DNA from: Sphingopyxis fribergensis
GTDB lineage: Bacteria > Pseudomonadota > Alphaproteobacteria > Sphingomonadales > Sphingomonadaceae
Length of the DNA stretch: 64,000 bases
Assembly (NCBI RefSeq): GCF_000803645.1
Contig: NZ_CP009122.1
Coordinates: 2,828,501-2,892,500 of the forward strand
Direction: 5' to 3'
Position 1 is the first letter of the stretch. Every line of letters begins with the position of its first letter. The position numbers and the translations under genes were made by a program. Below, in pieces: positions 1 through 64,000 of this stretch. The notes beneath the pieces were generated by a model that worked only from the letters and a program-made list of their open reading frames with translations, ran no database searches and was not told the DNA's origin.

Positions 1-1310
1 ATGTGCCATGTGCCCGAGGCGAATGCTGAATAGGTCTTGGAGTCCTGAACGAAGTTGTTGGTGAAGGGGCCGTTGAAGAACTGTCCTGGAGGGACCGGAA
101 AACCGCTTCCCGGCGGCGGCAGGCCGGGAACTGCCCAAAGCTGATCCTCCTGCGAATTCCAGTGGCTGTCGAGATAGTAAAGGCCCGCCATATATTCGAG
201 CGCGTCGCCGGTGGGCGATTGGATACGCAGTTCCTGAGAAAGCTGCGAATATTTCTCGTTACGCACAAAGTTGATCGCGTCGTCCTTGTTAAAATCGAGA
301 TCGTCAAGATTGTAGAGATTGTAGGCGACGTAGGATGTCTGCGAAACGAGCGTATGGTCGCCTAATTCGAGTTCGGCTTTCAGGCTTGCAATGTGCGACC
401 TGGTCCGATGGTAGGCATCGCCGTTCTTCGTCATGCTGGTATAATGGAGTAAGGGCCCGCGGAGCGTCCCCGGTCCATATTCCGGGGGGATATTGCCGAC
501 GAGATGATAGCTGGCGCCGATCTGGATATTATTCGAATATTGGTAGGATCCCGTCAGCTTGAGCGTGTTCGTGACCTCGGCCCGCAACGTCGCGCGCAGT
601 CCGAAGTCCTTGTGCTGCGGGCCCTGATGACCATTGATGGCGTTCCGAACCCATCCGTCTAGATCATTATAATGAGCCGCCACACGAACGCCGACATTAT
701 CGTTGAGCGGCACATTCGCGACCCCGTCGAACGTATATCCGCCCCGTTCCAGTTCGTATGCCGCACGCGCTTCGAAACCGAGATCCTGGGTTGGCTGGCG
801 CGACACGATGCTGATCGCGCCGATGCTCGCATTCTTTCCCAGCAGCGTCGATTGCGTACCCTTTATGAACTCGATGCGATCGGTATCGAAAAAGGACGTC
901 GAGTAGAGCCGCCCCTTTCCGAGAAAGACACCGTCGGTGAAGACCGCGACAGATTGCTCGAACGCTTGCGGCCTGGCTGACGATCCAAGTCCGCGAATTG
1001 TCAGCGCCAAACCGTCATCGGGAGCTCGCGAGAAGACCATGCCGGGGACAAGGTCGGCAACCTGGAAGAGATCCTTGATGCCCTCTTGCGCTATCTGGTC
1101 CCCTCCGACCGCGAGCACGGTAACCGGGATATCCTGGATCGACTCACTGCGTTTTTGCGCTGTCACGACGATATCGGTTAGGCCCGATGTCTCGGTCTCA
1201 GCGATATTCGCGATCGGTGCTTGCGGCGCGACGTCCTGCGCGGCCGCGGCATTACAAATTCCGAGAGTCCCCAGTGCAGTGGTCCAATACAGCCAACGTC
1301 CGTTTTGCAT
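1..1310 (-). CDS. TonB-dependent receptor, partial (C-terminus off the left edge)
   Basis: Reading leftward from the ATG at 1310 gives an uninterrupted frame to the window edge (about 436 residues). It opens with a signal peptide ending near NAAAAQ, then a TonB-box/start of plug (DIVVTAQKR at about residues 47-55), IPVTVLAVGG and the plug motifs RGLG and FTDGVFLGKGR, followed by beta-barrel strands. The family imports large or scarce substrates across the outer membrane using TonB energy. The plug phrases (FEQSVAVFTDGV, KGTQSTLLGKNASIGAI) are typical of the receptors that are numerous in sphingomonads. No downstream gene is visible, so the substrate cannot be guessed. An AT-rich leader precedes the start. 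The family call is secure, the specificity unknown. Confidence 0.9.
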   Translation of the reverse strand, partial: MQNGRWLYWTTALGTLGICNAAAAQDVAPQAPIANIAETETSGLTDIVVTAQKRSESIQDIPVTVLAVGGDQIAQEGIKDLFQVADLVPGMVFSRAPDDGLALTIRGLGSSARPQAFEQSVAVFTDGVFLGKGRLYSTSFFDTDRIEFIKGTQSTLLGKNASIGAISIVSRQPTQDLGFEARAAYELERGGYTFDGVANVPLNDNVGVRVAAHYNDLDGWVRNAINGHQGPQHKDFGLRATLRAEVTNTLKLTGSYQYSNNIQIGASYHLVGNIPPEYGPGTLRGPLLHYTSMTKNGDAYHRTRSHIASLKAELELGDHTLVSQTSYVAYNLYNLDDLDFNKDDAINFVRNEKYSQLSQELRIQSPTGDALEYMAGLYYLDSHWNSQEDQLWAVPGLPPPGSGFPVPPGQFFNGPFTNNFVQDSKTYSAFASGTWH

Positions 1311-1903
1311 ATCTTCACCCCCTTGTGAAAGAGCGCAATATATTGCACTCGAAAATAAAAAATGCTCCGCCCGCAAATTTAATATTGTTTTTTATTGCCG
1401 TAATTATTTTCAGAGAATGCTAAATTGTGACCGTAATACATAATAATGCACGGATTATTGCTTCAGATTTTTTCAAATCTGATTTCAATTTATTGAATAT
1501 ACGCGCCTGACGAGCGCCGATTTGGTCACCTTAGTCGGGATGTCGAAAGAGGAAAGACAGCCATTTCGGAACCCATCGTTCACCAATCTAGACGATCGAA
1601 TGCGAACTGAGGGCAGCCGGCCGCCGCTCGTTATAGCTGTACCGGTCGCCAAAAGGACCACAGCGACGCCGCCAGCGAGGCGCTCGCGACCAATGACCCG
1701 GACGTTTTCCGCGCGCGCGTGAAAACAAAAAAGGCGACGCACGACTTGCGGGACGAGGCTTTCTGAAAAGCCCGCAGGTGGATGCAACGTGACCGTATCG
1801 AACGCCCGTTCAGTCGGGCTCATGCCTCGAAGGCGCTATCCAAGTCCGGCGCGCCGTATCGGTCAACCGCGCCGACGCCGTCTGCGACCAGGGATATATC
1901 GGA
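1311..1903. other. Intergenic region between receptor and response regulator
   Basis: About 590 bases with no convincing gene. The first 180 bases next to the receptor start are markedly AT-rich compared with the surrounding sequence and probably hold its promoter. Small open frames on both strands have no family features and no good ribosome-binding site. Confidence 0.5.
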
Positions 1904-2269
1904 CTAGCCTATCGCCTTTTCGATCGCAGCCAGCAGACCATCTGGATCCACCGGCTTCGCAAAAAAGGCCACCGCCCCTCCCTTTTCGGCCTGTTCACGG
2001 ACGGTATTGGTTGGATAAGCCGTCACGAGGATCAACGGCAGGTTCCAGCCACGACGCGCAATTTCGGCCTGCAGTTCAAGTCCCGTCATCCCAGGCATAT
2101 GAAGGTCGGTTACGACACAGGCCAGCGCGCCTTCCATGCCCGCCGCCAGCATCGCTTCTGCGCTGGCGAAAGAATGAGGGATCATCCTTGCTGATCGGAG
2201 CAAGCTGTCGAGACTACCGCGAACGTCGGGGTCGTCATCGACAATCGCAATGGCGGGAAAAACGGACAC
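1904..2269 (-). CDS. Single-domain response regulator (CheY-like receiver)
   Basis: 121 residues forming only a receiver domain: acidic pocket VDDD at residues 10-13, phospho-acceptor Asp55 in VVTDLHMPG, the conserved Thr/Ala switch region LVTAYP and Lys in FAKPVD. There is no output domain, so it should act as a phosphate relay, sink or protein-binding switch. It is the last gene of a four-gene minus-strand run with two kinases and a FixJ-like regulator, 86 bases after the latter. It resembles the stand-alone receivers that sit beside FixLJ-type pairs in alphaproteobacteria. Its exact partner is inferred from position only. Confidence 0.88.
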   Translation of the reverse strand: MSVFPAIAIVDDDPDVRGSLDSLLRSARMIPHSFASAEAMLAAGMEGALACVVTDLHMPGMTGLELQAEIARRGWNLPLILVTAYPTNTVREQAEKGGAVAFFAKPVDPDGLLAAIEKAIG

Positions 2270-2355
2270 GAACCTTGTTACTCCGACGAAATCATGGCGC
2301 GGCGACGAGAATGCGACCCCTGACTAGGCCCCCGACAAGAGCCTCGCCATCATAC

Positions 2356-2994
2356 TCACATATTAAACCGGTGGATGCTGTCATCGCGAATGCCCAATTG
2401 CTCGGCCATGCGCACCAGGTCCGCGAGCGACTGGGCCTCCATTTTTTTCATCACATTGCCCCGGTGAATCTTCACAGTGATTTCGGACAATTCCAGACGG
2501 GCCGCGATCTGCTTGTTCATCAGACCCGTGACGACTAGGCTCATCACTTCGGCTTCGCGCGGGCTCAATCTCAAAAAATCCTGCTTCAGTTTCGCGGTCG
2601 CGGTGCACATTGCGAGATATTCACGGCTCTTTGCGATCCCCTTGGCAACGGCATCGAGCAGTTGCTCGTCACTGAATGGCTTGGGAAGAAAGTCAATCGC
2701 ACCCGCCCTCATGCCCCGTACCGTCATAGGGATGTCTCCGTGGCCGGTGATAAGAATGACGGGGATCTTTCGGCCTTCCGCCACCAGCCAATCCTGAAAG
2801 TCGAGCCCGCTTTCACCCTTGAGGCGGATATCGAGAATGAGACAGGATGGAATGTCGGCCGCAGCGACCTCGCGGAATGCATGGGTCGTGTCATGGAGCG
2901 CGACGTCGAAGCCTGCCGAGCGCAACAGGCTGCCCAGCGCGCCCCGCATGCCTTCATCGTCGTCAATCACGTTGACCAATGCGTCATTCGCCAT
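2356..2994 (-). CDS. FixJ-family response regulator (receiver + LuxR-type HTH)
   Basis: 212 residues. The receiver domain (about 5-120) has the acidic cluster IDDDE, Asp55 in LILDIRL and Lys in FLPKPF. A LuxR/GerE-type helix-turn-helix follows (about 140-200: [37 protein letters not shown]). The ATG at 2994 was chosen because it overlaps the end of the upstream kinase by 11 bases, the usual translational coupling for a cognate pair, and because upstream in-frame sequence is only the kinase gene in another frame. It is probably phosphorylated by that kinase and activates transcription. Confidence 0.92.
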
Positions 2995-4504
2995 GCCCGA
3001 CCTCCTGCGCGGCGACCGGCAACCTGAATCGGAAGGTCGCACCCTCATCGTCATTGTTGACCGCGGACAGCGAGCCGCCATGCTGTTCGATGATCGAGCG
3101 GCAAATCGATAGCCCCATCCCGAGTCCGGCCTTTTTTGTCGTGAAAAATGGGGCGAAAAGGCTTTCAGGATCAGTCCTGATGCCGGTGCCGCAATCGCGC
3201 ACGGCAATCATGACATCGTCCTCGTCCTGCGACGCATCGACGCACAGTTCGCGTTGATGGAGCGGGGTTTCCGCCATCGCTTGTTCAGCATTGAGCATCA
3301 GATTCATCAACACCTGCTGGATTTGCACTCGGTCGCCCGCGACCGGCGGCAATCCTTCCGGAATGCTCACGTGGATCGCGACTCCGTGGGTCTGCAGATC
3401 GCGCCGGAGAAGCGCCACTGTCTCATCGATCAACGGCGCGAGCCGGATCACGCCACGCTCAGGATCGGCCTTACGCGCCATATCGCGAATGCGTGCGATC
3501 ACGTCCGCTGCCCGCGTGCCATTGGCCGCTATCTGGTCGAGGCAATCGGACACCTCGGCTGCGTCGGGCGCTTCGCGTGCAAGCCATCGCTTACCCGATT
3601 TCGCATAGGTCACGACGGCCGAAAGCGGCTGGTTGACCTCGTGCGCTATCGTCGCCGCGAGTTGCCCCAAGGTAGTCAATCGCGACACATGGGTAAGTTC
3701 TGCCTGCGACTGCGCAAGCCGCGCCTGCGCGCGATTCCGTTCGGTGACGTCCAGCGCCATGACGAGGACACGGCGCCAATCGCCGTCGCCCGTCGGCAAG
3801 GTCACACGAACGACGACGTCGACCACCTCGCCGGTCGACGACAGGAACTGTGTCTCTTCCTCGATCGCCAAGTCTCCTCGGGCTAGCGCGGCCACGATCG
3901 TCGCGAATGTCGCTTCTGCGGCCGGCGTATAGTGAGCCGCCAAGCTCTTCCCGACAAGCGAGGCGCGGTCGGGCCAGCCAAAGAGGCGCGCGGTCGCATC
4001 ATTGGCATCGCGGACGATGGTCGACACCTTCATTCTGTCGAGGCGCGATGCGTCAAGCGCGCCTCTGCGAAGCACCGCCTCGCGGGCATCAGACCAGTCG
4101 CTTTCCCAAATCGGCAGCCCGGCGGCATTAAAGATAGTCCGGTAACGCGCCTCCGACCGTCGCCGTTCTTCGTTCGCTGCGTGATGCCGTACGCAAAGCA
4201 TTGTCGTCACCGCGATCGCGACGAGGCTAACGCCGAGCCTGATCGCGGCCGATCCTGGCGGGTCGTTCCAATGGCTGATGTAGTAGCCGCCGAAGGCGAG
4301 ACCGGCCGACAGCAGCCCTGCCGCGAGCATCAGCGTCCGGTTGTGCCCGCGAGAGACGAGCAACACCACGATGGTATAGAGGACCGCGACGGCACCCTGT
4401 AGCGGCGTCAGAACATCGAGTGCGAAGATGCCTAGCACCAGACCAAGCGCCGACGCCGCGTACAATCGTTTCGAGAGCTGCAGGCTTTCAGTATCCCCGC
4501 GCAT
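2984..4504 (-). CDS. Membrane-bound PAS sensor histidine kinase (FixL/DctB-like)
   Basis: 506 residues from ATG 4504. Three predicted membrane segments (about 14-50, 57-76, 88-106) are followed by a PAS domain (about 120-258), a HisKA dimerisation domain with phospho-acceptor His288 in [10 protein letters not shown], and an HATPase domain with the N box ([10 protein letters not shown]), G1 (DCGTGI), F box (FAPFFTTK) and G2 (GLGMGLSI). The HEVNQPL form is typical of FixL/DctB/TodS-type kinases. It overlaps the FixJ-like regulator gene, so the two form a pair. The signal cannot be told: the PAS shows no obvious haem-binding His. A longer in-frame start exists but lacks membrane character. Confidence 0.9.
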
Positions 4505-4598
4505 CAACCCCTCCCGCAGCCGCGCCGGTGTATAGCGCCGAAGCGGATATAGGCTGGCCGAGCAGCGATGAAAGCGAAACGGCAACGACCCGAATCCC

Positions 4599-5267
4599 TT
4601 ACGCCCGCCCGGTCGACAAGGTAAATCGTGTTCCCGGAACACCGTCGTGCCATGCGTGCTGCGCCCCCAGTTTTCGTGCCATCATGTTGATGAGCCGGGT
4701 GCCGAAACCACTGCCCGCGGCCGGCGAACCGTGCGAAAATCCGCGCCCCTTGTCCGAGACTTCGAGAGAATATCCTCCGGGCTGCCGCTCGCGCAACACA
4801 ATTCGGACCGGTGCGGGCGCGCCCGGCTCATATGCATATTTGCGCGCGTTGCCGACAAGTTCGGATACGATTATGCCGACCGCGCTTGCTTCGTCGGCAG
4901 ATACCGAGACCGGCGCCGGGTCAACCGAGATGGTCCGCGAGACATCGAAGCCGCCTCCCGAATGGTCAAGATCCTGCGCGAGATCGGACAGATAGACGCC
5001 AAGGTCGACCGTATTTTTATCGCCCGTGCTGTAAAGTTGCCGGTGCACGCTGGCGATCGCACCGATCCGGTTGATCATAAGGTCGATCATCCCCCGCGCC
5101 TCGGGATCGGTAATCCGCCGCGCCTCGATGGACATGAGCGTAACCAGCAGTTGAAGATTGTTCGTTATCCGATGATTGGCCTCATCAAGGCGGCTCGGAT
5201 CGTAAGAGACGGGCGCGTATACTTTTGATGAAACGTCGATTTTTGCGGCGCAGCCAGATGTGGGCAT
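4599..5267 (-). CDS. HisKA_2-type cytosolic sensor histidine kinase
   Basis: 222 residues from the ATG at 5267, preceded by an AAAGGA ribosome-binding site. There is no input domain: the dimerisation/phosphotransfer region begins almost at once (His32 in [13 protein letters not shown]), followed by a HATPase with [11 protein letters not shown] as N box and DKGRGF and GSGFGTRLI as G boxes. This is the HisKA_2/HWE-related architecture common in alphaproteobacterial stress signalling. It lies 94 bases upstream of the membrane kinase on the same strand and probably starts the operon. With no sensor domain it may need a partner protein, or feed the single receiver at the other end of the operon. 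Confidence 0.85.
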
Positions 5268-5621
5268 CGAGATATCCTTTCCGGTTCGCAGCCTCGGCTG
5301 CCTCACCGGCCGATCTCAGATCGACGCAAATTGGGCCATCATACGCAAGTTTAATAGCGTTCAGGCGAACGCTGGCCGGGAAACAATCCCCAATCAAAGA
5401 CCAAGGAGGGCTTGGAAGGGAATTGCTGAGGCCAGCAAGCCGGGATTTCAGGGCGGACAGTGGTCGAAAGTGGATCGATAAATGGCGTGGTGCCTTACCG
5501 ACGTTTGGCACTAGCGCCCTGTCCCACGTCACAGAGCAACAGTTGCGGCGCCGAAGGGCGACGACCATCGACGCAGAGGCTTCCATCCGTCTGCGCCTCA
5601 AGGTCAGTCGCCCGTCCCCGA
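5268..5621. other. Intergenic region between kinase operon and catalase
   Basis: About 350 bases without a supportable gene. It should contain the promoter of the kinase operon and the end of the catalase transcript. No clear terminator hairpin or regulator site was recognised. Confidence 0.4.
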
Positions 5622-7061
5622 TCAGATACCAAGGGCCTTTGCGACGCCCGCCCCATAAGCCGGATCGGCGCGGGTGCAATTTTCGATATGACGCCGCTTT
5701 ACCTCCTCACGCGCGTCGCCCATCGCGCGCGCGGTGTTGTCGAACAGAATTTGCTTTTGCTCGGGCGACATCAGGCGGAACAGGTTACCCGGCTGCTCAT
5801 AATGATCGTCGTCGACGCGGTGGTCCCAATGCGCTGCGGGGCCTTCGAGTGCGAGCGTCGGCTCGGCGAGCGCCGGGTCGTCGCCTATCCATTCTCCCCG
5901 GCTGTTCGGCCAATAGCTCGTCGTACCCCCGAGATTACCGTCAGTGCGCATCGCGCCGTCGCGGTGATAGCTGTGATAGGGGCATCGCGGCGCATTGACC
6001 GGGATATGGTTATGATTGACGCCGAGGCGGTAGCGCGCGGCGTCAGGATAGGAAAAGAGCCGTGCCTGTAGCATCTTGTCGGGCGAAAAGCCGATGCCGG
6101 GCACGATATTCGACGGCGAAAAGGCGGCCTGTTCAACCTCGGCGAAGAAATTGTCCGGATAACGATTGAGTTCCATCTCACCGACCTCGATGAGCGGATA
6201 GTCGCCCTTGGGCCACACCTTGGTCAGGTCGAAGGGGTTGTGTTTGTGGCTGCGCGCCTGTTCCTCGGTCATTACCTGGATGGAGAGCGTCCATTTTGGG
6301 AAATTGCCACTGTCGATCGCATCCAAAAGGTCGCGGCCATGGCTTTCGCGGTCGCCGGCGATCAGCGCCGCCGATTCAGCGTCGCTCAGATTGTCGATGC
6401 CCTGTTGGGTGCGGAAATGGAATTTGACCCACACGCGTTCGCCCGCGGCGTTGACCATTGAGTAGGTGTGACTGCCGAAGCCGTGCATGTGCCGAAAGCT
6501 TTTCGGAATGCCGCGGTCGGACATAACGATGGTCACCTGGTGCAGCGCCTCCGGCAGCAAGGTCCAGAAATCCCAATTACTATCGGCCGAGCGCAGCCCG
6601 GTGCGCGGGTCGCGTTTCACGACATGGTTAAGATCCGGAAAGCGCAGCGGATCGCGGAAGAAGAAGACCGGTGTGTTGTTCCCAACCAAGTCCCAATTGC
6701 CTTCCTCGGTATAAAATTTGATCGCGAAGCCGCGAATGTCGCGCTCGGCATCGGCGGCGCCGCGTTCGCCTGCGACAGTGGAAAAGCGCATGAAGAGGTC
6801 AGTCTTCTTGCCCATTGAGAAGATTTTCGCCTTGGTATAGCGGCTGATGTCGTGGGTGACCGTGAAGCTGCCATAAGCACCCCAGCCCTTGGCATGCATC
6901 CGTCGTTCGGGGATCACCTCGCGGTCGAAATGCGCGAGCTTCTCGATCAGCCAGATGTCGTCGAGCAACGCGGGGCCGCGCGGTCCGGCGGTCTTGATGT
7001 TGAGATTGTCGACGACGGGCGCGCCGTTGGCGAGCGTCATTCGGCGGTTGGGGTCAGTCAT
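5622..7061 (-). CDS. katA: Monofunctional haem catalase
   Basis: 479 residues, a normal length for small-subunit (clade 3) catalases that disproportionate hydrogen peroxide. Catalytic His56 lies in RRMHAKGWG, the distal Asn129 in [12 protein letters not shown], and the proximal haem-ligand Tyr near residue 339 in [12 protein letters not shown]. The NADPH-site region ([11 protein letters not shown]) is also present. A strong AGGAGAAG ribosome-binding site precedes ATG 7061. The gene is divergent from the short-chain dehydrogenase with about 510 bases between them. No OxyR gene is adjacent. The function is certain; the katA name reflects only the clade. Confidence 0.97.
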
Positions 7062-7573
7062 GATCTTCTCCTGCGAGGGTGGGAGCGAGCGCTCCGCCGG
7101 AAATCGCCGAACGAACCGTCACGGCGGTTGGCGGAATGTTTGGAAGGCTGAAACCACGTATCGGCGGTCCGGAAATCCGGCCGGGCGAGCACGAGCCAGA
7201 GGAAACATATGACCGGCGATCGATGATGACTTCCTTGAGACATGTCATGTGCGATTTCCCATACGAGCGAGCGGCTTCCCCCCGTGCTTCGACATGGGCT
7301 GCCGGACAAATGCCTATTGCCAGCCGGCCGGGAGCTTTGGGATCATCCGAAGGGCCGGAGCGACCTATTCCATAGTCGCAATCAAATGAGGCTTCGGAGG
7401 CGGTAGGGTAGGCTTACCGGCTTGCCCGGGCAGGGTGACCGGGTCATTTTCGGCCATGATGGCAACGACTTGGTGCTATCAGCTCTGCAAATCTCGCACC
7501 TTATGCCGGCGGCAGAATTCCTTGATTACGGCCATGACTTGCCGCCGCGCGGCGACCTCCACAAGGAGCGCTC
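7062..7573. other. Divergent intergenic region (catalase / dehydrogenase)
   Basis: About 510 bases with promoters expected for both flanking genes. No protein-coding frame with family features was seen. Confidence 0.4.
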
Positions 7574-8527
7574 ATGCCAAAGATCCAGCAACCTCTCAAT
7601 TCGGGTTTCACCGCCTTCGCGACCGCCGAAGAGGTGGTGGAAGGCATCGACCTCTCGGGAAAAACAGCGATCGTTACGGGTGGATATTCGGGTCTCGGAC
7701 TCGAGAGCGCCAAACGGCTTTCGAACGCTGGTGCCTGCGTGATCGTGCCCGCCAGGGATGTTTCGAAGGCCCGCGCGCATACCGCCGACGTACCGCGTGT
7801 CACCGTCCTGCCGATGGACCTGCTGGATCGCGCCTCGGTCGACCGGTTCGCCCTGGATTTTCTCCTTTCGGGTACGCCGCTCGACATTCTGATCAACAGC
7901 GCCGGGATCATGAATCCACCCTTGTTTCGGGACGCCGACGGGAATGAAGGGCAGTTCGCCGTCAATCATCTGGGCCATTTCCGACTGGTCCAGAAATTGC
8001 TCCCGGCGCTCGAGAAATCGAGCAATGCCCGCGTCGTTTCGACCTCGTCCCGCGCTCATTTTTCTAGCCCGGTGAACTTTGAGGATCCGGCCTTTCGTGA
8101 CCGTCCTTACGATCCGATCATAGCATATGGCCAGTCGAAAACCGCCAACGCCCTGTTCGCCGTCGCGCTGGACGCGCGCTATAAAGATCGCGGAATCAGG
8201 GCCTTCTCGCTGCACCCTGGCGCCATCCTGACCGGCCTCATGCGCAACGCGCCGCGCGAAGTTCTCCAACGCCACAACATCATGGACGCGAGCGGCGCCG
8301 CGATCATCGACCCGCTGAACGACCGCAAGAGCGTGGAGCAAGGCGCCGCGACCCAAATCTGGTGCGCTGTCAGTGCGCAACTCGACGGCCTTGGCGGCAT
8401 CTATTGCGAAGATTGCGATATTGCTCCCGTCGCCGAAGAGGGCGCCACGCGAGGCGTCCAGCGATGGGCTAGCGATCCCGAACTTGCGGACCGTCTCTGG
8501 TCTCTCAGCGAAGAGCTGGTAGGCTGA
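7574..8527 (+). CDS. Short-chain dehydrogenase/reductase
   Basis: 317 residues, with the ATG at 7574 after an AAGGAGC ribosome-binding site. The Rossmann fold is shown by TGGYSGLGLES (residues 35-45), the catalytic Tyr-x-x-x-Lys by YGQSK near residue 185, and the Ser by STSSRAH. The NNAG-like strand appears as INSAGIM. It belongs to the retinol-dehydrogenase/WWOX-like subgroup that often reduces aldehydes or ketones with NADP(H); the ILINSAG to HLGHFRL stretch fits. It is a stand-alone gene beside catalase, so the substrate is unknown. Confidence 0.9.
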   Translation: MPKIQQPLNSGFTAFATAEEVVEGIDLSGKTAIVTGGYSGLGLESAKRLSNAGACVIVPARDVSKARAHTADVPRVTVLPMDLLDRASVDRFALDFLLSGTPLDILINSAGIMNPPLFRDADGNEGQFAVNHLGHFRLVQKLLPALEKSSNARVVSTSSRAHFSSPVNFEDPAFRDRPYDPIIAYGQSKTANALFAVALDARYKDRGIRAFSLHPGAILTGLMRNAPREVLQRHNIMDASGAAIIDPLNDRKSVEQGAATQIWCAVSAQLDGLGGIYCEDCDIAPVAEEGATRGVQRWASDPELADRLWSLSEELVG

Positions 8528-8689
8528 AGGTCTGGGGGGGCGCCGTGCGGGAACTATCGGCGGGAGGGTCCCCCGGTTTCGCTCGGGACTGACGGGCGGA
8601 GGGCAGTGTCGGTGTTGCCGTGGTGCCCATCTCCTCATGGCTCTCCATTCGTCGACCTCGCCTCGCCGATCGACCCTGCGTCCATTTTC

Positions 8690-9020
8690 TTCATCACGCT
8701 GAGCACCGCGCAGATCGCTCGTGGGATCGCGCTCCGCGCGCGCCTCAGCGAAATCGACCTTTCGCCGAGGCAACCGGTCGATTCCCAGCGCCAGCAAGCG
8801 CCGTTCCTTATCGCGCTTCCCTCTCGCATCCGCGAGACCGAGGGCCGGCCACTGTCCAAGTGACGGCGTTTTTCCGCTTGCCGAGCCAGCTGTAGTTGAG
8901 GCGCCAGAGCTTCGAGCCGTTCGGCCTGACGAAGAGGTGCAAACCGTCACCGTCAAACATCTTGTAAGCGCGCTCACGGGGTTCTGCGTTCGCGATCGTC
9001 GGGGCAAAGCGACTGTTCAT
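8690..9020 (-). pseudogene. Relic of a tyrosine-recombinase integrase (N-terminal part)
   Basis: The minus strand from ATG 9020 encodes about 50 residues matching the arm-binding N-terminus of P4-type integrases (IANAEPRERAYKMFDGDGLHLFV, then GSKLWRLNY). The match then jumps into another reading frame, which continues the family pattern (SLGQWPALGLADARGKRDKE, then LLALGID). The frame break is near 8860. The catalytic domain (Arg-His-Arg-Tyr) is absent. This is a dead remnant of an integrated element. No adjacent tRNA gene or attachment repeat was recognised. Confidence 0.6.
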
Positions 9021-9294
9021 AGGGGTATCGAAGAGGCGAAAACGATACCCGGCGAGATACCCTATTTATTCCCGACTGGGCCGTATCCGCCCGGATTTGA
9101 CCGGACGGCTATAGCACAAAAATGGCTGAAATCTCCCGTTTTCTGGACATCCTCGGACGCCCCCGGAAGAACAAATGGTGCCAGAAGAGGAACTGAACTG
9201 GGCATCAAAGCGGCGGAAATCCGATGCAATCAACAACGAGATACCGCTGAAACCATCATAGAAACCATCACACAATTTGGCAAGGGCTGGACGA

Positions 9295-10535
9295 CAGGGC
9301 AATCGCTTCAGATGAACGGACTGGTGTTGATTGAAGTGTTATGATTCAGACGATGCTCCATATCCTGGGAGCCATTGATGTCTGGATTGCCATCGTCGCG
9401 TTCGATACTCGATCATTTTTCTGCGCTTCGTGATCACCGGGAGCAGTGGCGGGTTCTGTATCCGCTTCGCGAGGTCTTGCTTTTAGTGCTTTGCGCGACG
9501 CTTTCGGGGATGGAAGATTTTGTCGAGATCAGGCTGTGGGGACAGCACCGGCTCGATTTTCTGACCGTTTTCTGCCGTTTGCGCACGGGATACCAGCCCA
9601 TGACACCCTTAATGATGTCATTAACGGGCTTGATCCCGAGCTGTTCAAAACCTGCTTTGCGACCTGGGTCGAGGCGCTGCGCGACGAGGCACCCGATATC
9701 ATCGCGATTGACGGCAAGACGTCGCGGCGTAGTCACGCGAGGAGCAAAGGCCGCGCGCCGCTGCACATGGTTTCAGCCTGGGCGTCGCGCCAGCGGCTGG
9801 TGCTGGGTCAGGAAGCGGTAGACGCAAAATCCAACGAGATCACCGCGATCCCGTTGCTGCTCGAACGGCTGGAACTGACCGGTGCGCTCGTCACCATCGA
9901 TGCGATCGGAACACAGGCCGCGATTGCCGAGACCATCGTGGCGCGCGGCGGAGATTATTTGCTCGCGCTGAAGGGCAACCGTCCGGCGCTGTTTGCCGAT
10001 GTCGTGGCGTTCTTTGCCGATCCGCCCACCGATATGACCCTGTCGGCGCACACGACAACCGACGCCGATCATGGCCGCATCGAAGAACGCCGCCACAGCG
10101 TCTGTCACAACACTCAATGGCTGTTTTCCGATCGTCGCTATCCTGATGAACCCCATTTTCCCCATCTCGCGATGATCGCCATGGTCGAAAACCACGTCGA
10201 ACGGGAGGGCCGCAAAAGCTCGGAACGGCGCTATTACCTCTCTTCTGTCAAACTCGATGCCCAAGCCTTCGCCGCCGCAGTCCGCGCCCATTGGGGCATC
10301 GAAAACCGGCTCCACTGGGTGCTCGACGTCGTCTTCCACGACGACCTCACAAGACTGCGAACCGGATCAGGACCCCAGAATATGGCTGTCGTCAAACACA
10401 TCGCCATGAACCTGGTGCGAAATCCAAACGACAAACACAGCCTCAAAGTCCGCAGAAAACGTGCCAATCTCGACCCGGATTACCTCGAAACACTCGTCAC
10501 TCAACGACAACCGTTAATCTGAAGCGATTCCCCTG
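9295..10535 (+). mobile_element. ISAs1-family insertion sequence, complete ends
   Basis: 1,241 bp bounded by imperfect inverted repeats of about 23 bp. The left end begins CAGGGCAATCGCTTCAGAT and the right end, read inward, CAGGGGAATCGCTTCAGAT. The flanks carry a perfect 10-bp target duplication, GGCTGGACGA, at 9285-9294 and 10536-10545. The interior carries one ISAs1-type transposase, interrupted by a frameshift. The duplication shows that it arrived by simple transposition and has not rearranged since. Confidence 0.93.
9375..10522 (+). pseudogene. ISAs1-family transposase, frameshifted
   Basis: The N-terminus reads in one frame from ATG 9375 (DHREQWRVLYPLREVLLLVL to GQHRLDF), then the rest continues in the -1 frame from about 9560 (RFLPFAHGIPAHDTLNDVI to the stop at 10522). 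The body has the DDE motifs (IIAIDGKTSR, TIDAIGTQ) and the C-terminal AHWGIENRLHWVLDVVFHDD signature of the family. No slippery heptamer was found at the junction, and this family is not known for programmed frameshifting, so the gene looks inactivated by a small indel or affected by a sequencing error. Confidence 0.85.
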
Positions 10536-10844
10536 GGCTGGACGATATCGGAAGCCGATCTTTGGTTGCCAATTCGCTCGCGATCGCAGTCGCAGCTTTT
10601 CAAGTGTGGATCAGTGTTGGAGCGCGCCCCTCCTCTTTCACGATCTATCATTTTGAATTATCGTAAAAAGGTGGTTTTGACCGGGGTCCCGATAGGCGCC
10701 GCCCGGGACCCCGACACGCGCCAGTATAGGCATAACAATCAACGCCTATGCTTTCGTGAAGCGTGGCATCACTCTGACGCTGATCGACAATTCTCCGTCT
10801 CGAAGACCGCAGCATCCGAGCATTGTCGCTGGCCGCGAATTTGC
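10536..10844. other. Spacer between ISAs1 element and mlaA
   Basis: About 300 bases with no supportable gene. If the element and one copy of its target duplication are removed, the flanking frames join, but neither side resembles a known protein. Confidence 0.4.
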
Positions 10845-11894
10845 TCAGTCTTCGATCGGAAGGGTCGTGCCTCTGCTCAAGGTTTTTGCACAATCTGACG
10901 CTGTGTCGGCTGATGGATCGGAAGCCTGAGGTGCGACAAGCGTGTCGGGAATGACGATTTCGGGCTGGCCTGCCCGATCGCGACCCTTGCCGCGCAACAC
11001 GTCAATTTCCCGCTGCCGCATCTCAAGATACAAGCTGCGCGTCTCCACATAGGGATCAGCGCTTTCCTCTTGCAAACGCTCGATTTCCGCGTCCCGCGCG
11101 ACACGATCGTTCAGCCTGTTGATGACGGTCGTCGGGACAGCATAGGCGGTCTGGTTGAAAGGCTTGCCAACGGAAACGGGCAAGACGAGCAGGTCGATGC
11201 CATCGCCGACCATATCGCGCAATGTCGTGGGCCCCACCAGCGGAAGGAAGAAATAGGGCCCGGGCTCCACCCCATAGAAGCCAAGCGTGTTTGCGAAGCC
11301 GTTGGATCGATAGGGCAGATTGATGGGCGCCTTTTTGGCGACGTCGAAAACACCCGCGGCGCCGATCGTCGAGTTGATCGCGAAGCGGCCGACCGTTTCC
11401 AAAGCCTTTCCTATCTTGAACTGGAGCAGGAAGTTCACAAAATTTATCGGCTCACTGAGATTGCGCAAGGCGTTGCCAAGACCATCACGGATCGGCTTCG
11501 GAACGCCCCCCTCATATCCCTTGGCGATCGGCCCAACGAGCGCCTTGTCGACCGACTGAGCCACCTGGAAGGCCTCAATATTCACATTCTGGAGTGGGTC
11601 GCCCGGCGGCGCTTCGCCCCGCGCGATTACGATAATCTCGTCCGGCGATGCTTCAGAGGTATTTCCAGGCTCCGCCGGCACATCGATCGATTGTCCCGCT
11701 TCCACCGGCCTTTCGCCGATCATGATAGGGGGCTGCACTTCGCCCTGTGAATCCACAATCATCGGACATGGTTCGGCAGAAGCTGCCTGAGCTTGAGCTG
11801 TCCGGACCAATGGCTCATTCTGGTGAACAACGCCTATTTCTTCGGGCTGCGTTCCGATCAGAAGGAAAGCGGCAGCACTGGTTACGACGCTCAT
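10845..11894 (-). CDS. mlaA: MlaA (VacJ) family outer-membrane phospholipid-transport protein
   Basis: 349 residues from ATG 11894. The MlaA core spans about residues 95-290 (NVEAFQ-type start seen as NIEAFQVAQSVDKALVGPIAKGY, then NLSEPINFVNFLLQ, RFAINSTIGAAGVFDVA and GPYFFLPLVGPTTLRDMVG). MlaA sits in the outer membrane and passes mislocalised phospholipid to the Mla pathway. Here the core is flanked by extra low-complexity N- and C-terminal regions, and the N-terminus looks like a plain signal peptide without a lipobox Cys, unlike E. coli MlaA. The rest of an Mla/MCE system lies 43 kb away at 54.5-57.9 kb. An upstream in-frame start (11936) is possible but less likely. Confidence 0.92.
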   Translation of the reverse strand: MSVVTSAAAFLLIGTQPEEIGVVHQNEPLVRTAQAQAASAEPCPMIVDSQGEVQPPIMIGERPVEAGQSIDVPAEPGNTSEASPDEIIVIARGEAPPGDPLQNVNIEAFQVAQSVDKALVGPIAKGYEGGVPKPIRDGLGNALRNLSEPINFVNFLLQFKIGKALETVGRFAINSTIGAAGVFDVAKKAPINLPYRSNGFANTLGFYGVEPGPYFFLPLVGPTTLRDMVGDGIDLLVLPVSVGKPFNQTAYAVPTTVINRLNDRVARDAEIERLQEESADPYVETRSLYLEMRQREIDVLRGKGRDRAGQPEIVIPDTLVAPQASDPSADTASDCAKTLSRGTTLPIED

Positions 11895-11972
11895 TTTGCG
11901 GTTATCTCCGATATATCGAACATCTTTGGCGTCCAATCTTCTGCCAACGTCTTTAGGCTGGATACGCCCTGG

Positions 11973-12821
11973 TCAGCGGGAAATCAGTAGCGGAACCCGC
12001 GCGCTCGACAGCAGCGATCGAGTGACACCGCCGAAGAGTATCTCGGTGGTGCGCGGGTGGCTGTAAGCCCCGATCACGAGCAGGTTTGCGTCGCGTTCCG
12101 CCGCCTGGTCGAGGATCACATCCGCCACCGGTGCGCCCTCGGACGTGATGTTGGCGATCTCGACACGTGCGCCGTGTCTGGACAAATGTTCAAGGAGATT
12201 GGCACCAGGCTCTGTTCCAAAACGTTCGGGGTTCCGGCCGCTGTCGATGGTGAGTATCGTCACGTTGGACGCGGAATTGATGAACGGAATTGCGTCGTTC
12301 ACCGCCCGCCGCGCTTCTCGGCTGCGATTCCATGCGATCAGCACATTTTCGCCGATCGTCTCACCGCCCCATCCCGCAGGGATCATCAGCACGGGAATTC
12401 CGGTGGCCAGCAACAGTCGCTCGGCCGACCAGCCTGACGGGAGGTCTGCCGGTTTGGGATGCGCCGCGACGATGAGATCGCAGTGCAGCGCCCGCAACAT
12501 GCTTTCGTCGCGCAGGTCATCGCGCCACACGATCCGGAATTCGGAGCCGATGCCATATTCGCGGGCCAGCTCTCCAAAATGGCGGGCGGCGGCAATAATT
12601 TTCTGTTCGTCGGCAAGCCGTTGCCGCGTCAGCACGTCTCGAATCGCCGCAGTGCCCCTTGCATAGGTTTCGGTGGGATGCGCGTTTTCGTGGGACACGC
12701 CATAGACGCCCACCAGATGCGCATTATGACGTTGCGCGATCGCAGCCGCACGGCGACCTATGTGCTCGCCCTCAGGCGTGGCGTCGAGGAAAACGGCGAT
12801 ATCTCTCCAGATAGGCAACAA
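11973..12821 (-). CDS. Tandem universal stress protein (UspA family)
   Basis: 282 residues with two Usp folds (about 1-140 and 150-282). The second retains the ATP-binding pattern G-x2-(S)-x9-G-(G)-(V/S) in GAYSHPRTTEILFGGVTRSLL. The first has a weaker version. The start is unusual: no ATG fits, and two consecutive TTG codons (12821 and 12818) lie about ten bases after GGAGG, so a TTG start is proposed. Tandem Usp proteins bind ATP and support survival under stress. The gene ends about 80 bases upstream of the mlaA start on the same strand; co-transcription with mlaA is possible. Confidence 0.88.
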   Translation of the reverse strand: MLPIWRDIAVFLDATPEGEHIGRRAAAIAQRHNAHLVGVYGVSHENAHPTETYARGTAAIRDVLTRQRLADEQKIIAAARHFGELAREYGIGSEFRIVWRDDLRDESMLRALHCDLIVAAHPKPADLPSGWSAERLLLATGIPVLMIPAGWGGETIGENVLIAWNRSREARRAVNDAIPFINSASNVTILTIDSGRNPERFGTEPGANLLEHLSRHGARVEIANITSEGAPVADVILDQAAERDANLLVIGAYSHPRTTEILFGGVTRSLLSSARVPLLISR

Positions 12822-13620
12822 GGGTTACGATCCTCCAGTTTACGGTTGTCCTCTATCAGATCAGCGGCGTCCTGGCCGAACTGCAGACCAAGACACCGAA
12901 AGGCTTCAAGACGGGGATTTGAGAGAGGTTGAAGGTTTGCTTGCGCGGTCCATCGGCAAAAACGCCGATAAGTCGCCTGATCCAGGTTGATCCAGAGGGC
13001 AGAGGTCCATAACCGGCAGCCGCATCATGCATGCCGATCCAAATCGCGCGACGCTCCAACAGGGAGAGTGAAATCCCGCGGTCGGCTAGCCCGCCTGCGG
13101 GGCCATCGACTGACGGGCTAGCAGACAGGAGGTAGGCCTCACAGGAACCTTCGCCTGCCAAGGACAATGGCTGCAAGAACAATCGGCGAGCAGATTCATC
13201 CTGAGCACGCGACGCATTCGGAAGCTGGCCGAAGGCTCCTTCCACTTCACACCCTCCCTCATTTCTCGTTGGAATGAGCCCTCACTCCAACATCGAACGA
13301 GTAAACCTGCCAGGAAAGGCAGTCAAGACAGCCCATCGCCCCATCTCTCATTTCAGTCAGCCGTCGGCACGCAATACTCGACGATGTGAAGTGATATGCA
13401 GCCGTTCCTGGTACCCTCCTTCTGAAGCGGTGCGTGCAGCATCCGGCTACCATTGCGTGAAGCGGAGGTTGTGTTGGCGCAGGGCGCCATGACCGCGGAG
13501 GCGCGTCGGCGGATCGCGACGGTCGTACCCGGCGGCCTGAGTTAATGGGCAGGCCAAATGCGTTTGCTAAAGCAACTATTGCTGATTGAATAAATCGCCG
13601 AGAGTGCTAATGCTCGCGCC
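12822..13620. other. Long intergenic region with one doubtful gene and an operator-like palindrome
   Basis: About 800 bases between usp and marR. A minus-strand frame from GTG 13245 to 12856 (129 residues, with a GGGAGGG sequence before it) is the only candidate gene. It has no recognised domain and is not called. A strong inverted repeat at 13269-13290 is listed separately. Confidence 0.4.
13269..13290. promoter_or_regulatory. Operator-like palindrome, copy 1
   Basis: A 22-bp near-perfect inverted repeat with arms TTGGAATGAG and CTCACTCCAA. A related perfect 20-bp palindrome occurs at 19933-19952. The size, symmetry and repetition fit a TetR-type operator. It lies about 330 bases before the marR efflux operon and 25 bases before a doubtful minus-strand frame. 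The regulator is unknown; the TetR gene at 20.2-20.9 kb is one candidate. Confidence 0.5.
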
Positions 13621-14103
13621 ATGTCAGTAACCTCTGGTAGCCCCGCTGCGACCGCGCTGTTCGCACTCACCGACACTCTGCAGCCGATCAGGCGCTCCTG
13701 GGTGCAGGCGGTCATGACGGTCCTTGCGGAGTTCGGCCTGCCCAGTTCGCTTACCGCCGCCGTCATCCTGGCTTCGCGCAGCGGCGACGCGGGAATCAGG
13801 CAAAATGTCCTCGCCGAGGAAGTGGGCGTTAATCCCGGCGCAATGGTGCGGATTCTCGACCAGGCGGAAGCGGCAGGCCTGCTTGAGCGACGTGCGTCGG
13901 CCGAGGATCGGCGCGTTAATACCGTTCACATTCTTCCCAAGGGGCAGTGTCTTGCTGAAAAGATGGAAGCGGCTGTCGCAGATCTGCGCGAGGCGCTTCT
14001 CGGCGATCTGCCGGTCGAGGACATAGAGACCGCGACGCGCGTCCTGCGACTGTTCGAGGGACGGATCGGCGCGTTCCTGCAGGCGGAGCGCGTCAACCGG
14101 TGA
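13621..14103 (+). CDS. MarR-family transcriptional regulator of efflux operon
   Basis: 160 residues with a winged helix: IRQNVLAEEVGVNPGAMVRILDQAEAAGLLERR as helix-turn-helix and DRRVNTVHILPKG as wing. It is the first gene of a five-gene plus-strand operon and overlaps the FUSC gene by four bases (GTGA). MarR proteins usually repress their own operon and release on binding phenolic or aromatic ligands, so this one probably controls the pump in response to its substrate. Confidence 0.9.
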   Translation: MSVTSGSPAATALFALTDTLQPIRRSWVQAVMTVLAEFGLPSSLTAAVILASRSGDAGIRQNVLAEEVGVNPGAMVRILDQAEAAGLLERRASAEDRRVNTVHILPKGQCLAEKMEAAVADLREALLGDLPVEDIETATRVLRLFEGRIGAFLQAERVNR

Positions 14104-16085
14104 AAGTCACGTCCGATCAGATACTGTTCTCGGTCAAGCTGTTCATCGCGGCGATGCTGGCCTTCGCGGTAGCGGTCCGGATCGGGCTCCCGCAGCCCTA
14201 TTGGGCGCTTGTCACCTGCTGCGTGCTGATGAACCCGGCCACAGGCGCGATCCGCTCCAAGGCGGTCTATCGCGTCGCCGGCACCCTGGGCGCCGGCATC
14301 GTGACACTCGGCATGGTGGCCATTTTCGCCAGCGTCCCGCTCCTACTGATCATCTCGTCGGGTATCGTTGCGACGATCGCCTTTGGCGTATCATTCCTCG
14401 ATCGGACCCCGCGGGCTTATGGGTTCCAGCTCTTCGCGGTGACACTGATGCTGGTCGCCGTTGCCGGCGTGGACCATCCCGAGACGATGTTCGACACCGT
14501 TGTCGCACGCGTTACCGAGATCAGTCTCGGCGTGCTCGCGACCACATTTGTCGACAGCGTCATTGCTCCTCGATCACTTGGCGGCTTGATGCGCTCAAAC
14601 CTGCGCCGCTGGCTGCCCGACATGGAACGCTGGGCGAATGATGTACTAGATGGCCGCGAAACGGGTGCACAGGAAGAACATGACCGTTTGAAGATTCTTT
14701 CGGACGTCACCGCCCTGTCGCAGATGGTGGCCTGGTTGCGCTACGATCCGACCGTCGACCGCGGCGAACTGCGCCACGTCCTCGCCATTCAACAGCGTTT
14801 GCTGAGCATGGTGCCGCTCCTTTCCGCGATCGCCGCTCGCATAGCGGGACTGACTCAGGCGGACCGCGCCGCGCTTGCACCATATCTTGCCGAGGCGCGC
14901 GATACTTTCCGAACCGGAGCAATGCCTTCCGCGCGCCCGGCCGATGACGTGCGCAGCCTTCCGCTCGAGGTCGGACGTGAACGACCCTGGCAGCAGCTGG
15001 TCCATGATGACCTCGCCGACATGCTCATGGATCTCTTAACGCTCTGGAGCGAGATCTGCCGAATCGACAGGGCGCTTGAGGGCAGGGCCGTGCTCGATCG
15101 GGAGCTTGCGGGCCAGGTTCGGCGGACGGCAGCATTCCCCCTGGCGTCCGATGTCGATCATGCAGCGCGCTCAGCCGCCGGCATTTTCGTAGCCTATATT
15201 CTGCTCTGCGGCCTGTGGCTGGCCACCGGATGGCACCAGGGGCCTAATGCGGTGCTGATGGGAACCGTCGCGGTGGCCTTCTTCGGAGGGGGCGATGAAC
15301 CGGGCAAGGCCATAGCCGCGTTCGGCCGCTTTGCGGTCCTTTCACTCTTCCTTGCCGCCATTCTCGCCTATGGACTGCTTCCCCTGGCCAACGATTTTCC
15401 GACATTCCTGATCGTCATGGGCCTGTTCATGCTTCCGATCGGCATGTGGGCGGCGGCAAACCCAATGGGCGTTCTCGTCCTTGCCTTCGGACTCAGCAAC
15501 ATCAACCTGCAAGGTCACTATATGCCGTACGATTTTGCCTTCTTCCTTGAGGTCGGTTTCGCAAGCCTGATCGGCATGTATGTCGCCTTCCTGGGCGCGA
15601 GCCTGTTCCGCCAATGGGGCGTCTCGCATCAGGTCCATCGTTTCCTGTGCCGGGAAGCACTGGAGATTGCCCGACTCAGCCATTCGGCAACCCGGCGCGC
15701 GCGCGACCTTTATATCCAGCGGGCTCTCGATCGCATTGCCGGGATGACCATGCGGCTTGCCGCAAGCGGCCAGGTGGAACGCAGCGCTGCCTTGCTCGCG
15801 CGCTTGCGCGTCGGCGTTAATATTGCCGACCTGCGGATCATCGGGACCATGCTTGATCCCGCGGCGCGGGATGCAACCGTGCGGGTGCTCGAGCAGTTTC
15901 GCAGGGAGTTCGATGCAGCGCAGCCATCACCCCGACTGCTTGCCCTGGTCGACGAGGCGCTCAACCAGCTGTGGCCCAGGCGAGACAGCCAGAAAAGCAG
16001 TCCGGTGACCCGGGCGATCCGTTCGCTTGCCGGGCTGCGCATTGCGCTGTTCGAGCGCGCACCGGCATGGATCCCCGCGTCGTGA
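14100..16085 (+). CDS. FUSC-family inner-membrane exporter (AaeB-like)
   Basis: 661 residues starting at GTG 14100, which overlaps the marR stop. It has two blocks of hydrophobic segments (about 10-155 and 355-500) separated by cytoplasmic helical regions, the duplicated FUSC arrangement of AaeB/YccS-type transporters. The N-terminal motif AVRIGLPQPYWALVTCCVLMNPATGA is characteristic. In E. coli AaeB works with the HlyD-like AaeA to export aromatic carboxylic acids. Here the HlyD partner, a DUF1656 protein and an outer-membrane factor follow directly, so the operon should form a complete trans-envelope pump. Confidence 0.92.
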   Translation: MKVTSDQILFSVKLFIAAMLAFAVAVRIGLPQPYWALVTCCVLMNPATGAIRSKAVYRVAGTLGAGIVTLGMVAIFASVPLLLIISSGIVATIAFGVSFLDRTPRAYGFQLFAVTLMLVAVAGVDHPETMFDTVVARVTEISLGVLATTFVDSVIAPRSLGGLMRSNLRRWLPDMERWANDVLDGRETGAQEEHDRLKILSDVTALSQMVAWLRYDPTVDRGELRHVLAIQQRLLSMVPLLSAIAARIAGLTQADRAALAPYLAEARDTFRTGAMPSARPADDVRSLPLEVGRERPWQQLVHDDLADMLMDLLTLWSEICRIDRALEGRAVLDRELAGQVRRTAAFPLASDVDHAARSAAGIFVAYILLCGLWLATGWHQGPNAVLMGTVAVAFFGGGDEPGKAIAAFGRFAVLSLFLAAILAYGLLPLANDFPTFLIVMGLFMLPIGMWAAANPMGVLVLAFGLSNINLQGHYMPYDFAFFLEVGFASLIGMYVAFLGASLFRQWGVSHQVHRFLCREALEIARLSHSATRRARDLYIQRALDRIAGMTMRLAASGQVERSAALLARLRVGVNIADLRIIGTMLDPAARDATVRVLEQFRREFDAAQPSPRLLALVDEALNQLWPRRDSQKSSPVTRAIRSLAGLRIALFERAPAWIPAS

Positions 16086-16294
16086 TCGGCGAGATCAACC
16101 TCGCCGGCGTGTTCTTCTCGCCGTTGCTGTTCTGCATGGCCGTCGCTTTCGTGCTCCGGATCCTGCTGTCTCGCCTCCTTGAGACCGTCGGTTTCTATCG
16201 GGCCATATGGCAGCGTCCGCTCTTCGATACCGCCCTCTTCCTCATCCTCACCGGCGCGGCCTTCCTCGCGCTGCGTGGGCTCACCCATAGTTGA
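16067..16294 (+). CDS. DUF1656 small membrane protein (AaeX-like)
   Basis: 75 residues from ATG 16067, overlapping the end of the FUSC gene by 19 bases. It has two hydrophobic segments (about 12-38 and 50-70) and the family opening GEINLAGVFFSPLL. These small inner-membrane proteins are almost always encoded between FUSC and HlyD genes in AaeXAB-type operons. Their role in the pump is not established. Confidence 0.9.
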   Translation: MDPRVVIGEINLAGVFFSPLLFCMAVAFVLRILLSRLLETVGFYRAIWQRPLFDTALFLILTGAAFLALRGLTHS

Positions 16295-16300
16295 AAATCG

Positions 16301-17218
16301 ATGATAGCATTAAACCGCGCCACGCTACTCCGCCTTCTCAAGCCGGTACTGACCATCCTCGCCGCCGCCCTTGCCGCGCTCGTGCTCTGGCATCTCTACA
16401 CCTACTATACCTATGCGCCGCAGACCCGGGACGGAAAGATACGCGCCGACGTAGTGCCGCTGGCGGCCGATGTGTCCGGCCGGGTTGAGGAGGTGCATGT
16501 CAGGGACAATCAGGTGGTCCGCAAAGGCGAGTTGCTCTTCACCATCGATCGTGTGCGTCTTCGCAATGCCCTGGCCCAGGCGGAGGCGGCCGTCGCGGTG
16601 ACGCGTGCGACGCTCGATGCGGCCGAGCGGGAGAACAGACGCTATCGGCAGCTCGGGGATATCGTGTCAGGCCAGCAGCGCGACGAACGACGTTCGCAGG
16701 CCGAAGAAGCGCGCGCGCGTTATACGCAGGCGCTCGCCGACCGCGACCTCGCGCGTATCAATCTTGAACGATCTGCCGTCTGCGCGCCCGTCAACGGTAT
16801 CGTCACCAATTTCTCGCTGCGCCCTGGCGCTTATGCAACCGCCGGCCAGCCGGTGATGGCGCTGGTCGACTCCGACAGCTATTATGTCGCGGGCTATTTC
16901 GAGGAGACCAAGCTCTCCCACATCCATCCGGGCGCACCTGTCACGATTCGCGTGATGGGCGAGGACCAGCCCCTCTCGGGGCATGTCGAGGGCCGCTCCG
17001 CCGGTATCGACGACCGCGAGCGGACCACCGCTGCGGGGAGCCTTCTCGCCAATGTCAACCCCACCTTCAGTTGGGTCCGCCTCGCCCAGCGTGTCCCCGT
17101 TCGCATTGCGATCGACAAGGTTCCGACAGGGATCGATCTTATCGCCGGGCGCACGGTCACCGTGACGGTCGAGGGCGCGGAGGATGCCCTGTCGATCGGA
17201 GGGGGCAGCCGGTCGTGA
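16301..17218 (+). CDS. HlyD/EmrA-family periplasmic adaptor (AaeA-like)
   Basis: 305 residues with an N-terminal membrane anchor (about 10-35), then split biotinyl-lipoyl half-motifs (VPLAADVSGRVEEVHVRDNQ and LERSAVCAPVNGIV) around a short coiled-coil hairpin (about 90-145), then the beta-barrel domain (YYVAGYFEETKLSHI, PVTIRVMG). It bridges the FUSC exporter and the outer-membrane channel. It starts six bases after the DUF1656 stop and overlaps the next gene by four bases. Confidence 0.93.
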   Translation: MIALNRATLLRLLKPVLTILAAALAALVLWHLYTYYTYAPQTRDGKIRADVVPLAADVSGRVEEVHVRDNQVVRKGELLFTIDRVRLRNALAQAEAAVAVTRATLDAAERENRRYRQLGDIVSGQQRDERRSQAEEARARYTQALADRDLARINLERSAVCAPVNGIVTNFSLRPGAYATAGQPVMALVDSDSYYVAGYFEETKLSHIHPGAPVTIRVMGEDQPLSGHVEGRSAGIDDRERTTAAGSLLANVNPTFSWVRLAQRVPVRIAIDKVPTGIDLIAGRTVTVTVEGAEDALSIGGGSRS

Positions 17219-18663
17219 GAGCGATCCGGTTTCACGCGCTGACCGTGCTTGTATCGGCCAGCCTCGTTGCCGGCTGTACAGCGGTCGGACCCGAATACAG
17301 AGCGCCCGCCCTTCCCGCTCATGTCGGAGAGACACCCACCGGCCTCAAGGAAGGGCGCTCCCCAGCCTATTCGCCCGCCCCCCTGCCGGCGCACTGGTGG
17401 CAACTCTATGCCGATCCGCAGCTTGATGAGCTGGTCGAGGAGGCGCTCAAGGTCAATACCGATCTTCGGGTCGCCGCCGCCAACCTTGAGCGGATGCGCG
17501 CCGTGGTGAACGAGGCGCGGGCGCGAGCGGGTGTGGAGACCTCGCTGGACGGGGGTGCTTCGGTAGGCGAAACCTCCAATCTCGGCATTGGCTCACCGGC
17601 CGGCATGCATGCCACGCTCGATGCCGGAATCGGCATCTCTTACGAGCTCAACGTAGTCGGCCGCATCAGGCGGACCATCGAGGCCGCCCAGGCTGACGCC
17701 GACGCACAGTCGGCGGCTTATGATCTGGCGCGGATCACCGTGGCCGCAAATGTCGTCGGCGCATACAGCGATGCGTGTGCTGCCGGCGCGCGGATTGCGG
17801 TCGCGACCCGCTCGGTCGATCTTCAACGACAGAGCCTGGCGCTTACCGAGCGCGGGATGCGTGCAGGCCTCTACACACCGCTCGACGCAACCCGGTCCCG
17901 GGCCCTCCTTGCACAACTGGAAGCCGCCGTGCCCCCGCTTGAAAGCAGCCGTAAGGCTGCTCTTTACAGCCTCGCCGTCCTGCTCGGCCGGGCGCCTGGA
18001 GATTATCCGGCACAGCTCGATGAATGCGCTGTCATCCCTGCAGTCCGGCAATCGCTGCCCATCGGCGACGGCGCCGCCCTCATCCGTCGCAGGCCCGATA
18101 TCCGCGAAGCGGAACGCGCACTCGCCGCTGCAACCGCCCGGGTCGGGATCGCAACCGCCGACCTCTATCCCAGCGTCAGCCTTGGAGGCTCGCTTGGCAC
18201 GACGTCGCGAAGCGTTGAAGGGCTCGTCGACAGCTCTGCATTCCGGTTCAGTGTCGGTCCGTTGATCTCCTGGAGCTTTCCCAATCGCAACGTCGCGCGC
18301 GCGCGCATAGCACAATCGGATGCGACAGCGCGGGCCGCGCTCGCGCGCTTCGACGGCAGCGTGCTGTCAGCGCTCCGCGAAGCAGAGACCGCGCTTGGCA
18401 CTTATGCCCGCGATCTTGAAGAGAATGCGAAGCTTAAGGTCGGGCTGGATGAAAGCCGCAAGGCTGCGGCTCTTCAGTCACGGATGACGCGGGGTGGGTT
18501 GACGTCCAGTCTTGAACTGCTGGATGCCGAGCGAAGCCTTGCCAGTGCCGAAGCCGCTCTGGCCGTCTCCAATGCCACGATCGCCGCAGACCGTGTCCGC
18601 CTTTTTCTCGCTCTTGGCGGTGGATGGGAAACGCCTTCCGCCGGGCCAGACGGGGGAAGCTGA
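17215..18663 (+). CDS. NodT-family outer-membrane efflux lipoprotein
   Basis: 482 residues from GTG 17215 (GTGA overlap with the adaptor gene). A lipoprotein signal ends in the lipobox LVAGC. It has the typical double repeat of the TolC/OprM fold, with PALPAHWWQLYADPQLDELV at the start of the mature part, RPDIREAERALAAATARVGIA in the second repeat and a SLGGSLGTTSR barrel strand. It should form the outer-membrane duct of the pump encoded just upstream. It is the last gene of the operon. Confidence 0.93.
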   Translation: MRAIRFHALTVLVSASLVAGCTAVGPEYRAPALPAHVGETPTGLKEGRSPAYSPAPLPAHWWQLYADPQLDELVEEALKVNTDLRVAAANLERMRAVVNEARARAGVETSLDGGASVGETSNLGIGSPAGMHATLDAGIGISYELNVVGRIRRTIEAAQADADAQSAAYDLARITVAANVVGAYSDACAAGARIAVATRSVDLQRQSLALTERGMRAGLYTPLDATRSRALLAQLEAAVPPLESSRKAALYSLAVLLGRAPGDYPAQLDECAVIPAVRQSLPIGDGAALIRRRPDIREAERALAAATARVGIATADLYPSVSLGGSLGTTSRSVEGLVDSSAFRFSVGPLISWSFPNRNVARARIAQSDATARAALARFDGSVLSALREAETALGTYARDLEENAKLKVGLDESRKAAALQSRMTRGGLTSSLELLDAERSLASAEAALAVSNATIAADRVRLFLALGGGWETPSAGPDGGS

Positions 18664-18703
18664 TAGAATGGGACAGGCCCTATGATATCCATATCAGCAT
18701 GGT

Positions 18704-18880
18704 TTGGTCTGCCTTGGAAAAACTGGTCCAATTCTAGAGAGAGCCGATTGTGGCGAAAGAATTGGAGAAAGTTATGGGACGTCAACGTTTTACGCCGAAA
18801 CAGATCATCTCGAAGCTGCGTGAGGCGGATGTGCTTGTGGGGCGAGGGTCGACCGCGGTCGAGGCTTGCCGTCAGATCGG
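18704..18880 (+). mobile_element. IS3-family fragment, 5' end only
   Basis: The terminal sequence TTGGTCTGCCTTGGAAAAAC and the start of orfA (MGRQRFTPKQIISKLREADV) are present and nearly identical to the left end of the reverse-oriented copy at 22.9-23.85 kb. Homology stops abruptly after the codons for ACRQIG near 18880. Unlike the other copy, the orfA start is in frame here (four T in the GTTTTACG stretch). Confidence 0.85.
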
Positions 18881-18913
18881 TCTATCGACCACCAGCACCC
18901 GAAACGATCAAAA

Positions 18914-18966
18914 TGCCAGCCTGGCCGCTCGGCTCCGCTGCGCTCCGCCTCCCGCCAAGGCTGGCA
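18914..18966. repeat. Long GC-rich hairpin beside the IS3 fragment
   Basis: Arms TGCCAGCCTGGC and GCCAAGGCTGGCA enclose about 28 bases of C/G/T-rich loop that can fold further (GGCTCCG / CGGAG-type pairing). It may be a bidirectional terminator or a dispersed intergenic repeat of the host. No T-run follows on either strand. Confidence 0.45.
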
Positions 18967-19069
18967 TCGGAGGCGATCTCCAACTAACTATGCAACCGGA
19001 CCAGTCATCGCGGGCAGTCCATAGGCACGACTGTCGTCTCTCCCGCGCATCCTCTACATGCGCGTCTGG

Positions 19070-19444
19070 TCATTTGCACTGTCTGATTTTCTTTCCAGGC
19101 CCGGTCAGGGTGATCCCGCTTGCGTCTACTGTCATGGTCACTCCGCCGCCTTGGAACGGTCCGCCTGTTTCAGTCGCCTTGAGTTGGGCAAGATTGCCAT
19201 CTGTTCGGAGCGTGGCCGTTAGACCGTCATTCAGGAAATCCACCGAGACTATGCCGTTGTCCTGGCAGCGATAGGTCATACTTTTCTCGATTGCCGGTGG
19301 CAGCTTTGCGGGAGCGATCGGTTTCGCGACGTTGGTTGTGTTGCTCGCGCTTGTCGTGCCGCTATCGCAGGCTGACAGGAGAACGGTAGACGCGAGCGCC
19401 ATTCCGCCGAGCATCCACACGATTGAAGACGATAGGTTGCCCAT
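19070..19444 (-). CDS. Small MliC-like lipoprotein
   Basis: 124 residues from ATG 19444. The signal peptide ends in lipobox LLSAC, followed by a Ser/Thr-rich linker and a C-terminal domain of about 75 residues (YRCQDNGIVSVDF to a terminal RQCK). Two Cys (in YRCQ and RQCK) bracket the domain, as in the MliC/YdhA family of membrane-bound inhibitors of C-type lysozyme, where they form a disulfide. The match is based on pattern (YxC, V-F, A-L, terminal C), so the lysozyme-inhibitor role is tentative. The gene stands alone between IS relics and the TetR gene. Confidence 0.55.
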   Translation of the reverse strand: MGNLSSSIVWMLGGMALASTVLLSACDSGTTSASNTTNVAKPIAPAKLPPAIEKSMTYRCQDNGIVSVDFLNDGLTATLRTDGNLAQLKATETGGPFQGGGVTMTVDASGITLTGPGKKIRQCK

Positions 19445-20228
19445 GTGCTTCCTTTTATTCTTCCGAACATACAATTCGGTTGCGGTTGTTTGATCTGCTT
19501 TTTTTCAGGCGTAGCCGAGGGGGGCCCGCGCTTATGCTCTCCGAGGTCCGCTCGTTTTCCCCGTTCGGCTCGTCCTGCCAGCCCCGGAGACGAAGGATGG
19601 GTCGCCGACCGCCACTCGTTGGTGTTTCCAAGGTCATCATACCAGCCTTTCGCGGCGCTCGCCTCGACGGACGATGCTTTCATTGGTCCTGCCAGCCGGC
19701 GCGACGCGACCCGAAGGGCTTCGACCAGTGGACAATGGTAGCCGGTTCAGGGAATACCGGCTGGCAGGTGGCGGGACCCGGCGCCTAGGTTAGGGAGAAA
19801 TAGCGCAAACGGTCCCGTCAAACCGAACGGGAAAAACAATGCCGCGGAGAACGCCACGATCGCGAGCGACCGCGCCGACTTCAACAGGGGAAATGAATGC
19901 GCTAGTTCCCATTATCTCTCCGGAGCACATTATGGAATGAGCGCTCATTCCAATTTTCAATAGGCAACCCCGTTTCTCTGGTCAAGCAGTAAATTCAATT
20001 CTGGTCAGCGTCTGTGCCTGCGATCATACGCCTCGCGCTTCCGGTCTTTAAAGGGCAGATCCCAGCGGACACAGCTCAATCACCCGATGATAGCCGCTGC
20101 TCAGCTGAATCCAGCGGCATCATCGCTTATACTCGCCGCAAGTCAGGGCTGCGGTCTAAAAGCTTTACCGTCACCGATGTCACGATGGGTCCTCCCCCGC
20201 TTACGGCCTTGCGCGCATTTCGGAGTCG
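19445..20228. other. Intergenic region with palindrome
   Basis: About 780 bases without a convincing gene. The only distinct element is the perfect palindrome at 19933-19952. The region may once have held a gene controlled by it. Confidence 0.4.
19933..19952. promoter_or_regulatory. Operator-like perfect palindrome, copy 2
   Basis: TGGAATGAGCGCTCATTCCA is a perfect 20-bp inverted repeat in an AT-richer stretch. It shares the TGGAATGAG half-site with the near-palindrome at 13269-13290. It fits a TetR-family operator. It lies about 280 bases past the stop of a TetR gene but not upstream of any intact gene. Confidence 0.55.
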
Positions 20229-20858
20229 TCACGGCTGGGCTTGCACGCGACCGCTTTCCAGTCCCGCTAGACCGAGCGCGCGCATCATCAGGCAAGCAGT
20301 GCTGTGGCTTGTCGCCTCGGCATCGACGGGTGGCGACATCGCCGTGCGATGGCCGAGGCCGATGAAGCAGGCCATCATGACATCTCCATAGGAGTCGAGC
20401 TCGGCCGCGGGCACATCGGGCCGCGCAAGCGCAGCGAGGCGGCGTATGCCATCGCGGTAAAAGGCGGTCTGCGTCTCGAACCGCTCCGCGACTGTCGGAT
20501 TTCGGCAAGCCTCTGCCAAAATCTCATAGAACAGGCTGCTATCCTCATTGTGCAACGAACTGGCAGCGATTGCCTTGATCGCCTCGAACATCGCAAGCTC
20601 GCGCCGTTCCACAGCGTCGAAAATCGAGTGCATCTCGGCTAGGCGAACGCGCACATTTTCTTCTACTATTGCGAGGATGACGTCGTCCTTGTCGGTAAAG
20701 AGTCGATATATCTGGCCGACGCTGACCGATGCTTCTTCCGCCAATTCCGCCGTTGTCGTCGCATAAAAGCCCTTCGAACCGAACAATCTGCGAGCAGCAT
20801 CGACTATTCTCTCGCGCGGCGACTCTCCCTCGACATAATTTCTTGAAGAACGTTTCAT
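20229..20858 (-). CDS. TetR-family transcriptional regulator
   Basis: 209 residues from ATG 20858, chosen because AAAGG lies six bases upstream; an in-frame start at 20906 is less favoured. The N-terminal helix-turn-helix is clear (RERIVDAARRLFGSKGFYATTTAELAEEASVSVGQIYRLFTDKDDVI). The C-terminal ligand domain is all-helical with no recognisable subtype. No target gene is adjacent: IS701 lies upstream and a gene-free stretch downstream. It may bind the TGGAATGAG palindromes at 13.3 and 19.9 kb, which is a guess from proximity. Confidence 0.9.
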   Translation of the reverse strand: MKRSSRNYVEGESPRERIVDAARRLFGSKGFYATTTAELAEEASVSVGQIYRLFTDKDDVILAIVEENVRVRLAEMHSIFDAVERRELAMFEAIKAIAASSLHNEDSSLFYEILAEACRNPTVAERFETQTAFYRDGIRRLAALARPDVPAAELDSYGDVMMACFIGLGHRTAMSPPVDAEATSHSTACLMMRALGLAGLESGRVQAQP

Positions 20859-21037
20859 TCGAACCTTTCCCTGCGTCCTCTGTTTGACGATCTTTGGACG
20901 CGACACATGCCGGTCCGCTCCATCCGGGTCTATCCCGCAGGCTTACATTTCATATGGATGAGGGGGAAGCACTAACAGCTTGCTGAAATGGGCTTCATCG
21001 CGCGGTCGACAGGATTCCGTTCCCGTCATTGGACTAG

Positions 21038-22469
21038 CACTACTTTGGCAGAAGTTTGATTTTGGGGATTCCCATTTTGGTTGATGGGTGATTCATAGGG
21101 AGCCGACGTTGGAAGGATGTCGGCGATGGATGGTGATTGGCGTGTTGATCTGGAGCGTTGGCTGGCGCCCTATCTGGAGGGCCTTGGCCACAAGGCTCGG
21201 CAACGGATGTGCCCGGCCTATGTCGCGGGCCTGATCGGTCCGGGGGATCGCAAGAGCATCCAGCCGATGGCGGCGCGGACGGGCGAAGTCGGCTATGATC
21301 GCCTGCATCACTTCATCGGTGCGGGCCTTTGGGACAGCGGTCCGCTTGAGGCGACCCTGTGGGAACAGGCCGATGCGCTGGTCGGCGGCGACAAGGCATG
21401 GCTGATCATCGACGACACCGCGTTGCCGAAGAAAGGGACGGCGTCGGTGGGAGTGGCGCCGCAATATGCATCAGCGCTGGGCAAGAATGCGAACTGCCAG
21501 ACGCTCGTATCGGTGACGCTGGCGTCGCGAGAGGTGCCGATCATGCTGGGCTTGCGGCTGTTCCTGCCGGAAAGCTGGACGAGCGACGAGGCGCGCATGG
21601 TCAAGGCGGGCGTGCCCGAGCCCTTCCGCCCGTATCGCACCAAGCCGGCGATCGCTATCGAGGAAATCGACCGGGTCATTGCCGCCGGGGTGCGCTTTGG
21701 CTGTGTGCTCGCGGATGCCGGATACGGCCTCTCGGCTTCTTTCCGCCAGGGGCTGAGCACAAGAGGCTTGCACTGGGCGGTCGGCATCCCACGGCACCAG
21801 AAGGTTTATCCCGCTGATGTGCAACTGATCTTCCCCGTGGCGGGACGCGGGCGTCCCCGTCAGCACCACGTTCCGGACACCGCATCGCGCGCCGCCCACG
21901 CCGTGCTCGACGACGCAAAATGGCGACAGATCAGTTGGCGTCGGGGAACGAAGGGACGCCTGAGCGCGCGCTTTGCCGTCATGCGCGTCCGCATCGCCGA
22001 CGGCCCGCCGCAACGCATCGGCGCCTCGGGCGCGCAGCACATGCCCGGGGAAGAAGCATGGCTGGTCGGCGAGCATCGCTCCAGCGGCGAGCGCAAATAT
22101 TATCTCTCGAACCTGCCCGCAGATACGCCGATCCGGGATATCGCCGGCGCCATCAAGGCGCGCTGGATCTGCGAGCAGGCCCATCAGCAACTCAAGGAAG
22201 AACTCGGTCTCGACCATTTTGAAGGGCGATCATGGACAGGTCTTCATCGCCATGCCCTCATGACGATGATCGCATATGCCTACCTGCAATCCCGCCGCCT
22301 CGCTCAGGCGGGACGGAAAAAAAAGAATCGCAGGACCACCGCCGCAACCCAGTCTGCCCGCAGTCCGGCAGGCCATCCTTGATCACCTATCCAGGCCGCC
22401 GCCTGCCTGTTGCCCCCAATGCGGTCACCGCCTCCGTGAAGAGACAATCAAACTTCTGCCAAAGTAGTG
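21038..22469 (+). mobile_element. IS701-family insertion sequence, complete
   Basis: 1,432 bp with perfect terminal inverted repeats of 24 bp (each end begins CACTACTTTGGCAGAAGTTT), flanked by the 4-bp duplication CTAG at 21034-21037 and 22470-22473, as expected for this family. It carries one intact transposase. The right-hand CTAG includes the stop codon of an IS5-type transposase remnant, so it is inserted in that remnant. Confidence 0.95.
21117..22382 (+). CDS. IS701-family transposase
   Basis: 421 residues, intact. It has the DDE-type core of the family: LIIDDTALPKKGTASVGVAPQY near the N-terminal third, VLADAGYG in the middle and ARWICEQAHQQLKEELGLDHFEGRSW with the catalytic Glu. The N-terminal WLAPYLEGLGHKARQRMCPAYVAGL region is also typical. 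Start at 21117, or 21126, which has better spacing from GGAAGG. Probably still functional. Confidence 0.93.
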   Translation: MSAMDGDWRVDLERWLAPYLEGLGHKARQRMCPAYVAGLIGPGDRKSIQPMAARTGEVGYDRLHHFIGAGLWDSGPLEATLWEQADALVGGDKAWLIIDDTALPKKGTASVGVAPQYASALGKNANCQTLVSVTLASREVPIMLGLRLFLPESWTSDEARMVKAGVPEPFRPYRTKPAIAIEEIDRVIAAGVRFGCVLADAGYGLSASFRQGLSTRGLHWAVGIPRHQKVYPADVQLIFPVAGRGRPRQHHVPDTASRAAHAVLDDAKWRQISWRRGTKGRLSARFAVMRVRIADGPPQRIGASGAQHMPGEEAWLVGEHRSSGERKYYLSNLPADTPIRDIAGAIKARWICEQAHQQLKEELGLDHFEGRSWTGLHRHALMTMIAYAYLQSRRLAQAGRKKKNRRTTAATQSARSPAGHP

Positions 22470-22845
22470 CTAGGCCGCGTTGACAAAAGACTTCAGCCAT
22501 AGCCGCGTGGCGGCGAGGTTTAGGAAGCTCTCGAACGAGAGAAGGGTTTTGTCATATCGAGTGGCGATGCGTCGTTGCTGTTTGAGCTTTCCGAACATGC
22601 GCTCGACGCGGTTGCGGTCCTTGTAACGGCGATAGTCGGGATGCTCTGGCACCTTGCGGTTCGAGCGGGGCGGGATGATCGGCAGGATGCCCCGGGTCAG
22701 CAGGCTTTCCCGGAAGCGATCACCATCATAGCCCTTGTCCGCGAGCAGCGCCTTGGGTGTGGCGACGGGGATCGCCATCAGCGGTTCGGCAGCGGTGTAA
22801 TCAGAAGCCTCGCCGCCGGTCAGGATGGCCGAGAGTGCTTTCCTT
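22470..22845 (-). mobile_element. IS5-family remnant (C-terminal transposase half)
   Basis: On the minus strand the frame ILTGGEASDYTAAEPLMAIP continues through ALLADKGYDGDRFRE and YKDRNRVERMFGKLKQQRRI to a stop at 22470: the second Asp and catalytic Glu parts of an IS5/IS427-type transposase. The N-terminal half is missing: homology fades near 22845, about 100 bases before the next IS relic. The 3' end is displaced by IS701, which inserted at its stop codon. Inactive. Confidence 0.8.
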
Positions 22846-22919
22846 GACGATGGAAGCCATCTGGATCATAAAATCACCAGCGCCGATCACCCTCGGCGTA
22901 ACGAGACCTGCCGGCCTTT

Positions 22920-23504
22920 TCACGCTATGCCTTCCCAACATAGGACGTTGTCGGACCAGATATGCTCGGGTGGCCCATGCTCGGTGAACAGATCGGCGAG
23001 GACGTCGATGACGTCGTTCGACCGGAACCGCCGCAGCGGCACCATCGCCAGGCATTCCCGGCTGTGCTCGTCGATGATGTTGAGCATCCGGAACTTCCGG
23101 CCGTTGTGCGTCTGATCCTCGACAAAGTCGTAGGACCACACATGCCCGCGGTGCAGCGGGCGCAACCGGATGCACGACCCGTCGCCAAGCCAGAGCCGGC
23201 GGCGCTTCGGTTGTCTCTTCGGCACCTTTAAACCCTCCCGCCGCCAGATGCGCTCGACCACCGACAGGCTGACCTGCCAGCCGGCATGCCCGAGCAGCGC
23301 ATGGATACGGCGATAGCCGTAACGGCCATAATCCTTCACCAGCGCGATAATGTCGGCCGTCAGGCGCCGCTCGTCGGCATGATCTCTCGGAGGATGCCGC
23401 TGTGTCGAGCGGTGCTGACCGAGCACGCGGCAGGTCCGTCGCTGCGATACCGATAATGCACGACGGACCTGCTCGATCGCCTCGCGGCGACGGGAGGTGC
23501 TCAA
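22920..23504 (-). pseudogene. IS3-family orfB (integrase), C-terminally truncated
   Basis: About 185 residues of the IS3 integrase: the N-terminal HTH_21-like region (YGYRRIHALLGHAGWQVSLSVVERI), the first Asp in WSYDFVEDQTHNGRKFRMLNIIDEHSRECL and the second Asp in HIWSDN. After that the frame runs into unrelated sequence (VLCWEGIA) and stops; the DDE glutamate is absent. Inactive. Confidence 0.85.
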
Positions 23505-23848
23505 AAAGTCAGCTTCGATGCCTCTTGCAGGATCGCCTTGTCCAGTGCGAGGTCCGCGACAAGCCGCTTCAGCCGTGCATTCTCGCGCTCCAAATCCTTC
23601 ATCCGCCGCGCCTGATCAACCTTCAGGCCGCCATATTCCTTGCGCCACCGATACAGCGCCTGTTCGGATATCCCGATCTGGCGGCAAGCCTCGACCGCAG
23701 TCGATCCCCGCCCGACCAGCACATCCGCCTCACGCAGCTTCGCGATGATTTGTTCCGGCGTAAACGTTGACGTCCCATAACTTTCTCCAATTCTCTCGCC
23801 ACAATCGGCTCTCTCTAGAATTGGACCAGTTTTTCCAAGGCAGACCAA
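22944..23848 (-). mobile_element. IS3-family element, truncated at its 3' end
   Basis: The left end (TTGGTCTGCC... read leftward from 23848) matches the fragment at 18704. orfA and orfB follow. The element stops within orfB after codons for HIWSDN near 22944, so the right inverted repeat and the last catalytic Glu are missing. It is inserted next to an IS66 tail at 23858-23898. Confidence 0.88.
23501..23790 (-). pseudogene. IS3-family orfA, start frameshifted
   Basis: The HTH and leucine-zipper part is intact (FTPEQIIAKLREADVLVGRG, EQALYRWRKEYGG, LERENARLKRLVADLALDKAIL, end SKLTF). The normal ATG GGA CGT start is out of frame because the run GTTTACG has one T less than the copy at 18.7 kb. 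Translation in frame would have to come from outside the element. The stop lies in ACTTTTTGA, where a -1 shift into orfB is usual for IS3 elements. Confidence 0.75.
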
Positions 23849-23857
23849 TCTCGCCCA

Positions 23858-23898
23858 ACTCATGCCATGGTCCACCGTGGCCTGAAAACACCGGTTAC
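23858..23898 (+). mobile_element. IS66-family right-end tail
   Basis: The last codons of tnpC (LMPWSTVA, stop) and the terminal repeat ending TGAAAACACCGGTTAC match the right end of the intact IS66 at 54210-54244 almost base for base. Everything upstream has been replaced by the IS3 relic. Confidence 0.8.
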
Positions 23899-24074
23899 AT
23901 GCTTTCGCTGCTTGGCACTGTTTCGCCTTCCCGTTCTATCTGGTGCGGCGCGAACGATGGCTTGAACGCCGCAACGGCATGGCCGGCGAACGCTGAGTGG
24001 TAGCTCCCTTTCCCGGCAGGCAAGGTCTGGCAAGCACCGCACCTGCGGGAACCCGGGGCGAAGGACAACCAGGA

Positions 24075-25070
24075 TCAGGCTGCAAGTGGCGGTGCAGTGT
24101 GCGTATCCCAAAGGGCAAGAATGCTGCGGAGTGCGGTTACAAAGGCCAAAGGCTGATCGAGCATCAGATGGTGACGGGCTTCAGGCACCGCGATGATCGG
24201 AATGTCACCTCCACCCAGCTCGCGGACGTATTCGGCCGATTCCGGGGTGAAGAGTTGGCTCATACCGCCGTGCACGATGGCCTTCCGGCCCGGTGCCTGC
24301 ACCAGACGCTCGCCCATGGTGAGCCATTCGTTGGGCTTGTTGCTCCTTCGAAAGACCTCGGTTGAAAACTTCCACGTCCACTCGTCTCCATCCTGTCGCA
24401 GGGAATGATAGGCCATGTAGTCCAGAAGGAATGGCTCGCCGACCGGCTGGGGCGGGGAAAGGATGTACCGCTTACGTGCCGTTTCATAGCAGGGATAACG
24501 CTTGCTGGGCTTGTCCGGATCGCCGGAACCAGGGCTTGACCGCCTGAGGTTCCAGTACTCTTCCAGGAGAGCGGGCCGCATGATCATGAGATCGCAAACC
24601 ACCACTCCGGCAAAGGCCTCGGGCCACTGGGTCACGGCTGTCAGGGCTGCGCCCGACCCGAAGCTGTGCGCGATGATTGTCGGCTTTTGGCCATCCGCAA
24701 ACATATTCAGCGCCTCGGCAATCTCGCGAAACTCGCCCCCTCTCGCCAAGAGGTCGGCGCGCCCACGCATGTCGCTGTCGCCCATGCCGGCCAGATCAAA
24801 CGCCACCACGTCATAATCTTCTGCCAGAAACGGTGCAATGAAGGCAAAGCAGCGCGCATGTGCCAGAAAGCCATGGGTCATCAATACCTTGGGCTTGCTG
24901 GGGTCACCCCATCGGAAATAGTGCGCCTTGGCCCCATCTATTTCCACATAACCTTCTTCGCGGGGCACCTTGAGCGCCGAAACGAACCATTCGGGCAGAT
25001 GTGAGCCGTCGCCAGCCCAAACAGGATCAATGTCCACTGGAAAGTCACTTATTCTGAACATCTCATTCAT
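24075..25070 (-). CDS. Alpha/beta hydrolase of the catabolic operon
   Basis: 331 residues from ATG 25070, sharing one base with the stop of the monooxygenase gene (TGATG). The fold is clear: oxyanion strand HGFLAH, FDLAGMGDSD, nucleophile Ser136 in AHSFGSG, and a late His in ARHHLMLDQP. Being coupled to a Baeyer-Villiger monooxygenase, it most likely opens the lactone or ester that enzyme makes, as seen in cyclic ketone pathways. A CoA-thioester or C-C hydrolase role cannot be excluded. It is the last gene of the nine-gene minus-strand operon. Confidence 0.88.
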   Translation of the reverse strand: MNEMFRISDFPVDIDPVWAGDGSHLPEWFVSALKVPREEGYVEIDGAKAHYFRWGDPSKPKVLMTHGFLAHARCFAFIAPFLAEDYDVVAFDLAGMGDSDMRGRADLLARGGEFREIAEALNMFADGQKPTIIAHSFGSGAALTAVTQWPEAFAGVVVCDLMIMRPALLEEYWNLRRSSPGSGDPDKPSKRYPCYETARKRYILSPPQPVGEPFLLDYMAYHSLRQDGDEWTWKFSTEVFRRSNKPNEWLTMGERLVQAPGRKAIVHGGMSQLFTPESAEYVRELGGGDIPIIAVPEARHHLMLDQPLAFVTALRSILALWDTHTAPPLAA

Positions 25071-26704
25071 CAGGTTGCGCTGTCCTTGTTCGCTGGTGTG
25101 CTGGCGGCAAAGCCGCGGTAGGCATCGCGTGCCACATCGCCGCAAATCGCAGCATAGGTCGACACGCTTGGAAAATTGATGAGTTGGCGCTTCTTACCCG
25201 GGATGTTTGCGCCCATGTACCAGGAGTCCGCTTCGGGAAAGAGCGTCATCGCGCCAACCTGAGCGACCATTTCGGTCCAGTCCGCCTCTGCTTGCGGATC
25301 GGCGTCGAAAAGATCGTAACCGTTGTTTCGCAGCCAGACCATGAAATCGCAGATCCAGTCGCCCTGCATTTCCGCGCTTGTCGGGCCGTTGGAAAAACCC
25401 GAGGGGCTCAGGGGTCCGTAAGCGAACAGCATGTTGGGGAAACCCGATACCGCCATTCCCAGATAGGCGCGCAGCCCGTTGTACCAAGCTTGCGACAGTG
25501 ACAGGCCGCCCCTGCCGGTGATGTTCATGTCGATTAACCCGCCCCGCCCCGCGTCGAAGCCGGTGGCGAAAACGATGAGATCGCATTCGACCTCGCCGTC
25601 TGCGGTTGTGATTGCGTGCGGCCCGACACGGGTGATCGGGTTTGCCTTCAGATCAACCAGCGCAACATTGTCCTGCGCGAAAATCTCGTAATATCCCTTT
25701 TCCAGCGAAGGTCGCTTCGTGCCGAACGGATGCGGCGGTTCGGATGGGGCGAGTTTCTCGGCCAGATCGGGATCGGCGATCCGCGCGCGAACCTTGTCGC
25801 GCCAGAAATCGTAGGCGTGGCGATTGGCTGCGCGATTGGTAAGCAAGTCGGCGAAGTTGTGGTACCAGAACCTCAATCCGCCTCGCTGCCATAAATCTTC
25901 GAAGTGGGCATTGCGCTCAATCTCGTCGACTTCGAGCGCCGAGACTTCAAGTGACTGGCTTTCAAATCCTCCGCTCGTCTGCCTGCGCTGTTCGAAAAGG
26001 GCAGGATAGCTGTGCTTTTCGCGTTCCTGATCCTCCCGCGTCAGCCGCTCTTGCCGCATCGGCAGGGCCAGGATCGGGGTTCTTTGGAACAGGGTCAGCG
26101 TCGCAGCACGTTTGGCTGCTTCCTGCGCAACCTGCACTCCGCTTGCTCCTGTTCCAATCACGGCAACTTTGCGCCCATCCAGATCAATACCTTCCTGCGG
26201 CCAGCGCGCCGTGTGGCACCATTCGCCCTCGAAATCCTCAATGCCTGGGATGTCCGGGACATACGGCTTCGACGCGAAGCCGAGTGCAGGCAGCAGGAAG
26301 CGTGTCGATATGGTTTGCCCGCCCTCAAGCTGTATGTGCCATAGCCCCGCCCCCGCATCAAAGTCGGCGCATTCGACCCTCGACCCCATCCGCATCAGCG
26401 GCCAAAGGTTCAGCGTATCGCAAACATGACGGAAATAGGCCCTGAGCTCTTCCCAGCCAGGAAAGCGCTCACTCCAGGTCCATGGCTGCCACACTTCGGG
26501 CATCGAGAATTCATAGAGCGGAATCTGCGAATCCACCCGTGCGCCGGGATAGCAATTCCAGTGCCAGATGCCGCCCGGATCGGCCGCCGCATCGACCAGC
26601 AGCACGTTGAACCCGGCGTCACGCAACTTGTGGAGCAGGTAGATCCCGCTGAAGCCGGCACCGACGATCACGGCGTCGTAATCGGGCGAAGTCTGGGTCG
26701 TCAT
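25070..26704 (-). CDS. Type I Baeyer-Villiger monooxygenase
   Basis: 544 residues from ATG 26704 (ATGA overlap with the synthetase gene). It has the FAD site GAGFSG (15-20), the BVMO fingerprint FEGEWCHTARW (158-168), the NADPH site GTGASG (184-189) and the late FATGFD. Such enzymes insert oxygen next to a ketone, giving an ester or lactone; length and motifs match the cyclohexanone/steroid/phenylacetone group. With the following hydrolase and the divergent P450 it implies that a cyclic or branched ketone is an intermediate of the pathway. Confidence 0.94.
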   Translation of the reverse strand: MTTQTSPDYDAVIVGAGFSGIYLLHKLRDAGFNVLLVDAAADPGGIWHWNCYPGARVDSQIPLYEFSMPEVWQPWTWSERFPGWEELRAYFRHVCDTLNLWPLMRMGSRVECADFDAGAGLWHIQLEGGQTISTRFLLPALGFASKPYVPDIPGIEDFEGEWCHTARWPQEGIDLDGRKVAVIGTGASGVQVAQEAAKRAATLTLFQRTPILALPMRQERLTREDQEREKHSYPALFEQRRQTSGGFESQSLEVSALEVDEIERNAHFEDLWQRGGLRFWYHNFADLLTNRAANRHAYDFWRDKVRARIADPDLAEKLAPSEPPHPFGTKRPSLEKGYYEIFAQDNVALVDLKANPITRVGPHAITTADGEVECDLIVFATGFDAGRGGLIDMNITGRGGLSLSQAWYNGLRAYLGMAVSGFPNMLFAYGPLSPSGFSNGPTSAEMQGDWICDFMVWLRNNGYDLFDADPQAEADWTEMVAQVGAMTLFPEADSWYMGANIPGKKRQLINFPSVSTYAAICGDVARDAYRGFAASTPANKDSAT

Positions 26705-28314
26705 GATGCGGCAGTCAGGCTCTCGGCAATTGCCTTCGCCGTTGCGTAGTCGGCCTTGCCGTTCGATGCGCGCAGGGGGGTATTCGTTGGATATATGGCC
26801 TTCGGCGTCTTGTATCCTGCCAACTGCCCCCGCACATGATCCTTGACGGCTTGCTCGTCGAACGGAGCGTCGACGCTGAGGTGGACAACAGCGGTGACGG
26901 CTTGGCCCCATTTCTCGTTCGGCACGCCCACGACCAGCGCGTCACCAATGGCGGGATGGGTCTTGAGAATCTCCTCGACTTCCTCGGGGTAAACTTTCTC
27001 GCCAGCAGTGTTGATGCAGACGCTGCCACGGCCCAGCAAGGTCAGGCTGCCATCGGCCTCGACCATGCACCAGTCGCCGGGAATCGAATAGCGGACCCCA
27101 TCGATTGTGCGGAACGTCTTGGCGGATTTTACGGGATCCTTGTAATATCCCGCCGGGATCGCCCCCATGAGAGCGATAAATCCCGGTACGCCGCTTCCCG
27201 GCGTCACTTTCCGGTCGTTTTCGTCAAAGACATCGCAGAATTCGCCAATCGCAAATTTTGCGGTGTTGGTGCCCCCTTGCGCGGTTGTGATGGAGCGGCC
27301 GAAGCCGAGCCCTTCGGAAGCGCCGAAGCTGTCCATCAGCACCACCTGGGGGATATGCTTGCACAGTCCAGCCTTGACTTCCTTGCTCCACATCACGCCG
27401 GATGAAACGATGGTAACGAGGCTGCTGGTATCCCAGCGGCCGGGATTCTCGTCCAGCGCTTGCAGCATCGGCTTGGCAAATGCATCGCCCACAATTGCGA
27501 TGCTTTGCACCTTGTGCTTATCAACCGTTTCCCACAATTCCGTCGCATCGAAGGACGGGTCTGCAAGTGTAACGATGGCGCCGCCCGACATAAGTGTGCC
27601 GATCGCGGTGATGAAGCCGGTCCCGTGCATCATCGGGCAGGATGGCAGGGTGCGGTTGCCGGGCCCTTGACTTGTGATCAACGCGACGTGTTCTTCGAGT
27701 GTCTGAGGAACGGGGGCGAGCAGCTTCTGGGCCTCGAGCTGTGCTTTGCGCATTTGGTCGTGATGCCACATCACGCCCTTGGGCATGCCCGTCGTGCCGC
27801 CGGTATAGATGAAGAGCTGATCTTCGGGAGAGCGCACTATGCCGAGCGCCGATCCGTCGCCTTCTTGCGCGAGTGTCTCGTAAGGGATCGCAAAAGGCGC
27901 GATTTGCGAAGCCTCGCCAATTTCCACAAAGGTGTGAACTTTCTCGAGCCGATCCTTGAGCTCGACGATACAGTCGCGGAATTCCGAACTGTAGACGATC
28001 ACTTCGCTATCGGAATCGTCGAAGATGTAGAAGACCTCCTCGGCGACATAGCGGTAATTGATGTTCACATGGATCAGGCGCCCCTTGAAGCAGGCTGCCA
28101 TCAACTCGCCGTATTCGGGTCGGTTGCGCATATAAAAGGCAACCTTGGCCCCATTGCCGGCTCCGCGCTGCCGAAGCGCGCGGGCGACATTGTTCGAACG
28201 TCCGGACATTTCGGGCCAGGTAATGATCCGGTCACCGTGGATCAGGGCTGGCGCATCCTTTGGCATGACAGGCTCGAAAGCGTCGAGAATGTCGCCGAGA
28301 TTCCAGTCGGTCAC
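26701..28314 (-). CDS. Acyl-CoA synthetase (AMP-forming)
   Basis: 537 residues. The adenylation core motifs are intact: P-loop YTGGTTGMPKGVMWHHDQ, DSFGASEG, and the C-terminal YSIPGDWCMVEADG and GRGSVCINTAGEKVYPEEVEE hinge, with the catalytic Lys near the end (ASNGKADY). It activates a carboxylic acid as its CoA thioester. The sequence style resembles the FadD enzymes of steroid and terpenoid degradation rather than housekeeping FadD. It overlaps the monooxygenase gene by four bases. Confidence 0.92.
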   Translation of the reverse strand: MTDWNLGDILDAFEPVMPKDAPALIHGDRIITWPEMSGRSNNVARALRQRGAGNGAKVAFYMRNRPEYGELMAACFKGRLIHVNINYRYVAEEVFYIFDDSDSEVIVYSSEFRDCIVELKDRLEKVHTFVEIGEASQIAPFAIPYETLAQEGDGSALGIVRSPEDQLFIYTGGTTGMPKGVMWHHDQMRKAQLEAQKLLAPVPQTLEEHVALITSQGPGNRTLPSCPMMHGTGFITAIGTLMSGGAIVTLADPSFDATELWETVDKHKVQSIAIVGDAFAKPMLQALDENPGRWDTSSLVTIVSSGVMWSKEVKAGLCKHIPQVVLMDSFGASEGLGFGRSITTAQGGTNTAKFAIGEFCDVFDENDRKVTPGSGVPGFIALMGAIPAGYYKDPVKSAKTFRTIDGVRYSIPGDWCMVEADGSLTLLGRGSVCINTAGEKVYPEEVEEILKTHPAIGDALVVGVPNEKWGQAVTAVVHLSVDAPFDEQAVKDHVRGQLAGYKTPKAIYPTNTPLRASNGKADYATAKAIAESLTAAS

Positions 28315-28371
28315 ATCAGTTCTCCTCTGCGAACGGGGCGGCTCTGGCGTGCGCTATCCCCGGAAGAAATA

Positions 28372-29463
28372 TCACGCAGCTTTGGTCCAGCCCTGAAGTG
28401 CCGCAGCCTCCGCCCGGACCGCTTCTGGCCCACCCAAGACCTGCCGGTCGAATCCGATCCGTTTGAACCAGTAGTGCAGGCCAAGCAGGTCGGTGAATCC
28501 CATTCCGCCGTGTACTTCGGTGGAAGTGCGTGCGACAAATCGATGGACCTCGGCCGTGTGCGATTTCGCATGGCAGGCGACCAGCGATGCCTCGTTCGGC
28601 ACCGCGTCGAAGGCGTGGGCGGCGTACCAGACGAGCGAACGGCACGGTTCATGACGCGCGGCCATCTCGGCGCACATATGCTTTACGGCCTGGAAACTGC
28701 CGATCAGGCGGCCGAACTGTTCGCGCTGGCCAGCATAATCGACAGCCTTTTCGATCATCGCCTGACCTGCGCCAAGACTGTCGGCGGCCAGGATAACACG
28801 GCCTGCATCACGCAACCGGGCCGTTGCAACTCCCCCATCATCAGCCAGTGGTTCCGCTTCGGCCCCGTCAAACCGCAATTCCCCGACGCTGCGGGTGCGA
28901 TCAATGGTAGTCAACGCGATAGCCTTCAGGCCCGACGCCTTGGCACCGACAAGGTGCAGCCTGCCACCGGAATCGGCGACAATGTAGGCATCATCTCCTT
29001 CGAAATCGAGCGCGAACAGGGCGGTGCCGTTGAGCTTCCCGCCGGCAGAGGAAACTCCCGCGCCGTCGCGTACCTCGATCGTCTCGGAAATCGCGACACC
29101 GACACGCGCCTCGCCGCTCGCTATCTTTGGCAGCCAGTGGGCCTTTTGCTCCTCGTTGCCAGCTTCGCGCAAGGCGATCGGTGCGAGAACCTGACTGGCG
29201 AGAAACGGCACCGGTGCGACCGCATAGCCAAGCTGTTCCGCCACCACCGCCGCGTCGAGCAAGGTCATGCCGAGCCCGCCATGCTCTTCGGGGACGAGCA
29301 TTCCGGCAACGCCCAGATCGTGGAGGGCGCGCAACACCTGGTCACTCAACGGATTGTCCCGCTCCGCACATTCGCGGACGTGACTGAGCGGGCTGGTATC
29401 GGCGAGGCACCGCGAAACGGCGTCGCGCAACATCTGCTGGTCCTGCGAAAGTCCAAAGTCCAT
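28372..29463 (-). CDS. Acyl-CoA dehydrogenase, shorter subunit of a likely heteromeric pair
   Basis: 363 residues with the ACAD fold: N-terminal helices (QDQQMLRDAVSRCLAD), VPEEHGGLGMTLLDAAVVAEQLG, and C-terminal YAGQREQFGRLIGSFQAVKHMCAEM and STEVHGGMGFTDLLGLHYWFKR. It starts within the stop codon of the preceding ACAD gene (TGATG). Two unlike ACADs of this size encoded together match the alpha2beta2 enzymes of steroid side-chain beta-oxidation (ChsE type), in which the FAD site is shared between subunits. The pairing here is inferred from gene order and length. Confidence 0.92.
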   Translation of the reverse strand: MDFGLSQDQQMLRDAVSRCLADTSPLSHVRECAERDNPLSDQVLRALHDLGVAGMLVPEEHGGLGMTLLDAAVVAEQLGYAVAPVPFLASQVLAPIALREAGNEEQKAHWLPKIASGEARVGVAISETIEVRDGAGVSSAGGKLNGTALFALDFEGDDAYIVADSGGRLHLVGAKASGLKAIALTTIDRTRSVGELRFDGAEAEPLADDGGVATARLRDAGRVILAADSLGAGQAMIEKAVDYAGQREQFGRLIGSFQAVKHMCAEMAARHEPCRSLVWYAAHAFDAVPNEASLVACHAKSHTAEVHRFVARTSTEVHGGMGFTDLLGLHYWFKRIGFDRQVLGGPEAVRAEAAALQGWTKAA

Positions 29464-30683
29464 CAGTCTGCTCCCTGCTTCTGACGCGCCATGTCCGCGG
29501 GGTTCGGCTCACGTGGCATTTCAAGGCCGCGTTCGGCGATGATGTTCTTCTGGATCTGAGCGGTCCCGCCGCCGATGATAAGACCGAGTTGGAACATATA
29601 GCTCCATTGCCACGCCCCGCCGTCCCGCTCACGCGGGCTGTGGTGATAGAGTATGCCCAGTTCGCCCATGGCGTCGATTGCCAGCGCGGATATCTGGTGA
29701 GCGAGTTCACAGCTTTGCAGCTTGACGATCAGCTTCGCCATGCCGCCCGGCTCTCCCCTAAGGCTGTTCGAAAGGATCCGCATCCCATTGTATTTCATCG
29801 CCGCCACTTCGGCCTGAAGTGCCACCAACCGGTCGCGCAGTACCGGATTGTCGATCGCGCGACCCTGGCCCAAACGCTCTTCCTGCATCAGTGCGATCAG
29901 CGCCTGCAGCCGGTTTTCGAGCGCGTCGGGATCGCCCAGCATTCCGCGCTCATGGCCAAGGGTTGCATTCGCGACGAACCAGCCCTGGCCCCGCTGGCCG
30001 ACGATATGGTGCATCGGGACCCGCACATCGGTGAAGAACGTCTCGTTGAACTCGGCGTGACCGGTCATCGTCTTCAAGGGGCGAACCTCGATGCCCGGCG
30101 TGCCCATCGAAAAGATCAGGTAGGAAATGCCGCCATGCTTGGGTGCGTCAGGCTCGGTCCTGACCAGGCAAAAGATCATGTCTGCCTGCTTGGCGGTGCT
30201 GGTCCAGATCTTCTGGCCATTGATAACAAACTCGCCGTTTTCGATGTGCGCGCTGGTCTTGAGGTTGGCGAGGTCCGACCCGGCACCGGGTTCGGAATAG
30301 CCCTGGCACCAGACAATATCGCCTTTCAACGTGGGTTCGATCCAGCGCCGTTTCTGTTCCTCGGTGCCGAGTTCGAGCAGGGTCGGCACGAACATCGAGA
30401 TTCCCTGATTAGCAAGCCCGCCCGCCACCCTGGCCCGCGCAAATTCCTCTGCGATGATGCGCGATTGGAGAATGTCCGGCTCGGCTCCATAGCCTCCATA
30501 CTCCTGCGGGATCGTTCGCGCGGCATACCCATGCTCGATCAACAGCTTCTGCCATTCGACCGCCTTGGAGGAAGGTCGGGCCGCCCGGTCAGCAGAAGGC
30601 GGCGCGAGATGGCTATGCGCTTCGATGAAAGCCCGCACTTGCTTGCGGAAGACATCGTATTCGGGCCCGTAATCAAGATCCAT
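29463..30683 (-). CDS. Acyl-CoA dehydrogenase, longer subunit of a likely heteromeric pair
   Basis: 406 residues from ATG 30683. Typical features: IPQEYGGYG, WCQGYSEPGAGSDLANLKTSA (flavin-binding), FVINGQKIWTS, and the end GGGTAQIQKNIIAERGLEMPRE. It oxidises an acyl-CoA to the enoyl-CoA, passing electrons to ETF. It ends one base into the partner ACAD start and begins eight bases after the DUF35 stop, inside the same operon. A longer start at 30734 would overlap DUF35 and is not favoured. Confidence 0.93.
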   Translation of the reverse strand: MDLDYGPEYDVFRKQVRAFIEAHSHLAPPSADRAARPSSKAVEWQKLLIEHGYAARTIPQEYGGYGAEPDILQSRIIAEEFARARVAGGLANQGISMFVPTLLELGTEEQKRRWIEPTLKGDIVWCQGYSEPGAGSDLANLKTSAHIENGEFVINGQKIWTSTAKQADMIFCLVRTEPDAPKHGGISYLIFSMGTPGIEVRPLKTMTGHAEFNETFFTDVRVPMHHIVGQRGQGWFVANATLGHERGMLGDPDALENRLQALIALMQEERLGQGRAIDNPVLRDRLVALQAEVAAMKYNGMRILSNSLRGEPGGMAKLIVKLQSCELAHQISALAIDAMGELGILYHHSPRERDGGAWQWSYMFQLGLIIGGGTAQIQKNIIAERGLEMPREPNPADMARQKQGAD

Positions 30684-30690
30684 AACGCTT

Positions 30691-31152
30691 CTAACTTTCA
30701 CGCAGGCGGAAAACAGGAAGGCGGAAGTCCTCACCGATCAGTTCGAACTCCACTTCCACCGGAAGATCGAGCGCCAGGCGCTCGTGATCGCAACCAATCA
30801 GGCGCGTGGCCATGCGCACGCCCTCTTCCAATTCCACCACCGCCGCCACGAAGGGAATTTCGGCGGCAAAAGCCGGGTGGAGGGCTTGGTGGGTAACGGT
30901 CCAGGAAAACAGTGTGCCCTTGCCGCTGCTGCGTTCCCAGGAAAATTCCGGCGCGCCGCACTTTGCGCACATATAGCGCGGCAGGTGGCGGAAGCAGCCG
31001 CAACCACTGCAGCGCTGGAAATAGAGATTGCCGTCCTGGCACCGCTTCCAGAATTCCTGCTCAACCGGGTCTTGCGGGCGAGGTCGCGGTTTGGGCGGCG
31101 CAACCTGCGCGGAGGGCCGCATTTTGGGAGGCAGATCGCTCTCGCTGCTCAT
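30691..31152 (-). CDS. DUF35 (Zn-ribbon/OB-fold) partner of thiolase-like protein
   Basis: 153 residues. A rubredoxin-like zinc ribbon (CSGC ... CAKC, about 48-70) precedes an OB-fold ([34 protein letters not shown]). The gene overlaps the thiolase-like gene by four bases. DUF35 proteins bind CoA and pair with thiolase superfamily members; in steroid degradation the DUF35 part of ChsH2 forms the aldolase with Ltp2. This protein is a stand-alone DUF35, without a MaoC-like hydratase domain. It probably acts as the CoA-binding subunit of the neighbour. Confidence 0.9.
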
Positions 31153-32339
31153 GCAAACCTCCTGAGAATGGCAATGCTTCCATCGCCAAGGTCACCCCAG
31201 CCGGTCACAAGACCAGTTTGGGCTCCCAGCACCTGGCGCTCGCCGCAGTCGTGACGAAGCTGGCGCACTGCCTCGACCACGTGGTTGAGTCCCCAGACAT
31301 GCGCCTCACTGAGCAAGCCGCCATGGGTGTTGATCGGATAGCGGCCACCCAGCTCAATCTGGCCATTGGCTACGAATTCGGCCTGTGCTCCCGGTTCGCA
31401 ATACCCCATCGCTTCCAGTTGCAGCAAAACGACATAGGTAAAGCAGTCGTAGATCTGCAGGAAATCCATGTCCTCGCGCTTGACGCCCGCCATGTCGAAA
31501 GCGCGCGGGGCAGCATAGCTGAGGCCAATCTTGAAGGGATCGGGCCGCGAGGGGATGTCGTCGGCAGGATAGGGGTGACCTTCCGAGGCACCGGCGATGC
31601 TGACGGGCACATGCGGCATATCCCTGGCCCGATCCATTCGCGATATGACAACCGCGCAAGCCCCATCGGTTTCAAGGCAGCAATCGTAAAGGCGGAAGGG
31701 CTCGGATATCCAGCGCGCCGAATGATAGGTTTCCGCGTCGAGTTCGCGCCCATAGGTAAAGGCGCGCGGATTCAACTGCGCGTGACGCCGGCAGGCTAGC
31801 GCTACCGCTGCCATCGCATCCGCGCCCACGCCGTAAAGCTTCGAGTGACGCGTCGCCAGCCAAGCATACATCTGCACCGGCAGGAACACACCATAGGGGA
31901 TGTAATAGCCCTGGATGGTATTGGTCAGCGTGTTCATGTTCATCGCCCGAGTGGGCGGGGCACCCGGCTTGGGCCTGAGGGCGGAATAGCCGTTCCAACC
32001 GAGCGTCACCAGCACGTGATCGCAAAGCCCGCTGGCGATCGCCATTGCCGCGTTCTGCAGCGCCGTCGTCGGGCTGGCGCCGCCCATGTGAACGGTGGCC
32101 GCATAGCGCAGCACATCAATGCCGAGATTGGCGGCCATTTCCTCCGAGGTCGTATAGATCGGCGGCGGCACCATGCCGTCGATGTCGCAAGGTTTCAGCC
32201 CGGCATCTGAGATTGCGCGGCGCGAGGCTTCCAGCATCATGTCCACCGCAGTCCGTTCGGTGCCCTTGACGAATGCGGTTTCGCCCACACCGGTTATGGC
32301 GGCCTTGTCGGCAAAGGATAAGGTCTGCGAAGCGTTCAT
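31149..32339 (-). CDS. Thiolase-superfamily protein lacking the nucleophilic Cys (aldolase-like)
   Basis: 396 residues with the thiolase fold ([54 protein letters not shown]). In biosynthetic and degradative thiolases the loop at residues 84-92 holds the acyl-accepting Cys; here it reads HMGGASPTT, with no Cys. The same loss is known in Ltp2, which with a DUF35 partner performs a retro-aldol cleavage of a beta-hydroxyacyl-CoA side chain. The overlapping DUF35 gene supports that role. An SCP-x-like thiolase or an uncharacterised condensing enzyme are alternatives. Confidence 0.88.
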
Positions 32340-32363
32340 ACAGCGTACCCGTCTTGCCGCAAT

Positions 32364-33506
32364 TCAGGAATAGAATCTGGCATCGGCCAGCGCCCTTTCG
32401 GCCCCTTCGACAAGATCGCGCATGACCTCTGCCGCTGGACGGATCGAATGGATCAATCCAATTCCCTGCCCCGCGAAGCCGGGCATGATATCCTTGCGCT
32501 GAGCCTTTATGCCCGAAGCCATGACCGGCCCTGAAATCATCGACTGGTAAGGCATCGGAAGCGGCTCCTTGCCCGCCGCAACCCAAGCATCGGCCCATTT
32601 GTTGCGGATCATGCGCGCAGGCTTGCCGGTCAACGAACGGCTAACGACGGTATCTGCATCGCCGCCGTCGGTTATTGCTTCCTTTTGGAACCGTTCAATC
32701 CCTGCCTCTTCGGTTGCCAGGAACGCCGTTCCGACCCACGCGCCCAGAGCGCCCAGCATCATCGCTGCGGCGACTCCGCGGCCATCGGAGATTCCACCTG
32801 CTCCGATCACGGGAACCCGATCGCCCACCGCGTCGACTACCTGCGGAATCAGCGAGAAGGTTCCGATCGGGGAGTTGTGCCCGCCGCCATCGTGGCCCTG
32901 CGCCACAATCATGTCGATGCCGTAATCGACCACCTGCTGGGCGTGCTTGACCTTGCCGATCACCGCCATGACCCTGGTGCCATTGGAATGAAGGCGGTCC
33001 ATCCACGGTCCGGGATGGCCGAGGCCGGCGGCATAGACTGGCACCTTTTCCTCGATTACCACTTCCATCTGCGCCTCGAAAAACTCCCGCGTGAACAGCT
33101 GCGGACCGCCCTTGCCCATTTCCGGCGCGCCAGCCGCGCGCATGGCCATTGCGGCATCCACTTCGGGCAGATCCTCGCGTTCCATGAAATCGCGGGTGAA
33201 CTGCTGATATTCGCCAAGCAGTGCCATCGGGTTTTCGGGCGAGGCGCCGCTCTGCGGTGCCGAACCGCGCCTGACGGAGGCAGGCAGAAGGGTGTCGACC
33301 CCAAATGGCTTATCGGTCAGTTCGCGGGTCTGGCGGATCCAGCTGCGCAACTGGTCTGGCGAGCAGGCCGCAGCGCCAAGAACGCCAAGTCCCCCGGCAT
33401 TCGATACTGCGGCCGCGAGCGCGGGGACACTCGCCCCGCCCATTCCGGCCAGAAGGATCGGGTATTCGATCCCGAGAATTTCGCATATGCGGCTCTTGAG
33501 TGCCAT
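32364..33506 (-). CDS. Nitronate monooxygenase-family FMN protein (possible CoA-ester reductase/desaturase)
   Basis: 380 residues from ATG 33506, preceded by GGAGAGG. It is a TIM-barrel flavoprotein: ILGIEYPILLAGMGGASVPALAAAVSNAGGLGVLG at the start, IVAQGHDGGGHNSPIGTFSL and VIGAGGISDGRGVAAAMMLGALGAWVGTAFL for FMN phosphate binding. The family includes nitronate monooxygenases, FabK-like reductases and IpdC, which acts on CoA esters in steroid ring degradation. Given the operon, an acyl-CoA oxidoreductase role is more likely than nitroalkane detoxification. First gene after the regulator. Confidence 0.88.
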   Translation of the reverse strand: MALKSRICEILGIEYPILLAGMGGASVPALAAAVSNAGGLGVLGAAACSPDQLRSWIRQTRELTDKPFGVDTLLPASVRRGSAPQSGASPENPMALLGEYQQFTRDFMEREDLPEVDAAMAMRAAGAPEMGKGGPQLFTREFFEAQMEVVIEEKVPVYAAGLGHPGPWMDRLHSNGTRVMAVIGKVKHAQQVVDYGIDMIVAQGHDGGGHNSPIGTFSLIPQVVDAVGDRVPVIGAGGISDGRGVAAAMMLGALGAWVGTAFLATEEAGIERFQKEAITDGGDADTVVSRSLTGKPARMIRNKWADAWVAAGKEPLPMPYQSMISGPVMASGIKAQRKDIMPGFAGQGIGLIHSIRPAAEVMRDLVEGAERALADARFYS

Positions 33507-33550
33507 CGTAATACCCTCTCCATCCAGCGCCACCCACCGGCGCCCGTTTT

Positions 33551-34291
33551 TTACGTCTGTCCCCACCTGACCTTCTGGGACACAAGCTCAGGGCTTCTCT
33601 GTGCGAGATAGGAGGCGGAGCCCGCCACGAGACGCGCCATAGCCTGCCGCGCTCCTTCGGCATCGCCCTTGCGCACAGCTTCAAGGACGCGGCGCAAGAA
33701 ACGCAACTGGACCGCACGCTCTTGCGCCGAATACCCCAGCGAGAGCGAGAATTCGCGGGTAAGCATATGCAACGCGGAAGTCAGAAGGCCGAAAAGCGGA
33801 TTGCCGCTGGCCCAGCCGAGCATATCGTGAAAACGGCGATTCAGTTCCTCGAACTGGCTGCTCGCTTCGTTTCGCTCCAGCTCTTTGAGGCAATCGGCAA
33901 GTGCGCTCAGATCACCCGTGGTCGCGCGCTGGGCGGCATAGGCTGCAACATCCGCCGCAATCGCTTCGCGCAATTCGAGCAAGCCCCTCAAGTCCGCCTC
34001 CATGAAATGCAGGATCAGCGAGAGGCTGTTCGCGAAGTCGCCAGTCTGCGGGCGTGCGACCACCGGCCCGCCACCGCGACCTAACTGAAGATGGATAACG
34101 CCCTGAAGTTCAAGGAAGCGAAGCGCTTCGCGCAAGGTCGCTCGGGCGACATCGTATCGCGCAAGCATTTCGTCCTCGCGCGCCAACCTGTCGCCCGCAA
34201 CATGCGCCCCGGCTTCGATATCGCGTACGATATCCTGCGCAAGCGTGAGCGCACGCTTGGCTTTCCTCGAATCATCGACCTTCGGTTGCAT
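33551..34291 (-). CDS. GntR-family regulator with FCD domain
   Basis: 246 residues: an N-terminal winged helix (GDRLAREDEMLARYDVARATLREALRFLELQGVIHLQ) and an all-helical FCD ligand domain (about 95-230) with LLELREAIAADVAAYAA and NRRFHDMLGWASGNPLFGLL. FCD regulators sense carboxylates or acyl-CoA-like effectors. It lies between the catabolic operon, 45 bases ahead of the flavoprotein gene, and the divergent P450 gene. A 24-bp palindrome 20 bases upstream of its start is the likely operator, so it probably autoregulates and controls both arms. Confidence 0.92.
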   Translation of the reverse strand: MQPKVDDSRKAKRALTLAQDIVRDIEAGAHVAGDRLAREDEMLARYDVARATLREALRFLELQGVIHLQLGRGGGPVVARPQTGDFANSLSLILHFMEADLRGLLELREAIAADVAAYAAQRATTGDLSALADCLKELERNEASSQFEELNRRFHDMLGWASGNPLFGLLTSALHMLTREFSLSLGYSAQERAVQLRFLRRVLEAVRKGDAEGARQAMARLVAGSASYLAQRSPELVSQKVRWGQT

Positions 34292-34310
34292 CTCTGGGAA
34301 TCGCTCCTCT

Positions 34311-34334
34311 GATAAAACCTTATAAGAGTTTATC
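34311..34334. promoter_or_regulatory. Palindromic operator in the GntR/P450 divergent promoter
   Basis: A 24-bp inverted repeat with outer arms GATAAA (34311-34316) and TTTATC (34329-34334) around the self-complementary core CTTATAAG (34319-34326), all sharing one centre of symmetry. It starts 20 bases upstream of the GntR start codon and about 150 before the P450. Size and place fit a FadR/GntR-type operator. Confidence 0.7.
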
Positions 34335-34481
34335 GGATGACATGTCCAGCATCAGTCTATGAAGTCTGCAGTGCGGTCAAATGTCGCAACAATCCTTATA
34401 AGCTTTATTGACCATACCCTGCGAAACATCTACCTGTTTGATAGCAAGGTGAGTCTGCTTGCCTGGGATGGAGGACGAGAC

Positions 34482-35744
34482 ATGAGCATCGACACGATGG
34501 AGCTGGATACTGCCGGAAAAGTTGCAGCCATTCCGATCGACGAAATTGATGTCGCACGGCCGAGTCTTTTTCAGCAGGACACGATCGGCCTGTATTTTGA
34601 CCGGCTGCGCAAAGAGGAGCCGGTCCACTATTGCCGCGAAAGCTATGTTGGGCCTTACTGGTCGATCACCAAGTTCGACGATATCATGGCTGTCGACACC
34701 AACCACAAAGTCTTTTCGTCGGAGGCAAAGCTCGGCGGTATCGCCATTCAGGACATGCATTCGGTGGAAGGCGCGCTCGAACTTGAAATGTTCATCGCTA
34801 TGGATCCTCCAAAGCACGACCAGCAACGCAAGGCCGTCACCCCCGCTGTAGCGCCGTCCAACTTGCTGTTGCTCGAACCGACAATCCGCGAACGAGCGTG
34901 TCAGATTCTCGATGATCTGCCGATAGGCGAGGAATTTGATTGGGTTGACAAGGTCTCAGTTGAATTGACCACGATGACCCTTGCTACCCTATTCGATTTC
35001 CCGTGGGAGGAACGCCGCAAGCTCACGCGCTGGTCCGACGTCACAACGGCCGCCCCTGAAACCGGCATCGTCGAATCGTACGAAGCGAGGCGTGAAGAAC
35101 TCATCGAGTGCGCGATGTATTTCAAAGGACTGTGGGAGCAGCGCATCAACGAAGAACCGAAGAACGATCTGATTTCCATAATGGCGCATTCCCCGGCGAC
35201 ACGGGATATGCCCTTCCTCGAATTTCTGGGTAACCTGCTGCTGCTGATCGTGGGCGGCAACGACACCACGCGCAATTCGATAAGCGGCGGTGTGCTGGCG
35301 CTCAATCAGAACCCCGATGAATATCGCAAACTGAATGACGACCCTTCGTTGATCGCCAGCATGGTGCCGGAAATCATCCGCTGGCAGACGCCGCTGACTC
35401 ACATGCGCCGCACTGCGCTGCAGGACTGGGAGATTGGCGGCAAGCAGATCAAGAAGGGCGACAAGGTCGTGATGTGGTACCTGTCGGGCAACCGCGACGA
35501 AACGGTCATCGACCGGGCTGACCGGTTCATCATCGACCGCAAGAATCCGCGCCATCACCTGTCATTCGGTTATGGCATCCATCGATGCATGGGTAACAGG
35601 CTGGCAGAACTGCAGTTGCGGATCATCTGGGAAGAAATTCACAAGCGGTTCGCCAAGGTCGAAGTGACCGGCGAGCCCGAGCGCCTTTTCTCAAACCTTG
35701 TGCGCGGGATCACCAATCTGCCGGTGCGGCTGCACGCGCGCTGA
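34482..35744 (+). CDS. Cytochrome P450, CYP153-like
   Basis: 420 residues from ATG 34482, preceded by GGAGG. I-helix LLIVGGNDTTRNS, ExxR region PEIIRWQTPLTHMRR, and the haem loop LSFGYGIHRCMGN with Cys near residue 369. The phrases NDTTRNSISGGVLALNQNP, KGDKVVMWYLSGNRDE, HRCMGNRLAELQLRIIWEEI and SNLVRGITNLPVRL are those of CYP153, soluble hydroxylases of alkanes, alicyclics and terpenes. A ferredoxin gene follows 29 bases later as electron donor. Usually a ferredoxin reductase gene is adjacent; none is seen here. Confidence 0.93.
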   Translation: MSIDTMELDTAGKVAAIPIDEIDVARPSLFQQDTIGLYFDRLRKEEPVHYCRESYVGPYWSITKFDDIMAVDTNHKVFSSEAKLGGIAIQDMHSVEGALELEMFIAMDPPKHDQQRKAVTPAVAPSNLLLLEPTIRERACQILDDLPIGEEFDWVDKVSVELTTMTLATLFDFPWEERRKLTRWSDVTTAAPETGIVESYEARREELIECAMYFKGLWEQRINEEPKNDLISIMAHSPATRDMPFLEFLGNLLLLIVGGNDTTRNSISGGVLALNQNPDEYRKLNDDPSLIASMVPEIIRWQTPLTHMRRTALQDWEIGGKQIKKGDKVVMWYLSGNRDETVIDRADRFIIDRKNPRHHLSFGYGIHRCMGNRLAELQLRIIWEEIHKRFAKVEVTGEPERLFSNLVRGITNLPVRLHAR

Positions 35745-35773
35745 TTTGCTGAAGCAGAAATACGGAGTGTATG

Positions 35774-36100
35774 ATGGTCAAAGTGACGTTCGTATCCAGC
35801 GATGGAACGCGGCGGGAAGTCGAAATTGCCGAGGGCGAAACCGCACGCGAGGCGGCGCTCTTCAATGATGTACCGGGCATCGACGGCGATTGCGGCGGTG
35901 TCTGCGCCTGTGCGACCTGCCATGTCCATGTCGATCCGGCCTGGATCGACAGGGTTGGTCGCCTGGTCGAAGGGGCAGCGGAGGCAGAGCTTCTGCAATT
36001 TGCCGAAGGTGCCAACGAATACAGTCGCCTCGCCTGCCAGATACCCATGGTGGAAGGAGTGGAAGGTTTGATTTTGCACGTTCCCGAGCAGCAATACTGA
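35774..36100 (+). CDS. [2Fe-2S] ferredoxin (adrenodoxin/putidaredoxin type)
   Basis: 108 residues (ATG 35774; a start one codon earlier is possible; GGAG lies just upstream). Cluster ligands appear as DCGGVCACATCHVHV, with the fourth Cys in RLACQI. This is the P450-reducing class of vertebrate-type ferredoxins. It follows the CYP153-like gene and should deliver electrons to it from a reductase encoded elsewhere. The next gene on this strand is a broken acyl-CoA dehydrogenase. Confidence 0.95.
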   Translation: MVKVTFVSSDGTRREVEIAEGETAREAALFNDVPGIDGDCGGVCACATCHVHVDPAWIDRVGRLVEGAAEAELLQFAEGANEYSRLACQIPMVEGVEGLILHVPEQQY

Positions 36101-36166
36101 CCAGACAGAGCGCAGCCCTGTCGTGCGCGTGCGGCGTCGCAAATTCAGTTTTGAACGGAGGTTTCA

Positions 36167-36290
36167 GTGCCAACTCAGCTAGAACCTGATGTCTAGACGA
36201 GCGAAGACGCATTTCGCACCGAAATGCGGCAATTCCTCGCCGCCCATTTCCCTGACGAATTAAGGGGCGCGGGCAATATGCTGGCCGGGC
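36167..36290 (+). pseudogene. Acyl-CoA dehydrogenase, 5' remnant
   Basis: A good ribosome-binding site (ACGGAGG) and GTG 36167 open a frame reading VPTQLEPDV, a TAG stop at 36194, then TSEDAFRTEMRQFLAAHFPDELRG: the N-terminal helix pattern of an ACAD. The homology ends where an IS3 relic begins (about 36285-36290). Both the in-frame stop and the truncation inactivate it. It lay in the P450-ferredoxin operon, so the plus-strand arm has lost at least one gene. Confidence 0.65.
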
Positions 36291-36911
36291 CCATTGGCAG
36301 CTTCGGCTTGTGGATCATCCTGGCCGACGCGCATCCGGAAGCTTCGAGGGACAGCTCCAGCGTGTCGGTGACATCCCCGGCCCGCATGGTGGTACACAGC
36401 TTCCAAAGGATGACATAACGGGAGAAGTCGTCGAGCACGGTCGACAGGTACACCAAGCCCCAGCCGATGATCTTGAAGTAGGTGAAGTCGGTCTGCCACA
36501 TCTCGTTCGACCGCGTCGTCTTGGTGTGGAACCCGTCGGCGGCCTTGATCACGATGAAGGCCGGACTGGCGATCAGGTCATGGGCTTTCAACATACGGTA
36601 AACCGTGGCTTCCGACACGAAGTAGCGCTTCTCGTCGGTGAAGCGCACCGCGAGCTCGCGGGGTGACAGGTCGGTTGTATCCAACGCCATGTCGATGATC
36701 TGCTGCTGGATATCATCGCAGATGCGGTTCCACACCCGCCTCGGGGCCGATGGCCGATCCTCCAGCGCCTCCGGCCCGCGCTCGAGGTAGCGGTCGTACC
36801 AGCGTTAGAAGGTCCGGCGCGGGATGCCCAACTGCTCCAGCGTGCGCTTGGCCGGCAGGTGCGACTGCTCGACGATCCGAATGATCTCCAGCTTCTCGGA
36901 TGCGGGTTACC
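36290..36911 (-). pseudogene. IS3-family orfB, with stop codon and truncated
   Basis: The minus strand reads SEKLEIIRIVEQSHLPAKRTLEQLG then IPRRTF, a TAA stop near 36808 where a Tyr codon is expected (TFYRWYDRY in relatives), then RWYDRYLERGPEALEDRPS and the integrase core (MWQTDFTYFKIIGWGLVYLSTVLDDFSR). The end with the second Asp and Glu is lost. Dead by at least two lesions. Confidence 0.82.
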
Positions 36912-37280
36912 TCATTCGTCGTCGGCCCTATCCGCGATCATGCTTTTTTTGAGCAACCGGTTTTCCAGCGTCAGATTGGCCACGCATTCCTTAAGGGCAC
37001 GGGCTTCGCGGCGCAGGTCGTGCACCTCGCCGGTGGTCGCGGCACGGGCGGTGTCGCCCGCCAAGCGCCGCTTGCCCGCCTCCATGAACTCCTTCGACCA
37101 CGTGTAATACAAGCTCTGGGCGATGACATCCTTGCAGCACAGCTCGGCGATGCTGTCCTCGCCGCGCAGGCCTTCCAGCACGATCCTGATTTTGTCCTCT
37201 GCAGAGAAGTGCCGGCGCGTCGCACGCCGTATGTCCTTCACCAGCCGCTCAGCAGGGGCCTTCGGCGCCGATTTTTTCAA
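36912..37280 (-). CDS. IS3-family orfA (HTH protein)
   Basis: 122 residues, apparently intact. It has the HTH_Tnp_1 helix-turn-helix (RRHFSAEDKIRIVLEGLRGEDSIAELCCKDVI, then SLYYTWSKEFMEAGKRRLAGDTAR) and a C-terminal leucine-zipper-like segment (VHDLRREARALKECVANLTLENRLLKKSM). It binds the ends of its element. Since orfB is broken, the element cannot transpose by itself. Confidence 0.85.
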   Translation of the reverse strand: MKKSAPKAPAERLVKDIRRATRRHFSAEDKIRIVLEGLRGEDSIAELCCKDVIAQSLYYTWSKEFMEAGKRRLAGDTARAATTGEVHDLRREARALKECVANLTLENRLLKKSMIADRADDE

Positions 37281-37340
37281 GGAGGATTGGGCTTCATCCT
37301 CGTTCCTTAGTCACTACGACGAAGCCCAAATCCTCCTTAA
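37279..37340. repeat. Inverted repeat in the IS3 leader
   Basis: AAGGAGGATTGGGCTTC and its near-complement GAAGCCCAAATCCTCCTT are separated by about 25 bases. On the minus strand the second copy of the AAGGAGG sequence lies close before orfA, so the hairpin can sequester that ribosome-binding site. Such leaders can lower transposase synthesis from outside transcripts. Confidence 0.55.
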
Positions 37341-37382
37341 ATCACAACCTCAAATCTGTGCCATTGGTGCTGACGGCGGACA

Positions 37383-37770
37383 GCACCGGCAATCCGCCCT
37401 CACATGAAGCGCTCGGGTTGAGCCATGTCGGTCTCCACGCAGAGGTTCGTTTCTTGGTAGACAACTCGTTGCACGAAATAGCTCGTCGGTCAATTGGCGC
37501 TGGCACGCGAAGCCAAGAGCGGCCCGCCTCGCGGGAGGGCGCTCACCGCCGAACGATTGCCGGCTCGATCGGACTATTCTGCAACACGGCGGGAGGCAGG
37601 TAGGGCTCCGTGCCGCGATATTCGCAATTCGTTAGCCGTCAGTGCTGGCAACCTGATGCAGCGGGGGCAGAACGGCCGCGGCGCGCCGCCTCAGACGCGA
37701 GCGGTGCCAGTTGGGGATATCGGCTTGCTGACGATGAATGGCGTCGGCCATTTCAAATCTTCCACGGCTC
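37383..37770. other. Gene-free stretch between IS3 relic and marR
   Basis: About 390 bases. No frame resembles the missing part of the interrupted ACAD, which suggests that the IS3 relic marks a deletion rather than a simple insertion. Confidence 0.4.
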
Positions 37771-38289
37771 CTATCGAGGAGGCATGTCTTCCGATCCGCT
37801 TTCGAGATTGCCGGACATTTTCGTCAGCAATGAGCGCATCGCGCGTATCTCAGTTGGGGAAATCATATGGAGCAGTCGCGCGTAGATCATGTCGGCTTCG
37901 GCGCGCAGCTGAGGCAGGATTTCGATCGCTCGGGGCAAAAGATGAAGTTCCCAGACGCGCCGGTCGCCCTTGGCAGCGCGCCGTTCCGCGAGCACCATTC
38001 TTTCCAGCTGGTCGACAACATGGCCAACGCTGGCACGCTCCAGTTCGAGGCATTTGGAGAGGTCGGTTTGGGTCATGCCCGGGGTCCGATAGATATAGAC
38101 GAGCGCGCGCCACTGGGTTCGCGTCAATCCGAAGCGCGCCGTTGAGGCATCAAACATCCGACGCAGTTTGCGGGGCACTTCCTCGATGAGAAAGACAAAC
38201 TCGTCTGAGGCCGTCAGAAGACTTTTCGCGGGAGAGCCGCTTGTATTGCGAGGTTCAACCATCGTCATGGACTGTAGAGCCAACATCAT
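37771..38289 (-). CDS. MarR-family regulator divergent to hydrolase/thioesterase
   Basis: 172 residues (an in-frame ATG at 38262 is an alternative start). Winged helix: GLTRTQWRALVYIYRTPGMTQTDLSKCLELERASVGHVVDQLERMVLAERR, wing DRRVWELHLLP. It is divergent from an alpha/beta hydrolase gene with a 47-base gap containing the AT-rich TATGATATAGTATGATC stretch, so it most likely represses both. The ligand is probably a substrate or product of the hydrolase. Confidence 0.9.
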   Translation of the reverse strand: MMLALQSMTMVEPRNTSGSPAKSLLTASDEFVFLIEEVPRKLRRMFDASTARFGLTRTQWRALVYIYRTPGMTQTDLSKCLELERASVGHVVDQLERMVLAERRAAKGDRRVWELHLLPRAIEILPQLRAEADMIYARLLHMISPTEIRAMRSLLTKMSGNLESGSEDMPPR

Positions 38290-38336
38290 ATTCTGAAAAC
38301 CCTTTACTGTAAGATATGATATAGTATGATCGTGGA

Positions 38337-39215
38337 ATGATTGATCAGTCGATCACGCTTGCCGGGAAAGCGGGCCATGAAATCGCAGCGTCGGTTGATG
38401 GCCCGGAACTCGGATTACCGGTAATCCTCGCGCACGGCGGCGGACAGACCCGAAGGGCATGGAGGGCGGTAGCCCACCGGCTCGCGAGCCATGGTTTCCG
38501 GACCATCGCAGTCGATATGCGCGGGCACGGCGAGAGTGCATGGGCCAGCGACGGAGCCTATGATATCTCCGATTTTGCGGCCGATCTCGTCGAGATCGCT
38601 GCGGCGACGGCGAGCAAACCGGCGCTGATTGGCGCGTCGCTTGGTGGCCTGGCCGGGATCATCGCCGAGGGAAAATGCGCACCGGGAAGTTTCGGATCGC
38701 TGACGCTGGTCGACGTCACACCTCAGATGGAACCGAGCGGCGTCGCCCGCGTGGTCGGTTTCATGGCGGCGCATGCGCGCGATGGTTTTGCGTCGGTGGA
38801 AGAGGCCGCACAGGTCATTGCCGACTATCTGCCCCATCGCCCCAGCCGGAAGGCTTCGGCCGGGCTAGCACACTATCTGCGCCGCAAGGACGATGAACGC
38901 TTCTATTGGCACTGGGACCCCGCCTTCATCGAAAGAGTGACGCAGCAGGGCGGCGGCGTTTCCAGCGACCATGGCCGCACCGAGCTCAGCGCGGCCGCTG
39001 CCTGCTTGACCTTGCCGGTGCATCTGATCCGCGGCGGGTCAAGCGATCTCGTCTCGCTGGAAGCCGTCAAGCATTTCCAGGGCCTTGTCCCTCATATGGC
39101 GTATAGCGACATTGCGAATGCGACTCATATGGTGGTGGGGGACGAGAACGACGCTTTCGGGCAATCGATCCTAGAGTTTTTGCTCGGCATCCATGAAGCG
39201 GAAATGAAATCATGA
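38337..39215 (+). CDS. Alpha/beta hydrolase
   Basis: 292 residues. Oxyanion region ILAHGGGQTRRAWRAV, VDMRGHGESAW, nucleophile Ser101 in IGASLGG, acid region LIRGGSSDLV and His in NATHMVVGDEND. The HGGGQT form is common among esterases and epoxide- or haloalkane-like hydrolases of sphingomonads. The cap domain (about 145-195) has no features to name a substrate. It overlaps the next gene (thioesterase) by four bases, so the pair may hydrolyse an ester and then a CoA thioester. Confidence 0.88.
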   Translation: MIDQSITLAGKAGHEIAASVDGPELGLPVILAHGGGQTRRAWRAVAHRLASHGFRTIAVDMRGHGESAWASDGAYDISDFAADLVEIAAATASKPALIGASLGGLAGIIAEGKCAPGSFGSLTLVDVTPQMEPSGVARVVGFMAAHARDGFASVEEAAQVIADYLPHRPSRKASAGLAHYLRRKDDERFYWHWDPAFIERVTQQGGGVSSDHGRTELSAAAACLTLPVHLIRGGSSDLVSLEAVKHFQGLVPHMAYSDIANATHMVVGDENDAFGQSILEFLLGIHEAEMKS

Positions 39216-39622
39216 ATGCCCCCGCCGTCCCGGGGCTTGAGGAATTACGTGACCTATTGGCGCTGGCCCCTTTTCACCGCTGGCTCGGGCTCAGCATCGC
39301 TGAGGTCGGCGCCAACGAGTTGGTGATCTCCATGCCTTGGCGAGACGAAATCATCTCAAATCCGACGGTCGGCGCGGCGCATGGTGGCATCGTATCGGCT
39401 TTGATCGATCTGACCGGCCTCTATACGATCATCGCGATGGGGGGTGCTGCGCGGGCGACGGCGGACCTCCATGTGGATTTTCACCGACCGGCCAAGCTGG
39501 GGCCGCTTCGCGCGATCGGCAGCCCGGTGAAATTAGGGCGGCAGATAAACGTCGCGGCTACCCGGATCCTAGCCGCAGACGGAACCTTGGTGGCGAGTGG
39601 TAGAGGGGCCTACGTCGCCTGA
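39212..39622 (+). CDS. PaaI-family hotdog thioesterase
   Basis: 136 residues with the hotdog-fold signature NPTVGAAHGGIVSALIDLTGLYTI (HGG motif) and ATADLHVDFHRPA (parallel strand). PaaI-type enzymes hydrolyse aromatic or medium acyl-CoA thioesters, often to rescue CoA from dead-end products. ATGA overlap with the upstream hydrolase shows translational coupling. Confidence 0.92.
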   Translation: MNAPAVPGLEELRDLLALAPFHRWLGLSIAEVGANELVISMPWRDEIISNPTVGAAHGGIVSALIDLTGLYTIIAMGGAARATADLHVDFHRPAKLGPLRAIGSPVKLGRQINVAATRILAADGTLVASGRGAYVA

Positions 39623-39907
39623 TAACCGCCCGAGGCGAGCCAATCTGCGCGGCCAGATGCATGCCCAGCAGCTTTCGGAGCCGAGGCAGTGGCGGCAGCG
39701 ACACGCTTTTTGGCGACGTGTCCCTAGGCCGAACCCACGACCGGACGGCCGCGCATCGGCCATTCAGTCAAATCGGCTCCCTGCCGGTCACACGCGGGTT
39801 TGGCCGCTCGCCTTTGAGCCGTCGACTTTGCCTAGTCCGACAGGCCAGCCACGCAGCGCATGGAGATCAAGTTCTCCTGTGCTGCGTGACTAGACTGCTG
39901 GGTCAGG

Positions 39908-41140
39908 TCAGGGCGCCGGGGTGCGATTCGCGATCGCATCCTCGATCAGATCCTGCATGACCTGTTCGAGCTCGACGCCTTTCCGGTCGCCTCCGCTCGA
40001 TATTTCGGTGGCGATCAAAGCGTAATAGCCGGTCTCGCGATCGATCCAGCCGGTCCAACCATAGGCACCCGGTGAGGAATTGATCTTGGACGTCGCGCAG
40101 GCCGAAGGCGTGTCGCATTCGACAAAGGAGCCGAGCGCATATTCCCAATTGCCCGCGCTCGCCGGCACGAAAACGCGCGGCAAGCCTGCGGTACGTTGCT
40201 GGGTGAAGCTTGTCATATCGGTAATAAAGCTGCCGCCAAGGAAGGCACGCAGAAGTTTCGCATAGTCGCGCGGCGTCGAATAGGCGCCGCCCGCGACCCA
40301 CGGGTTGGTGGGAGCGCTTCCCGCAGGGTCATACCAGGTCGTGCTCGTCATCCCGAGCGGGGTCGTCACATGCTGCGCGAACAGTTCGTGAAAATTGCGC
40401 TGGCGTGCCGGTGACGTGCCGGGCGCGATGCTTATATCCTTTGCCTCCAGATAGGCAGCGGCGACCTGAAGGCCATGCGGTCCATAGCTATATTGCGCGC
40501 CGGGCGCGTTACCCGGGCGCAGAATGTCGTAACGCAGATCGTGGATGCTCTTCGCGCAATTGTAGAGCGTCATGGCCGGAAGCAGCTGACATCCGCCAAC
40601 GAGCGGGCTCGCGTTGAAGCCCGACGTCATCGACAACGCGTGCTTGAGTTTGACATCCTTCTTCGTTCCGATCGTCGTCCAGAAGGCAAGCGGCGGCCGC
40701 ATCGGATCGTCGAGCGTCGCGATGCCCGCCTGCACCATGCGCATCCCCAGCGCGCCGGCGAACCATTTGGAGGCCGACGCAAGCGGGGTCACCCGATCGA
40801 TACCGAAGCTGCCCTTCTCATAGGCGAAGAGATAGTCGGGATCCGAAGCATTCCCGACGATGAAATAGCCGTTATCGACCTCGGTATCGGCGTCGATTGC
40901 CGCCTGTAACGCTGTCCAGTCATAGGTATATCCGCCGACGGTGGCCGAAAGGCTGGCGGCCGCGGGCGCCGATGCCGCCGACGTCGACGCTTTAGCAGCG
41001 GGCGCCGCAGGCGGAAGCTGCACCATGGGACGCGCCTCGCCGCCGCCGTTGCCCACGAACCCGCCCTGCGCCGCAAAGGCCGCAGCCCCAACCATTACTG
41101 CACCGGCGGCAAGCGACATCCATTTCATTCTTCCAGCCAT
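39908..41140 (-). CDS. Exported beta-lactamase-fold serine hydrolase
   Basis: 410 residues from ATG 41140, with GGGAGAGA just before it. A signal peptide (about 1-25) is followed by a low-complexity Ala/Pro/Ser linker and the class C beta-lactamase/esterase fold. The nucleophile lies in the SxxK motif SASK (122-125); a Tyr-containing second motif lies in QYSYGPHGLQVAAAYLE. The family includes esterases, D-amino-acid amidases and lactonases as well as beta-lactamases. It is the last gene of the receptor-hydrolase group, 61 bases after the carboxylesterase stop, on the same strand. Confidence 0.88.
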   Translation of the reverse strand: MAGRMKWMSLAAGAVMVGAAAFAAQGGFVGNGGGEARPMVQLPPAAPAAKASTSAASAPAAASLSATVGGYTYDWTALQAAIDADTEVDNGYFIVGNASDPDYLFAYEKGSFGIDRVTPLASASKWFAGALGMRMVQAGIATLDDPMRPPLAFWTTIGTKKDVKLKHALSMTSGFNASPLVGGCQLLPAMTLYNCAKSIHDLRYDILRPGNAPGAQYSYGPHGLQVAAAYLEAKDISIAPGTSPARQRNFHELFAQHVTTPLGMTSTTWYDPAGSAPTNPWVAGGAYSTPRDYAKLLRAFLGGSFITDMTSFTQQRTAGLPRVFVPASAGNWEYALGSFVECDTPSACATSKINSSPGAYGWTGWIDRETGYYALIATEISSGGDRKGVELEQVMQDLIEDAIANRTPAP

Positions 41141-41201
41141 TTTCTCTCTCCCAGCTTCGTTGCACATTGTCGAAACGGAGGGCCTAGCGCGGCCAGACGG
41201 G

Positions 41202-42749
41202 CTAGGGCCTGGACTGGCCGTTCCCGAAGTGAACATTGAGCAGATGGTCGAGCTGCGCCTTGCGAAAGCCGGCGACGACGCCAGACTCGGGCGTAAATTT
41301 TGCGAGACGGTCGCTTGCCGCATCGTAACGCGGCCAGTCGCGAACGAGTGCGCAGCCAGGAACGCCCGTCTTGGCGAAGCCAACCCAGCAGGCGGAGATG
41401 CCTTCGCCGAAGCGGCGATCCTCGTCACCGACGGCGCCAGCGACCGACGCGAAATAGTCGAGCGTCCCGAACAGATAGGGGATTTCAGACCCATGCGCGG
41501 CGCCCTTGGCGCGGTCGCGCCGCGCCGCTGCGACATAGTCGAAATGATAGAGATACGACGGCGCGCCCCCCGCCGTCCGGGCCGCGAGCCAGCGCGCCGG
41601 GGCGACGAACCAGGCGTCGCCCAACACCTGGCGCGCCAGTTCATCATCGGCCAGCCCCATGCCATAGGCGGCCCGGCCCGCCGCCTGGTCGCGCCCTAGA
41701 TAGGCGAGCGCGGCGGATGGCGGCACGCCCATGGCAAGGATGACGCTCGCCTCGTTGCTGTTCGCGCCGACGAGGAGCGGAACGTCGATCGGCTCGCTAC
41801 GCGCAAAGACGCGCCAAGGCGCTTCGCGTACCAGGTCGCCGTCGAGGATGGGGCCGGTCATCGCGCCCGGCGTCCGGACCTCGCCAGCGGCAACGAGCGC
41901 GGCGGCGGGCAGCGCGCGAAGCGCGTCGAGCGATGCTGAAGGCGGCGCACCTGCGCGCGCTGCCAACGCCGCGCCTAGCGCTTCTTGCTCGCCAAGCGGG
42001 CGCGGATCGAGGAGACCAACGCCCGACTGAACGATCGCCTTGGCGAACAGGCCTTTGGCTTCGGGCTGGGCAAGGATCGTCGTCACTCCGATCGCCCCGG
42101 CGGATTCGCCGAACAAGGTGATCTGGCGCGGATCGCCACCAAATGCGGCGATATTTTTCTTCACCCACCGCAGGGCGGCCAATTGGTCCATCAGGCCGTA
42201 ATTGGCGAGCGCCTCGCCGCGCGGCTTGGCCGCGCTGAGCGCGGGATGGGCGAAATAACCGAGCGCGCCCAACCGATAGTTGATCGTCACCAAAACCACA
42301 CCTTGCCGCGCGAAGGCGGTGCCGTCGAAAACCGGGAAGGTGCCCGAACCGACCACATGGGCGCCGCCATGGATCCAGACCATCACTGGCAGCTTTCGCG
42401 CCCCCGCCGGGCGCCAGATGTTCAGCTGGAGGCAATCCTCAGACTGATGCTCGGCTACCCCGCCCGCGACAAGTGCGGGGCGCACCGTCTGCGGACAAGC
42501 CGGGCCGAGTTTTGCGGCATCGCGGACGCCCCGCCAGCGCGGCGGTGCCTGCGGCGCCCGCCAGCGAAGAGCGCCGACCGGTGCGGCGGCGAAAGGAATA
42601 TCAAGAAAGCGCTCGACGTCCCCCGTGCGCGCGCCCGCAAGGCGCCCCTGCGCGATTGTCGCCGCGGGGGCCGTCTCCGCCGCCGCGACAGACACCGATC
42701 CGGTCAGCATCGCGGCACCGAACAGTGCTGCCATCACCAAATGCCGCAT
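41202..42749 (-). CDS. Exported type-B carboxylesterase
   Basis: 515 residues with a signal peptide (about 1-24). It has the type-B carboxylesterase hallmarks: oxyanion HGGAHVVGSG, nucleophile Ser216 in FGESAGA, the SEDCLQLNIWRP motif, Glu in ANSNEASVI and His in GAAHGSEIPYLFG. Such enzymes cleave bulky esters in the periplasm; the fumonisin esterase of Sphingopyxis is a type-B carboxylesterase encoded beside a TonB-dependent receptor, a similar layout but without the aminotransferase of that cluster here. It lies 55 bases after the receptor gene, so probably is co-transcribed. Confidence 0.93.
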   Translation of the reverse strand: MRHLVMAALFGAAMLTGSVSVAAAETAPAATIAQGRLAGARTGDVERFLDIPFAAAPVGALRWRAPQAPPRWRGVRDAAKLGPACPQTVRPALVAGGVAEHQSEDCLQLNIWRPAGARKLPVMVWIHGGAHVVGSGTFPVFDGTAFARQGVVLVTINYRLGALGYFAHPALSAAKPRGEALANYGLMDQLAALRWVKKNIAAFGGDPRQITLFGESAGAIGVTTILAQPEAKGLFAKAIVQSGVGLLDPRPLGEQEALGAALAARAGAPPSASLDALRALPAAALVAAGEVRTPGAMTGPILDGDLVREAPWRVFARSEPIDVPLLVGANSNEASVILAMGVPPSAALAYLGRDQAAGRAAYGMGLADDELARQVLGDAWFVAPARWLAARTAGGAPSYLYHFDYVAAARRDRAKGAAHGSEIPYLFGTLDYFASVAGAVGDEDRRFGEGISACWVGFAKTGVPGCALVRDWPRYDAASDRLAKFTPESGVVAGFRKAQLDHLLNVHFGNGQSRP

Positions 42750-42804
42750 TGCGCCCTCCTACCCTTCCCGACCAGCGGCTGGAGGCCGCGGACGGGAGCG
42801 CGAC

Positions 42805-45042
42805 CTAGAAAGAAATGCGTCCTTCGACGCCGACGACGCGAGGCTGGCTGTACCGGTTGATCGTCGGCGCCTGCGCGACGAAATAAACCTTGTCGAAGAC
42901 GTTGTTCGCGAACGCGCTGACGCTGATCTTGCCGAAGTCGACGCCGACCCGAAGATTGACGAGGACATAATCATCGAGGTCGACCGAGGTCGCTGTCAGC
43001 TCCTGTTTGCCGCCCCATTGACCACTGATCAGGACATTGCTGGTCAGCGCGACATCCTTGGTGACCGGGTAGCGCAGATTGAGGTTGGCCGAGGCGAGCC
43101 AGTCGGGAACCTGCGCAAGGTCCAGCCCGTCATAGCGGCCGCTCTTGACCTTGCCCTCTTGCCGCGAGCCACTCAAGGCGAGGCGGCCATTGCCTTCGCC
43201 GAGATCGAAGCCCTGGCTATATTCGGCCTCGATACCCCAGCTTTTCGCATCGCCTGCGTTGGTTAGATAGGCGACCGCGGCGATCGGGCACGCCGGATTG
43301 GTGAGCGCGCAGCCATCGTCGACCTGCGCGATCAGGTCTTCAAGCTCGGTGTAATAGCCCGCGATTGCGAAATAGCCGCGGCGGATCGGACTGCCCTTGA
43401 TGCCGACTTCGTAAGACGTGCTGTTTTCGTTGCCGAACAGCACCTGCACAGGACTCGGCGCGCGCGGATCGGAGAGGCGCGTGTTGAACCCGCCGGCGCG
43501 GTAGCTGCTGCCGACCTTGCCATAGGCGAGGATGTTCGACGTGAGCTTGTACGAGAGGGTCGCATTGTAGGAGAGATTGTCGGCGTTGATGCTGTCGTCG
43601 ATGATCCGCGATGGCCCGCCGGTGGGCAGGCCAGTCCCCAAATCGTAAAGCCGCGCCGAGATGCTCCGGCTGTCGCGGGTATAGCGCAGTTCGCCGGTCA
43701 GGTTGAGGCTGTCGGTGATGTCGAAACCGAGCGAGCCATAGGCCGCATAGCTTTCGAAATGCAGCCGCGCGGGCGCGATATTGCCCGGCGACGGATTGGC
43801 GAGCGTCGGCGTGCGCGTCGTCGCCACCGAGAAATCGCTGTCGAGCAACAGCATTTCGGCGCCGACCAGCCATGTGAAGCGATCGCTCGCCCCGCTGACA
43901 TGAATATCCTGCGAAAAATTGTCGGTCGTGTCGACGACGTAGGACGCGGTGCTGGCATCGAGCGGCGTGAGAGCGCCGATCTGCCCCGCGGCGCGCGCAC
44001 GCGCCAGCTCGGCGGGGCTGATCGCGTCATTGTCGAGATCATATTCGGACGTGCGCTTGCGAAAGGAGGTTGTCGACGTCAGGTCGGCACCGCCCAGATC
44101 CACGCGGACGAGCGCCTGAAGGCCGTCCACGTCCTGGCTGGCGCGCGGCGCGGTGTTCCAGGGGTAGCGAAAGCGATCCTGCGTATAACCGCCGGGAAAG
44201 CCTGGCGTGCCCGCGGGAATGGATATCTGGTAATGGATCGTCGGCGTGGTCAGCCGCTGGGTCTCGGCCGTGATGATCGCGTCGACCGGCCCGCGCTTCA
44301 GCCGGATCTGGCCGCGCAGTCCGTGGCCCTTCTGCTGGTCGAAATAGACGTCGTTGTCGGGATTGTAGAAGAAGCCCTTGTCCTGCTCGACGAGATCGCC
44401 GCTGATGCGGATCGCCAGGCCATCGGCGAGCGGGACATTGATCGCGCCCTGCGTCTGGAAGCTGTTGTTCTCGAAGCCATAGCGCGCGCTCGCCCAGCCC
44501 GAGAGATCGAATTCGGGCTCGGCCGAGATGATATTGATCGCGCCGCCGACCGCGTTGCGGCCGTACAGCGCGCCCTGCGTCCCGCGCAGAACCTCGACGC
44601 GGCCGATGTCGAGCAGGTCGAGCCGCGTGAAGTTGCGACCGCCCACCGGACCGCCGGCGATATAGGCACCGTTGCGATAGAGCCCGACGCTCGGGTCGCC
44701 ATTGGTGGCACGCGCGGTCGACGAAGCGCGGATCGAGATCTCCGACGTGACGGACGAGTTCAGATTGTTGAAGCGAACGCTTGGCTGATCGGCGAGGAGT
44801 TCGCCGCTGCCCGTGGCGCCGCCGCGATCGGTGAACGACGTGATATCGATGACCGACGCCGCGGTCGGCACATCGGCCAGCCGCTCTTCGCGGCGGCGCG
44901 CCGTCACGACTATGGCGCCGTCATCATCCGCTTCAGCCGCGTCCGGAAGAGCTTCGGACGGTGCGTCTTGAGCGAAAGCAGGCGGAGCGACGGCTACCCA
45001 AATCGCGGCCGTGCAGAAAAGAAGGTTCGCTCTGCGTCCCAT
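42805..45042 (-). CDS. TonB-dependent receptor of the hydrolase cluster
   Basis: 745 residues from ATG 45042 (GGGGAGAG nine bases before). Signal peptide to AFAQ, TonB box AIVVTARRREE, plug motifs (VASVIDIT-like SVIDITSFTD, LLDIGRVEVLRGTQGALYGRNAVGGAINIIS), barrel with a terminal aromatic residue (VEGRISF). It should import the substrate that the neighbouring exported hydrolases attack. The palindrome ATTATCGATAAT at 45073-45084, identical to one near the GntR gene, lies 31 bases upstream. Confidence 0.95.
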   Translation of the reverse strand: MGRRANLLFCTAAIWVAVAPPAFAQDAPSEALPDAAEADDDGAIVVTARRREERLADVPTAASVIDITSFTDRGGATGSGELLADQPSVRFNNLNSSVTSEISIRASSTARATNGDPSVGLYRNGAYIAGGPVGGRNFTRLDLLDIGRVEVLRGTQGALYGRNAVGGAINIISAEPEFDLSGWASARYGFENNSFQTQGAINVPLADGLAIRISGDLVEQDKGFFYNPDNDVYFDQQKGHGLRGQIRLKRGPVDAIITAETQRLTTPTIHYQISIPAGTPGFPGGYTQDRFRYPWNTAPRASQDVDGLQALVRVDLGGADLTSTTSFRKRTSEYDLDNDAISPAELARARAAGQIGALTPLDASTASYVVDTTDNFSQDIHVSGASDRFTWLVGAEMLLLDSDFSVATTRTPTLANPSPGNIAPARLHFESYAAYGSLGFDITDSLNLTGELRYTRDSRSISARLYDLGTGLPTGGPSRIIDDSINADNLSYNATLSYKLTSNILAYGKVGSSYRAGGFNTRLSDPRAPSPVQVLFGNENSTSYEVGIKGSPIRRGYFAIAGYYTELEDLIAQVDDGCALTNPACPIAAVAYLTNAGDAKSWGIEAEYSQGFDLGEGNGRLALSGSRQEGKVKSGRYDGLDLAQVPDWLASANLNLRYPVTKDVALTSNVLISGQWGGKQELTATSVDLDDYVLVNLRVGVDFGKISVSAFANNVFDKVYFVAQAPTINRYSQPRVVGVEGRISF

Positions 45043-45072
45043 GGTCACTCTCCCCATCTTGTTATCGCAATT

Positions 45073-45084
45073 ATTATCGATAAT
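45073..45084. promoter_or_regulatory. GntR-type operator before the receptor gene
   Basis: The perfect 12-bp palindrome ATTATCGATAAT lies 31 bases upstream of the receptor start. The same 12 bases recur at 47274-47285 between the GntR gene and a divergent hydrolase gene, with extended AT-rich similarity. Confidence 0.75.
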
Positions 45085-45148
45085 TTTGTGCAAAACCGTC
45101 GGCAAGTCAAGCCGGAAAGCGCAATGTCTTTGCAGGTGGTTCGCTGGT

Positions 45149-46453
45149 CTAAGAGACGACGGCGCTCAGCAGGTCGCGGACGCCCCGCGCCGTAGCGGCA
45201 AGGGGGTCAGGTGTGACCGTCGATAAATCGTCGGTCACAGCGTGGTGATGACGGTGTGCGCCAAAGATGCCGGCATGACGCACGTAGCCGGCCTTTATCA
45301 CTTCCGAGAGTTCGCCCGCTGTGCCTTCCGCCGAAGGATAGGCCATTTCCAACCCCGGCTGGCCTTTGAATATCTCGCGCGCACACGTCACGAATTCGGG
45401 CGATGTCATGAGAAAACGATAGGGATCGGCGCTTGGCAGCGGCAGCAAGCGCCCCGGCATTTCCTGATAGTCACGTGCTGCCGCATTGGCGCCGAGATGA
45501 AACCAGAAAGCGGTCTCGCCGGGGGCTGGACCCACCTTGTCGGCGATATGGCTCGCACCGAGATTCTCATATTCATGCCCGCTGTTGCACAGGAAGAGCA
45601 GGCTGTGTTGCGGAAACGCTCGGGGCATCCAGTCGGCAAGCGCGAGCCACATCGCGATACCCGGCCCCCGCTCGCCGGCGCAATCGGTCCAGCCTGAACG
45701 CGGCGTAGAGACGACGAGCCAAGGGCGACCGGAGCGAACGCGTCGCCCGATTATATTCTGCGCTGCCCGAATCCCACCGCGCCCGCGAAGCGCTAATTTC
45801 GCCGCGGCACCGTGGCGCGCGGCTTCAATCACCGGGGCGGCGAGTCGCGGCGCGAGCAAGGCAAGTGGCTTGTCCGATACAGGATGACCGGCCGGGACAT
45901 TGAGGAGCAAGGCCTCGCCCGTCGGCCCAGTCGTAATGAGAATGACCCCGTTCGCACCGCGCGCAAGCGCATCGGCGAGCGGCTCGCGCACTGCACGATC
46001 TACGAGGCTCGACCAGCGGCGGAAAGGCAGGCGCACGACGGCGATCGCGCCGTCGAGGCGTTCAGGGATTTCTGCGAGGCGCAGCGGCGCAGCGAGACCG
46101 GCCTCGCCGGTTTCGACGGCGAGCGGCTGTGCGACGAGCGGTATCGTGTGGTCGCCGAGCGTAAGTTCGCAATGCGACGCCTCGAACCAAGGCACGTCAA
46201 ACGTCTGGCGATCCACTTCGAATCCGGCACTGAACAGCCGCTTCGCTGTCCAGTCGGCGGTCCAGCGATCGCCCGCGCCGCCCGACTGCTTGTTGCCGGC
46301 CTCGGCATAGCTTTGGACGTCGGCGAAGAGGCGTTCGGGGCCGAACATGGTCAAATCCAGGGATACAGCGGCAGCGGAGTCAACCTGCAATGCGATCGGC
46401 GCCGCGAGGCCCGCCTTAAGCAAGGTGCGGCGGTCGGTCAGGAGACGGCTCAT
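45149..46453 (-). CDS. M28-like (aminopeptidase-type) exported protein with altered metal ligands
   Basis: 434 residues. A twin-arginine-like signal (DRRTLLKAGLAAPIAL) precedes a PA-like insert (about 95-225) and an M28 fold. In M28 peptidases the zinc ligands lie in HYDS, the D of the DNASG loop, and GEExG. Here the matching places read STPRSGWTDCAGERGPG and SGHEYENLGASHI, so the first His is missing and Glu-Glu is His-Glu. It may hold metal differently, or have lost peptidase activity and bind or cleave another amide or ester. The start overlaps the GntR stop by four bases. Confidence 0.72.
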   Translation of the reverse strand: MSRLLTDRRTLLKAGLAAPIALQVDSAAAVSLDLTMFGPERLFADVQSYAEAGNKQSGGAGDRWTADWTAKRLFSAGFEVDRQTFDVPWFEASHCELTLGDHTIPLVAQPLAVETGEAGLAAPLRLAEIPERLDGAIAVVRLPFRRWSSLVDRAVREPLADALARGANGVILITTGPTGEALLLNVPAGHPVSDKPLALLAPRLAAPVIEAARHGAAAKLALRGRGGIRAAQNIIGRRVRSGRPWLVVSTPRSGWTDCAGERGPGIAMWLALADWMPRAFPQHSLLFLCNSGHEYENLGASHIADKVGPAPGETAFWFHLGANAAARDYQEMPGRLLPLPSADPYRFLMTSPEFVTCAREIFKGQPGLEMAYPSAEGTAGELSEVIKAGYVRHAGIFGAHRHHHAVTDDLSTVTPDPLAATARGVRDLLSAVVS

Positions 46454-47190
46454 GTCACTTTTGCGCGGCGGCGGCTGGGCTTAGGCTTTGCGTGGCGGGC
46501 CTTATATTCCTCGAGTGCGCGCCCAAAACTATTCTGAGTAACCCCGATCAGATCGCGCGCCACCGCATCGGCGGCATCGCCATCGCGCGCGACGATATGG
46601 CGGCAAAGCGCGTCGTAGAGGATGGCCGATCGCTTCGCCGCCTCGTTGCCATGCGTCTCGATATAGCTGTCAGTATAGACATTGTGCTGCCAGCGCGCGA
46701 GCAGCGCGACCCGATCGAGGAGCTCGAGCGCGAGCGGCGCATTGCTGCGTTTGGCGATAAAGCGACCGATGCGGTTCGAGACCTTGATATGCTCGAACGT
46801 ATTGTCGGTGCGCTGGGTGACATCCTTATATTCGACAAGCCGGTGCATCAGTTCGCGCCCGTCGCGGTCGGTCATTTCGGCGGCCGCAAGGCGACAAACG
46901 ACGCCGAACAGCGATTTCCACAGTTCATAGACCTCGTTCGCAGCATGCTCGTCGATGTCGATCACATAGGTGCCGCGCCACGGCACGACCTTGACAAGCC
47001 CGATCCGCGCGAGATGCCGGAACGCCTCGCGCACCGGCGCATGGCTCACTCCGAAGCGCGCGGCGATTTCGCGCTCGCGCAGCCACGATCCGGGCGGAAT
47101 CCGCCATTCGACGATGTCGTCGGTCAAAAGGCGCGCGATCACGCGGTCCTGCGTCGGCGCGCTGTCGTCGTCGGTCTTCGTCGCGGCCAT
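46450..47190 (-). CDS. GntR-family regulator (FCD domain) of the hydrolase cluster
   Basis: 246 residues from ATG 47190, with GGAGAGAC directly before it; an upstream start at 47244 lacks a site. Winged helix: IPPGSWLREREIAARFGVSHAPVREAFRHLARIGLVKVVPWRG, then the helical FCD domain (about 95-235). It overlaps the M28-like gene and is divergent from a beta-lactamase-fold hydrolase. Two identical 12-bp palindromes, one in its own upstream region and one before the receptor, are the likely binding sites. Confidence 0.9.
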   Translation of the reverse strand: MAATKTDDDSAPTQDRVIARLLTDDIVEWRIPPGSWLREREIAARFGVSHAPVREAFRHLARIGLVKVVPWRGTYVIDIDEHAANEVYELWKSLFGVVCRLAAAEMTDRDGRELMHRLVEYKDVTQRTDNTFEHIKVSNRIGRFIAKRSNAPLALELLDRVALLARWQHNVYTDSYIETHGNEAAKRSAILYDALCRHIVARDGDAADAVARDLIGVTQNSFGRALEEYKARHAKPKPSRRRAKVT

Positions 47191-47273
47191 GTCTCTCCGT
47201 TCGGCTTTCCCTGCTCGCGGCGCCATCCTAATCGGGCAGCGCACACGAGCAATCGATGATTGCGAATGAATTT

Positions 47274-47285
47274 ATTATCGATAAT
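47274..47285. promoter_or_regulatory. GntR-type operator in the divergent promoter
   Basis: Second copy of ATTATCGATAAT, 84 bases upstream of the GntR start and 38 upstream of the divergent hydrolase ATG. Placed to control both directions. Confidence 0.75.
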
Positions 47286-47323
47286 ATGGAGAATGACAAG
47301 CATCGGAAAATCGGAGTCGGATC

Positions 47324-48337
47324 TTGAAGCGCACCATCCTCTTTTTCGCAGCCGCGGTTGCGGCACAGCCAGCCGCGGCAGGCGAACCCGCCCCTCTTCC
47401 CGGCTGTGCCGAAGCGATCGCCTATTCTGAGGCTAATTCCGGCGTTGCGCTGCTGATACTTGAAGATGGCAAAGTGCGCTGCCGATCGGCAGACATCGCG
47501 ACGCCGCAGGAACTCTGGTCGGGCACCAAGAGCCTTGTCGGGCTGATGGCGGCGGCGGGCGCACAGGATGGACTTCTAACCCTCGACGAGCGGGCATCGG
47601 AGACACTCGCTGAATGGAGGGGCGACCCCAAAAAGGAACAGATCACGCTTCGGCAATTGCTGTCGATGACGGGCGGCCAGGCATCGACCGTCGGCAGGGC
47701 CCAAGGGTATCTGGACTCGGTGAAGGCACCGCTCACGGCGGCGCCGGGCAGCAAATTCCAATATGGTCCCGCCCCGATGCAAATCTTTGGAGAGATCATG
47801 CGGCGCAAGCTCGTTGCCAAGGGCCAAGACGGCAACGCTCGCCATTATGTGGAGCGGCGCATTCTCACTCCGCTTGGGGTTACCATAGGCAGTTGGCGCA
47901 GCGGCCCCGATGGCGCACCGCTCATGCCGCAGGGCCTCGTGCTGGCAGCGTCCGAGTGGGCGAAGATCGGCGAGTTCGTCCGCGGCGGTGGGAAGCTCGA
48001 CGGCAAGCCGCTTGTCGATGAACTGGCGTTCGCCGAGCTGTTCAAGGGTAGCCAGGCCAATCCGGCCTACGGTCTCACCTGGTGGTTGCCCCGTAGCACG
48101 CCGGCTGTCGATATTGTTACCCGGTCCACCGATATCACCAGTCATGCCAACGAACTCCCGGCGGATATGGTCGTCGCCGCCGGCGCGGGCGATCAACGCC
48201 TCTATATCATTCCGTCGCTTCGGCTTACAATCGTTAGGCAGGCGAAACTCGATCTGGCGGCTTTGGCGGCGGGGGAAAAAGGCGATTGGTCCGATTGGCG
48301 GTTCCTGTCACTGTTGCTGAAAGCGGCGAGTGACTAA
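47324..48337 (+). CDS. Exported beta-lactamase-fold serine hydrolase, second type
   Basis: 337 residues with a signal peptide (about 1-19). The nucleophile is in SGTKS (SxxK at 66-69), with TLRQLLSMTGG and a Tyr motif in QYGPAPMQIFGEIM, typical of the class C beta-lactamase/esterase fold. It is shorter than the hydrolase at 39.9 kb and only distantly similar. It is divergent from the GntR gene and has the shared operator close upstream, so it belongs to the same regulon. Substrate unknown; ester, lactone or D-amino-acid amide are family possibilities. Confidence 0.9.
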   Translation: MKRTILFFAAAVAAQPAAAGEPAPLPGCAEAIAYSEANSGVALLILEDGKVRCRSADIATPQELWSGTKSLVGLMAAAGAQDGLLTLDERASETLAEWRGDPKKEQITLRQLLSMTGGQASTVGRAQGYLDSVKAPLTAAPGSKFQYGPAPMQIFGEIMRRKLVAKGQDGNARHYVERRILTPLGVTIGSWRSGPDGAPLMPQGLVLAASEWAKIGEFVRGGGKLDGKPLVDELAFAELFKGSQANPAYGLTWWLPRSTPAVDIVTRSTDITSHANELPADMVVAAGAGDQRLYIIPSLRLTIVRQAKLDLAALAAGEKGDWSDWRFLSLLLKAASD

Positions 48338-48551
48338 TTTGAAACGCGGCCGAAAACATGTCGGGGCCGATCGAACCTAGGCCGTGCCGCTGCAATATGA
48401 TCATTGAGAATTGCTGGCCGAATGGAAACGCGGCACGTGGAGTTTGCCGCTGGACCAAAATGATGACGGTTATTGACAGCCCGCGCGGCAATCATACCCG
48501 AGGGGCGGAACCTTGCACGCGACGCCGCAGTGGGGCGAAGAAGGATGCAGC

Positions 48552-50165
48552 ATGTTACGGGGATTGATGCAGGACGCGCCGCTGCTGATCAGCGGAATAT
48601 TGGAATATGCCGCGCGCGCGCACGGCGAGAGGGAGATCGTCTCGAAGGCTGTCGATGAGCCGGTTTGGCGGTATGACTGGCACCGCTGCGATCAGCGTGC
48701 GCGTCAGGCTGCGCAGGCCCTTGGTGTCCTCGGGATTGCAACGGGCGACCGCGTCTCGTCGCTCGCCTGGAACACGCACCGCCACCTCGAACTCTTCTAT
48801 GCGGCGCCGGGCATGGGCGCTGTATTGCACACTGCCAACCCGCGTCTCAGCGACGAGCAAATCGCCTTTACTATCGCTCATGCAGGCAGCCGCATTCTCT
48901 TCTTCGAGCCCAATCTAGCCGAGCTCGTCGCACGGCTGCGCCCTCTCCTTCCAGGTATCGAGCGTTATGTCCTTCTCGCGGATCGCGGAGCGACCGCGCC
49001 AGATGTTGCTGACGCGTTGAACTATGAAGCGTTGCTGGCACGCCAGGACGGGGCCCTCACCTGGCCGAGCTTCGATGAAAAGGCAGCCGCATTTCTTTGC
49101 TACACTTCGGGGACGACGGGCGACCCCAAGGGCGTCCTATACAGCCACCGATCAATCGTTCTCCACGGGATGGCGGCCGGTCTGAGCAGTGCCTTCGGGT
49201 TCAGCGCTTTTGATGTCATCATGCCCTGCTCGTCCATGTATCATGCGACGGCATGGGGACTTCCGTTCACGGCAGCGATTAACGGCTGCAAGCTAGTGCT
49301 TCCTTGCGACAGGATGGACGGTGCCAGTCTCGCCGATCTGATCAACGAAGAGGGCGTCACCTTTTCGGGCGGTGTGCCCACGATCTGGACCATGTACCTC
49401 GCTCATCTCGACACCACGGGGACGGGGGTCGGCAATCTCAAGCGCCTCGTGATTGGCGGCTCGGCCGTCCCGCGGGCGATGGCCGAGACATTCCGCGCCA
49501 AATATGGTGTCACTGTGCTCCAGCTCTGGGGCATGACCGAAACCAATCCTCTCGGCGTGATTTCGACGCCCTCCCCGCTCCTGATGGCCGAAGGCGAGGA
49601 TTTCGCGAACGATCTCCTGCTGACGAAGCAGGGTCGCATGCAATTTGGCATCGAACTGCGCATTATCGACGGCGATGGCACGCCGCTCCCCTGGGACGGT
49701 GAGCAGGCGGGTGCGCTCCAGGTCCGCGGACCGTGGGTCGTCGATCGCTATTTCCCCGATTTTGAGGGCGCCGGGAGCGATGGCTGGTTCGACACCGGGG
49801 ACATAGGTACGATCGATCGCTTCGGCTTTCTCCGGCTGACCGACCGCGCGAAAGACGTGATCAAGTCCGGGGGCGAATGGATCAGCTCGATTGATATCGA
49901 GAATGCGGCGGTTGGGTACCCCGGCGTCCGGGTCGCCGCGGTCGTTGGCGTATATCATCCAAAATGGGAAGAGCGACCCCTTCTCGTGATTGAAACGCAT
50001 GAAGGTCAAGCCGTCACAGCCGACGCAATTCGCGCGCATCTGGAGACGAAGGTTGTTCGTTGGTGGCTGCCGGACGACATCCTGTTCGCGACAGTACCGC
50101 TCACTGCAACGGGAAAGATCGACAAAAAGGCCTTACGCGAAGCGTATCGTAACCAACTCGCCTAG
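48552..50165 (+). CDS. Acyl-CoA ligase (AMP-forming, fatty-acid type)
   Basis: 537 residues from ATG 48552, preceded by GAAGGA; a start at 48513 is possible. P-loop [66 protein letters not shown] and the C-terminal Lys in [11 protein letters not shown]. It is close in style to medium/long-chain fatty acyl-CoA ligases. It follows the divergent hydrolase gene by 214 bases on the same strand, so may activate the acid freed by the hydrolases. Confidence 0.92.
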
Positions 50166-50336
50166 ATGAGATCACACTGCGTCCATTCCCTGCGAACGGC
50201 AGCGATCCTTTCAGGCAGGCAAAGTTCAGCGGGCCTCGTGGGTCTTGCATAAGCCCGGGCAATCTCGCGGGGGCGGGCTATACAATGCAAAGCGTTCTAC
50301 GCTTGCAGCGCGGACAAGGTATGGCCAAGATGAGGC

Positions 50337-51014
50337 ATGACGTCGACCCAAAAAACCAAAGAACAAGCTTCCGGACGAACAGGGAGGCCTACTCGACAAG
50401 CCTCGCAAGCACTTTCGAGGAAAATTCTCCGTGTCGCCCGCGATGTCTTCTTTGCCGACGGATTCGGTCGTTCAACGGCGGAACGGATTGCTGCAAAAGC
50501 AGGCATCTCCAAGCGCACTTTGTACGCCCGTTACGGGAGCAAAAAGCTGCTTTTCGAGGCGGTAATACTCAGGGAAATCGAGGATCGGCTCTCCTTCCTC
50601 GAACAGCACGTTCCCGAACATGGCGACGTTCGGCCCGAGCTTGAAGAGCTGTCCGATGAACTGCTATCCTGGATGCTTACCGACATTCATGTCGCGTTGG
50701 AACGCGTTGTAATGGCTGAGGCTGCACGTTTTCCCGCTTTAGCGCGAAACCTTTACGAATTCGGCGTAGGACGCACGACGAGATTGGTGGCAGAGGTTTT
50801 GCGCAAAGCCGAGGAGAGGGGAGAAATCAGGGTGTCAGACGCGAATTTTGCTGCGGAGCAGTTTATATCCAGCGTCATTTTGTCACCTTTTCGTCGGGCC
50901 GCTCTTGGAGTGGGAGTGACCAGTCACAATGAAACCTCTTCAGCCCGAATGAGGCAAGCTGTGGATCTATTTGTGTACGGCTGCCGCCCCTCCCAGAAGG
51001 GGAGCCATCCATAA
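50337..51014 (+). CDS. TetR-family transcriptional regulator
   Basis: 225 residues. The HTH is clear (SRKILRVARDVFFADGFGRSTAERIAAKAGISKRTLYARYGSKKLLFEAVI) after a basic, disordered start. The C-terminal part resembles the TetR_C_7/AefR-like group (FPALARNLYEFGVGRTTRLVAEVLRKA). It follows the acyl-CoA ligase by 171 bases. The short inverted repeat AAGCG-TTCTA-CGCTT at 50290-50304 may be its operator. An IS481 element begins 40 bases downstream. Confidence 0.88.
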   Translation: MTSTQKTKEQASGRTGRPTRQASQALSRKILRVARDVFFADGFGRSTAERIAAKAGISKRTLYARYGSKKLLFEAVILREIEDRLSFLEQHVPEHGDVRPELEELSDELLSWMLTDIHVALERVVMAEAARFPALARNLYEFGVGRTTRLVAEVLRKAEERGEIRVSDANFAAEQFISSVILSPFRRAALGVGVTSHNETSSARMRQAVDLFVYGCRPSQKGSHP

Positions 51015-51885
51015 CATTCCCGCTTCATCTCGGGCTGGGCAGTTGTCACGACTAGGTGTTTAGTCCCAGCATGTGATGGTGTAAGCTTGTCATCGTCACA
51101 GCGGGAGGGATTATGGGCCAGCTTCTACACGGCAGCGCCAAGACCACGCACGCCGTTCGAGCGGAGCTACAGCGATCGCAAGCTCCGGTCGCGCAGCTCG
51201 CGAAGCGGTACGGGATCAACGAAAAGACGGTGATCAAGTGGCGCAGCCGGCCGTCGGTCGAGGACATGCCGGTGGGGCCGAAGGAACGGCGCAGCACCGT
51301 GCTGTCGCCGATGGAAGAAGCCGCGATCGTGGCGCTCAGGGTGCAGGCCCGGCTGCCGCTCGATGACGTCTTCATCGCGTTGAAGGACGTGATCCCGAAC
51401 CTGACGCGCTCGTCGCTTCACCGCTGCCTGCAGCGGCACGGGATCAGCCGATTGCCGAAGGCGGATCGCGAGAAGCCGAAGAAGTTCAAGAAGTACGAGA
51501 TCGGCTATTTCCACATCGATATCGCCGAACTGCGCTACGAAGGCGGCAAAGGATTCCTCTATGTCGCGGTGGACCGCACCTCGAAGCTGGTGTTCGCCCG
51601 CATCTATCGACGGGCGACCAAGCTCGCCGCGGCAGCCTTCCTGCGCGTGCTGATCAAGACGGTTCCCTACAGGATCCACACCATCCTGACCGACAACGGC
51701 GTGCAGTTCGTGCAGCGTGACCAGGGCGGCACACTGGGATGGATCGGCCATATCTTCGGCCGTGTCTGCGAGCAGAACGGCATCGAGCATCGCCTCACCG
51801 TAACCGGTGTTTCCCTGCCACCTTGCGGGAGTGAAGCGTGGCGTCGATTTTCGCTAGCCCGATCAGGCTGGAGGATGCTGATGCT

Positions 51886-52329
51886 ATGATGATGACATGT
51901 GATGATGCTGGCACCAGCGTGGTTCGGCGTTTTGAGGTTTTCACAGGTGCGGGCCAGCGTCGGGAGTGGTCGCCTGAGGTAAAGGCGTCGATCGTCGCGG
52001 AGAGCTATTCGGGTCAGGAGACGGCCTGCGCGGTGGCGCGCCGTCATGGGCTTGCTCCGTCGCAACTATTCGCTTGGCGCCGGGATCTGCGCAAGAAGCT
52101 GGAGGACCAAGGGCTGACGCTTCCAGCGACGCCTGCGTTCGTGCCGGCGGTGATCGAACCGCTCCCTTCGGGTGATCCAGCCCCTGTCGCCAGGCGCGGC
52201 CGTCGCCGTCGGCGTCCCACAGTCAGTGCTGTCGAGCTGGAGATTGACGGCGTGGCGGTGAAGATCGGACGCGGGGCCGATGCGGCTGTGATCGCAGCGG
52301 TGATTGAAGCACTCAAGGCAACGCGATGA
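51886..52329 (+). CDS. tnpA: IS66 accessory protein TnpA
   Basis: 147 residues from an ATG at 51886 (GGAGG upstream; adjacent ATGs are alternatives). An HTH_Tnp_1-like region (RREWSPEVKASIVAESYSGQETACAVARRHGLAPSQLFAWRRDLR) is typical of IS66 OrfA. Needed with TnpB and TnpC for transposition, though its exact role is unclear. ATGA overlap with tnpB. Confidence 0.9.
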   Translation: MMMTCDDAGTSVVRRFEVFTGAGQRREWSPEVKASIVAESYSGQETACAVARRHGLAPSQLFAWRRDLRKKLEDQGLTLPATPAFVPAVIEPLPSGDPAPVARRGRRRRRPTVSAVELEIDGVAVKIGRGADAAVIAAVIEALKATR

Positions 52330-52682
52330 TCGGACCTGGCGCTGGCGCGCGCGTGATGGTGGCGACGCGTCCGGTGGATTTTCGCAAGGGACCTGACGCC
52401 CTGGCCGCGCTGGTCGGCGCCGAGTATGGCGGCGACCCATATTCAGGCGTGATCTACGTGTTCCGGGCAAAGCGTGCTGACCGGATCAAGCTGGTCTGGT
52501 GGGACGGCACTGGCCTGTGCCTGATGGCCAAGAAGCTGGAGTCCGGCGGCTTCCGGTGGCCGGGCATCCAGGACGGCGTGATGCGTGTGACCTCAGCGCA
52601 ACTCGGCGCGCTTCTGGAGGGTCTGGATTGGCGCCGGGTGCATGGCGGGCGCCGCCCGCAGGCCCCGCAGATTGCCTGTTGA
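52326..52682 (+). CDS. tnpB: IS66 accessory protein TnpB
   Basis: 118 residues with the well-conserved IS66 OrfB signature: RVMVATRPVDFRKGPDALAALV, GVIYVFRAKRADRIKLVWWDGTGLCLMAKKLE, then F-x-WP. Full length and intact, coupled to tnpA by a four-base overlap. Confidence 0.95.
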   Translation: MIGPGAGARVMVATRPVDFRKGPDALAALVGAEYGGDPYSGVIYVFRAKRADRIKLVWWDGTGLCLMAKKLESGGFRWPGIQDGVMRVTSAQLGALLEGLDWRRVHGGRRPQAPQIAC

Positions 52683-52713
52683 CGGGGCGTTCCCAGACTG
52701 ATTCACTGCTCCC

Positions 52714-54231
52714 ATGCTCATGGAAGCGGACCTGCCGGACGATGTTGACGCGTTACGCGCGCTCGTCCTCGAACAGGCCCGCAAGCTCGAGAGTGCCGAC
52801 GCGGAAGCCGAACGCCTGAGGGCGATCATCGAGGCTTTTCGGCGTCATCGGTTCGGCCGCCGTTCCGAGCAGCTCGATCAGGATCAGTTGCAGCTGGGCC
52901 TTGAGGATGCCGAGACGGCGCTCGCGGAAGCCGAGGCCGCCAGCGAAGCGAAGGCCGGACGGCCTCGCAGTGATCCTGTGCGCAAGACCAACCGCGGTTC
53001 GCTGCCCGCGCATCTCGAGCGGATCGAACAGATCGTTGACGTCGAGAGCAATGCTTGCCCCTGCTGCGGCGGCGCCCTCCACCAGATCGGCGAGGATGTC
53101 GCCGAGCGCCTCGATGTGGTGCCGACCACCTTCCGCGTCGTGGTCACCCGGCGGCCGCGTTATGGCTGCCGTTCGTGCGAGAGCGCGATCGTGCAGGCGC
53201 CGGCGCCGGCGCGGATCATTGAGGGCGGCATTCCGACCGAGGCACTGATCGCCCAGGTGCTGGTATCCAAGTATGCCGATCACCTGCCGCTTTACCGGCA
53301 GGCCCAGATATACGCCCGGCAGGGCATCCGGCTCGACCGATCCACTTTGGCCGACTGGGTCGGGCGAGCGGCCTGGTATCTGCGCCCCTTGCGTGACCAC
53401 ATTCTCGACGAGCTACGACGATCCGAGCGGCTGTTCGCCGACGAGACGACCGCCCCGGTGCTCGATCCCGGACGCGGGCGGACCAAGACCGGCCAGCTCT
53501 GGGCCTATGCCCGCGACGACCGACCATGGGGCGGCTGCGATCCGCCGATCGTCGCCTATGTCTATGCGCCAGATCGCAAGGCCGAGCGTCCCCAGTTCCA
53601 TCTTGGTGATTTTGCGGGCATCCTACAGGTCGATGGCTATGGCGGCTACGCCGCGCTCGCCCGGCGGCGCCAGCAGATCAGGCTCGCTTTCTGCTGGGCG
53701 CATGTGCGTCGCAAATTCTACGAACTGGCTGATACATCCCCGGTCGCTACCGAGGTGCTGCGCCGCATCGCCTTGCTTTACGCCATCGAGGACGATGTGC
53801 GCGGCCTCTCGGCCGAGCAGCGTCGTGCCGCTCGGGCCGGACGCAGCCGCGTCATCATCGACGATCTTCACCAATATCTTGCCGCCCGTGGCCGCCAGGT
53901 CAGCGCCAAGAGCAAGCTCGGCGAAGCGATCCGCTACGCACTCACCCGCTGGGACGGCCTCTCACGCTTCATCGATGACGGTCGCATCGACCTCGACTCC
54001 AATACCGTCGAACGATCGATCAGGCCGCTGGCTCGCAATCGCAAAAATGCCCTGTTTGCCGGTTCCGACGAGGGCGGCGACAACTGGGCGGTGATCGCCA
54101 CGCTCATCGAATGTTGCAAGCTCAGCACCATCAACCCCCACCAATGGCTGACCGAAACCCTCACCAGCCTCGCCAACGGTTATCCCGCCAACAGCGTCGG
54201 TGATCTCATGCCATGGACCGTCGTAGCCTGA
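52714..54231 (+). CDS. tnpC: IS66 transposase TnpC
   Basis: 505 residues, intact. N-terminal coiled coil (about 10-50), zinc finger NACPCCGGALHQIG with RYGCRSCE, then the DDE core: ADETTAPVLDPGRGRTKTGQ, QVDGYGGYAAL, FCWAHVRRKF and NTVERSIRPLARNRKNALFAGS. The C-terminus LMPWTVVA lies directly at the right end of the element. Confidence 0.95.
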   Translation: MLMEADLPDDVDALRALVLEQARKLESADAEAERLRAIIEAFRRHRFGRRSEQLDQDQLQLGLEDAETALAEAEAASEAKAGRPRSDPVRKTNRGSLPAHLERIEQIVDVESNACPCCGGALHQIGEDVAERLDVVPTTFRVVVTRRPRYGCRSCESAIVQAPAPARIIEGGIPTEALIAQVLVSKYADHLPLYRQAQIYARQGIRLDRSTLADWVGRAAWYLRPLRDHILDELRRSERLFADETTAPVLDPGRGRTKTGQLWAYARDDRPWGGCDPPIVAYVYAPDRKAERPQFHLGDFAGILQVDGYGGYAALARRRQQIRLAFCWAHVRRKFYELADTSPVATEVLRRIALLYAIEDDVRGLSAEQRRAARAGRSRVIIDDLHQYLAARGRQVSAKSKLGEAIRYALTRWDGLSRFIDDGRIDLDSNTVERSIRPLARNRKNALFAGSDEGGDNWAVIATLIECCKLSTINPHQWLTETLTSLANGYPANSVGDLMPWTVVA

Positions 54232-54534
54232 AAACACCGGTTACGCCTCACCAAACCCTATCACCCATGGACCAACGGTCAGGCCGAAAGGATGGTGCGC
54301 ACCATCAAGGAGGCCACCGTCAAATCTTTCCATTACACGTCGATCAACGAGCTGCGCCGCCATGTCCGCGACTGGTTGGTCGCTTACAACTTTGCCAAGC
54401 AGTTGAAGGCACTGCGCTTCAAGACACCCTATGAGGCCATCGAAGAACTCTGGAAATCCAAGCCGGATATCTTCAATATGGAGCCACACCATCACATGCT
54501 GGGACTAAACACCTAAGTTTCCATTGGCTACCCG

Positions 54535-55146
54535 CTAATTGATCACCGCAGCCGTCCAACTCGCGATTTTGTCGGCCATTTCAAGGCTCGCGCGATCAAA
54601 GGCTTCGACGATACTCGAAACGCTGTTTGCGCTTGCTGTCCTATCAAGGACGATGCGCGTGACTGCCAGTGGTTCCGATTCTTTGGATCGGCTTAGTTCC
54701 ACTTGCGCGGCGATGCGAATGATCGGGGCCGCGTCGGGCCCCTGCTCGTAATAGGCTGCAAAAGAAGAAAGCCGTGCGGATAGGACGTAATGATCGGAAG
54801 CCACGCTCTGGACAGGGATATATGCGTGATCGATTTTGCGCGCTACGCTTCCGGCAATAGCCTCGCGGATCATCTCGGGCGCAGGCCTCATCCACCGTGC
54901 TTTGGCCAGATACGTGACTTCGCGATTCTCGATCGTGAGGATCCTGTCTCCATCGGCCCCAGGCGGAAGCGTCGGTCGCGTAATATACACCGGAATCCAC
55001 TGTCGTGCAATTTCACGCTCCGGTACGGGCGTGCTGCTGATCCGGTACAACGTCGATTTGCCGCCAGTTCCCAGAATATTCCCGCAACCAGAAAGGCAAA
55101 TTAGCGCGCCCGTCAGCAAAAACATTCTTGCAGAGATCGTTTTCAT
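54535..55146 (-). CDS. ABC-type lipid-transport auxiliary lipoprotein (PqiC/ABC_trans_aux-like)
   Basis: 203 residues with lipobox LSGC at about residue 21 and the ABC_trans_aux pattern (TLYRISS, WIPVYITRPTLPPGADGDRILTIENREVTYLAKARW, then AFDRASLEMADKIASW). These outer-membrane lipoproteins accompany MCE systems in alphaproteobacteria. It overlaps the MlaD gene by four bases and is the last gene of the mlaEFD operon, next to the IS481 element. Confidence 0.88.
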   Translation of the reverse strand: MKTISARMFLLTGALICLSGCGNILGTGGKSTLYRISSTPVPEREIARQWIPVYITRPTLPPGADGDRILTIENREVTYLAKARWMRPAPEMIREAIAGSVARKIDHAYIPVQSVASDHYVLSARLSSFAAYYEQGPDAAPIIRIAAQVELSRSKESEPLAVTRIVLDRTASANSVSSIVEAFDRASLEMADKIASWTAAVIN

Positions 55147-56051
55147 TGGGAGAGCTTCCTTTCACGAGGGGTCCGTCGTAGCTGGCCGGCGAGCTGCTCG
55201 ATTTCCTGCGCCGCGCTATCGAGCGATTTCAAAGTTGCAGCAATCCCGGAGCCGTCGGGCGCCGCCAATCCACTCGCGGCGTCATCAAGCCTGTGAATGA
55301 CCACCCTCGCCTCGGCGATCCCCTCTCGAAGATCTCGAGCAGCTGCCGAGACATCGGCAAACGTCTTGCGACCGTCGCCATCGATCGCCGTGCGCGCCGA
55401 TGCGGCCGCGGCCTCGATATCGGCCGCCGCCCGGTCCAGGCGTGCAAACGCTTGTTCAGCCTTGCTGAACATTCCGCGACTAGATCGCAATTCCGCCGTG
55501 GTAGCTCTTACATCCGCAATAGCAGCCGAAACATTTTCGATATTCTCGTCGGACAAGGTCCGGTTGACCCTTTCCAGGGCCTGCGAAGCGTCCGCCAACA
55601 ATGCGCCACCTCCATCCATCAGGGATTGTAGCGAACTTTTTTCCGCCTTAATCACTGGGAGCGTTTCCTTGGAAACCTCCTTCAACAACGGCTTAGAGGG
55701 CGTCCCCGCACTGATCTGGATGTAGCTTCCGCCGGTTATGCCTTGCGACTCCGTCGCGGCGGTAGAATCGACGCGCACAGGCGTATCCTCGCGCAGGCGC
55801 ACCCCTGCAAGCACCCTGTTTGGATTTCTGGGATCAAGACTAATACGCGTGATTTCTCCCACCGGAATTCCGTTGAACTGCACCTCGCCTCCCTCACTAA
55901 GACCGCGGACGGGACCATCGAAAATGATCCGATACTCGTCGAAATTACGGGCGAATTGGGATTGACCGAGCCAGAGGATGAAGCCGAAAGCCGCCGCTAG
56001 CAGAGCCAGCGTCAGGCCCCCAATCAGACCGTAGTTCGCGTCGCGTTCCAT
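55143..56051 (-). CDS. mlaD: MlaD-like MCE-domain protein
   Basis: 302 residues from ATG 56051. One N-terminal membrane segment (about 8-28), an MCE domain (about 38-118: YRIIFDGPVRGLSEGGEVQFNGIPVGEITRI, GITGGSYIQI) and a long C-terminal helical region (about 140-300) rich in Ala and Glu. MCE rings carry phospholipid across the periplasm. The start shares one base with the ATPase stop (TAATG). Confidence 0.93.
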   Translation of the reverse strand: MERDANYGLIGGLTLALLAAAFGFILWLGQSQFARNFDEYRIIFDGPVRGLSEGGEVQFNGIPVGEITRISLDPRNPNRVLAGVRLREDTPVRVDSTAATESQGITGGSYIQISAGTPSKPLLKEVSKETLPVIKAEKSSLQSLMDGGGALLADASQALERVNRTLSDENIENVSAAIADVRATTAELRSSRGMFSKAEQAFARLDRAAADIEAAAASARTAIDGDGRKTFADVSAAARDLREGIAEARVVIHRLDDAASGLAAPDGSGIAATLKSLDSAAQEIEQLAGQLRRTPRERKLSQ

Positions 56052-56818
56052 TAACGGTTCCTTTCCTTGGCGCGCTCCGCCCGCCCTCCCAAAAACGCCC
56101 TGATCCAAGGATGGTCAGACCTCTCAAGTTCCGCGATTGGCGAAACCTCGACAATTTTCTGATCCGCAACCACGGCCACGCGGTCGCTGATGGAATACAG
56201 GCTGTCGAGATCATGGGTCACCATCACGACAGTAAGCCCCAGCGTGTCGCTCAGCGTCCGTATCAGCTGGTCAAATTCGGCGGCGGCGATCGGGTCGAGG
56301 CCCGAAGTGGGTTCGTCAAGGAACAGCAATTCTGGATCGAGCGCCAAGGCCCTCGCTACGCTTACACGTTTTCGCATTCCGCCTGAAAGTTCAGCGGGCA
56401 TTTGCCGGCCCACCTCGGCATCGAGTCCGACAAGGCCGATTTTCATCAGAGCCACGGCCTCGAGCCACGGCTCTCTAAGACGGGTATGTTCGATGAGAGG
56501 AGCCTCGACATTTTCTTGCACACTAAGAGAAGAAAAAAGCGCGCCATTTTGAAACATGACGCCAATTCGGTGATCAATTTCCGTACGATCAAAGCGACTC
56601 CCAATTTTTTTCTGAAAGATTTCGATTGTCCCATGGCTAGGCGCAATCAGGCCCAAAATGGTGTTCATCAGGACGGATTTTCCACTACCGGACCCTCCGA
56701 CGACACCAAGAATCTCGCCACGATGGACTTCTAGGTTCAAATCCTGGTGGATAATGTGATCGCCAAATCGGGTTTTAAGATTCTCCACCCGAATAACGAT
56801 GTCCGGATCGCAAATCAT
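56051..56818 (-). CDS. mlaF: MlaF-like ABC transporter ATPase
   Basis: 255 residues. Walker A GGSGSGKS, Q-loop MFQNGALFSSLSVQENV (the phrase GALF is typical of MlaF), signature LSGGMRKRVSVARAL, Walker B LLFLDEPTSGLDP, H-loop VTHD. Drives the MCE lipid transporter at the inner membrane. Overlaps the permease gene by four bases. Confidence 0.95.
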   Translation of the reverse strand: MICDPDIVIRVENLKTRFGDHIIHQDLNLEVHRGEILGVVGGSGSGKSVLMNTILGLIAPSHGTIEIFQKKIGSRFDRTEIDHRIGVMFQNGALFSSLSVQENVEAPLIEHTRLREPWLEAVALMKIGLVGLDAEVGRQMPAELSGGMRKRVSVARALALDPELLFLDEPTSGLDPIAAAEFDQLIRTLSDTLGLTVVMVTHDLDSLYSISDRVAVVADQKIVEVSPIAELERSDHPWIRAFLGGRAERAKERNR

Positions 56819-57915
56819 ATTTCGAGCACGTTGAAGAGAATTGCAAAGGCGGCATCCAGAAGGATGATTGCGAATAGCGCTTGGACAACGGCGACGGTCA
56901 CCCGCCCGCCCAGATCCTCAACATCTCCGCGTACCGAAAGGCCGTGGCGACATCCGGCAAGCGCAATCACAATGGCCAGCACCGGTACTTTTGCCATTCC
57001 AACCCAGAAGTGTCGGATATCGACCGCAGCCGAGAGTCGTTCGGCGAAATATGTCGGGCTCACGTCGAGTATGCCCCAGCTGACGACAAGCCCGCCGGCC
57101 AAACCAGCCAGCATGGCAACAATCGCCAGGAGGGGCATAATTACAAGCAATGCCAATACGCGTGGCACAACCAGCGCGTCGAACAGGTCGATGCCCATCA
57201 CCTTCATTGCCTGCGTCTCTTGATTCATTCGCATTGCGCCGATCTGGGCCGCGAAAGTGGAAGCGGACCGACCGGCAAGTAGTATCGCGGGAATGAGGAC
57301 GCCGAACTCGCGGAGGACGGATATGCCAACCAGTTCGACGACCAGTTCCGATGCACCCAATGTCTTGAGCAGATCGCTTCCTATGAGAGCCACCACTGCG
57401 CCGATAAAGAATGTCATGATCGCTATGAGTGGCAGCGCATCGAAGCCGGCCTTCTGAATTGACGACGCCAGTGCGATCAATCGCATCCTTTTGGGATGTG
57501 CAAGAGATTTCATGAGCGCCACCTCAAGTTGGCCGAGAAATCGAGCGCTTGCGCCGATTTCCTGGACAGCTCGATAAACTTTTTGGCCAAGACGCACGTG
57601 AAATGGGGGAGTTTTGATTGGCGGGACATCGCGGTCGGCCATGGCCGAGCCCACCAGCGCGAACAGATCAGCAAGATTGGCGGGCAGGTCTGCGGTAAAT
57701 GCCGCATTGGGTGCGAGAGTCAGGATGGCGAGCGCGCCTGCGCTGTCTATCCTTCCCAGGTTTCCGAAGTCGCTTGAGAAGGAGAGGTTCGAGGGACTCA
57801 GAACATGCCCGGAAAGGCCTGCGATCGACATCGCTGTCCAGTCACCTTCAACGACCAACGTTGAAATGCCATCTCCTTCGCGAACGAAGATGTTCGGTGC
57901 TGTGCGCGCATTCAT
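56815..57915 (-). CDS. mlaE: MlaE-like permease with N-terminal STAS domain
   Basis: 366 residues from ATG 57915. The N-terminal part (about 1-90) reads as a STAS-like domain (FVREGDGISTLVVEGDWTAMSI, RIDSAGALAIL), the role that separate MlaB has in E. coli. The MlaE permease follows with SIQKAGFDALPLIAIMTFFIGAVVALIGSDLL, LREFGVLIPAILLAGRSASTFAAQIGAMRMNQETQAMKVMG and five hydrophobic segments. First gene of the operon; a longer in-frame start at 58029 lacks STAS features. Confidence 0.92.
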   Translation of the reverse strand: MNARTAPNIFVREGDGISTLVVEGDWTAMSIAGLSGHVLSPSNLSFSSDFGNLGRIDSAGALAILTLAPNAAFTADLPANLADLFALVGSAMADRDVPPIKTPPFHVRLGQKVYRAVQEIGASARFLGQLEVALMKSLAHPKRMRLIALASSIQKAGFDALPLIAIMTFFIGAVVALIGSDLLKTLGASELVVELVGISVLREFGVLIPAILLAGRSASTFAAQIGAMRMNQETQAMKVMGIDLFDALVVPRVLALLVIMPLLAIVAMLAGLAGGLVVSWGILDVSPTYFAERLSAAVDIRHFWVGMAKVPVLAIVIALAGCRHGLSVRGDVEDLGGRVTVAVVQALFAIILLDAAFAILFNVLEI

Positions 57916-58270
57916 CGCAGCAAGTCTCCAACCGGTGTCGGGAGAGCGGATCGACCGTGGCAACTCCCTCTCCCATAACCCGTCATCGAGCGGATCATGC
58001 CAGCAAGCGGGACCACTGACCCCACACATTTAACCATGCCGATCCACACATCGCGCCTTGCCTCAATGGCATTATGTAAACGTCACCGTAGCGTTATATC
58101 AGGTCGCTTGCAAGGAGTATGCTGCGCACAAATCGGCCGACAGATCGTTTGAATAAGCACAGGATACTCTTGCTAAGGTTAGATAAAATTGTCAGTTGAA
58201 ATCCCTATGAGATTCTTTCTGAACCGATATCGCACCTTAGAGTTCATATTAACGACACTCGTAGGTGACA

Positions 58271-59734
58271 TTAAATCTTTGCTTGCACTTGCCATCCCAG
58301 GCCGAGTGATTTTTGCAGGGCGATCCATGACAGCGTGAGCGCCGCCTTTCCCCGGACGAGGTCGGTTGCCGCCTGCTGCTGTTTGCGAAGCGTGCGATTT
58401 AGGTCGGCGCGCGAGATCACTCCGCCGGCAAATCGTTGTCGATCAAGATCGGCTGCGCCATCTGCCTGGGACTTGATCTGCGCGAACGCCACCAGGGCAG
58501 AGCGCTGCTGGCTAAAGCGCGACAACGCGCGCTCGGCGTCCTGAAGTGCAGAAAGCACCGTCTTTCGATAGTTGGCAACTGCCTCGGCACGGACGGCGCT
58601 CGCCTGATCGACCGAGGCATCGACCCTTCCGAAATCGAGGAAGTTCCACTGCAACTGTGGAATGGCGAGAATTGACGGATTGCTCACATCAAAGAGATCG
58701 TCTGGCGACGTTCCGCCAAGTCCCAAGATTCCCATGAATGACAGCTTCGGAAATCGTGCAGCCTCCGCAACACCGATCCGAGCCGTTGCTGCCGCCAGGC
58801 TGCGTTCGGCCGCGCGGATGTCGGGCCGACGTGCGACAAGGTTGGAGGGGTCGCCCACGGCGACCTGTTCCGGCGGGAGGGGAACATCGAAGATCTGTTT
58901 CAGCGCTTCGTCCGTTGTCCCTGGGATCTGTCCAGCTAGAATGGCAAGCGCATCGAGCAATACCGCCGTGTCAGCTTCGGCCTCGGCGAGCTGAGACTTG
59001 AGCAGCTCGAGCTCGGCATTTGCATTGCCGAGAGGGAACAGGGGCAACACGCCTTGCTGATACCGTTGATAGGTTAGCGAGAGGGTTTGCTGCTGCAACT
59101 CGCACTCGGTTCGGTACGCTTTGGCTCGAAACTGGGCCTCGCGCAGGTTGACATAGGCATTGGCAACTTCGGCGGTCAGCTGGACCTTGGCATCCTCCAC
59201 ATTGGCAACCGCTGCCGCGGCCTGAGCGTTGCCGGCCTCGATCCGTCGCTGCGTTCCTCCTGCGAAATCCAGCTCCCAGTTAGCGTTGAGCCCGAGATTG
59301 TAGACACTGAGGCTATCATCCGCCTGTCCCTGCGGACTAACAGGCGCGCTCGCCGAAGGCGGGGCACTGTTCTGAATATCAAGGCCCGGCAAGCGGCCCT
59401 GAATAGCCGTCGCCTGGGTTCCAAGCGTCGGAAATCTTCCGGCCTTCTCCTGTCTCACGGATGCCCGCGCCTGCGCAATCCGCGCTTGCGCAGCCTGAAG
59501 CGAAGGATTGTCCGATAACGCAGCCTCGATAAGCCTGGTCAATTCCGGATCGTTCAAAAGGAGCCACCACTCTGCCAGCTCGGGCTCGGTATCGATGATG
59601 TTACCGCCGGCACGGACAAAGCCGTCATTTCGGTTCGCCGAGAATACTTCTGGAGGCCCGGCGTAGTCTGGGCCCGCAACACAACCGGCCAGCAGAAACG
59701 AGGCGAGAAGCGATATTACAGATTTTCTTATCAT
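58271..59734 (-). CDS. NodT-family outer-membrane efflux lipoprotein
   Basis: 487 residues from ATG 59734, lipobox LLAGC. TolC/OprM-type double repeat: ELAEWWLLLNDPELTRLIEAALSDNPSL, NWELDFAGGTQRRIEAGNAQ, and VARRPDIRAAERSLAAATARIGVAEAARFPKLSFMG. The start lies just inside the 3' end of the MFS pump gene, so translation is coupled. It completes a tripartite EmrAB-type pump. Confidence 0.93.
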   Translation of the reverse strand: MIRKSVISLLASFLLAGCVAGPDYAGPPEVFSANRNDGFVRAGGNIIDTEPELAEWWLLLNDPELTRLIEAALSDNPSLQAAQARIAQARASVRQEKAGRFPTLGTQATAIQGRLPGLDIQNSAPPSASAPVSPQGQADDSLSVYNLGLNANWELDFAGGTQRRIEAGNAQAAAAVANVEDAKVQLTAEVANAYVNLREAQFRAKAYRTECELQQQTLSLTYQRYQQGVLPLFPLGNANAELELLKSQLAEAEADTAVLLDALAILAGQIPGTTDEALKQIFDVPLPPEQVAVGDPSNLVARRPDIRAAERSLAAATARIGVAEAARFPKLSFMGILGLGGTSPDDLFDVSNPSILAIPQLQWNFLDFGRVDASVDQASAVRAEAVANYRKTVLSALQDAERALSRFSQQRSALVAFAQIKSQADGAADLDRQRFAGGVISRADLNRTLRKQQQAATDLVRGKAALTLSWIALQKSLGLGWQVQAKI

Positions 59735-59741
59735 GTCAGGC

Positions 59742-61313
59742 TCAGTGCATCGAAAGGGAAACATTCTTGGGAAGCGGCTTCAAAAAGATGACCAAAGGAA
59801 CGGTCATCAAGGTCAGGACGCCCATCACCAAGAATACATCATTGTAGGTCATTACGAACGCGTCCCGCTGGATGGTCCGGCCTAGCATCGACATGGCACC
59901 CTCCATCCCGCCGAAGCTTTTCGCGAGTTCATCAAGATAAATCTGGAGTGAAGCACTGTTGGCATTCAGCGTCTCTTCCATGCGCCGGCTATGGTGCCAG
60001 ATCCGCTTGTCCTGAAACGAAGCCAGTCCGGCCAAAGCGAAAGATCCTCCGAGATTTCGAGCGGCGTTAAAAATACCGGAGGCATCGCCAGCATCTGTCT
60101 TTGCCACCGAGGCTACGGTAGCCTGGTTCAGGAACATCATGGCCAGAATCATGCCAACACCCCGAATAAGCTGGCTTTCGATGAATACGGCGCCCCCAGA
60201 TTCCGCGGTGAGGCTTATGCTGACGAAACAGCTGGCCGCCATCAGAAGCATTCCGACACCGACGGCAATGCGAATGTGGAGTCTGCGGATCATGAAGGGC
60301 AGGATCGGCATAAGCACAAAAGCCGGAATACCCATCCAAAATATAACGAGCCCGGTTTGAAAAGCGTTATAATCGGATATGATCGCAAGAAATTGGGGAA
60401 TGACGTAGGTCGAACCATACATGACCATTCCCAGGGCGAGAGCCATCACCGCAACGCTTCCGAATTGGCGATTGAGAAGGAGGCGGAGTTTCAGGACGGG
60501 CTTCGACGCGTTCAGCTGCCCGTATATGAGTGAAGCGAAACCGATAACGGCAATGAGTGCCAGCCAGCGAATAAGAGCGGATTCAAACCATTCCTCGCGA
60601 TGCCCCTCCTCAAGCAACACAGTCAAAGCGCCCAACCCCAGAATCAGGCCGGCAATGCCCGCCCAATCAGCATCGGTCAGATACTCCCACTTCGGCTCTT
60701 CGTGAGGAAGCCCGACGAATAGCAGCAGCAGCAGTACGGCGCAGATTGGAACATTGACAAAGAAGGCATAGTGCCAGCTCAAATTTTCGGTCAGCCAGCC
60801 ACCGATCAGCGGCCCCATGACCGGACCCAGAATCACTGTCATGCCGAACAGCGCCATGCCGATCGGCTGTTGATGGGGCGGCAATCTTTTCGCCACGATG
60901 GTCATCGCAGTTGGTATCAGCGCACCACCCATGAAACCCTGACCCGTGCGACCGATGATCATGGTCGTGAGGTCGGTCGCCATACCGCAAAGAATTGAGA
61001 AGCCGGTGAACGCGGAAACCGCAATGATGAGCAGGTTTCGCAGTCCAAAAAGGCGTTCAAGCCAGGCGCTAAGCGGAATTACCACAATTTCGGCAACGAG
61101 AAATGCGGTGGCAATCCAAGTGCCCTCGGTGCCGCTGGCTCCGATTTCGCCCTGGATCACCGGAAGCGCGGAATTGACGATAGAGATATCGAGTGTTGCG
61201 AGCATGGCGCCAAGTGCACCCGCTGCGACCGCTATCCACGCGGTGATATCGGCATTCCGCCTTTCTGCAGTCGGAGTACCAGAGGCGCTGTTCGATGCCA
61301 ACTCGGCGGTCAT
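59742..61313 (-). CDS. DHA2-family MFS drug exporter (EmrB-like)
   Basis: 523 residues with 14 expected membrane segments. DHA2 hallmarks: MLATLDISIVNSALPVIQGEIGASGTEGTWIATAFLVAEIVVIPLSAWLERLFGLRN, and GPVMGPLIGGWLTENLSWHYAFFVNVPI (motif C). Proton-driven exporter that works with an EmrA adaptor and outer-membrane factor. Overlaps the adaptor gene by four bases. Substrates are typically hydrophobic or aromatic toxins. Confidence 0.94.
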   Translation of the reverse strand: MTAELASNSASGTPTAERRNADITAWIAVAAGALGAMLATLDISIVNSALPVIQGEIGASGTEGTWIATAFLVAEIVVIPLSAWLERLFGLRNLLIIAVSAFTGFSILCGMATDLTTMIIGRTGQGFMGGALIPTAMTIVAKRLPPHQQPIGMALFGMTVILGPVMGPLIGGWLTENLSWHYAFFVNVPICAVLLLLLFVGLPHEEPKWEYLTDADWAGIAGLILGLGALTVLLEEGHREEWFESALIRWLALIAVIGFASLIYGQLNASKPVLKLRLLLNRQFGSVAVMALALGMVMYGSTYVIPQFLAIISDYNAFQTGLVIFWMGIPAFVLMPILPFMIRRLHIRIAVGVGMLLMAASCFVSISLTAESGGAVFIESQLIRGVGMILAMMFLNQATVASVAKTDAGDASGIFNAARNLGGSFALAGLASFQDKRIWHHSRRMEETLNANSASLQIYLDELAKSFGGMEGAMSMLGRTIQRDAFVMTYNDVFLVMGVLTLMTVPLVIFLKPLPKNVSLSMH

Positions 61314-62437
61314 TTGTCGGTACTCGAGATCTCTTTCAGCTCTCCGGCAGCGTTTCGCGTGTCGACAACTGCCACAACCGACATGCCCGGGACGAGCAGA
61401 CGACGCACTTTGGGCGAGGCTATTATCGCGATACGAACCGTTATCCGCTGAACAATCTTGGTGAAATTCCCTGTGGCGTTTTCGGGCGGCAGGATCGAAA
61501 ATTCTGCTCCGGTTCCGGGCGAGATGCTCTCAACGCGTCCAGCAATCTCAAAGTCGGGAAGAGCATCGACCTCGAGCCTGACCGGTTGCCCCGCCCGCAA
61601 AAGGCCGACCTGCGTCTCCTTGAAATTAGCGATGACGTAGATTTCGTTTACCGGAACCACGGTCATCAATCGCTGACCGGGCTGAACGAATTGGCCGACC
61701 CTTACTGTTAGATCGCCAACGCGACCTCCCTTGCTGGCTCGCAGCAGAGTCGATGTGACATCTAGGTCGGCCGCTTCCAGCTGCGCGCGAGCCGCGTCAG
61801 CTTGGGCTTCGGTCTGGTCGATCTGTTTGAACAAGGTGGCCCTCCGACCGTTGGCAGCAGAGACTGCTGCCTGGGCAGCAACAAAGTCGGCGTGCGCTTG
61901 CTGCGCCTGTGTCTCATATTGTTGAAGCTTTTCTCGCGGCTCCGCACCGGTCGCGGCAAGGGGGCGATACCTCGCTAGCTGCTCATTGGCGAGGTCGAGC
62001 GCCGCGCGCTTGGCGGCGAGTTGGGCCCGCGCCTGCCGAATCGATGAGTCCTGTTCGGTTACTTGCGAGCGGATTGTGTCGGCGCCGGCCAGCGTCGCCG
62101 CAATTTGCGCACGCGCCTGTTGCGCCTGGGCTCTATAATCTCGCACATCCAGTTGCACGAGCGCCTCGCCGGGACTGACCCGCCCGTTCTCAGAGACGAG
62201 CACCGCGTCCACGTATCCGGCCACTTTTGATGAAACCACAACGCTGTCGGCCGCGACATAGGCGTTGTCGGTCGACTGCATGTACTGCCCATAGGTGACA
62301 TGCCTGTAATACCACCCACCACCTGCAATCAGCGCAGCAGTGATGGCTATGATGAGGATGAGGCGAAATTTGGGTTGCGATTTCAGGCTGGATGCGGGCG
62401 CGCGATCCTGTTCCCGCTCATTTGGTTCGTCGGTCAT
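61310..62437 (-). CDS. EmrA-like periplasmic adaptor (HlyD family)
   Basis: 375 residues from ATG 62437 (a start at 62464 is possible). Cytoplasmic tail, membrane anchor (about 25-45), half-lipoyl VVVSSKVAGYVDAVLVSENGRVSPGEAL, long coiled-coil hairpin (about 95-205), second half-lipoyl LLRASKGGRVGDLTVRVGQFVQPG, and barrel YVIANFKETQVGLLRAGQPVRLEV. Links the MFS pump to the outer-membrane factor. Divergent from a MarR gene. Confidence 0.94.
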   Translation of the reverse strand: MTDEPNEREQDRAPASSLKSQPKFRLILIIAITAALIAGGGWYYRHVTYGQYMQSTDNAYVAADSVVVSSKVAGYVDAVLVSENGRVSPGEALVQLDVRDYRAQAQQARAQIAATLAGADTIRSQVTEQDSSIRQARAQLAAKRAALDLANEQLARYRPLAATGAEPREKLQQYETQAQQAHADFVAAQAAVSAANGRRATLFKQIDQTEAQADAARAQLEAADLDVTSTLLRASKGGRVGDLTVRVGQFVQPGQRLMTVVPVNEIYVIANFKETQVGLLRAGQPVRLEVDALPDFEIAGRVESISPGTGAEFSILPPENATGNFTKIVQRITVRIAIIASPKVRRLLVPGMSVVAVVDTRNAAGELKEISSTDK

Positions 62438-62507
62438 CTGCCTCTTTCGAAGGATTTTGGACATGTGCTAAGTCGCTTCATGGCGTGGCGTAGACCGTTC
62501 CATCCGG

Positions 62508-62527
62508 TTAGTAAAATCGTTTAGTAA
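62508..62527. promoter_or_regulatory. Possible MarR operator between emrA and marR
   Basis: TTAGTAA occurs twice in direct orientation (62508-62514 and 62521-62527) in the 131-base divergent gap, in an AT-richer stretch 40 bases before the marR start. It may be an operator; the evidence is only the repeat and its place. Confidence 0.35.
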
Positions 62528-62568
62528 TTTGCGTTTTGGCATTCCCACGAAACGGACTAGGCAGCGGT

Positions 62569-63057
62569 ATGAACGCAAATCTCGACACAATGCCGCCACG
62601 GCTTCGCGAAGGCGCCCTCACCGACGACGACCGTATGCTATATTTGATGGACGAGATTAGTCGGGGGGCGAGGCGCGCTTATGACGCACGGATTGCCAAG
62701 ATTGGCCTCAATCAGACGCAGTGGCGCATCATCGGACAACTTCTCCGCGAACCATCGTTGACGCAGGCCGGAATTGCCAAGCGACTAGAGTTGGAATCCG
62801 CCACGATCGGTCAAGCCGTCGCTGGCCTTTGTGGGAAAGGATTGATGGAAAGGCGACGAGCCAAAACGGACGGCCGGGCATGGCAGCTCATCCTGACCCA
62901 GGAGCTCGACAGGTTGTTGCCCCAACTGAGAGAATCCGCGGACGGGCTGCATAGGGTCCTATGGCGGAACGCCACGCGCGACGAAAAACGGACGTTGCTG
63001 GACATTCTTGTGCGGATTGCGTCGAATCTCGATCAGAGCCGGACCGATGCGGAATAG
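62569..63057 (+). CDS. MarR-family regulator of the EmrAB-type pump
   Basis: 162 residues from ATG 62569 (an in-frame TTG at 62536 would be weaker). Winged helix: GLNQTQWRIIGQLLREPSLTQAGIAKRLELESATIGQAVAGLCGKGLMERR, wing DGRAWQLILTQE. Divergent from the pump operon with 131 bases between. By analogy with MprA/EmrR it should repress the pump until a substrate binds. Confidence 0.92.
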   Translation: MNANLDTMPPRLREGALTDDDRMLYLMDEISRGARRAYDARIAKIGLNQTQWRIIGQLLREPSLTQAGIAKRLELESATIGQAVAGLCGKGLMERRRAKTDGRAWQLILTQELDRLLPQLRESADGLHRVLWRNATRDEKRTLLDILVRIASNLDQSRTDAE

Positions 63058-63062
63058 GACAT

Positions 63063-64000
63063 ATGCCTGGGTTCCGAGATAAACCGATAGGAGACATCGC
63101 ACGCGCCGCCGAGATAGGACAGATTCTTGTCCGGCACGGCGCCAAAAGCCTGGCGGGCGCTCTCGGAGTCATTCCGCATCCGGCCAAGTCAATCGATCCA
63201 GGTGAATTGCGGCCGGCGGCGGTCGTCGCACTCCTGCGCGACATTGGTCCGGTCGGAATAAAGCTTGGACAGCTGCTGGCGACGCGCAGCGATCTGTTTT
63301 CCAGGTCCTGGATTGCTGCCTTCGCGACGCTCCACGATCAGGTTTCTCCGGTGCCATTCGAAGAAATCGAGCCCATCCTTGCCGCAAGCTGGGGAGCTGA
63401 CTGGCGAGGGGAATTCACCCAATTCGATGAACAACCACTGGCTTCGGCTTCGGTAGCGCAGACCTACTCTGCTTCGCTGCTCGACGGCGCCGACGTTATC
63501 ATAAAGGTGCGGCGTCCGGGCACTGCTGCGCGAATGGAGGCCGATGTGCGGCTCCTGACGCGCCTCGCCGCCGTTGCCGAGGATCGATCCCCTGAAATCG
63601 CCCGCTATCGCCCCGTAGAGTTCCTGCGAACCTTTGGCAGAAATCTTGCCTGGGAAATGGATCTGGCAGCAGAAGCTCGTGCATGCGAGCGTATCGGTGG
63701 CTATCTTGATACGCTTGGGATCAAGACTCCAACAATTCATTGGGAACTGACGGGGATACGGGTCAACGTCCAGGAGCGGCTGTATGGAACGCCCGCGTCT
63801 GCGATCGAGGCCGAATCGACCGACCCACGCGTGGCGGCGTTCGCGAGACAATATGCGAATGCAGTCCTGCGCATGATCATTCTGAATGGCGAATTTCATG
63901 GCGATCCGCATCCAGGCAATGTTTTCCTTATCGGGGAACAGGATGTGGGCTTTATCGACTTCGGATCGGTCGGCACTCTCACAAAGGCGAGGCGCGAGGA
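63063..64000 (+). CDS. ABC1/UbiB-family kinase-like protein, partial (C-terminus off the right edge)
   Basis: Open frame from ATG 63063 to the window end (at least 312 residues), starting five bases after the marR stop. ABC1 family features in order: GPVGIKLGQLLATRSDLF (KxGQ motif), PLASASVAQTYSA (the family Ala-rich nucleotide loop), VIIKVRRPG (Lys), GEFHGDPHPGNVFLIG (catalytic-loop equivalent) and GFIDFGSVG (metal-binding Asp). The UbiB type supports ubiquinone synthesis by an ATPase-like activity. The position beside a MarR/pump unit is unusual for the housekeeping ubiB, so this may be an accessory paralogue. Confidence 0.9.
   Translation, partial: MPGFRDKPIGDIARAAEIGQILVRHGAKSLAGALGVIPHPAKSIDPGELRPAAVVALLRDIGPVGIKLGQLLATRSDLFSRSWIAAFATLHDQVSPVPFEEIEPILAASWGADWRGEFTQFDEQPLASASVAQTYSASLLDGADVIIKVRRPGTAARMEADVRLLTRLAAVAEDRSPEIARYRPVEFLRTFGRNLAWEMDLAAEARACERIGGYLDTLGIKTPTIHWELTGIRVNVQERLYGTPASAIEAESTDPRVAAFARQYANAVLRMIILNGEFHGDPHPGNVFLIGEQDVGFIDFGSVGTLTKARRE

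What the first reader, a model, noticed from the sequence alone, without database searches (positions are those of the whole stretch)
24075..36290. Compact catabolic island joining CYP153, Baeyer-Villiger and steroid-type side-chain chemistry
Seen: eight overlapping or closely spaced minus-strand catabolic genes with a divergent P450/ferredoxin arm and one FCD regulator. Known: CYP153 enzymes hydroxylate alkanes, alicyclics and terpenes; BVMO plus hydrolase opens cyclic ketones; paired ACADs with DUF35/thiolase-like aldolase shorten branched side chains in steroid degradation. Inference: the island degrades a cyclic isoprenoid or similar alicyclic compound by a route that mixes modules normally found in different pathways. 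I do not recognise this combination as a described pathway. No alcohol dehydrogenase is included, so one step must be encoded elsewhere.
Basis: partly seen in the sequence, partly recalled or inferred. Interest (0 to 1): 0.75.

Follow-up and report, generated by a model that had tools for sequence, protein, structure and literature searches.

The report
Mobile ring- or branch-cutting catabolic island
A compact set of genes, shared in nearly the same order by many marine and soil bacteria and sometimes carried on transferable plasmids, looks like an undescribed assembly line for eating ring-shaped or branched oil- and plant-derived molecules: it appears to chop off a side chain to leave a ketone and then cut the ketone open.

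Summary
In detail: eight overlapping or closely spaced minus-strand catabolic genes behind a GntR/FCD regulator, with a divergent CYP153 P450/ferredoxin pair. I add a MarR regulator, a second alpha/beta hydrolase and a thioesterase to its right, IS fragments on both sides, and a second copy on the 209-kb second contig of the same genome. All 11 core genes lie in the same order in 58 of 67 testable named loci (Sphingopyxis, Erythrobacter, Qipengyuania, Novosphingobium, Hyphomonas, Henriciella and others) and on two checked conjugative plasmids. The 'thiolase' (RefSeq: 'transporter') lacks the thiolase nucleophile. Its YDCF/His signature, kept in 67 of 67 distinct sequences at 46% identity or more, points to a retro-aldolase paired with DUF35. 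Best explanation: P450, ligase and acyl-CoA dehydrogenase pair prepare a beta-branched or ring-attached acyl-CoA; after hydration the aldolase releases acetyl- or propionyl-CoA and a ketone; the Baeyer-Villiger enzyme and hydrolase cut that ketone. The substrate is unproven, and the hydratase and dehydrogenase are not in the island. The steroid comparison fits the chemistry but fails membership. Listings of ten searches of an open library showed no described pathway with this gene set.

The parts
24075..25070 (-). alpha/beta hydrolase (ester/lactone hydrolase candidate), ATG at 25070
   Evidence: Abhydrolase_6; AHSFG elbow; start
25070..26704 (-). type I Baeyer-Villiger monooxygenase, ATG at 26704
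   Evidence: BVMO fingerprint FEGEWCHTARWP and GGIWHWNCYPGARVD; best PDB match 6jdk BVMO 699 bits
26701..28314 (-). acyl-CoA synthetase, PRK07798 family
   Evidence: NF005863 681 bits, above cut-off 543
28372..29463 (-). small acyl-CoA dehydrogenase subunit, no HER/LER/YEGT base motif
   Evidence: relatives IpdE2 (below cut-off), Tcur3481 (6wy8)
29463..30683 (-). large acyl-CoA dehydrogenase subunit, candidate base E262 (HER; ORF numbering from 30734), ATG at 30683
   Evidence: best PDB 4x28_A and 6wy8_B; HER aligns with HER of 4x28
30691..31152 (-). DUF35 / ChsH2-C partner, Cx2C-x10-Cx2C zinc ribbon
31149..32339 (-). SCP2-thiolase-fold aldolase candidate (YDCF 297-300, GG 86-87, H347)
   Evidence: best PDB 6ok1 Ltp2; motifs
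32364..33506 (-). NMO/FabK-like flavoenzyme (IpdC-like candidate), ATG at 33506
   Evidence: PF03060 240.8 bits; FabK matches
33551..34291 (-). GntR-type regulator with FCD domain
34311..34334 (.). candidate operator dyad GATAAA-N12-TTTATC with CTTATAAG core in the divergent spacer
   Evidence: CTTATAA in 10 of a chosen 22 spacers, shuffle mean 0.6, maximum 3
34359..35744 (+). cytochrome P450, CYP153A type (true start may lie further in)
   Evidence: 66% identical to CYP153A7
35771..36100 (+). 2Fe-2S ferredoxin
   Evidence: Fer2
36193..37280 (-). IS fragment (rve piece 36193-36735 and HTH_Tnp_1 piece 36912-37280) between ferredoxin and the right arm
37771..38289 (-). MarR regulator, divergent to the next two genes
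   Evidence: relatives in other islands
38337..39215 (+). second alpha/beta hydrolase, recurrent island partner
39212..39622 (+). hotdog (4HBT) thioesterase, recurrent island partner
21117..23875 (.). left border: DDE_5 transposase, IS5-like and IS3-like pieces

Best explanation
A mobile catabolic island for hydrocarbons or acids in which a ring or a methyl branch sits on the beta-carbon and blocks ordinary beta-oxidation. Proposed order: (1) CYP153 with its ferredoxin hydroxylates a terminal carbon of a side chain; alcohol and aldehyde oxidation come from elsewhere or from the P450 itself (inferred). (2) The ligase makes the CoA thioester (family shown, substrate inferred). (3) The unlike ACAD pair desaturates at the branched beta-carbon (family and base position shown, reaction inferred). 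(4) A hydratase not in this island adds water, giving a tertiary beta-hydroxyacyl-CoA (inferred). (5) The thiolase-fold protein with DUF35 does a retro-aldol cut, releasing acetyl- or propionyl-CoA and a ketone (active-site pattern shown, reaction inferred). (6) The BVMO turns the ketone into a lactone (cyclic ketone) or ester (methyl ketone), and the hydrolase(s) open it (families shown, substrates inferred). (7) The NMO/FabK-like flavoenzyme adjusts the oxidation state of an acyl-CoA ring or chain intermediate, as IpdC does (inferred). The FCD protein senses an intermediate and controls the divergent promoters (inferred). Alkyl-cycloalkanes or naphthenic acids are my first guess for substrate (about 0.5), cyclic terpenoids second (0.25), acyclic beta-methyl isoprenoids third (0.25).
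For: Aldolase: it has YDCF at 297-300 where TcLtp2 has YDHF and CtSal YDCY (Tyr and Cys shown catalytic in CtSal, PMC12329534 passages); Gly87 stands where a thiolase-like protein elsewhere in this genome (L036) and ones in two other loci have Cys; H347 stands at TcLtp2 Tyr344; all kept in 67 of 67 distinct sequences at 46% identity or more, one of them identical to the window's. DUF35 has the Cx2C-x10-Cx2C ribbon. For the large ACAD 4x28 and 6wy8 are the two best solved relatives, for the small one they rank sixth and fourth; HER is in the large subunit only. The BVMO has both fingerprints, and this genome's only two BVMOs at E<=1e-40 lie in its two islands. The link recurs outside the tight family: 4 BVMOs in 3 of 17 distant aldolase loci against 0.36 expected (Poisson P 5e-4), one with both ACADs, DUF35, NMO and BVMO (L175); the two most similar of the 80 BVMOs lie 1.2 kb (G437) and 24 kb (G615) from an aldolase gene. 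A Rhodococcus plasmid has enoyl-CoA hydratase, aldolase and DUF35, with a BVMO, a hydrolase and a short AMP-binding gene 7-10 kb away. An enoyl-CoA hydratase sits beside the aldolase/DUF35 pair in L168 and beside the regulator, where CYP153 is missing, in L133.
Against: No hydratase in the island: the genome's MaoC matches (3) and crotonase match places (15) all lie outside the window, none on the second contig. The aldolase carries Sal/SLP-type YDC, and Sal makes an aldehyde from a secondary alcohol; the characterised enzyme acting on a tertiary (C17) alcohol, Ltp2, uses YDHF plus Tyr, so a ketone product is not proven by the motif. Of 17 distant aldolase loci, 14 have no BVMO at E<=1e-60 in the stretch fetched (two of these, L164 and L165, have a 27%-identical flavoprotein, not counted). 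Catabolic genes cluster anyway, so the co-localisation P value is generous. I found no experiment on any member in the papers seen.
Confidence: 0.5

Rival explanations
1. Ring first: CYP153 hydroxylates a cycloalkane ring, an outside dehydrogenase makes the ketone, BVMO and hydrolase open the ring as in cyclohexane degradation, and the ligase, ACAD pair and aldolase then shorten the resulting branched or dicarboxylic acid.
For: P450 plus BVMO plus hydrolase is the known logic for cyclohexane (recalled); CYP153 enzymes act on alicyclics (recalled); the ACAD subunits also resemble pimeloyl-CoA dehydrogenase subunits pimC (227 bits) and pimD (116 bits), below cut-off; Zn-alcohol dehydrogenases lie beside some distant aldolase loci (L161, L162, L175).
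Against: No alcohol or hydroxyacid dehydrogenase in the island; plain dicarboxylates would need a true thiolase, and this one lacks the nucleophile.
Confidence: 0.25
2. Degradation of a sterol or bile-acid side chain, i.e. a sphingomonad version of the igr/ChsE-ChsH-Ltp2 module with accessory genes.
For: The aldolase and the large ACAD are closest to steroid enzymes among solved structures (identity of these entries recalled), the small ACAD nearly so; the DUF35 matches the ChsH2 Pfam models; ligase belongs to PRK07798.
Against: No MaoC domain on the DUF35 or in the island (the genome's three MaoC matches lie elsewhere); YDCF/His instead of YDHF/Tyr; CYP153A instead of CYP125; HsaD above its cut-off in 0 of 17 island-bearing genomes (weak, since none of 14 control genomes passes the cut-off either and proteobacterial TesD may fall below it); steroid modules do not carry a BVMO (recalled).
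Confidence: 0.08
3. A looser co-transferred set: an alkane-activation arm (P450/ferredoxin) and an unrelated acyl-CoA arm that share only a regulator region.
For: G294's second copy (L042) and L133 keep the acyl-CoA arm without the P450; the P450 arm is on the other strand.
Against: The P450 is present in 66 of 67 testable loci, and the BVMO is inside the acyl-CoA operon, its start overlapping the ligase stop.
Confidence: 0.12

Closest known systems
Steroid C17 side-chain removal: ChsE1E2, ChsH1H2, Ltp2 (igr operon; C. testosteroni ORF40-44, PMC12502768, abstract seen)
   Same: unlike ACAD pair, DUF35 partner, thiolase-fold aldolase; removes a short acyl-CoA
   Different: no MaoC hydratase, different catalytic pattern, CYP153 and BVMO added
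Bile-acid aldolase Sal with Shy (PMC12329534, abstract and passages; PMC11321319, abstract)
   Same: YDC motif, Gly in place of the thiolase nucleophile, DUF35 partner
   Different: F not Y after YDC, His not Gln at the second site, C4 not C3H1 zinc ribbon, DUF35 not fused to MaoC
Cyclohexaneacetate route in Arthrobacter CA1 (Ougham and Trudgill 1982; recalled, not seen)
   Same: predicted order: CoA ester, desaturation and hydration at the ring carbon, split to acetyl-CoA plus cyclohexanone, then BVMO and lactonase
   Different: known as biochemistry; I recall no genes; different phylum
Ibuprofen ipf cluster of sphingomonads (PMC9195938, passages seen)
   Same: CoA ligase and thiolase-like retro-aldolase (ipfDE) releasing propionyl-CoA; on a plasmid, flanked by IS6100
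   Different: ring dioxygenase makes the hydroxyl; aromatic product; no ACAD pair and no BVMO (recalled)
CYP153A alkane hydroxylases
   Same: 66% identical to CYP153A7; P450 and ferredoxin adjacent
   Different: in an acyl-CoA/BVMO island, not an n-alkane operon

Membership tests
CYP153A | more than 55% identity to a named CYP153A member (convention recalled) | tested here: met
   270 of 407 aligned positions identical to CYP153A7
Type I BVMO | FxGxxxHxxxW[P/D] fingerprint and two Rossmann motifs (recalled) | tested here: met
True SCP2 thiolase | nucleophilic Cys | tested here: not met
   Gly87 at the aligned place; L036 of the same genome has Cys
Ltp2 aldolase | YDHF plus second catalytic Tyr | tested here: not met
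   YDCF and His347
Sal aldolase | Tyr and Cys of YDCY, no nucleophile Cys, Gln at second site, C3H1 DUF35 | tested here: not met
   Tyr, Cys and Gly met; F for Y, His for Gln, C4 ribbon not met
Retro-aldolase function | cleaves beta-hydroxyacyl-CoA | not testable with these tools
   needs assay
ChsE-type ACAD heterotetramer | two adjacent unlike subunits, base in one only | tested here: met
   HER in large, no HER/LER/YEGT in small subunit; complex formation not tested
Steroid side-chain (igr) module | MaoC hydratase with DUF35 | tested here: not met
   DUF35 of 153 aa, no MaoC; genome MaoC matches lie elsewhere
Cyclohexane/chn pathway | cyclohexanol and 6-hydroxyhexanoate dehydrogenases with BVMO and lactonase (recalled) | tested here: not met
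   no dehydrogenase of that kind among the ORFs scanned in the island

The most novel reading that the evidence does not exclude
A general 'retro-aldol plus Baeyer-Villiger' bypass of the beta-branch block in beta-oxidation, run by a new YDCF/His aldolase subfamily, spread by conjugative plasmids and IS elements through Alphaproteobacteria and reaching Rhodococcus. It would supply the missing genes for the cyclohexaneacetate-to-cyclohexanone route and an alternative to the carboxylation (Atu/Liu) route for beta-methyl isoprenoids.
Probability: 0.35. Interest if true: 0.8.

Novelty: new variant of a known kind. Interest (0 to 1): 0.6.

Why it matters
Alicyclic and beta-branched hydrocarbons are among the persistent parts of oil and naphthenic-acid waste, and aerobic routes for them have few assigned genes (recalled). 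A conserved, transferable gene set with a predicted order of steps makes this directly testable, gives a marker gene (annotated 'transporter' in the five RefSeq plasmid records found) for surveys, and offers a new aldolase and BVMO pair for biocatalysis.

Tried and rejected
Ordinary thiolase: rejected on the missing nucleophile. Coq4-family gene as the missing hydratase: it sits just before the aldolase in 40 of 80 named loci and in the second-contig copy here, but is absent from the window copy and from the other 40 of 80, so it cannot be an obligate step; no assigned role. Steroid ring genes by HsaD: 0 of 17 above cut-off, judged inconclusive. The 231-aa plus-strand ORF at 37494 was first treated as a gene; it is probably spurious, the MarR gene being on the other strand at 37771-38289. 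Palindromic operator: a dyad at my threshold in 10 of the 43 spacers examined, mostly close relatives of the window; CTTATAA in 10 of a chosen 22. Stop codons counted in aligned stretches for the genes I looked up again lie at the very ends, i.e. the natural stop or upstream of the true start; those of G437's BVMO did not reappear there. Structure prediction and the large protein search were not used; no tree was built. Literature: ten library searches listed no paper that I recognised as joining these genes; seven papers were opened, in abstract or passages only. Most subscription papers are not held, so absence is weak.
Full report
Observation. The minus strand carries, in order of transcription, a GntR/FCD regulator, an NMO/FabK-like flavoenzyme, a thiolase-fold protein, a DUF35 protein, two acyl-CoA dehydrogenases, an acyl-CoA synthetase, a Baeyer-Villiger monooxygenase and an alpha/beta hydrolase; a P450 and a 2Fe-2S ferredoxin run the other way. 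Four neighbouring pairs overlap by 1 or 4 bases, which suggests one translationally coupled operon. IS remnants lie on both sides.

Conservation. In 296 genomes of the order, 17 have the aldolase at 87% identity or more, 19 loci in all; the next matches are at 41% or less. I took stretches for the 18 loci other than the window's: all 18 have the nine minus-strand genes, 17 of 18 also the P450 and ferredoxin; L042, the second copy of G294, lacks those two. A scan of named genome contigs gave 167 relatives, of which the best 80 were kept, all at 87% or more. Of these, 67 had enough flank to judge and 13 were dropped; 58 of 67 have all 11 genes in the same order. The nine exceptions: six lack a detectable ferredoxin match, two lack BVMO and hydrolase (L075, L124), one lacks P450 and ferredoxin (L133). 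Many of the 80 are near-identical, and many are MAGs, so they are not independent. Isolates such as Henriciella mobilis carry the aldolase at 97%, while this genome's own second copy is at 88%, which points to horizontal transfer. In 72,556 plasmids five carry a relative: Croceicoccus naphthovorans, Blastomonas, Sphingobium cloacae and S. yanoikuyae at 87-88%, Rhodococcus sp. DMU1 at 57%; three are typed conjugative and two mobilizable. I read the surroundings of three of the five: the Croceicoccus and S. yanoikuyae plasmids, both conjugative, hold all 11 genes, the Rhodococcus one a different arrangement. dN/dS of the window genes against four other copies is 0.05-0.28 in 42 of 44 comparisons, so the genes are under purifying selection.

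The aldolase. The best solved relative is TcLtp2 (6ok1, 239 bits), then 4u4e 'Thiolase' (209), then 9myr (166), which I take for CtSal from its YDCY motif. The alignment puts YDCF 297-300 on YDHF of TcLtp2 and His347 on its Tyr344. In CtSal, Tyr and Cys of YDCY are the catalytic pair and the thiolase nucleophile is a Gly (PMC12329534, abstract and passages). In the island protein residues 86-87 are GG; a thiolase-like protein at C1:2897132 of this genome has Cys at the aligned place. Among 67 distinct sequences at 46% identity or more, one of them identical to the window's, all 67 keep YDCF, GG and His347 and none has a stop. At 41% and below the pattern varies: YDHF/Tyr in two, YDCF with Tyr in three, YDCF with His in one, other motifs in two, and three thiolase-like sequences near 25% with QDTE and Cys. 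This looks like a third group beside Ltp2 and Sal; a tree was not built. DUF35 has the ordinary Cx2C-x10-Cx2C ribbon.

The ACAD pair. The large subunit aligns with 4x28_A and 6wy8_B and keeps HER; the small subunit has none of the base motifs searched. By recall the Glu of that HER is the base in ChsE4, with an equivalent in isovaleryl-CoA dehydrogenase, so this is the arrangement used for branched or bulky acyl-CoAs.

Why BVMO belongs. If the aldolase cuts a tertiary beta-hydroxyacyl-CoA the product is a ketone, which ordinary beta-oxidation cannot use and a BVMO can. Independent co-occurrence supports this. In 16 genomes with more distant aldolases there are 80 BVMO matches at E<=1e-60 in about 70 Mb; 4 of them fall in 3 of the 17 aldolase loci I took (L161, L167, L175), against 0.36 expected. 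Two more loci, L164 and L165, have a 27%-identical flavoprotein that I did not count. Genome sizes are rounded and catabolic genes cluster in any case, so this is support, not proof; 14 of 17 loci have none. L175 has ACAD pair, aldolase, DUF35, BVMO, a NUDIX protein, NMO and a second BVMO at 33-53% identity. In the window genome the only two BVMOs at E<=1e-40 are those of the two islands.

What is missing. No hydratase is encoded here. Among relatives, an enoyl-CoA hydratase stands beside the aldolase/DUF35 pair in L168 and next to the regulator in the P450-less L133, and near the aldolase in Rhodococcus DMU1. The genome has 15 crotonase match places and 3 MaoC matches elsewhere, so one may serve in trans. 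No alcohol dehydrogenase and no ferredoxin reductase was among the ORFs scanned in the island.

NMO. IpdC, a FabK-like flavoenzyme, helps oxidise a ring acyl-CoA in steroid ring degradation (PMC5380842, passages). The island enzyme is in the same broad family; a similar role is an inference.

Substrate. CYP153A enzymes favour alkanes, cycloalkanes and some terpenes (recalled). Names and sources of some hosts hint at oil, diesel, naphthalene or algae. That fits alkylcycloalkanes or naphthenic acids, terpenoids, or beta-methyl isoprenoids, and does not decide among them. The cyclohexaneacetate route of Ougham and Trudgill is recalled; the library listings showed no paper on its genes.

Verdict. 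A real, conserved, mobile and, as far as the library listings show, undescribed catabolic island. It works like steroid side-chain removal followed by ketone opening, but it fails the membership tests for the Ltp2, Sal, igr and chn families.

Noticed in passing
G000 second contig, C2:144181-158166 (L038:2181-16166): Second, diverged copy of the whole island (core proteins 63-88% identical, second hydrolase and thioesterase 53-55%) on the 209-kb second contig, with a Coq4-family gene between aldolase and NMO that the window copy lacks.
   Followed up: partly
L038:10342-11139, L046:11633-12436, L183:11207-12004: Coq4-family protein (HDLYH...E zinc-type motif, recalled) inside a catabolic operon, just before the aldolase in 40 of 80 named loci; no ubiquinone role is obvious there.
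   Followed up: partly
L066, L069, L076, L122, L182, L183 island edges: NUDIX hydrolase gene recurs at island edges; TonB receptors and multidrug-type efflux genes lie beside some islands.
   Followed up: no
window 39908-50165: Another likely catabolic group: two beta-lactamase-fold esterase-like genes, a carboxylesterase, a TonB receptor, a 434-aa protein with no Pfam match (45149-46453), a GntR regulator and an AMP-binding ligase.
   Followed up: no
window 55143-62464 and 10845-18663: Mla-type lipid transport genes and efflux-type genes on both sides of the island region, with IS66 (52714-54231) and other transposases.
   Followed up: no
NZ_CP050953.1 about 232-258 kb (L181): Rhodococcus sp. 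DMU1 plasmid: hydratase, aldolase, DUF35, and two BVMO genes that give the same identity to the query, among many IS elements; an actinobacterial version of the module.
   Followed up: partly
RefSeq plasmid records H1-H5: The aldolase gene is annotated 'transporter' in all five, apparently a propagated mis-annotation.
   Followed up: no
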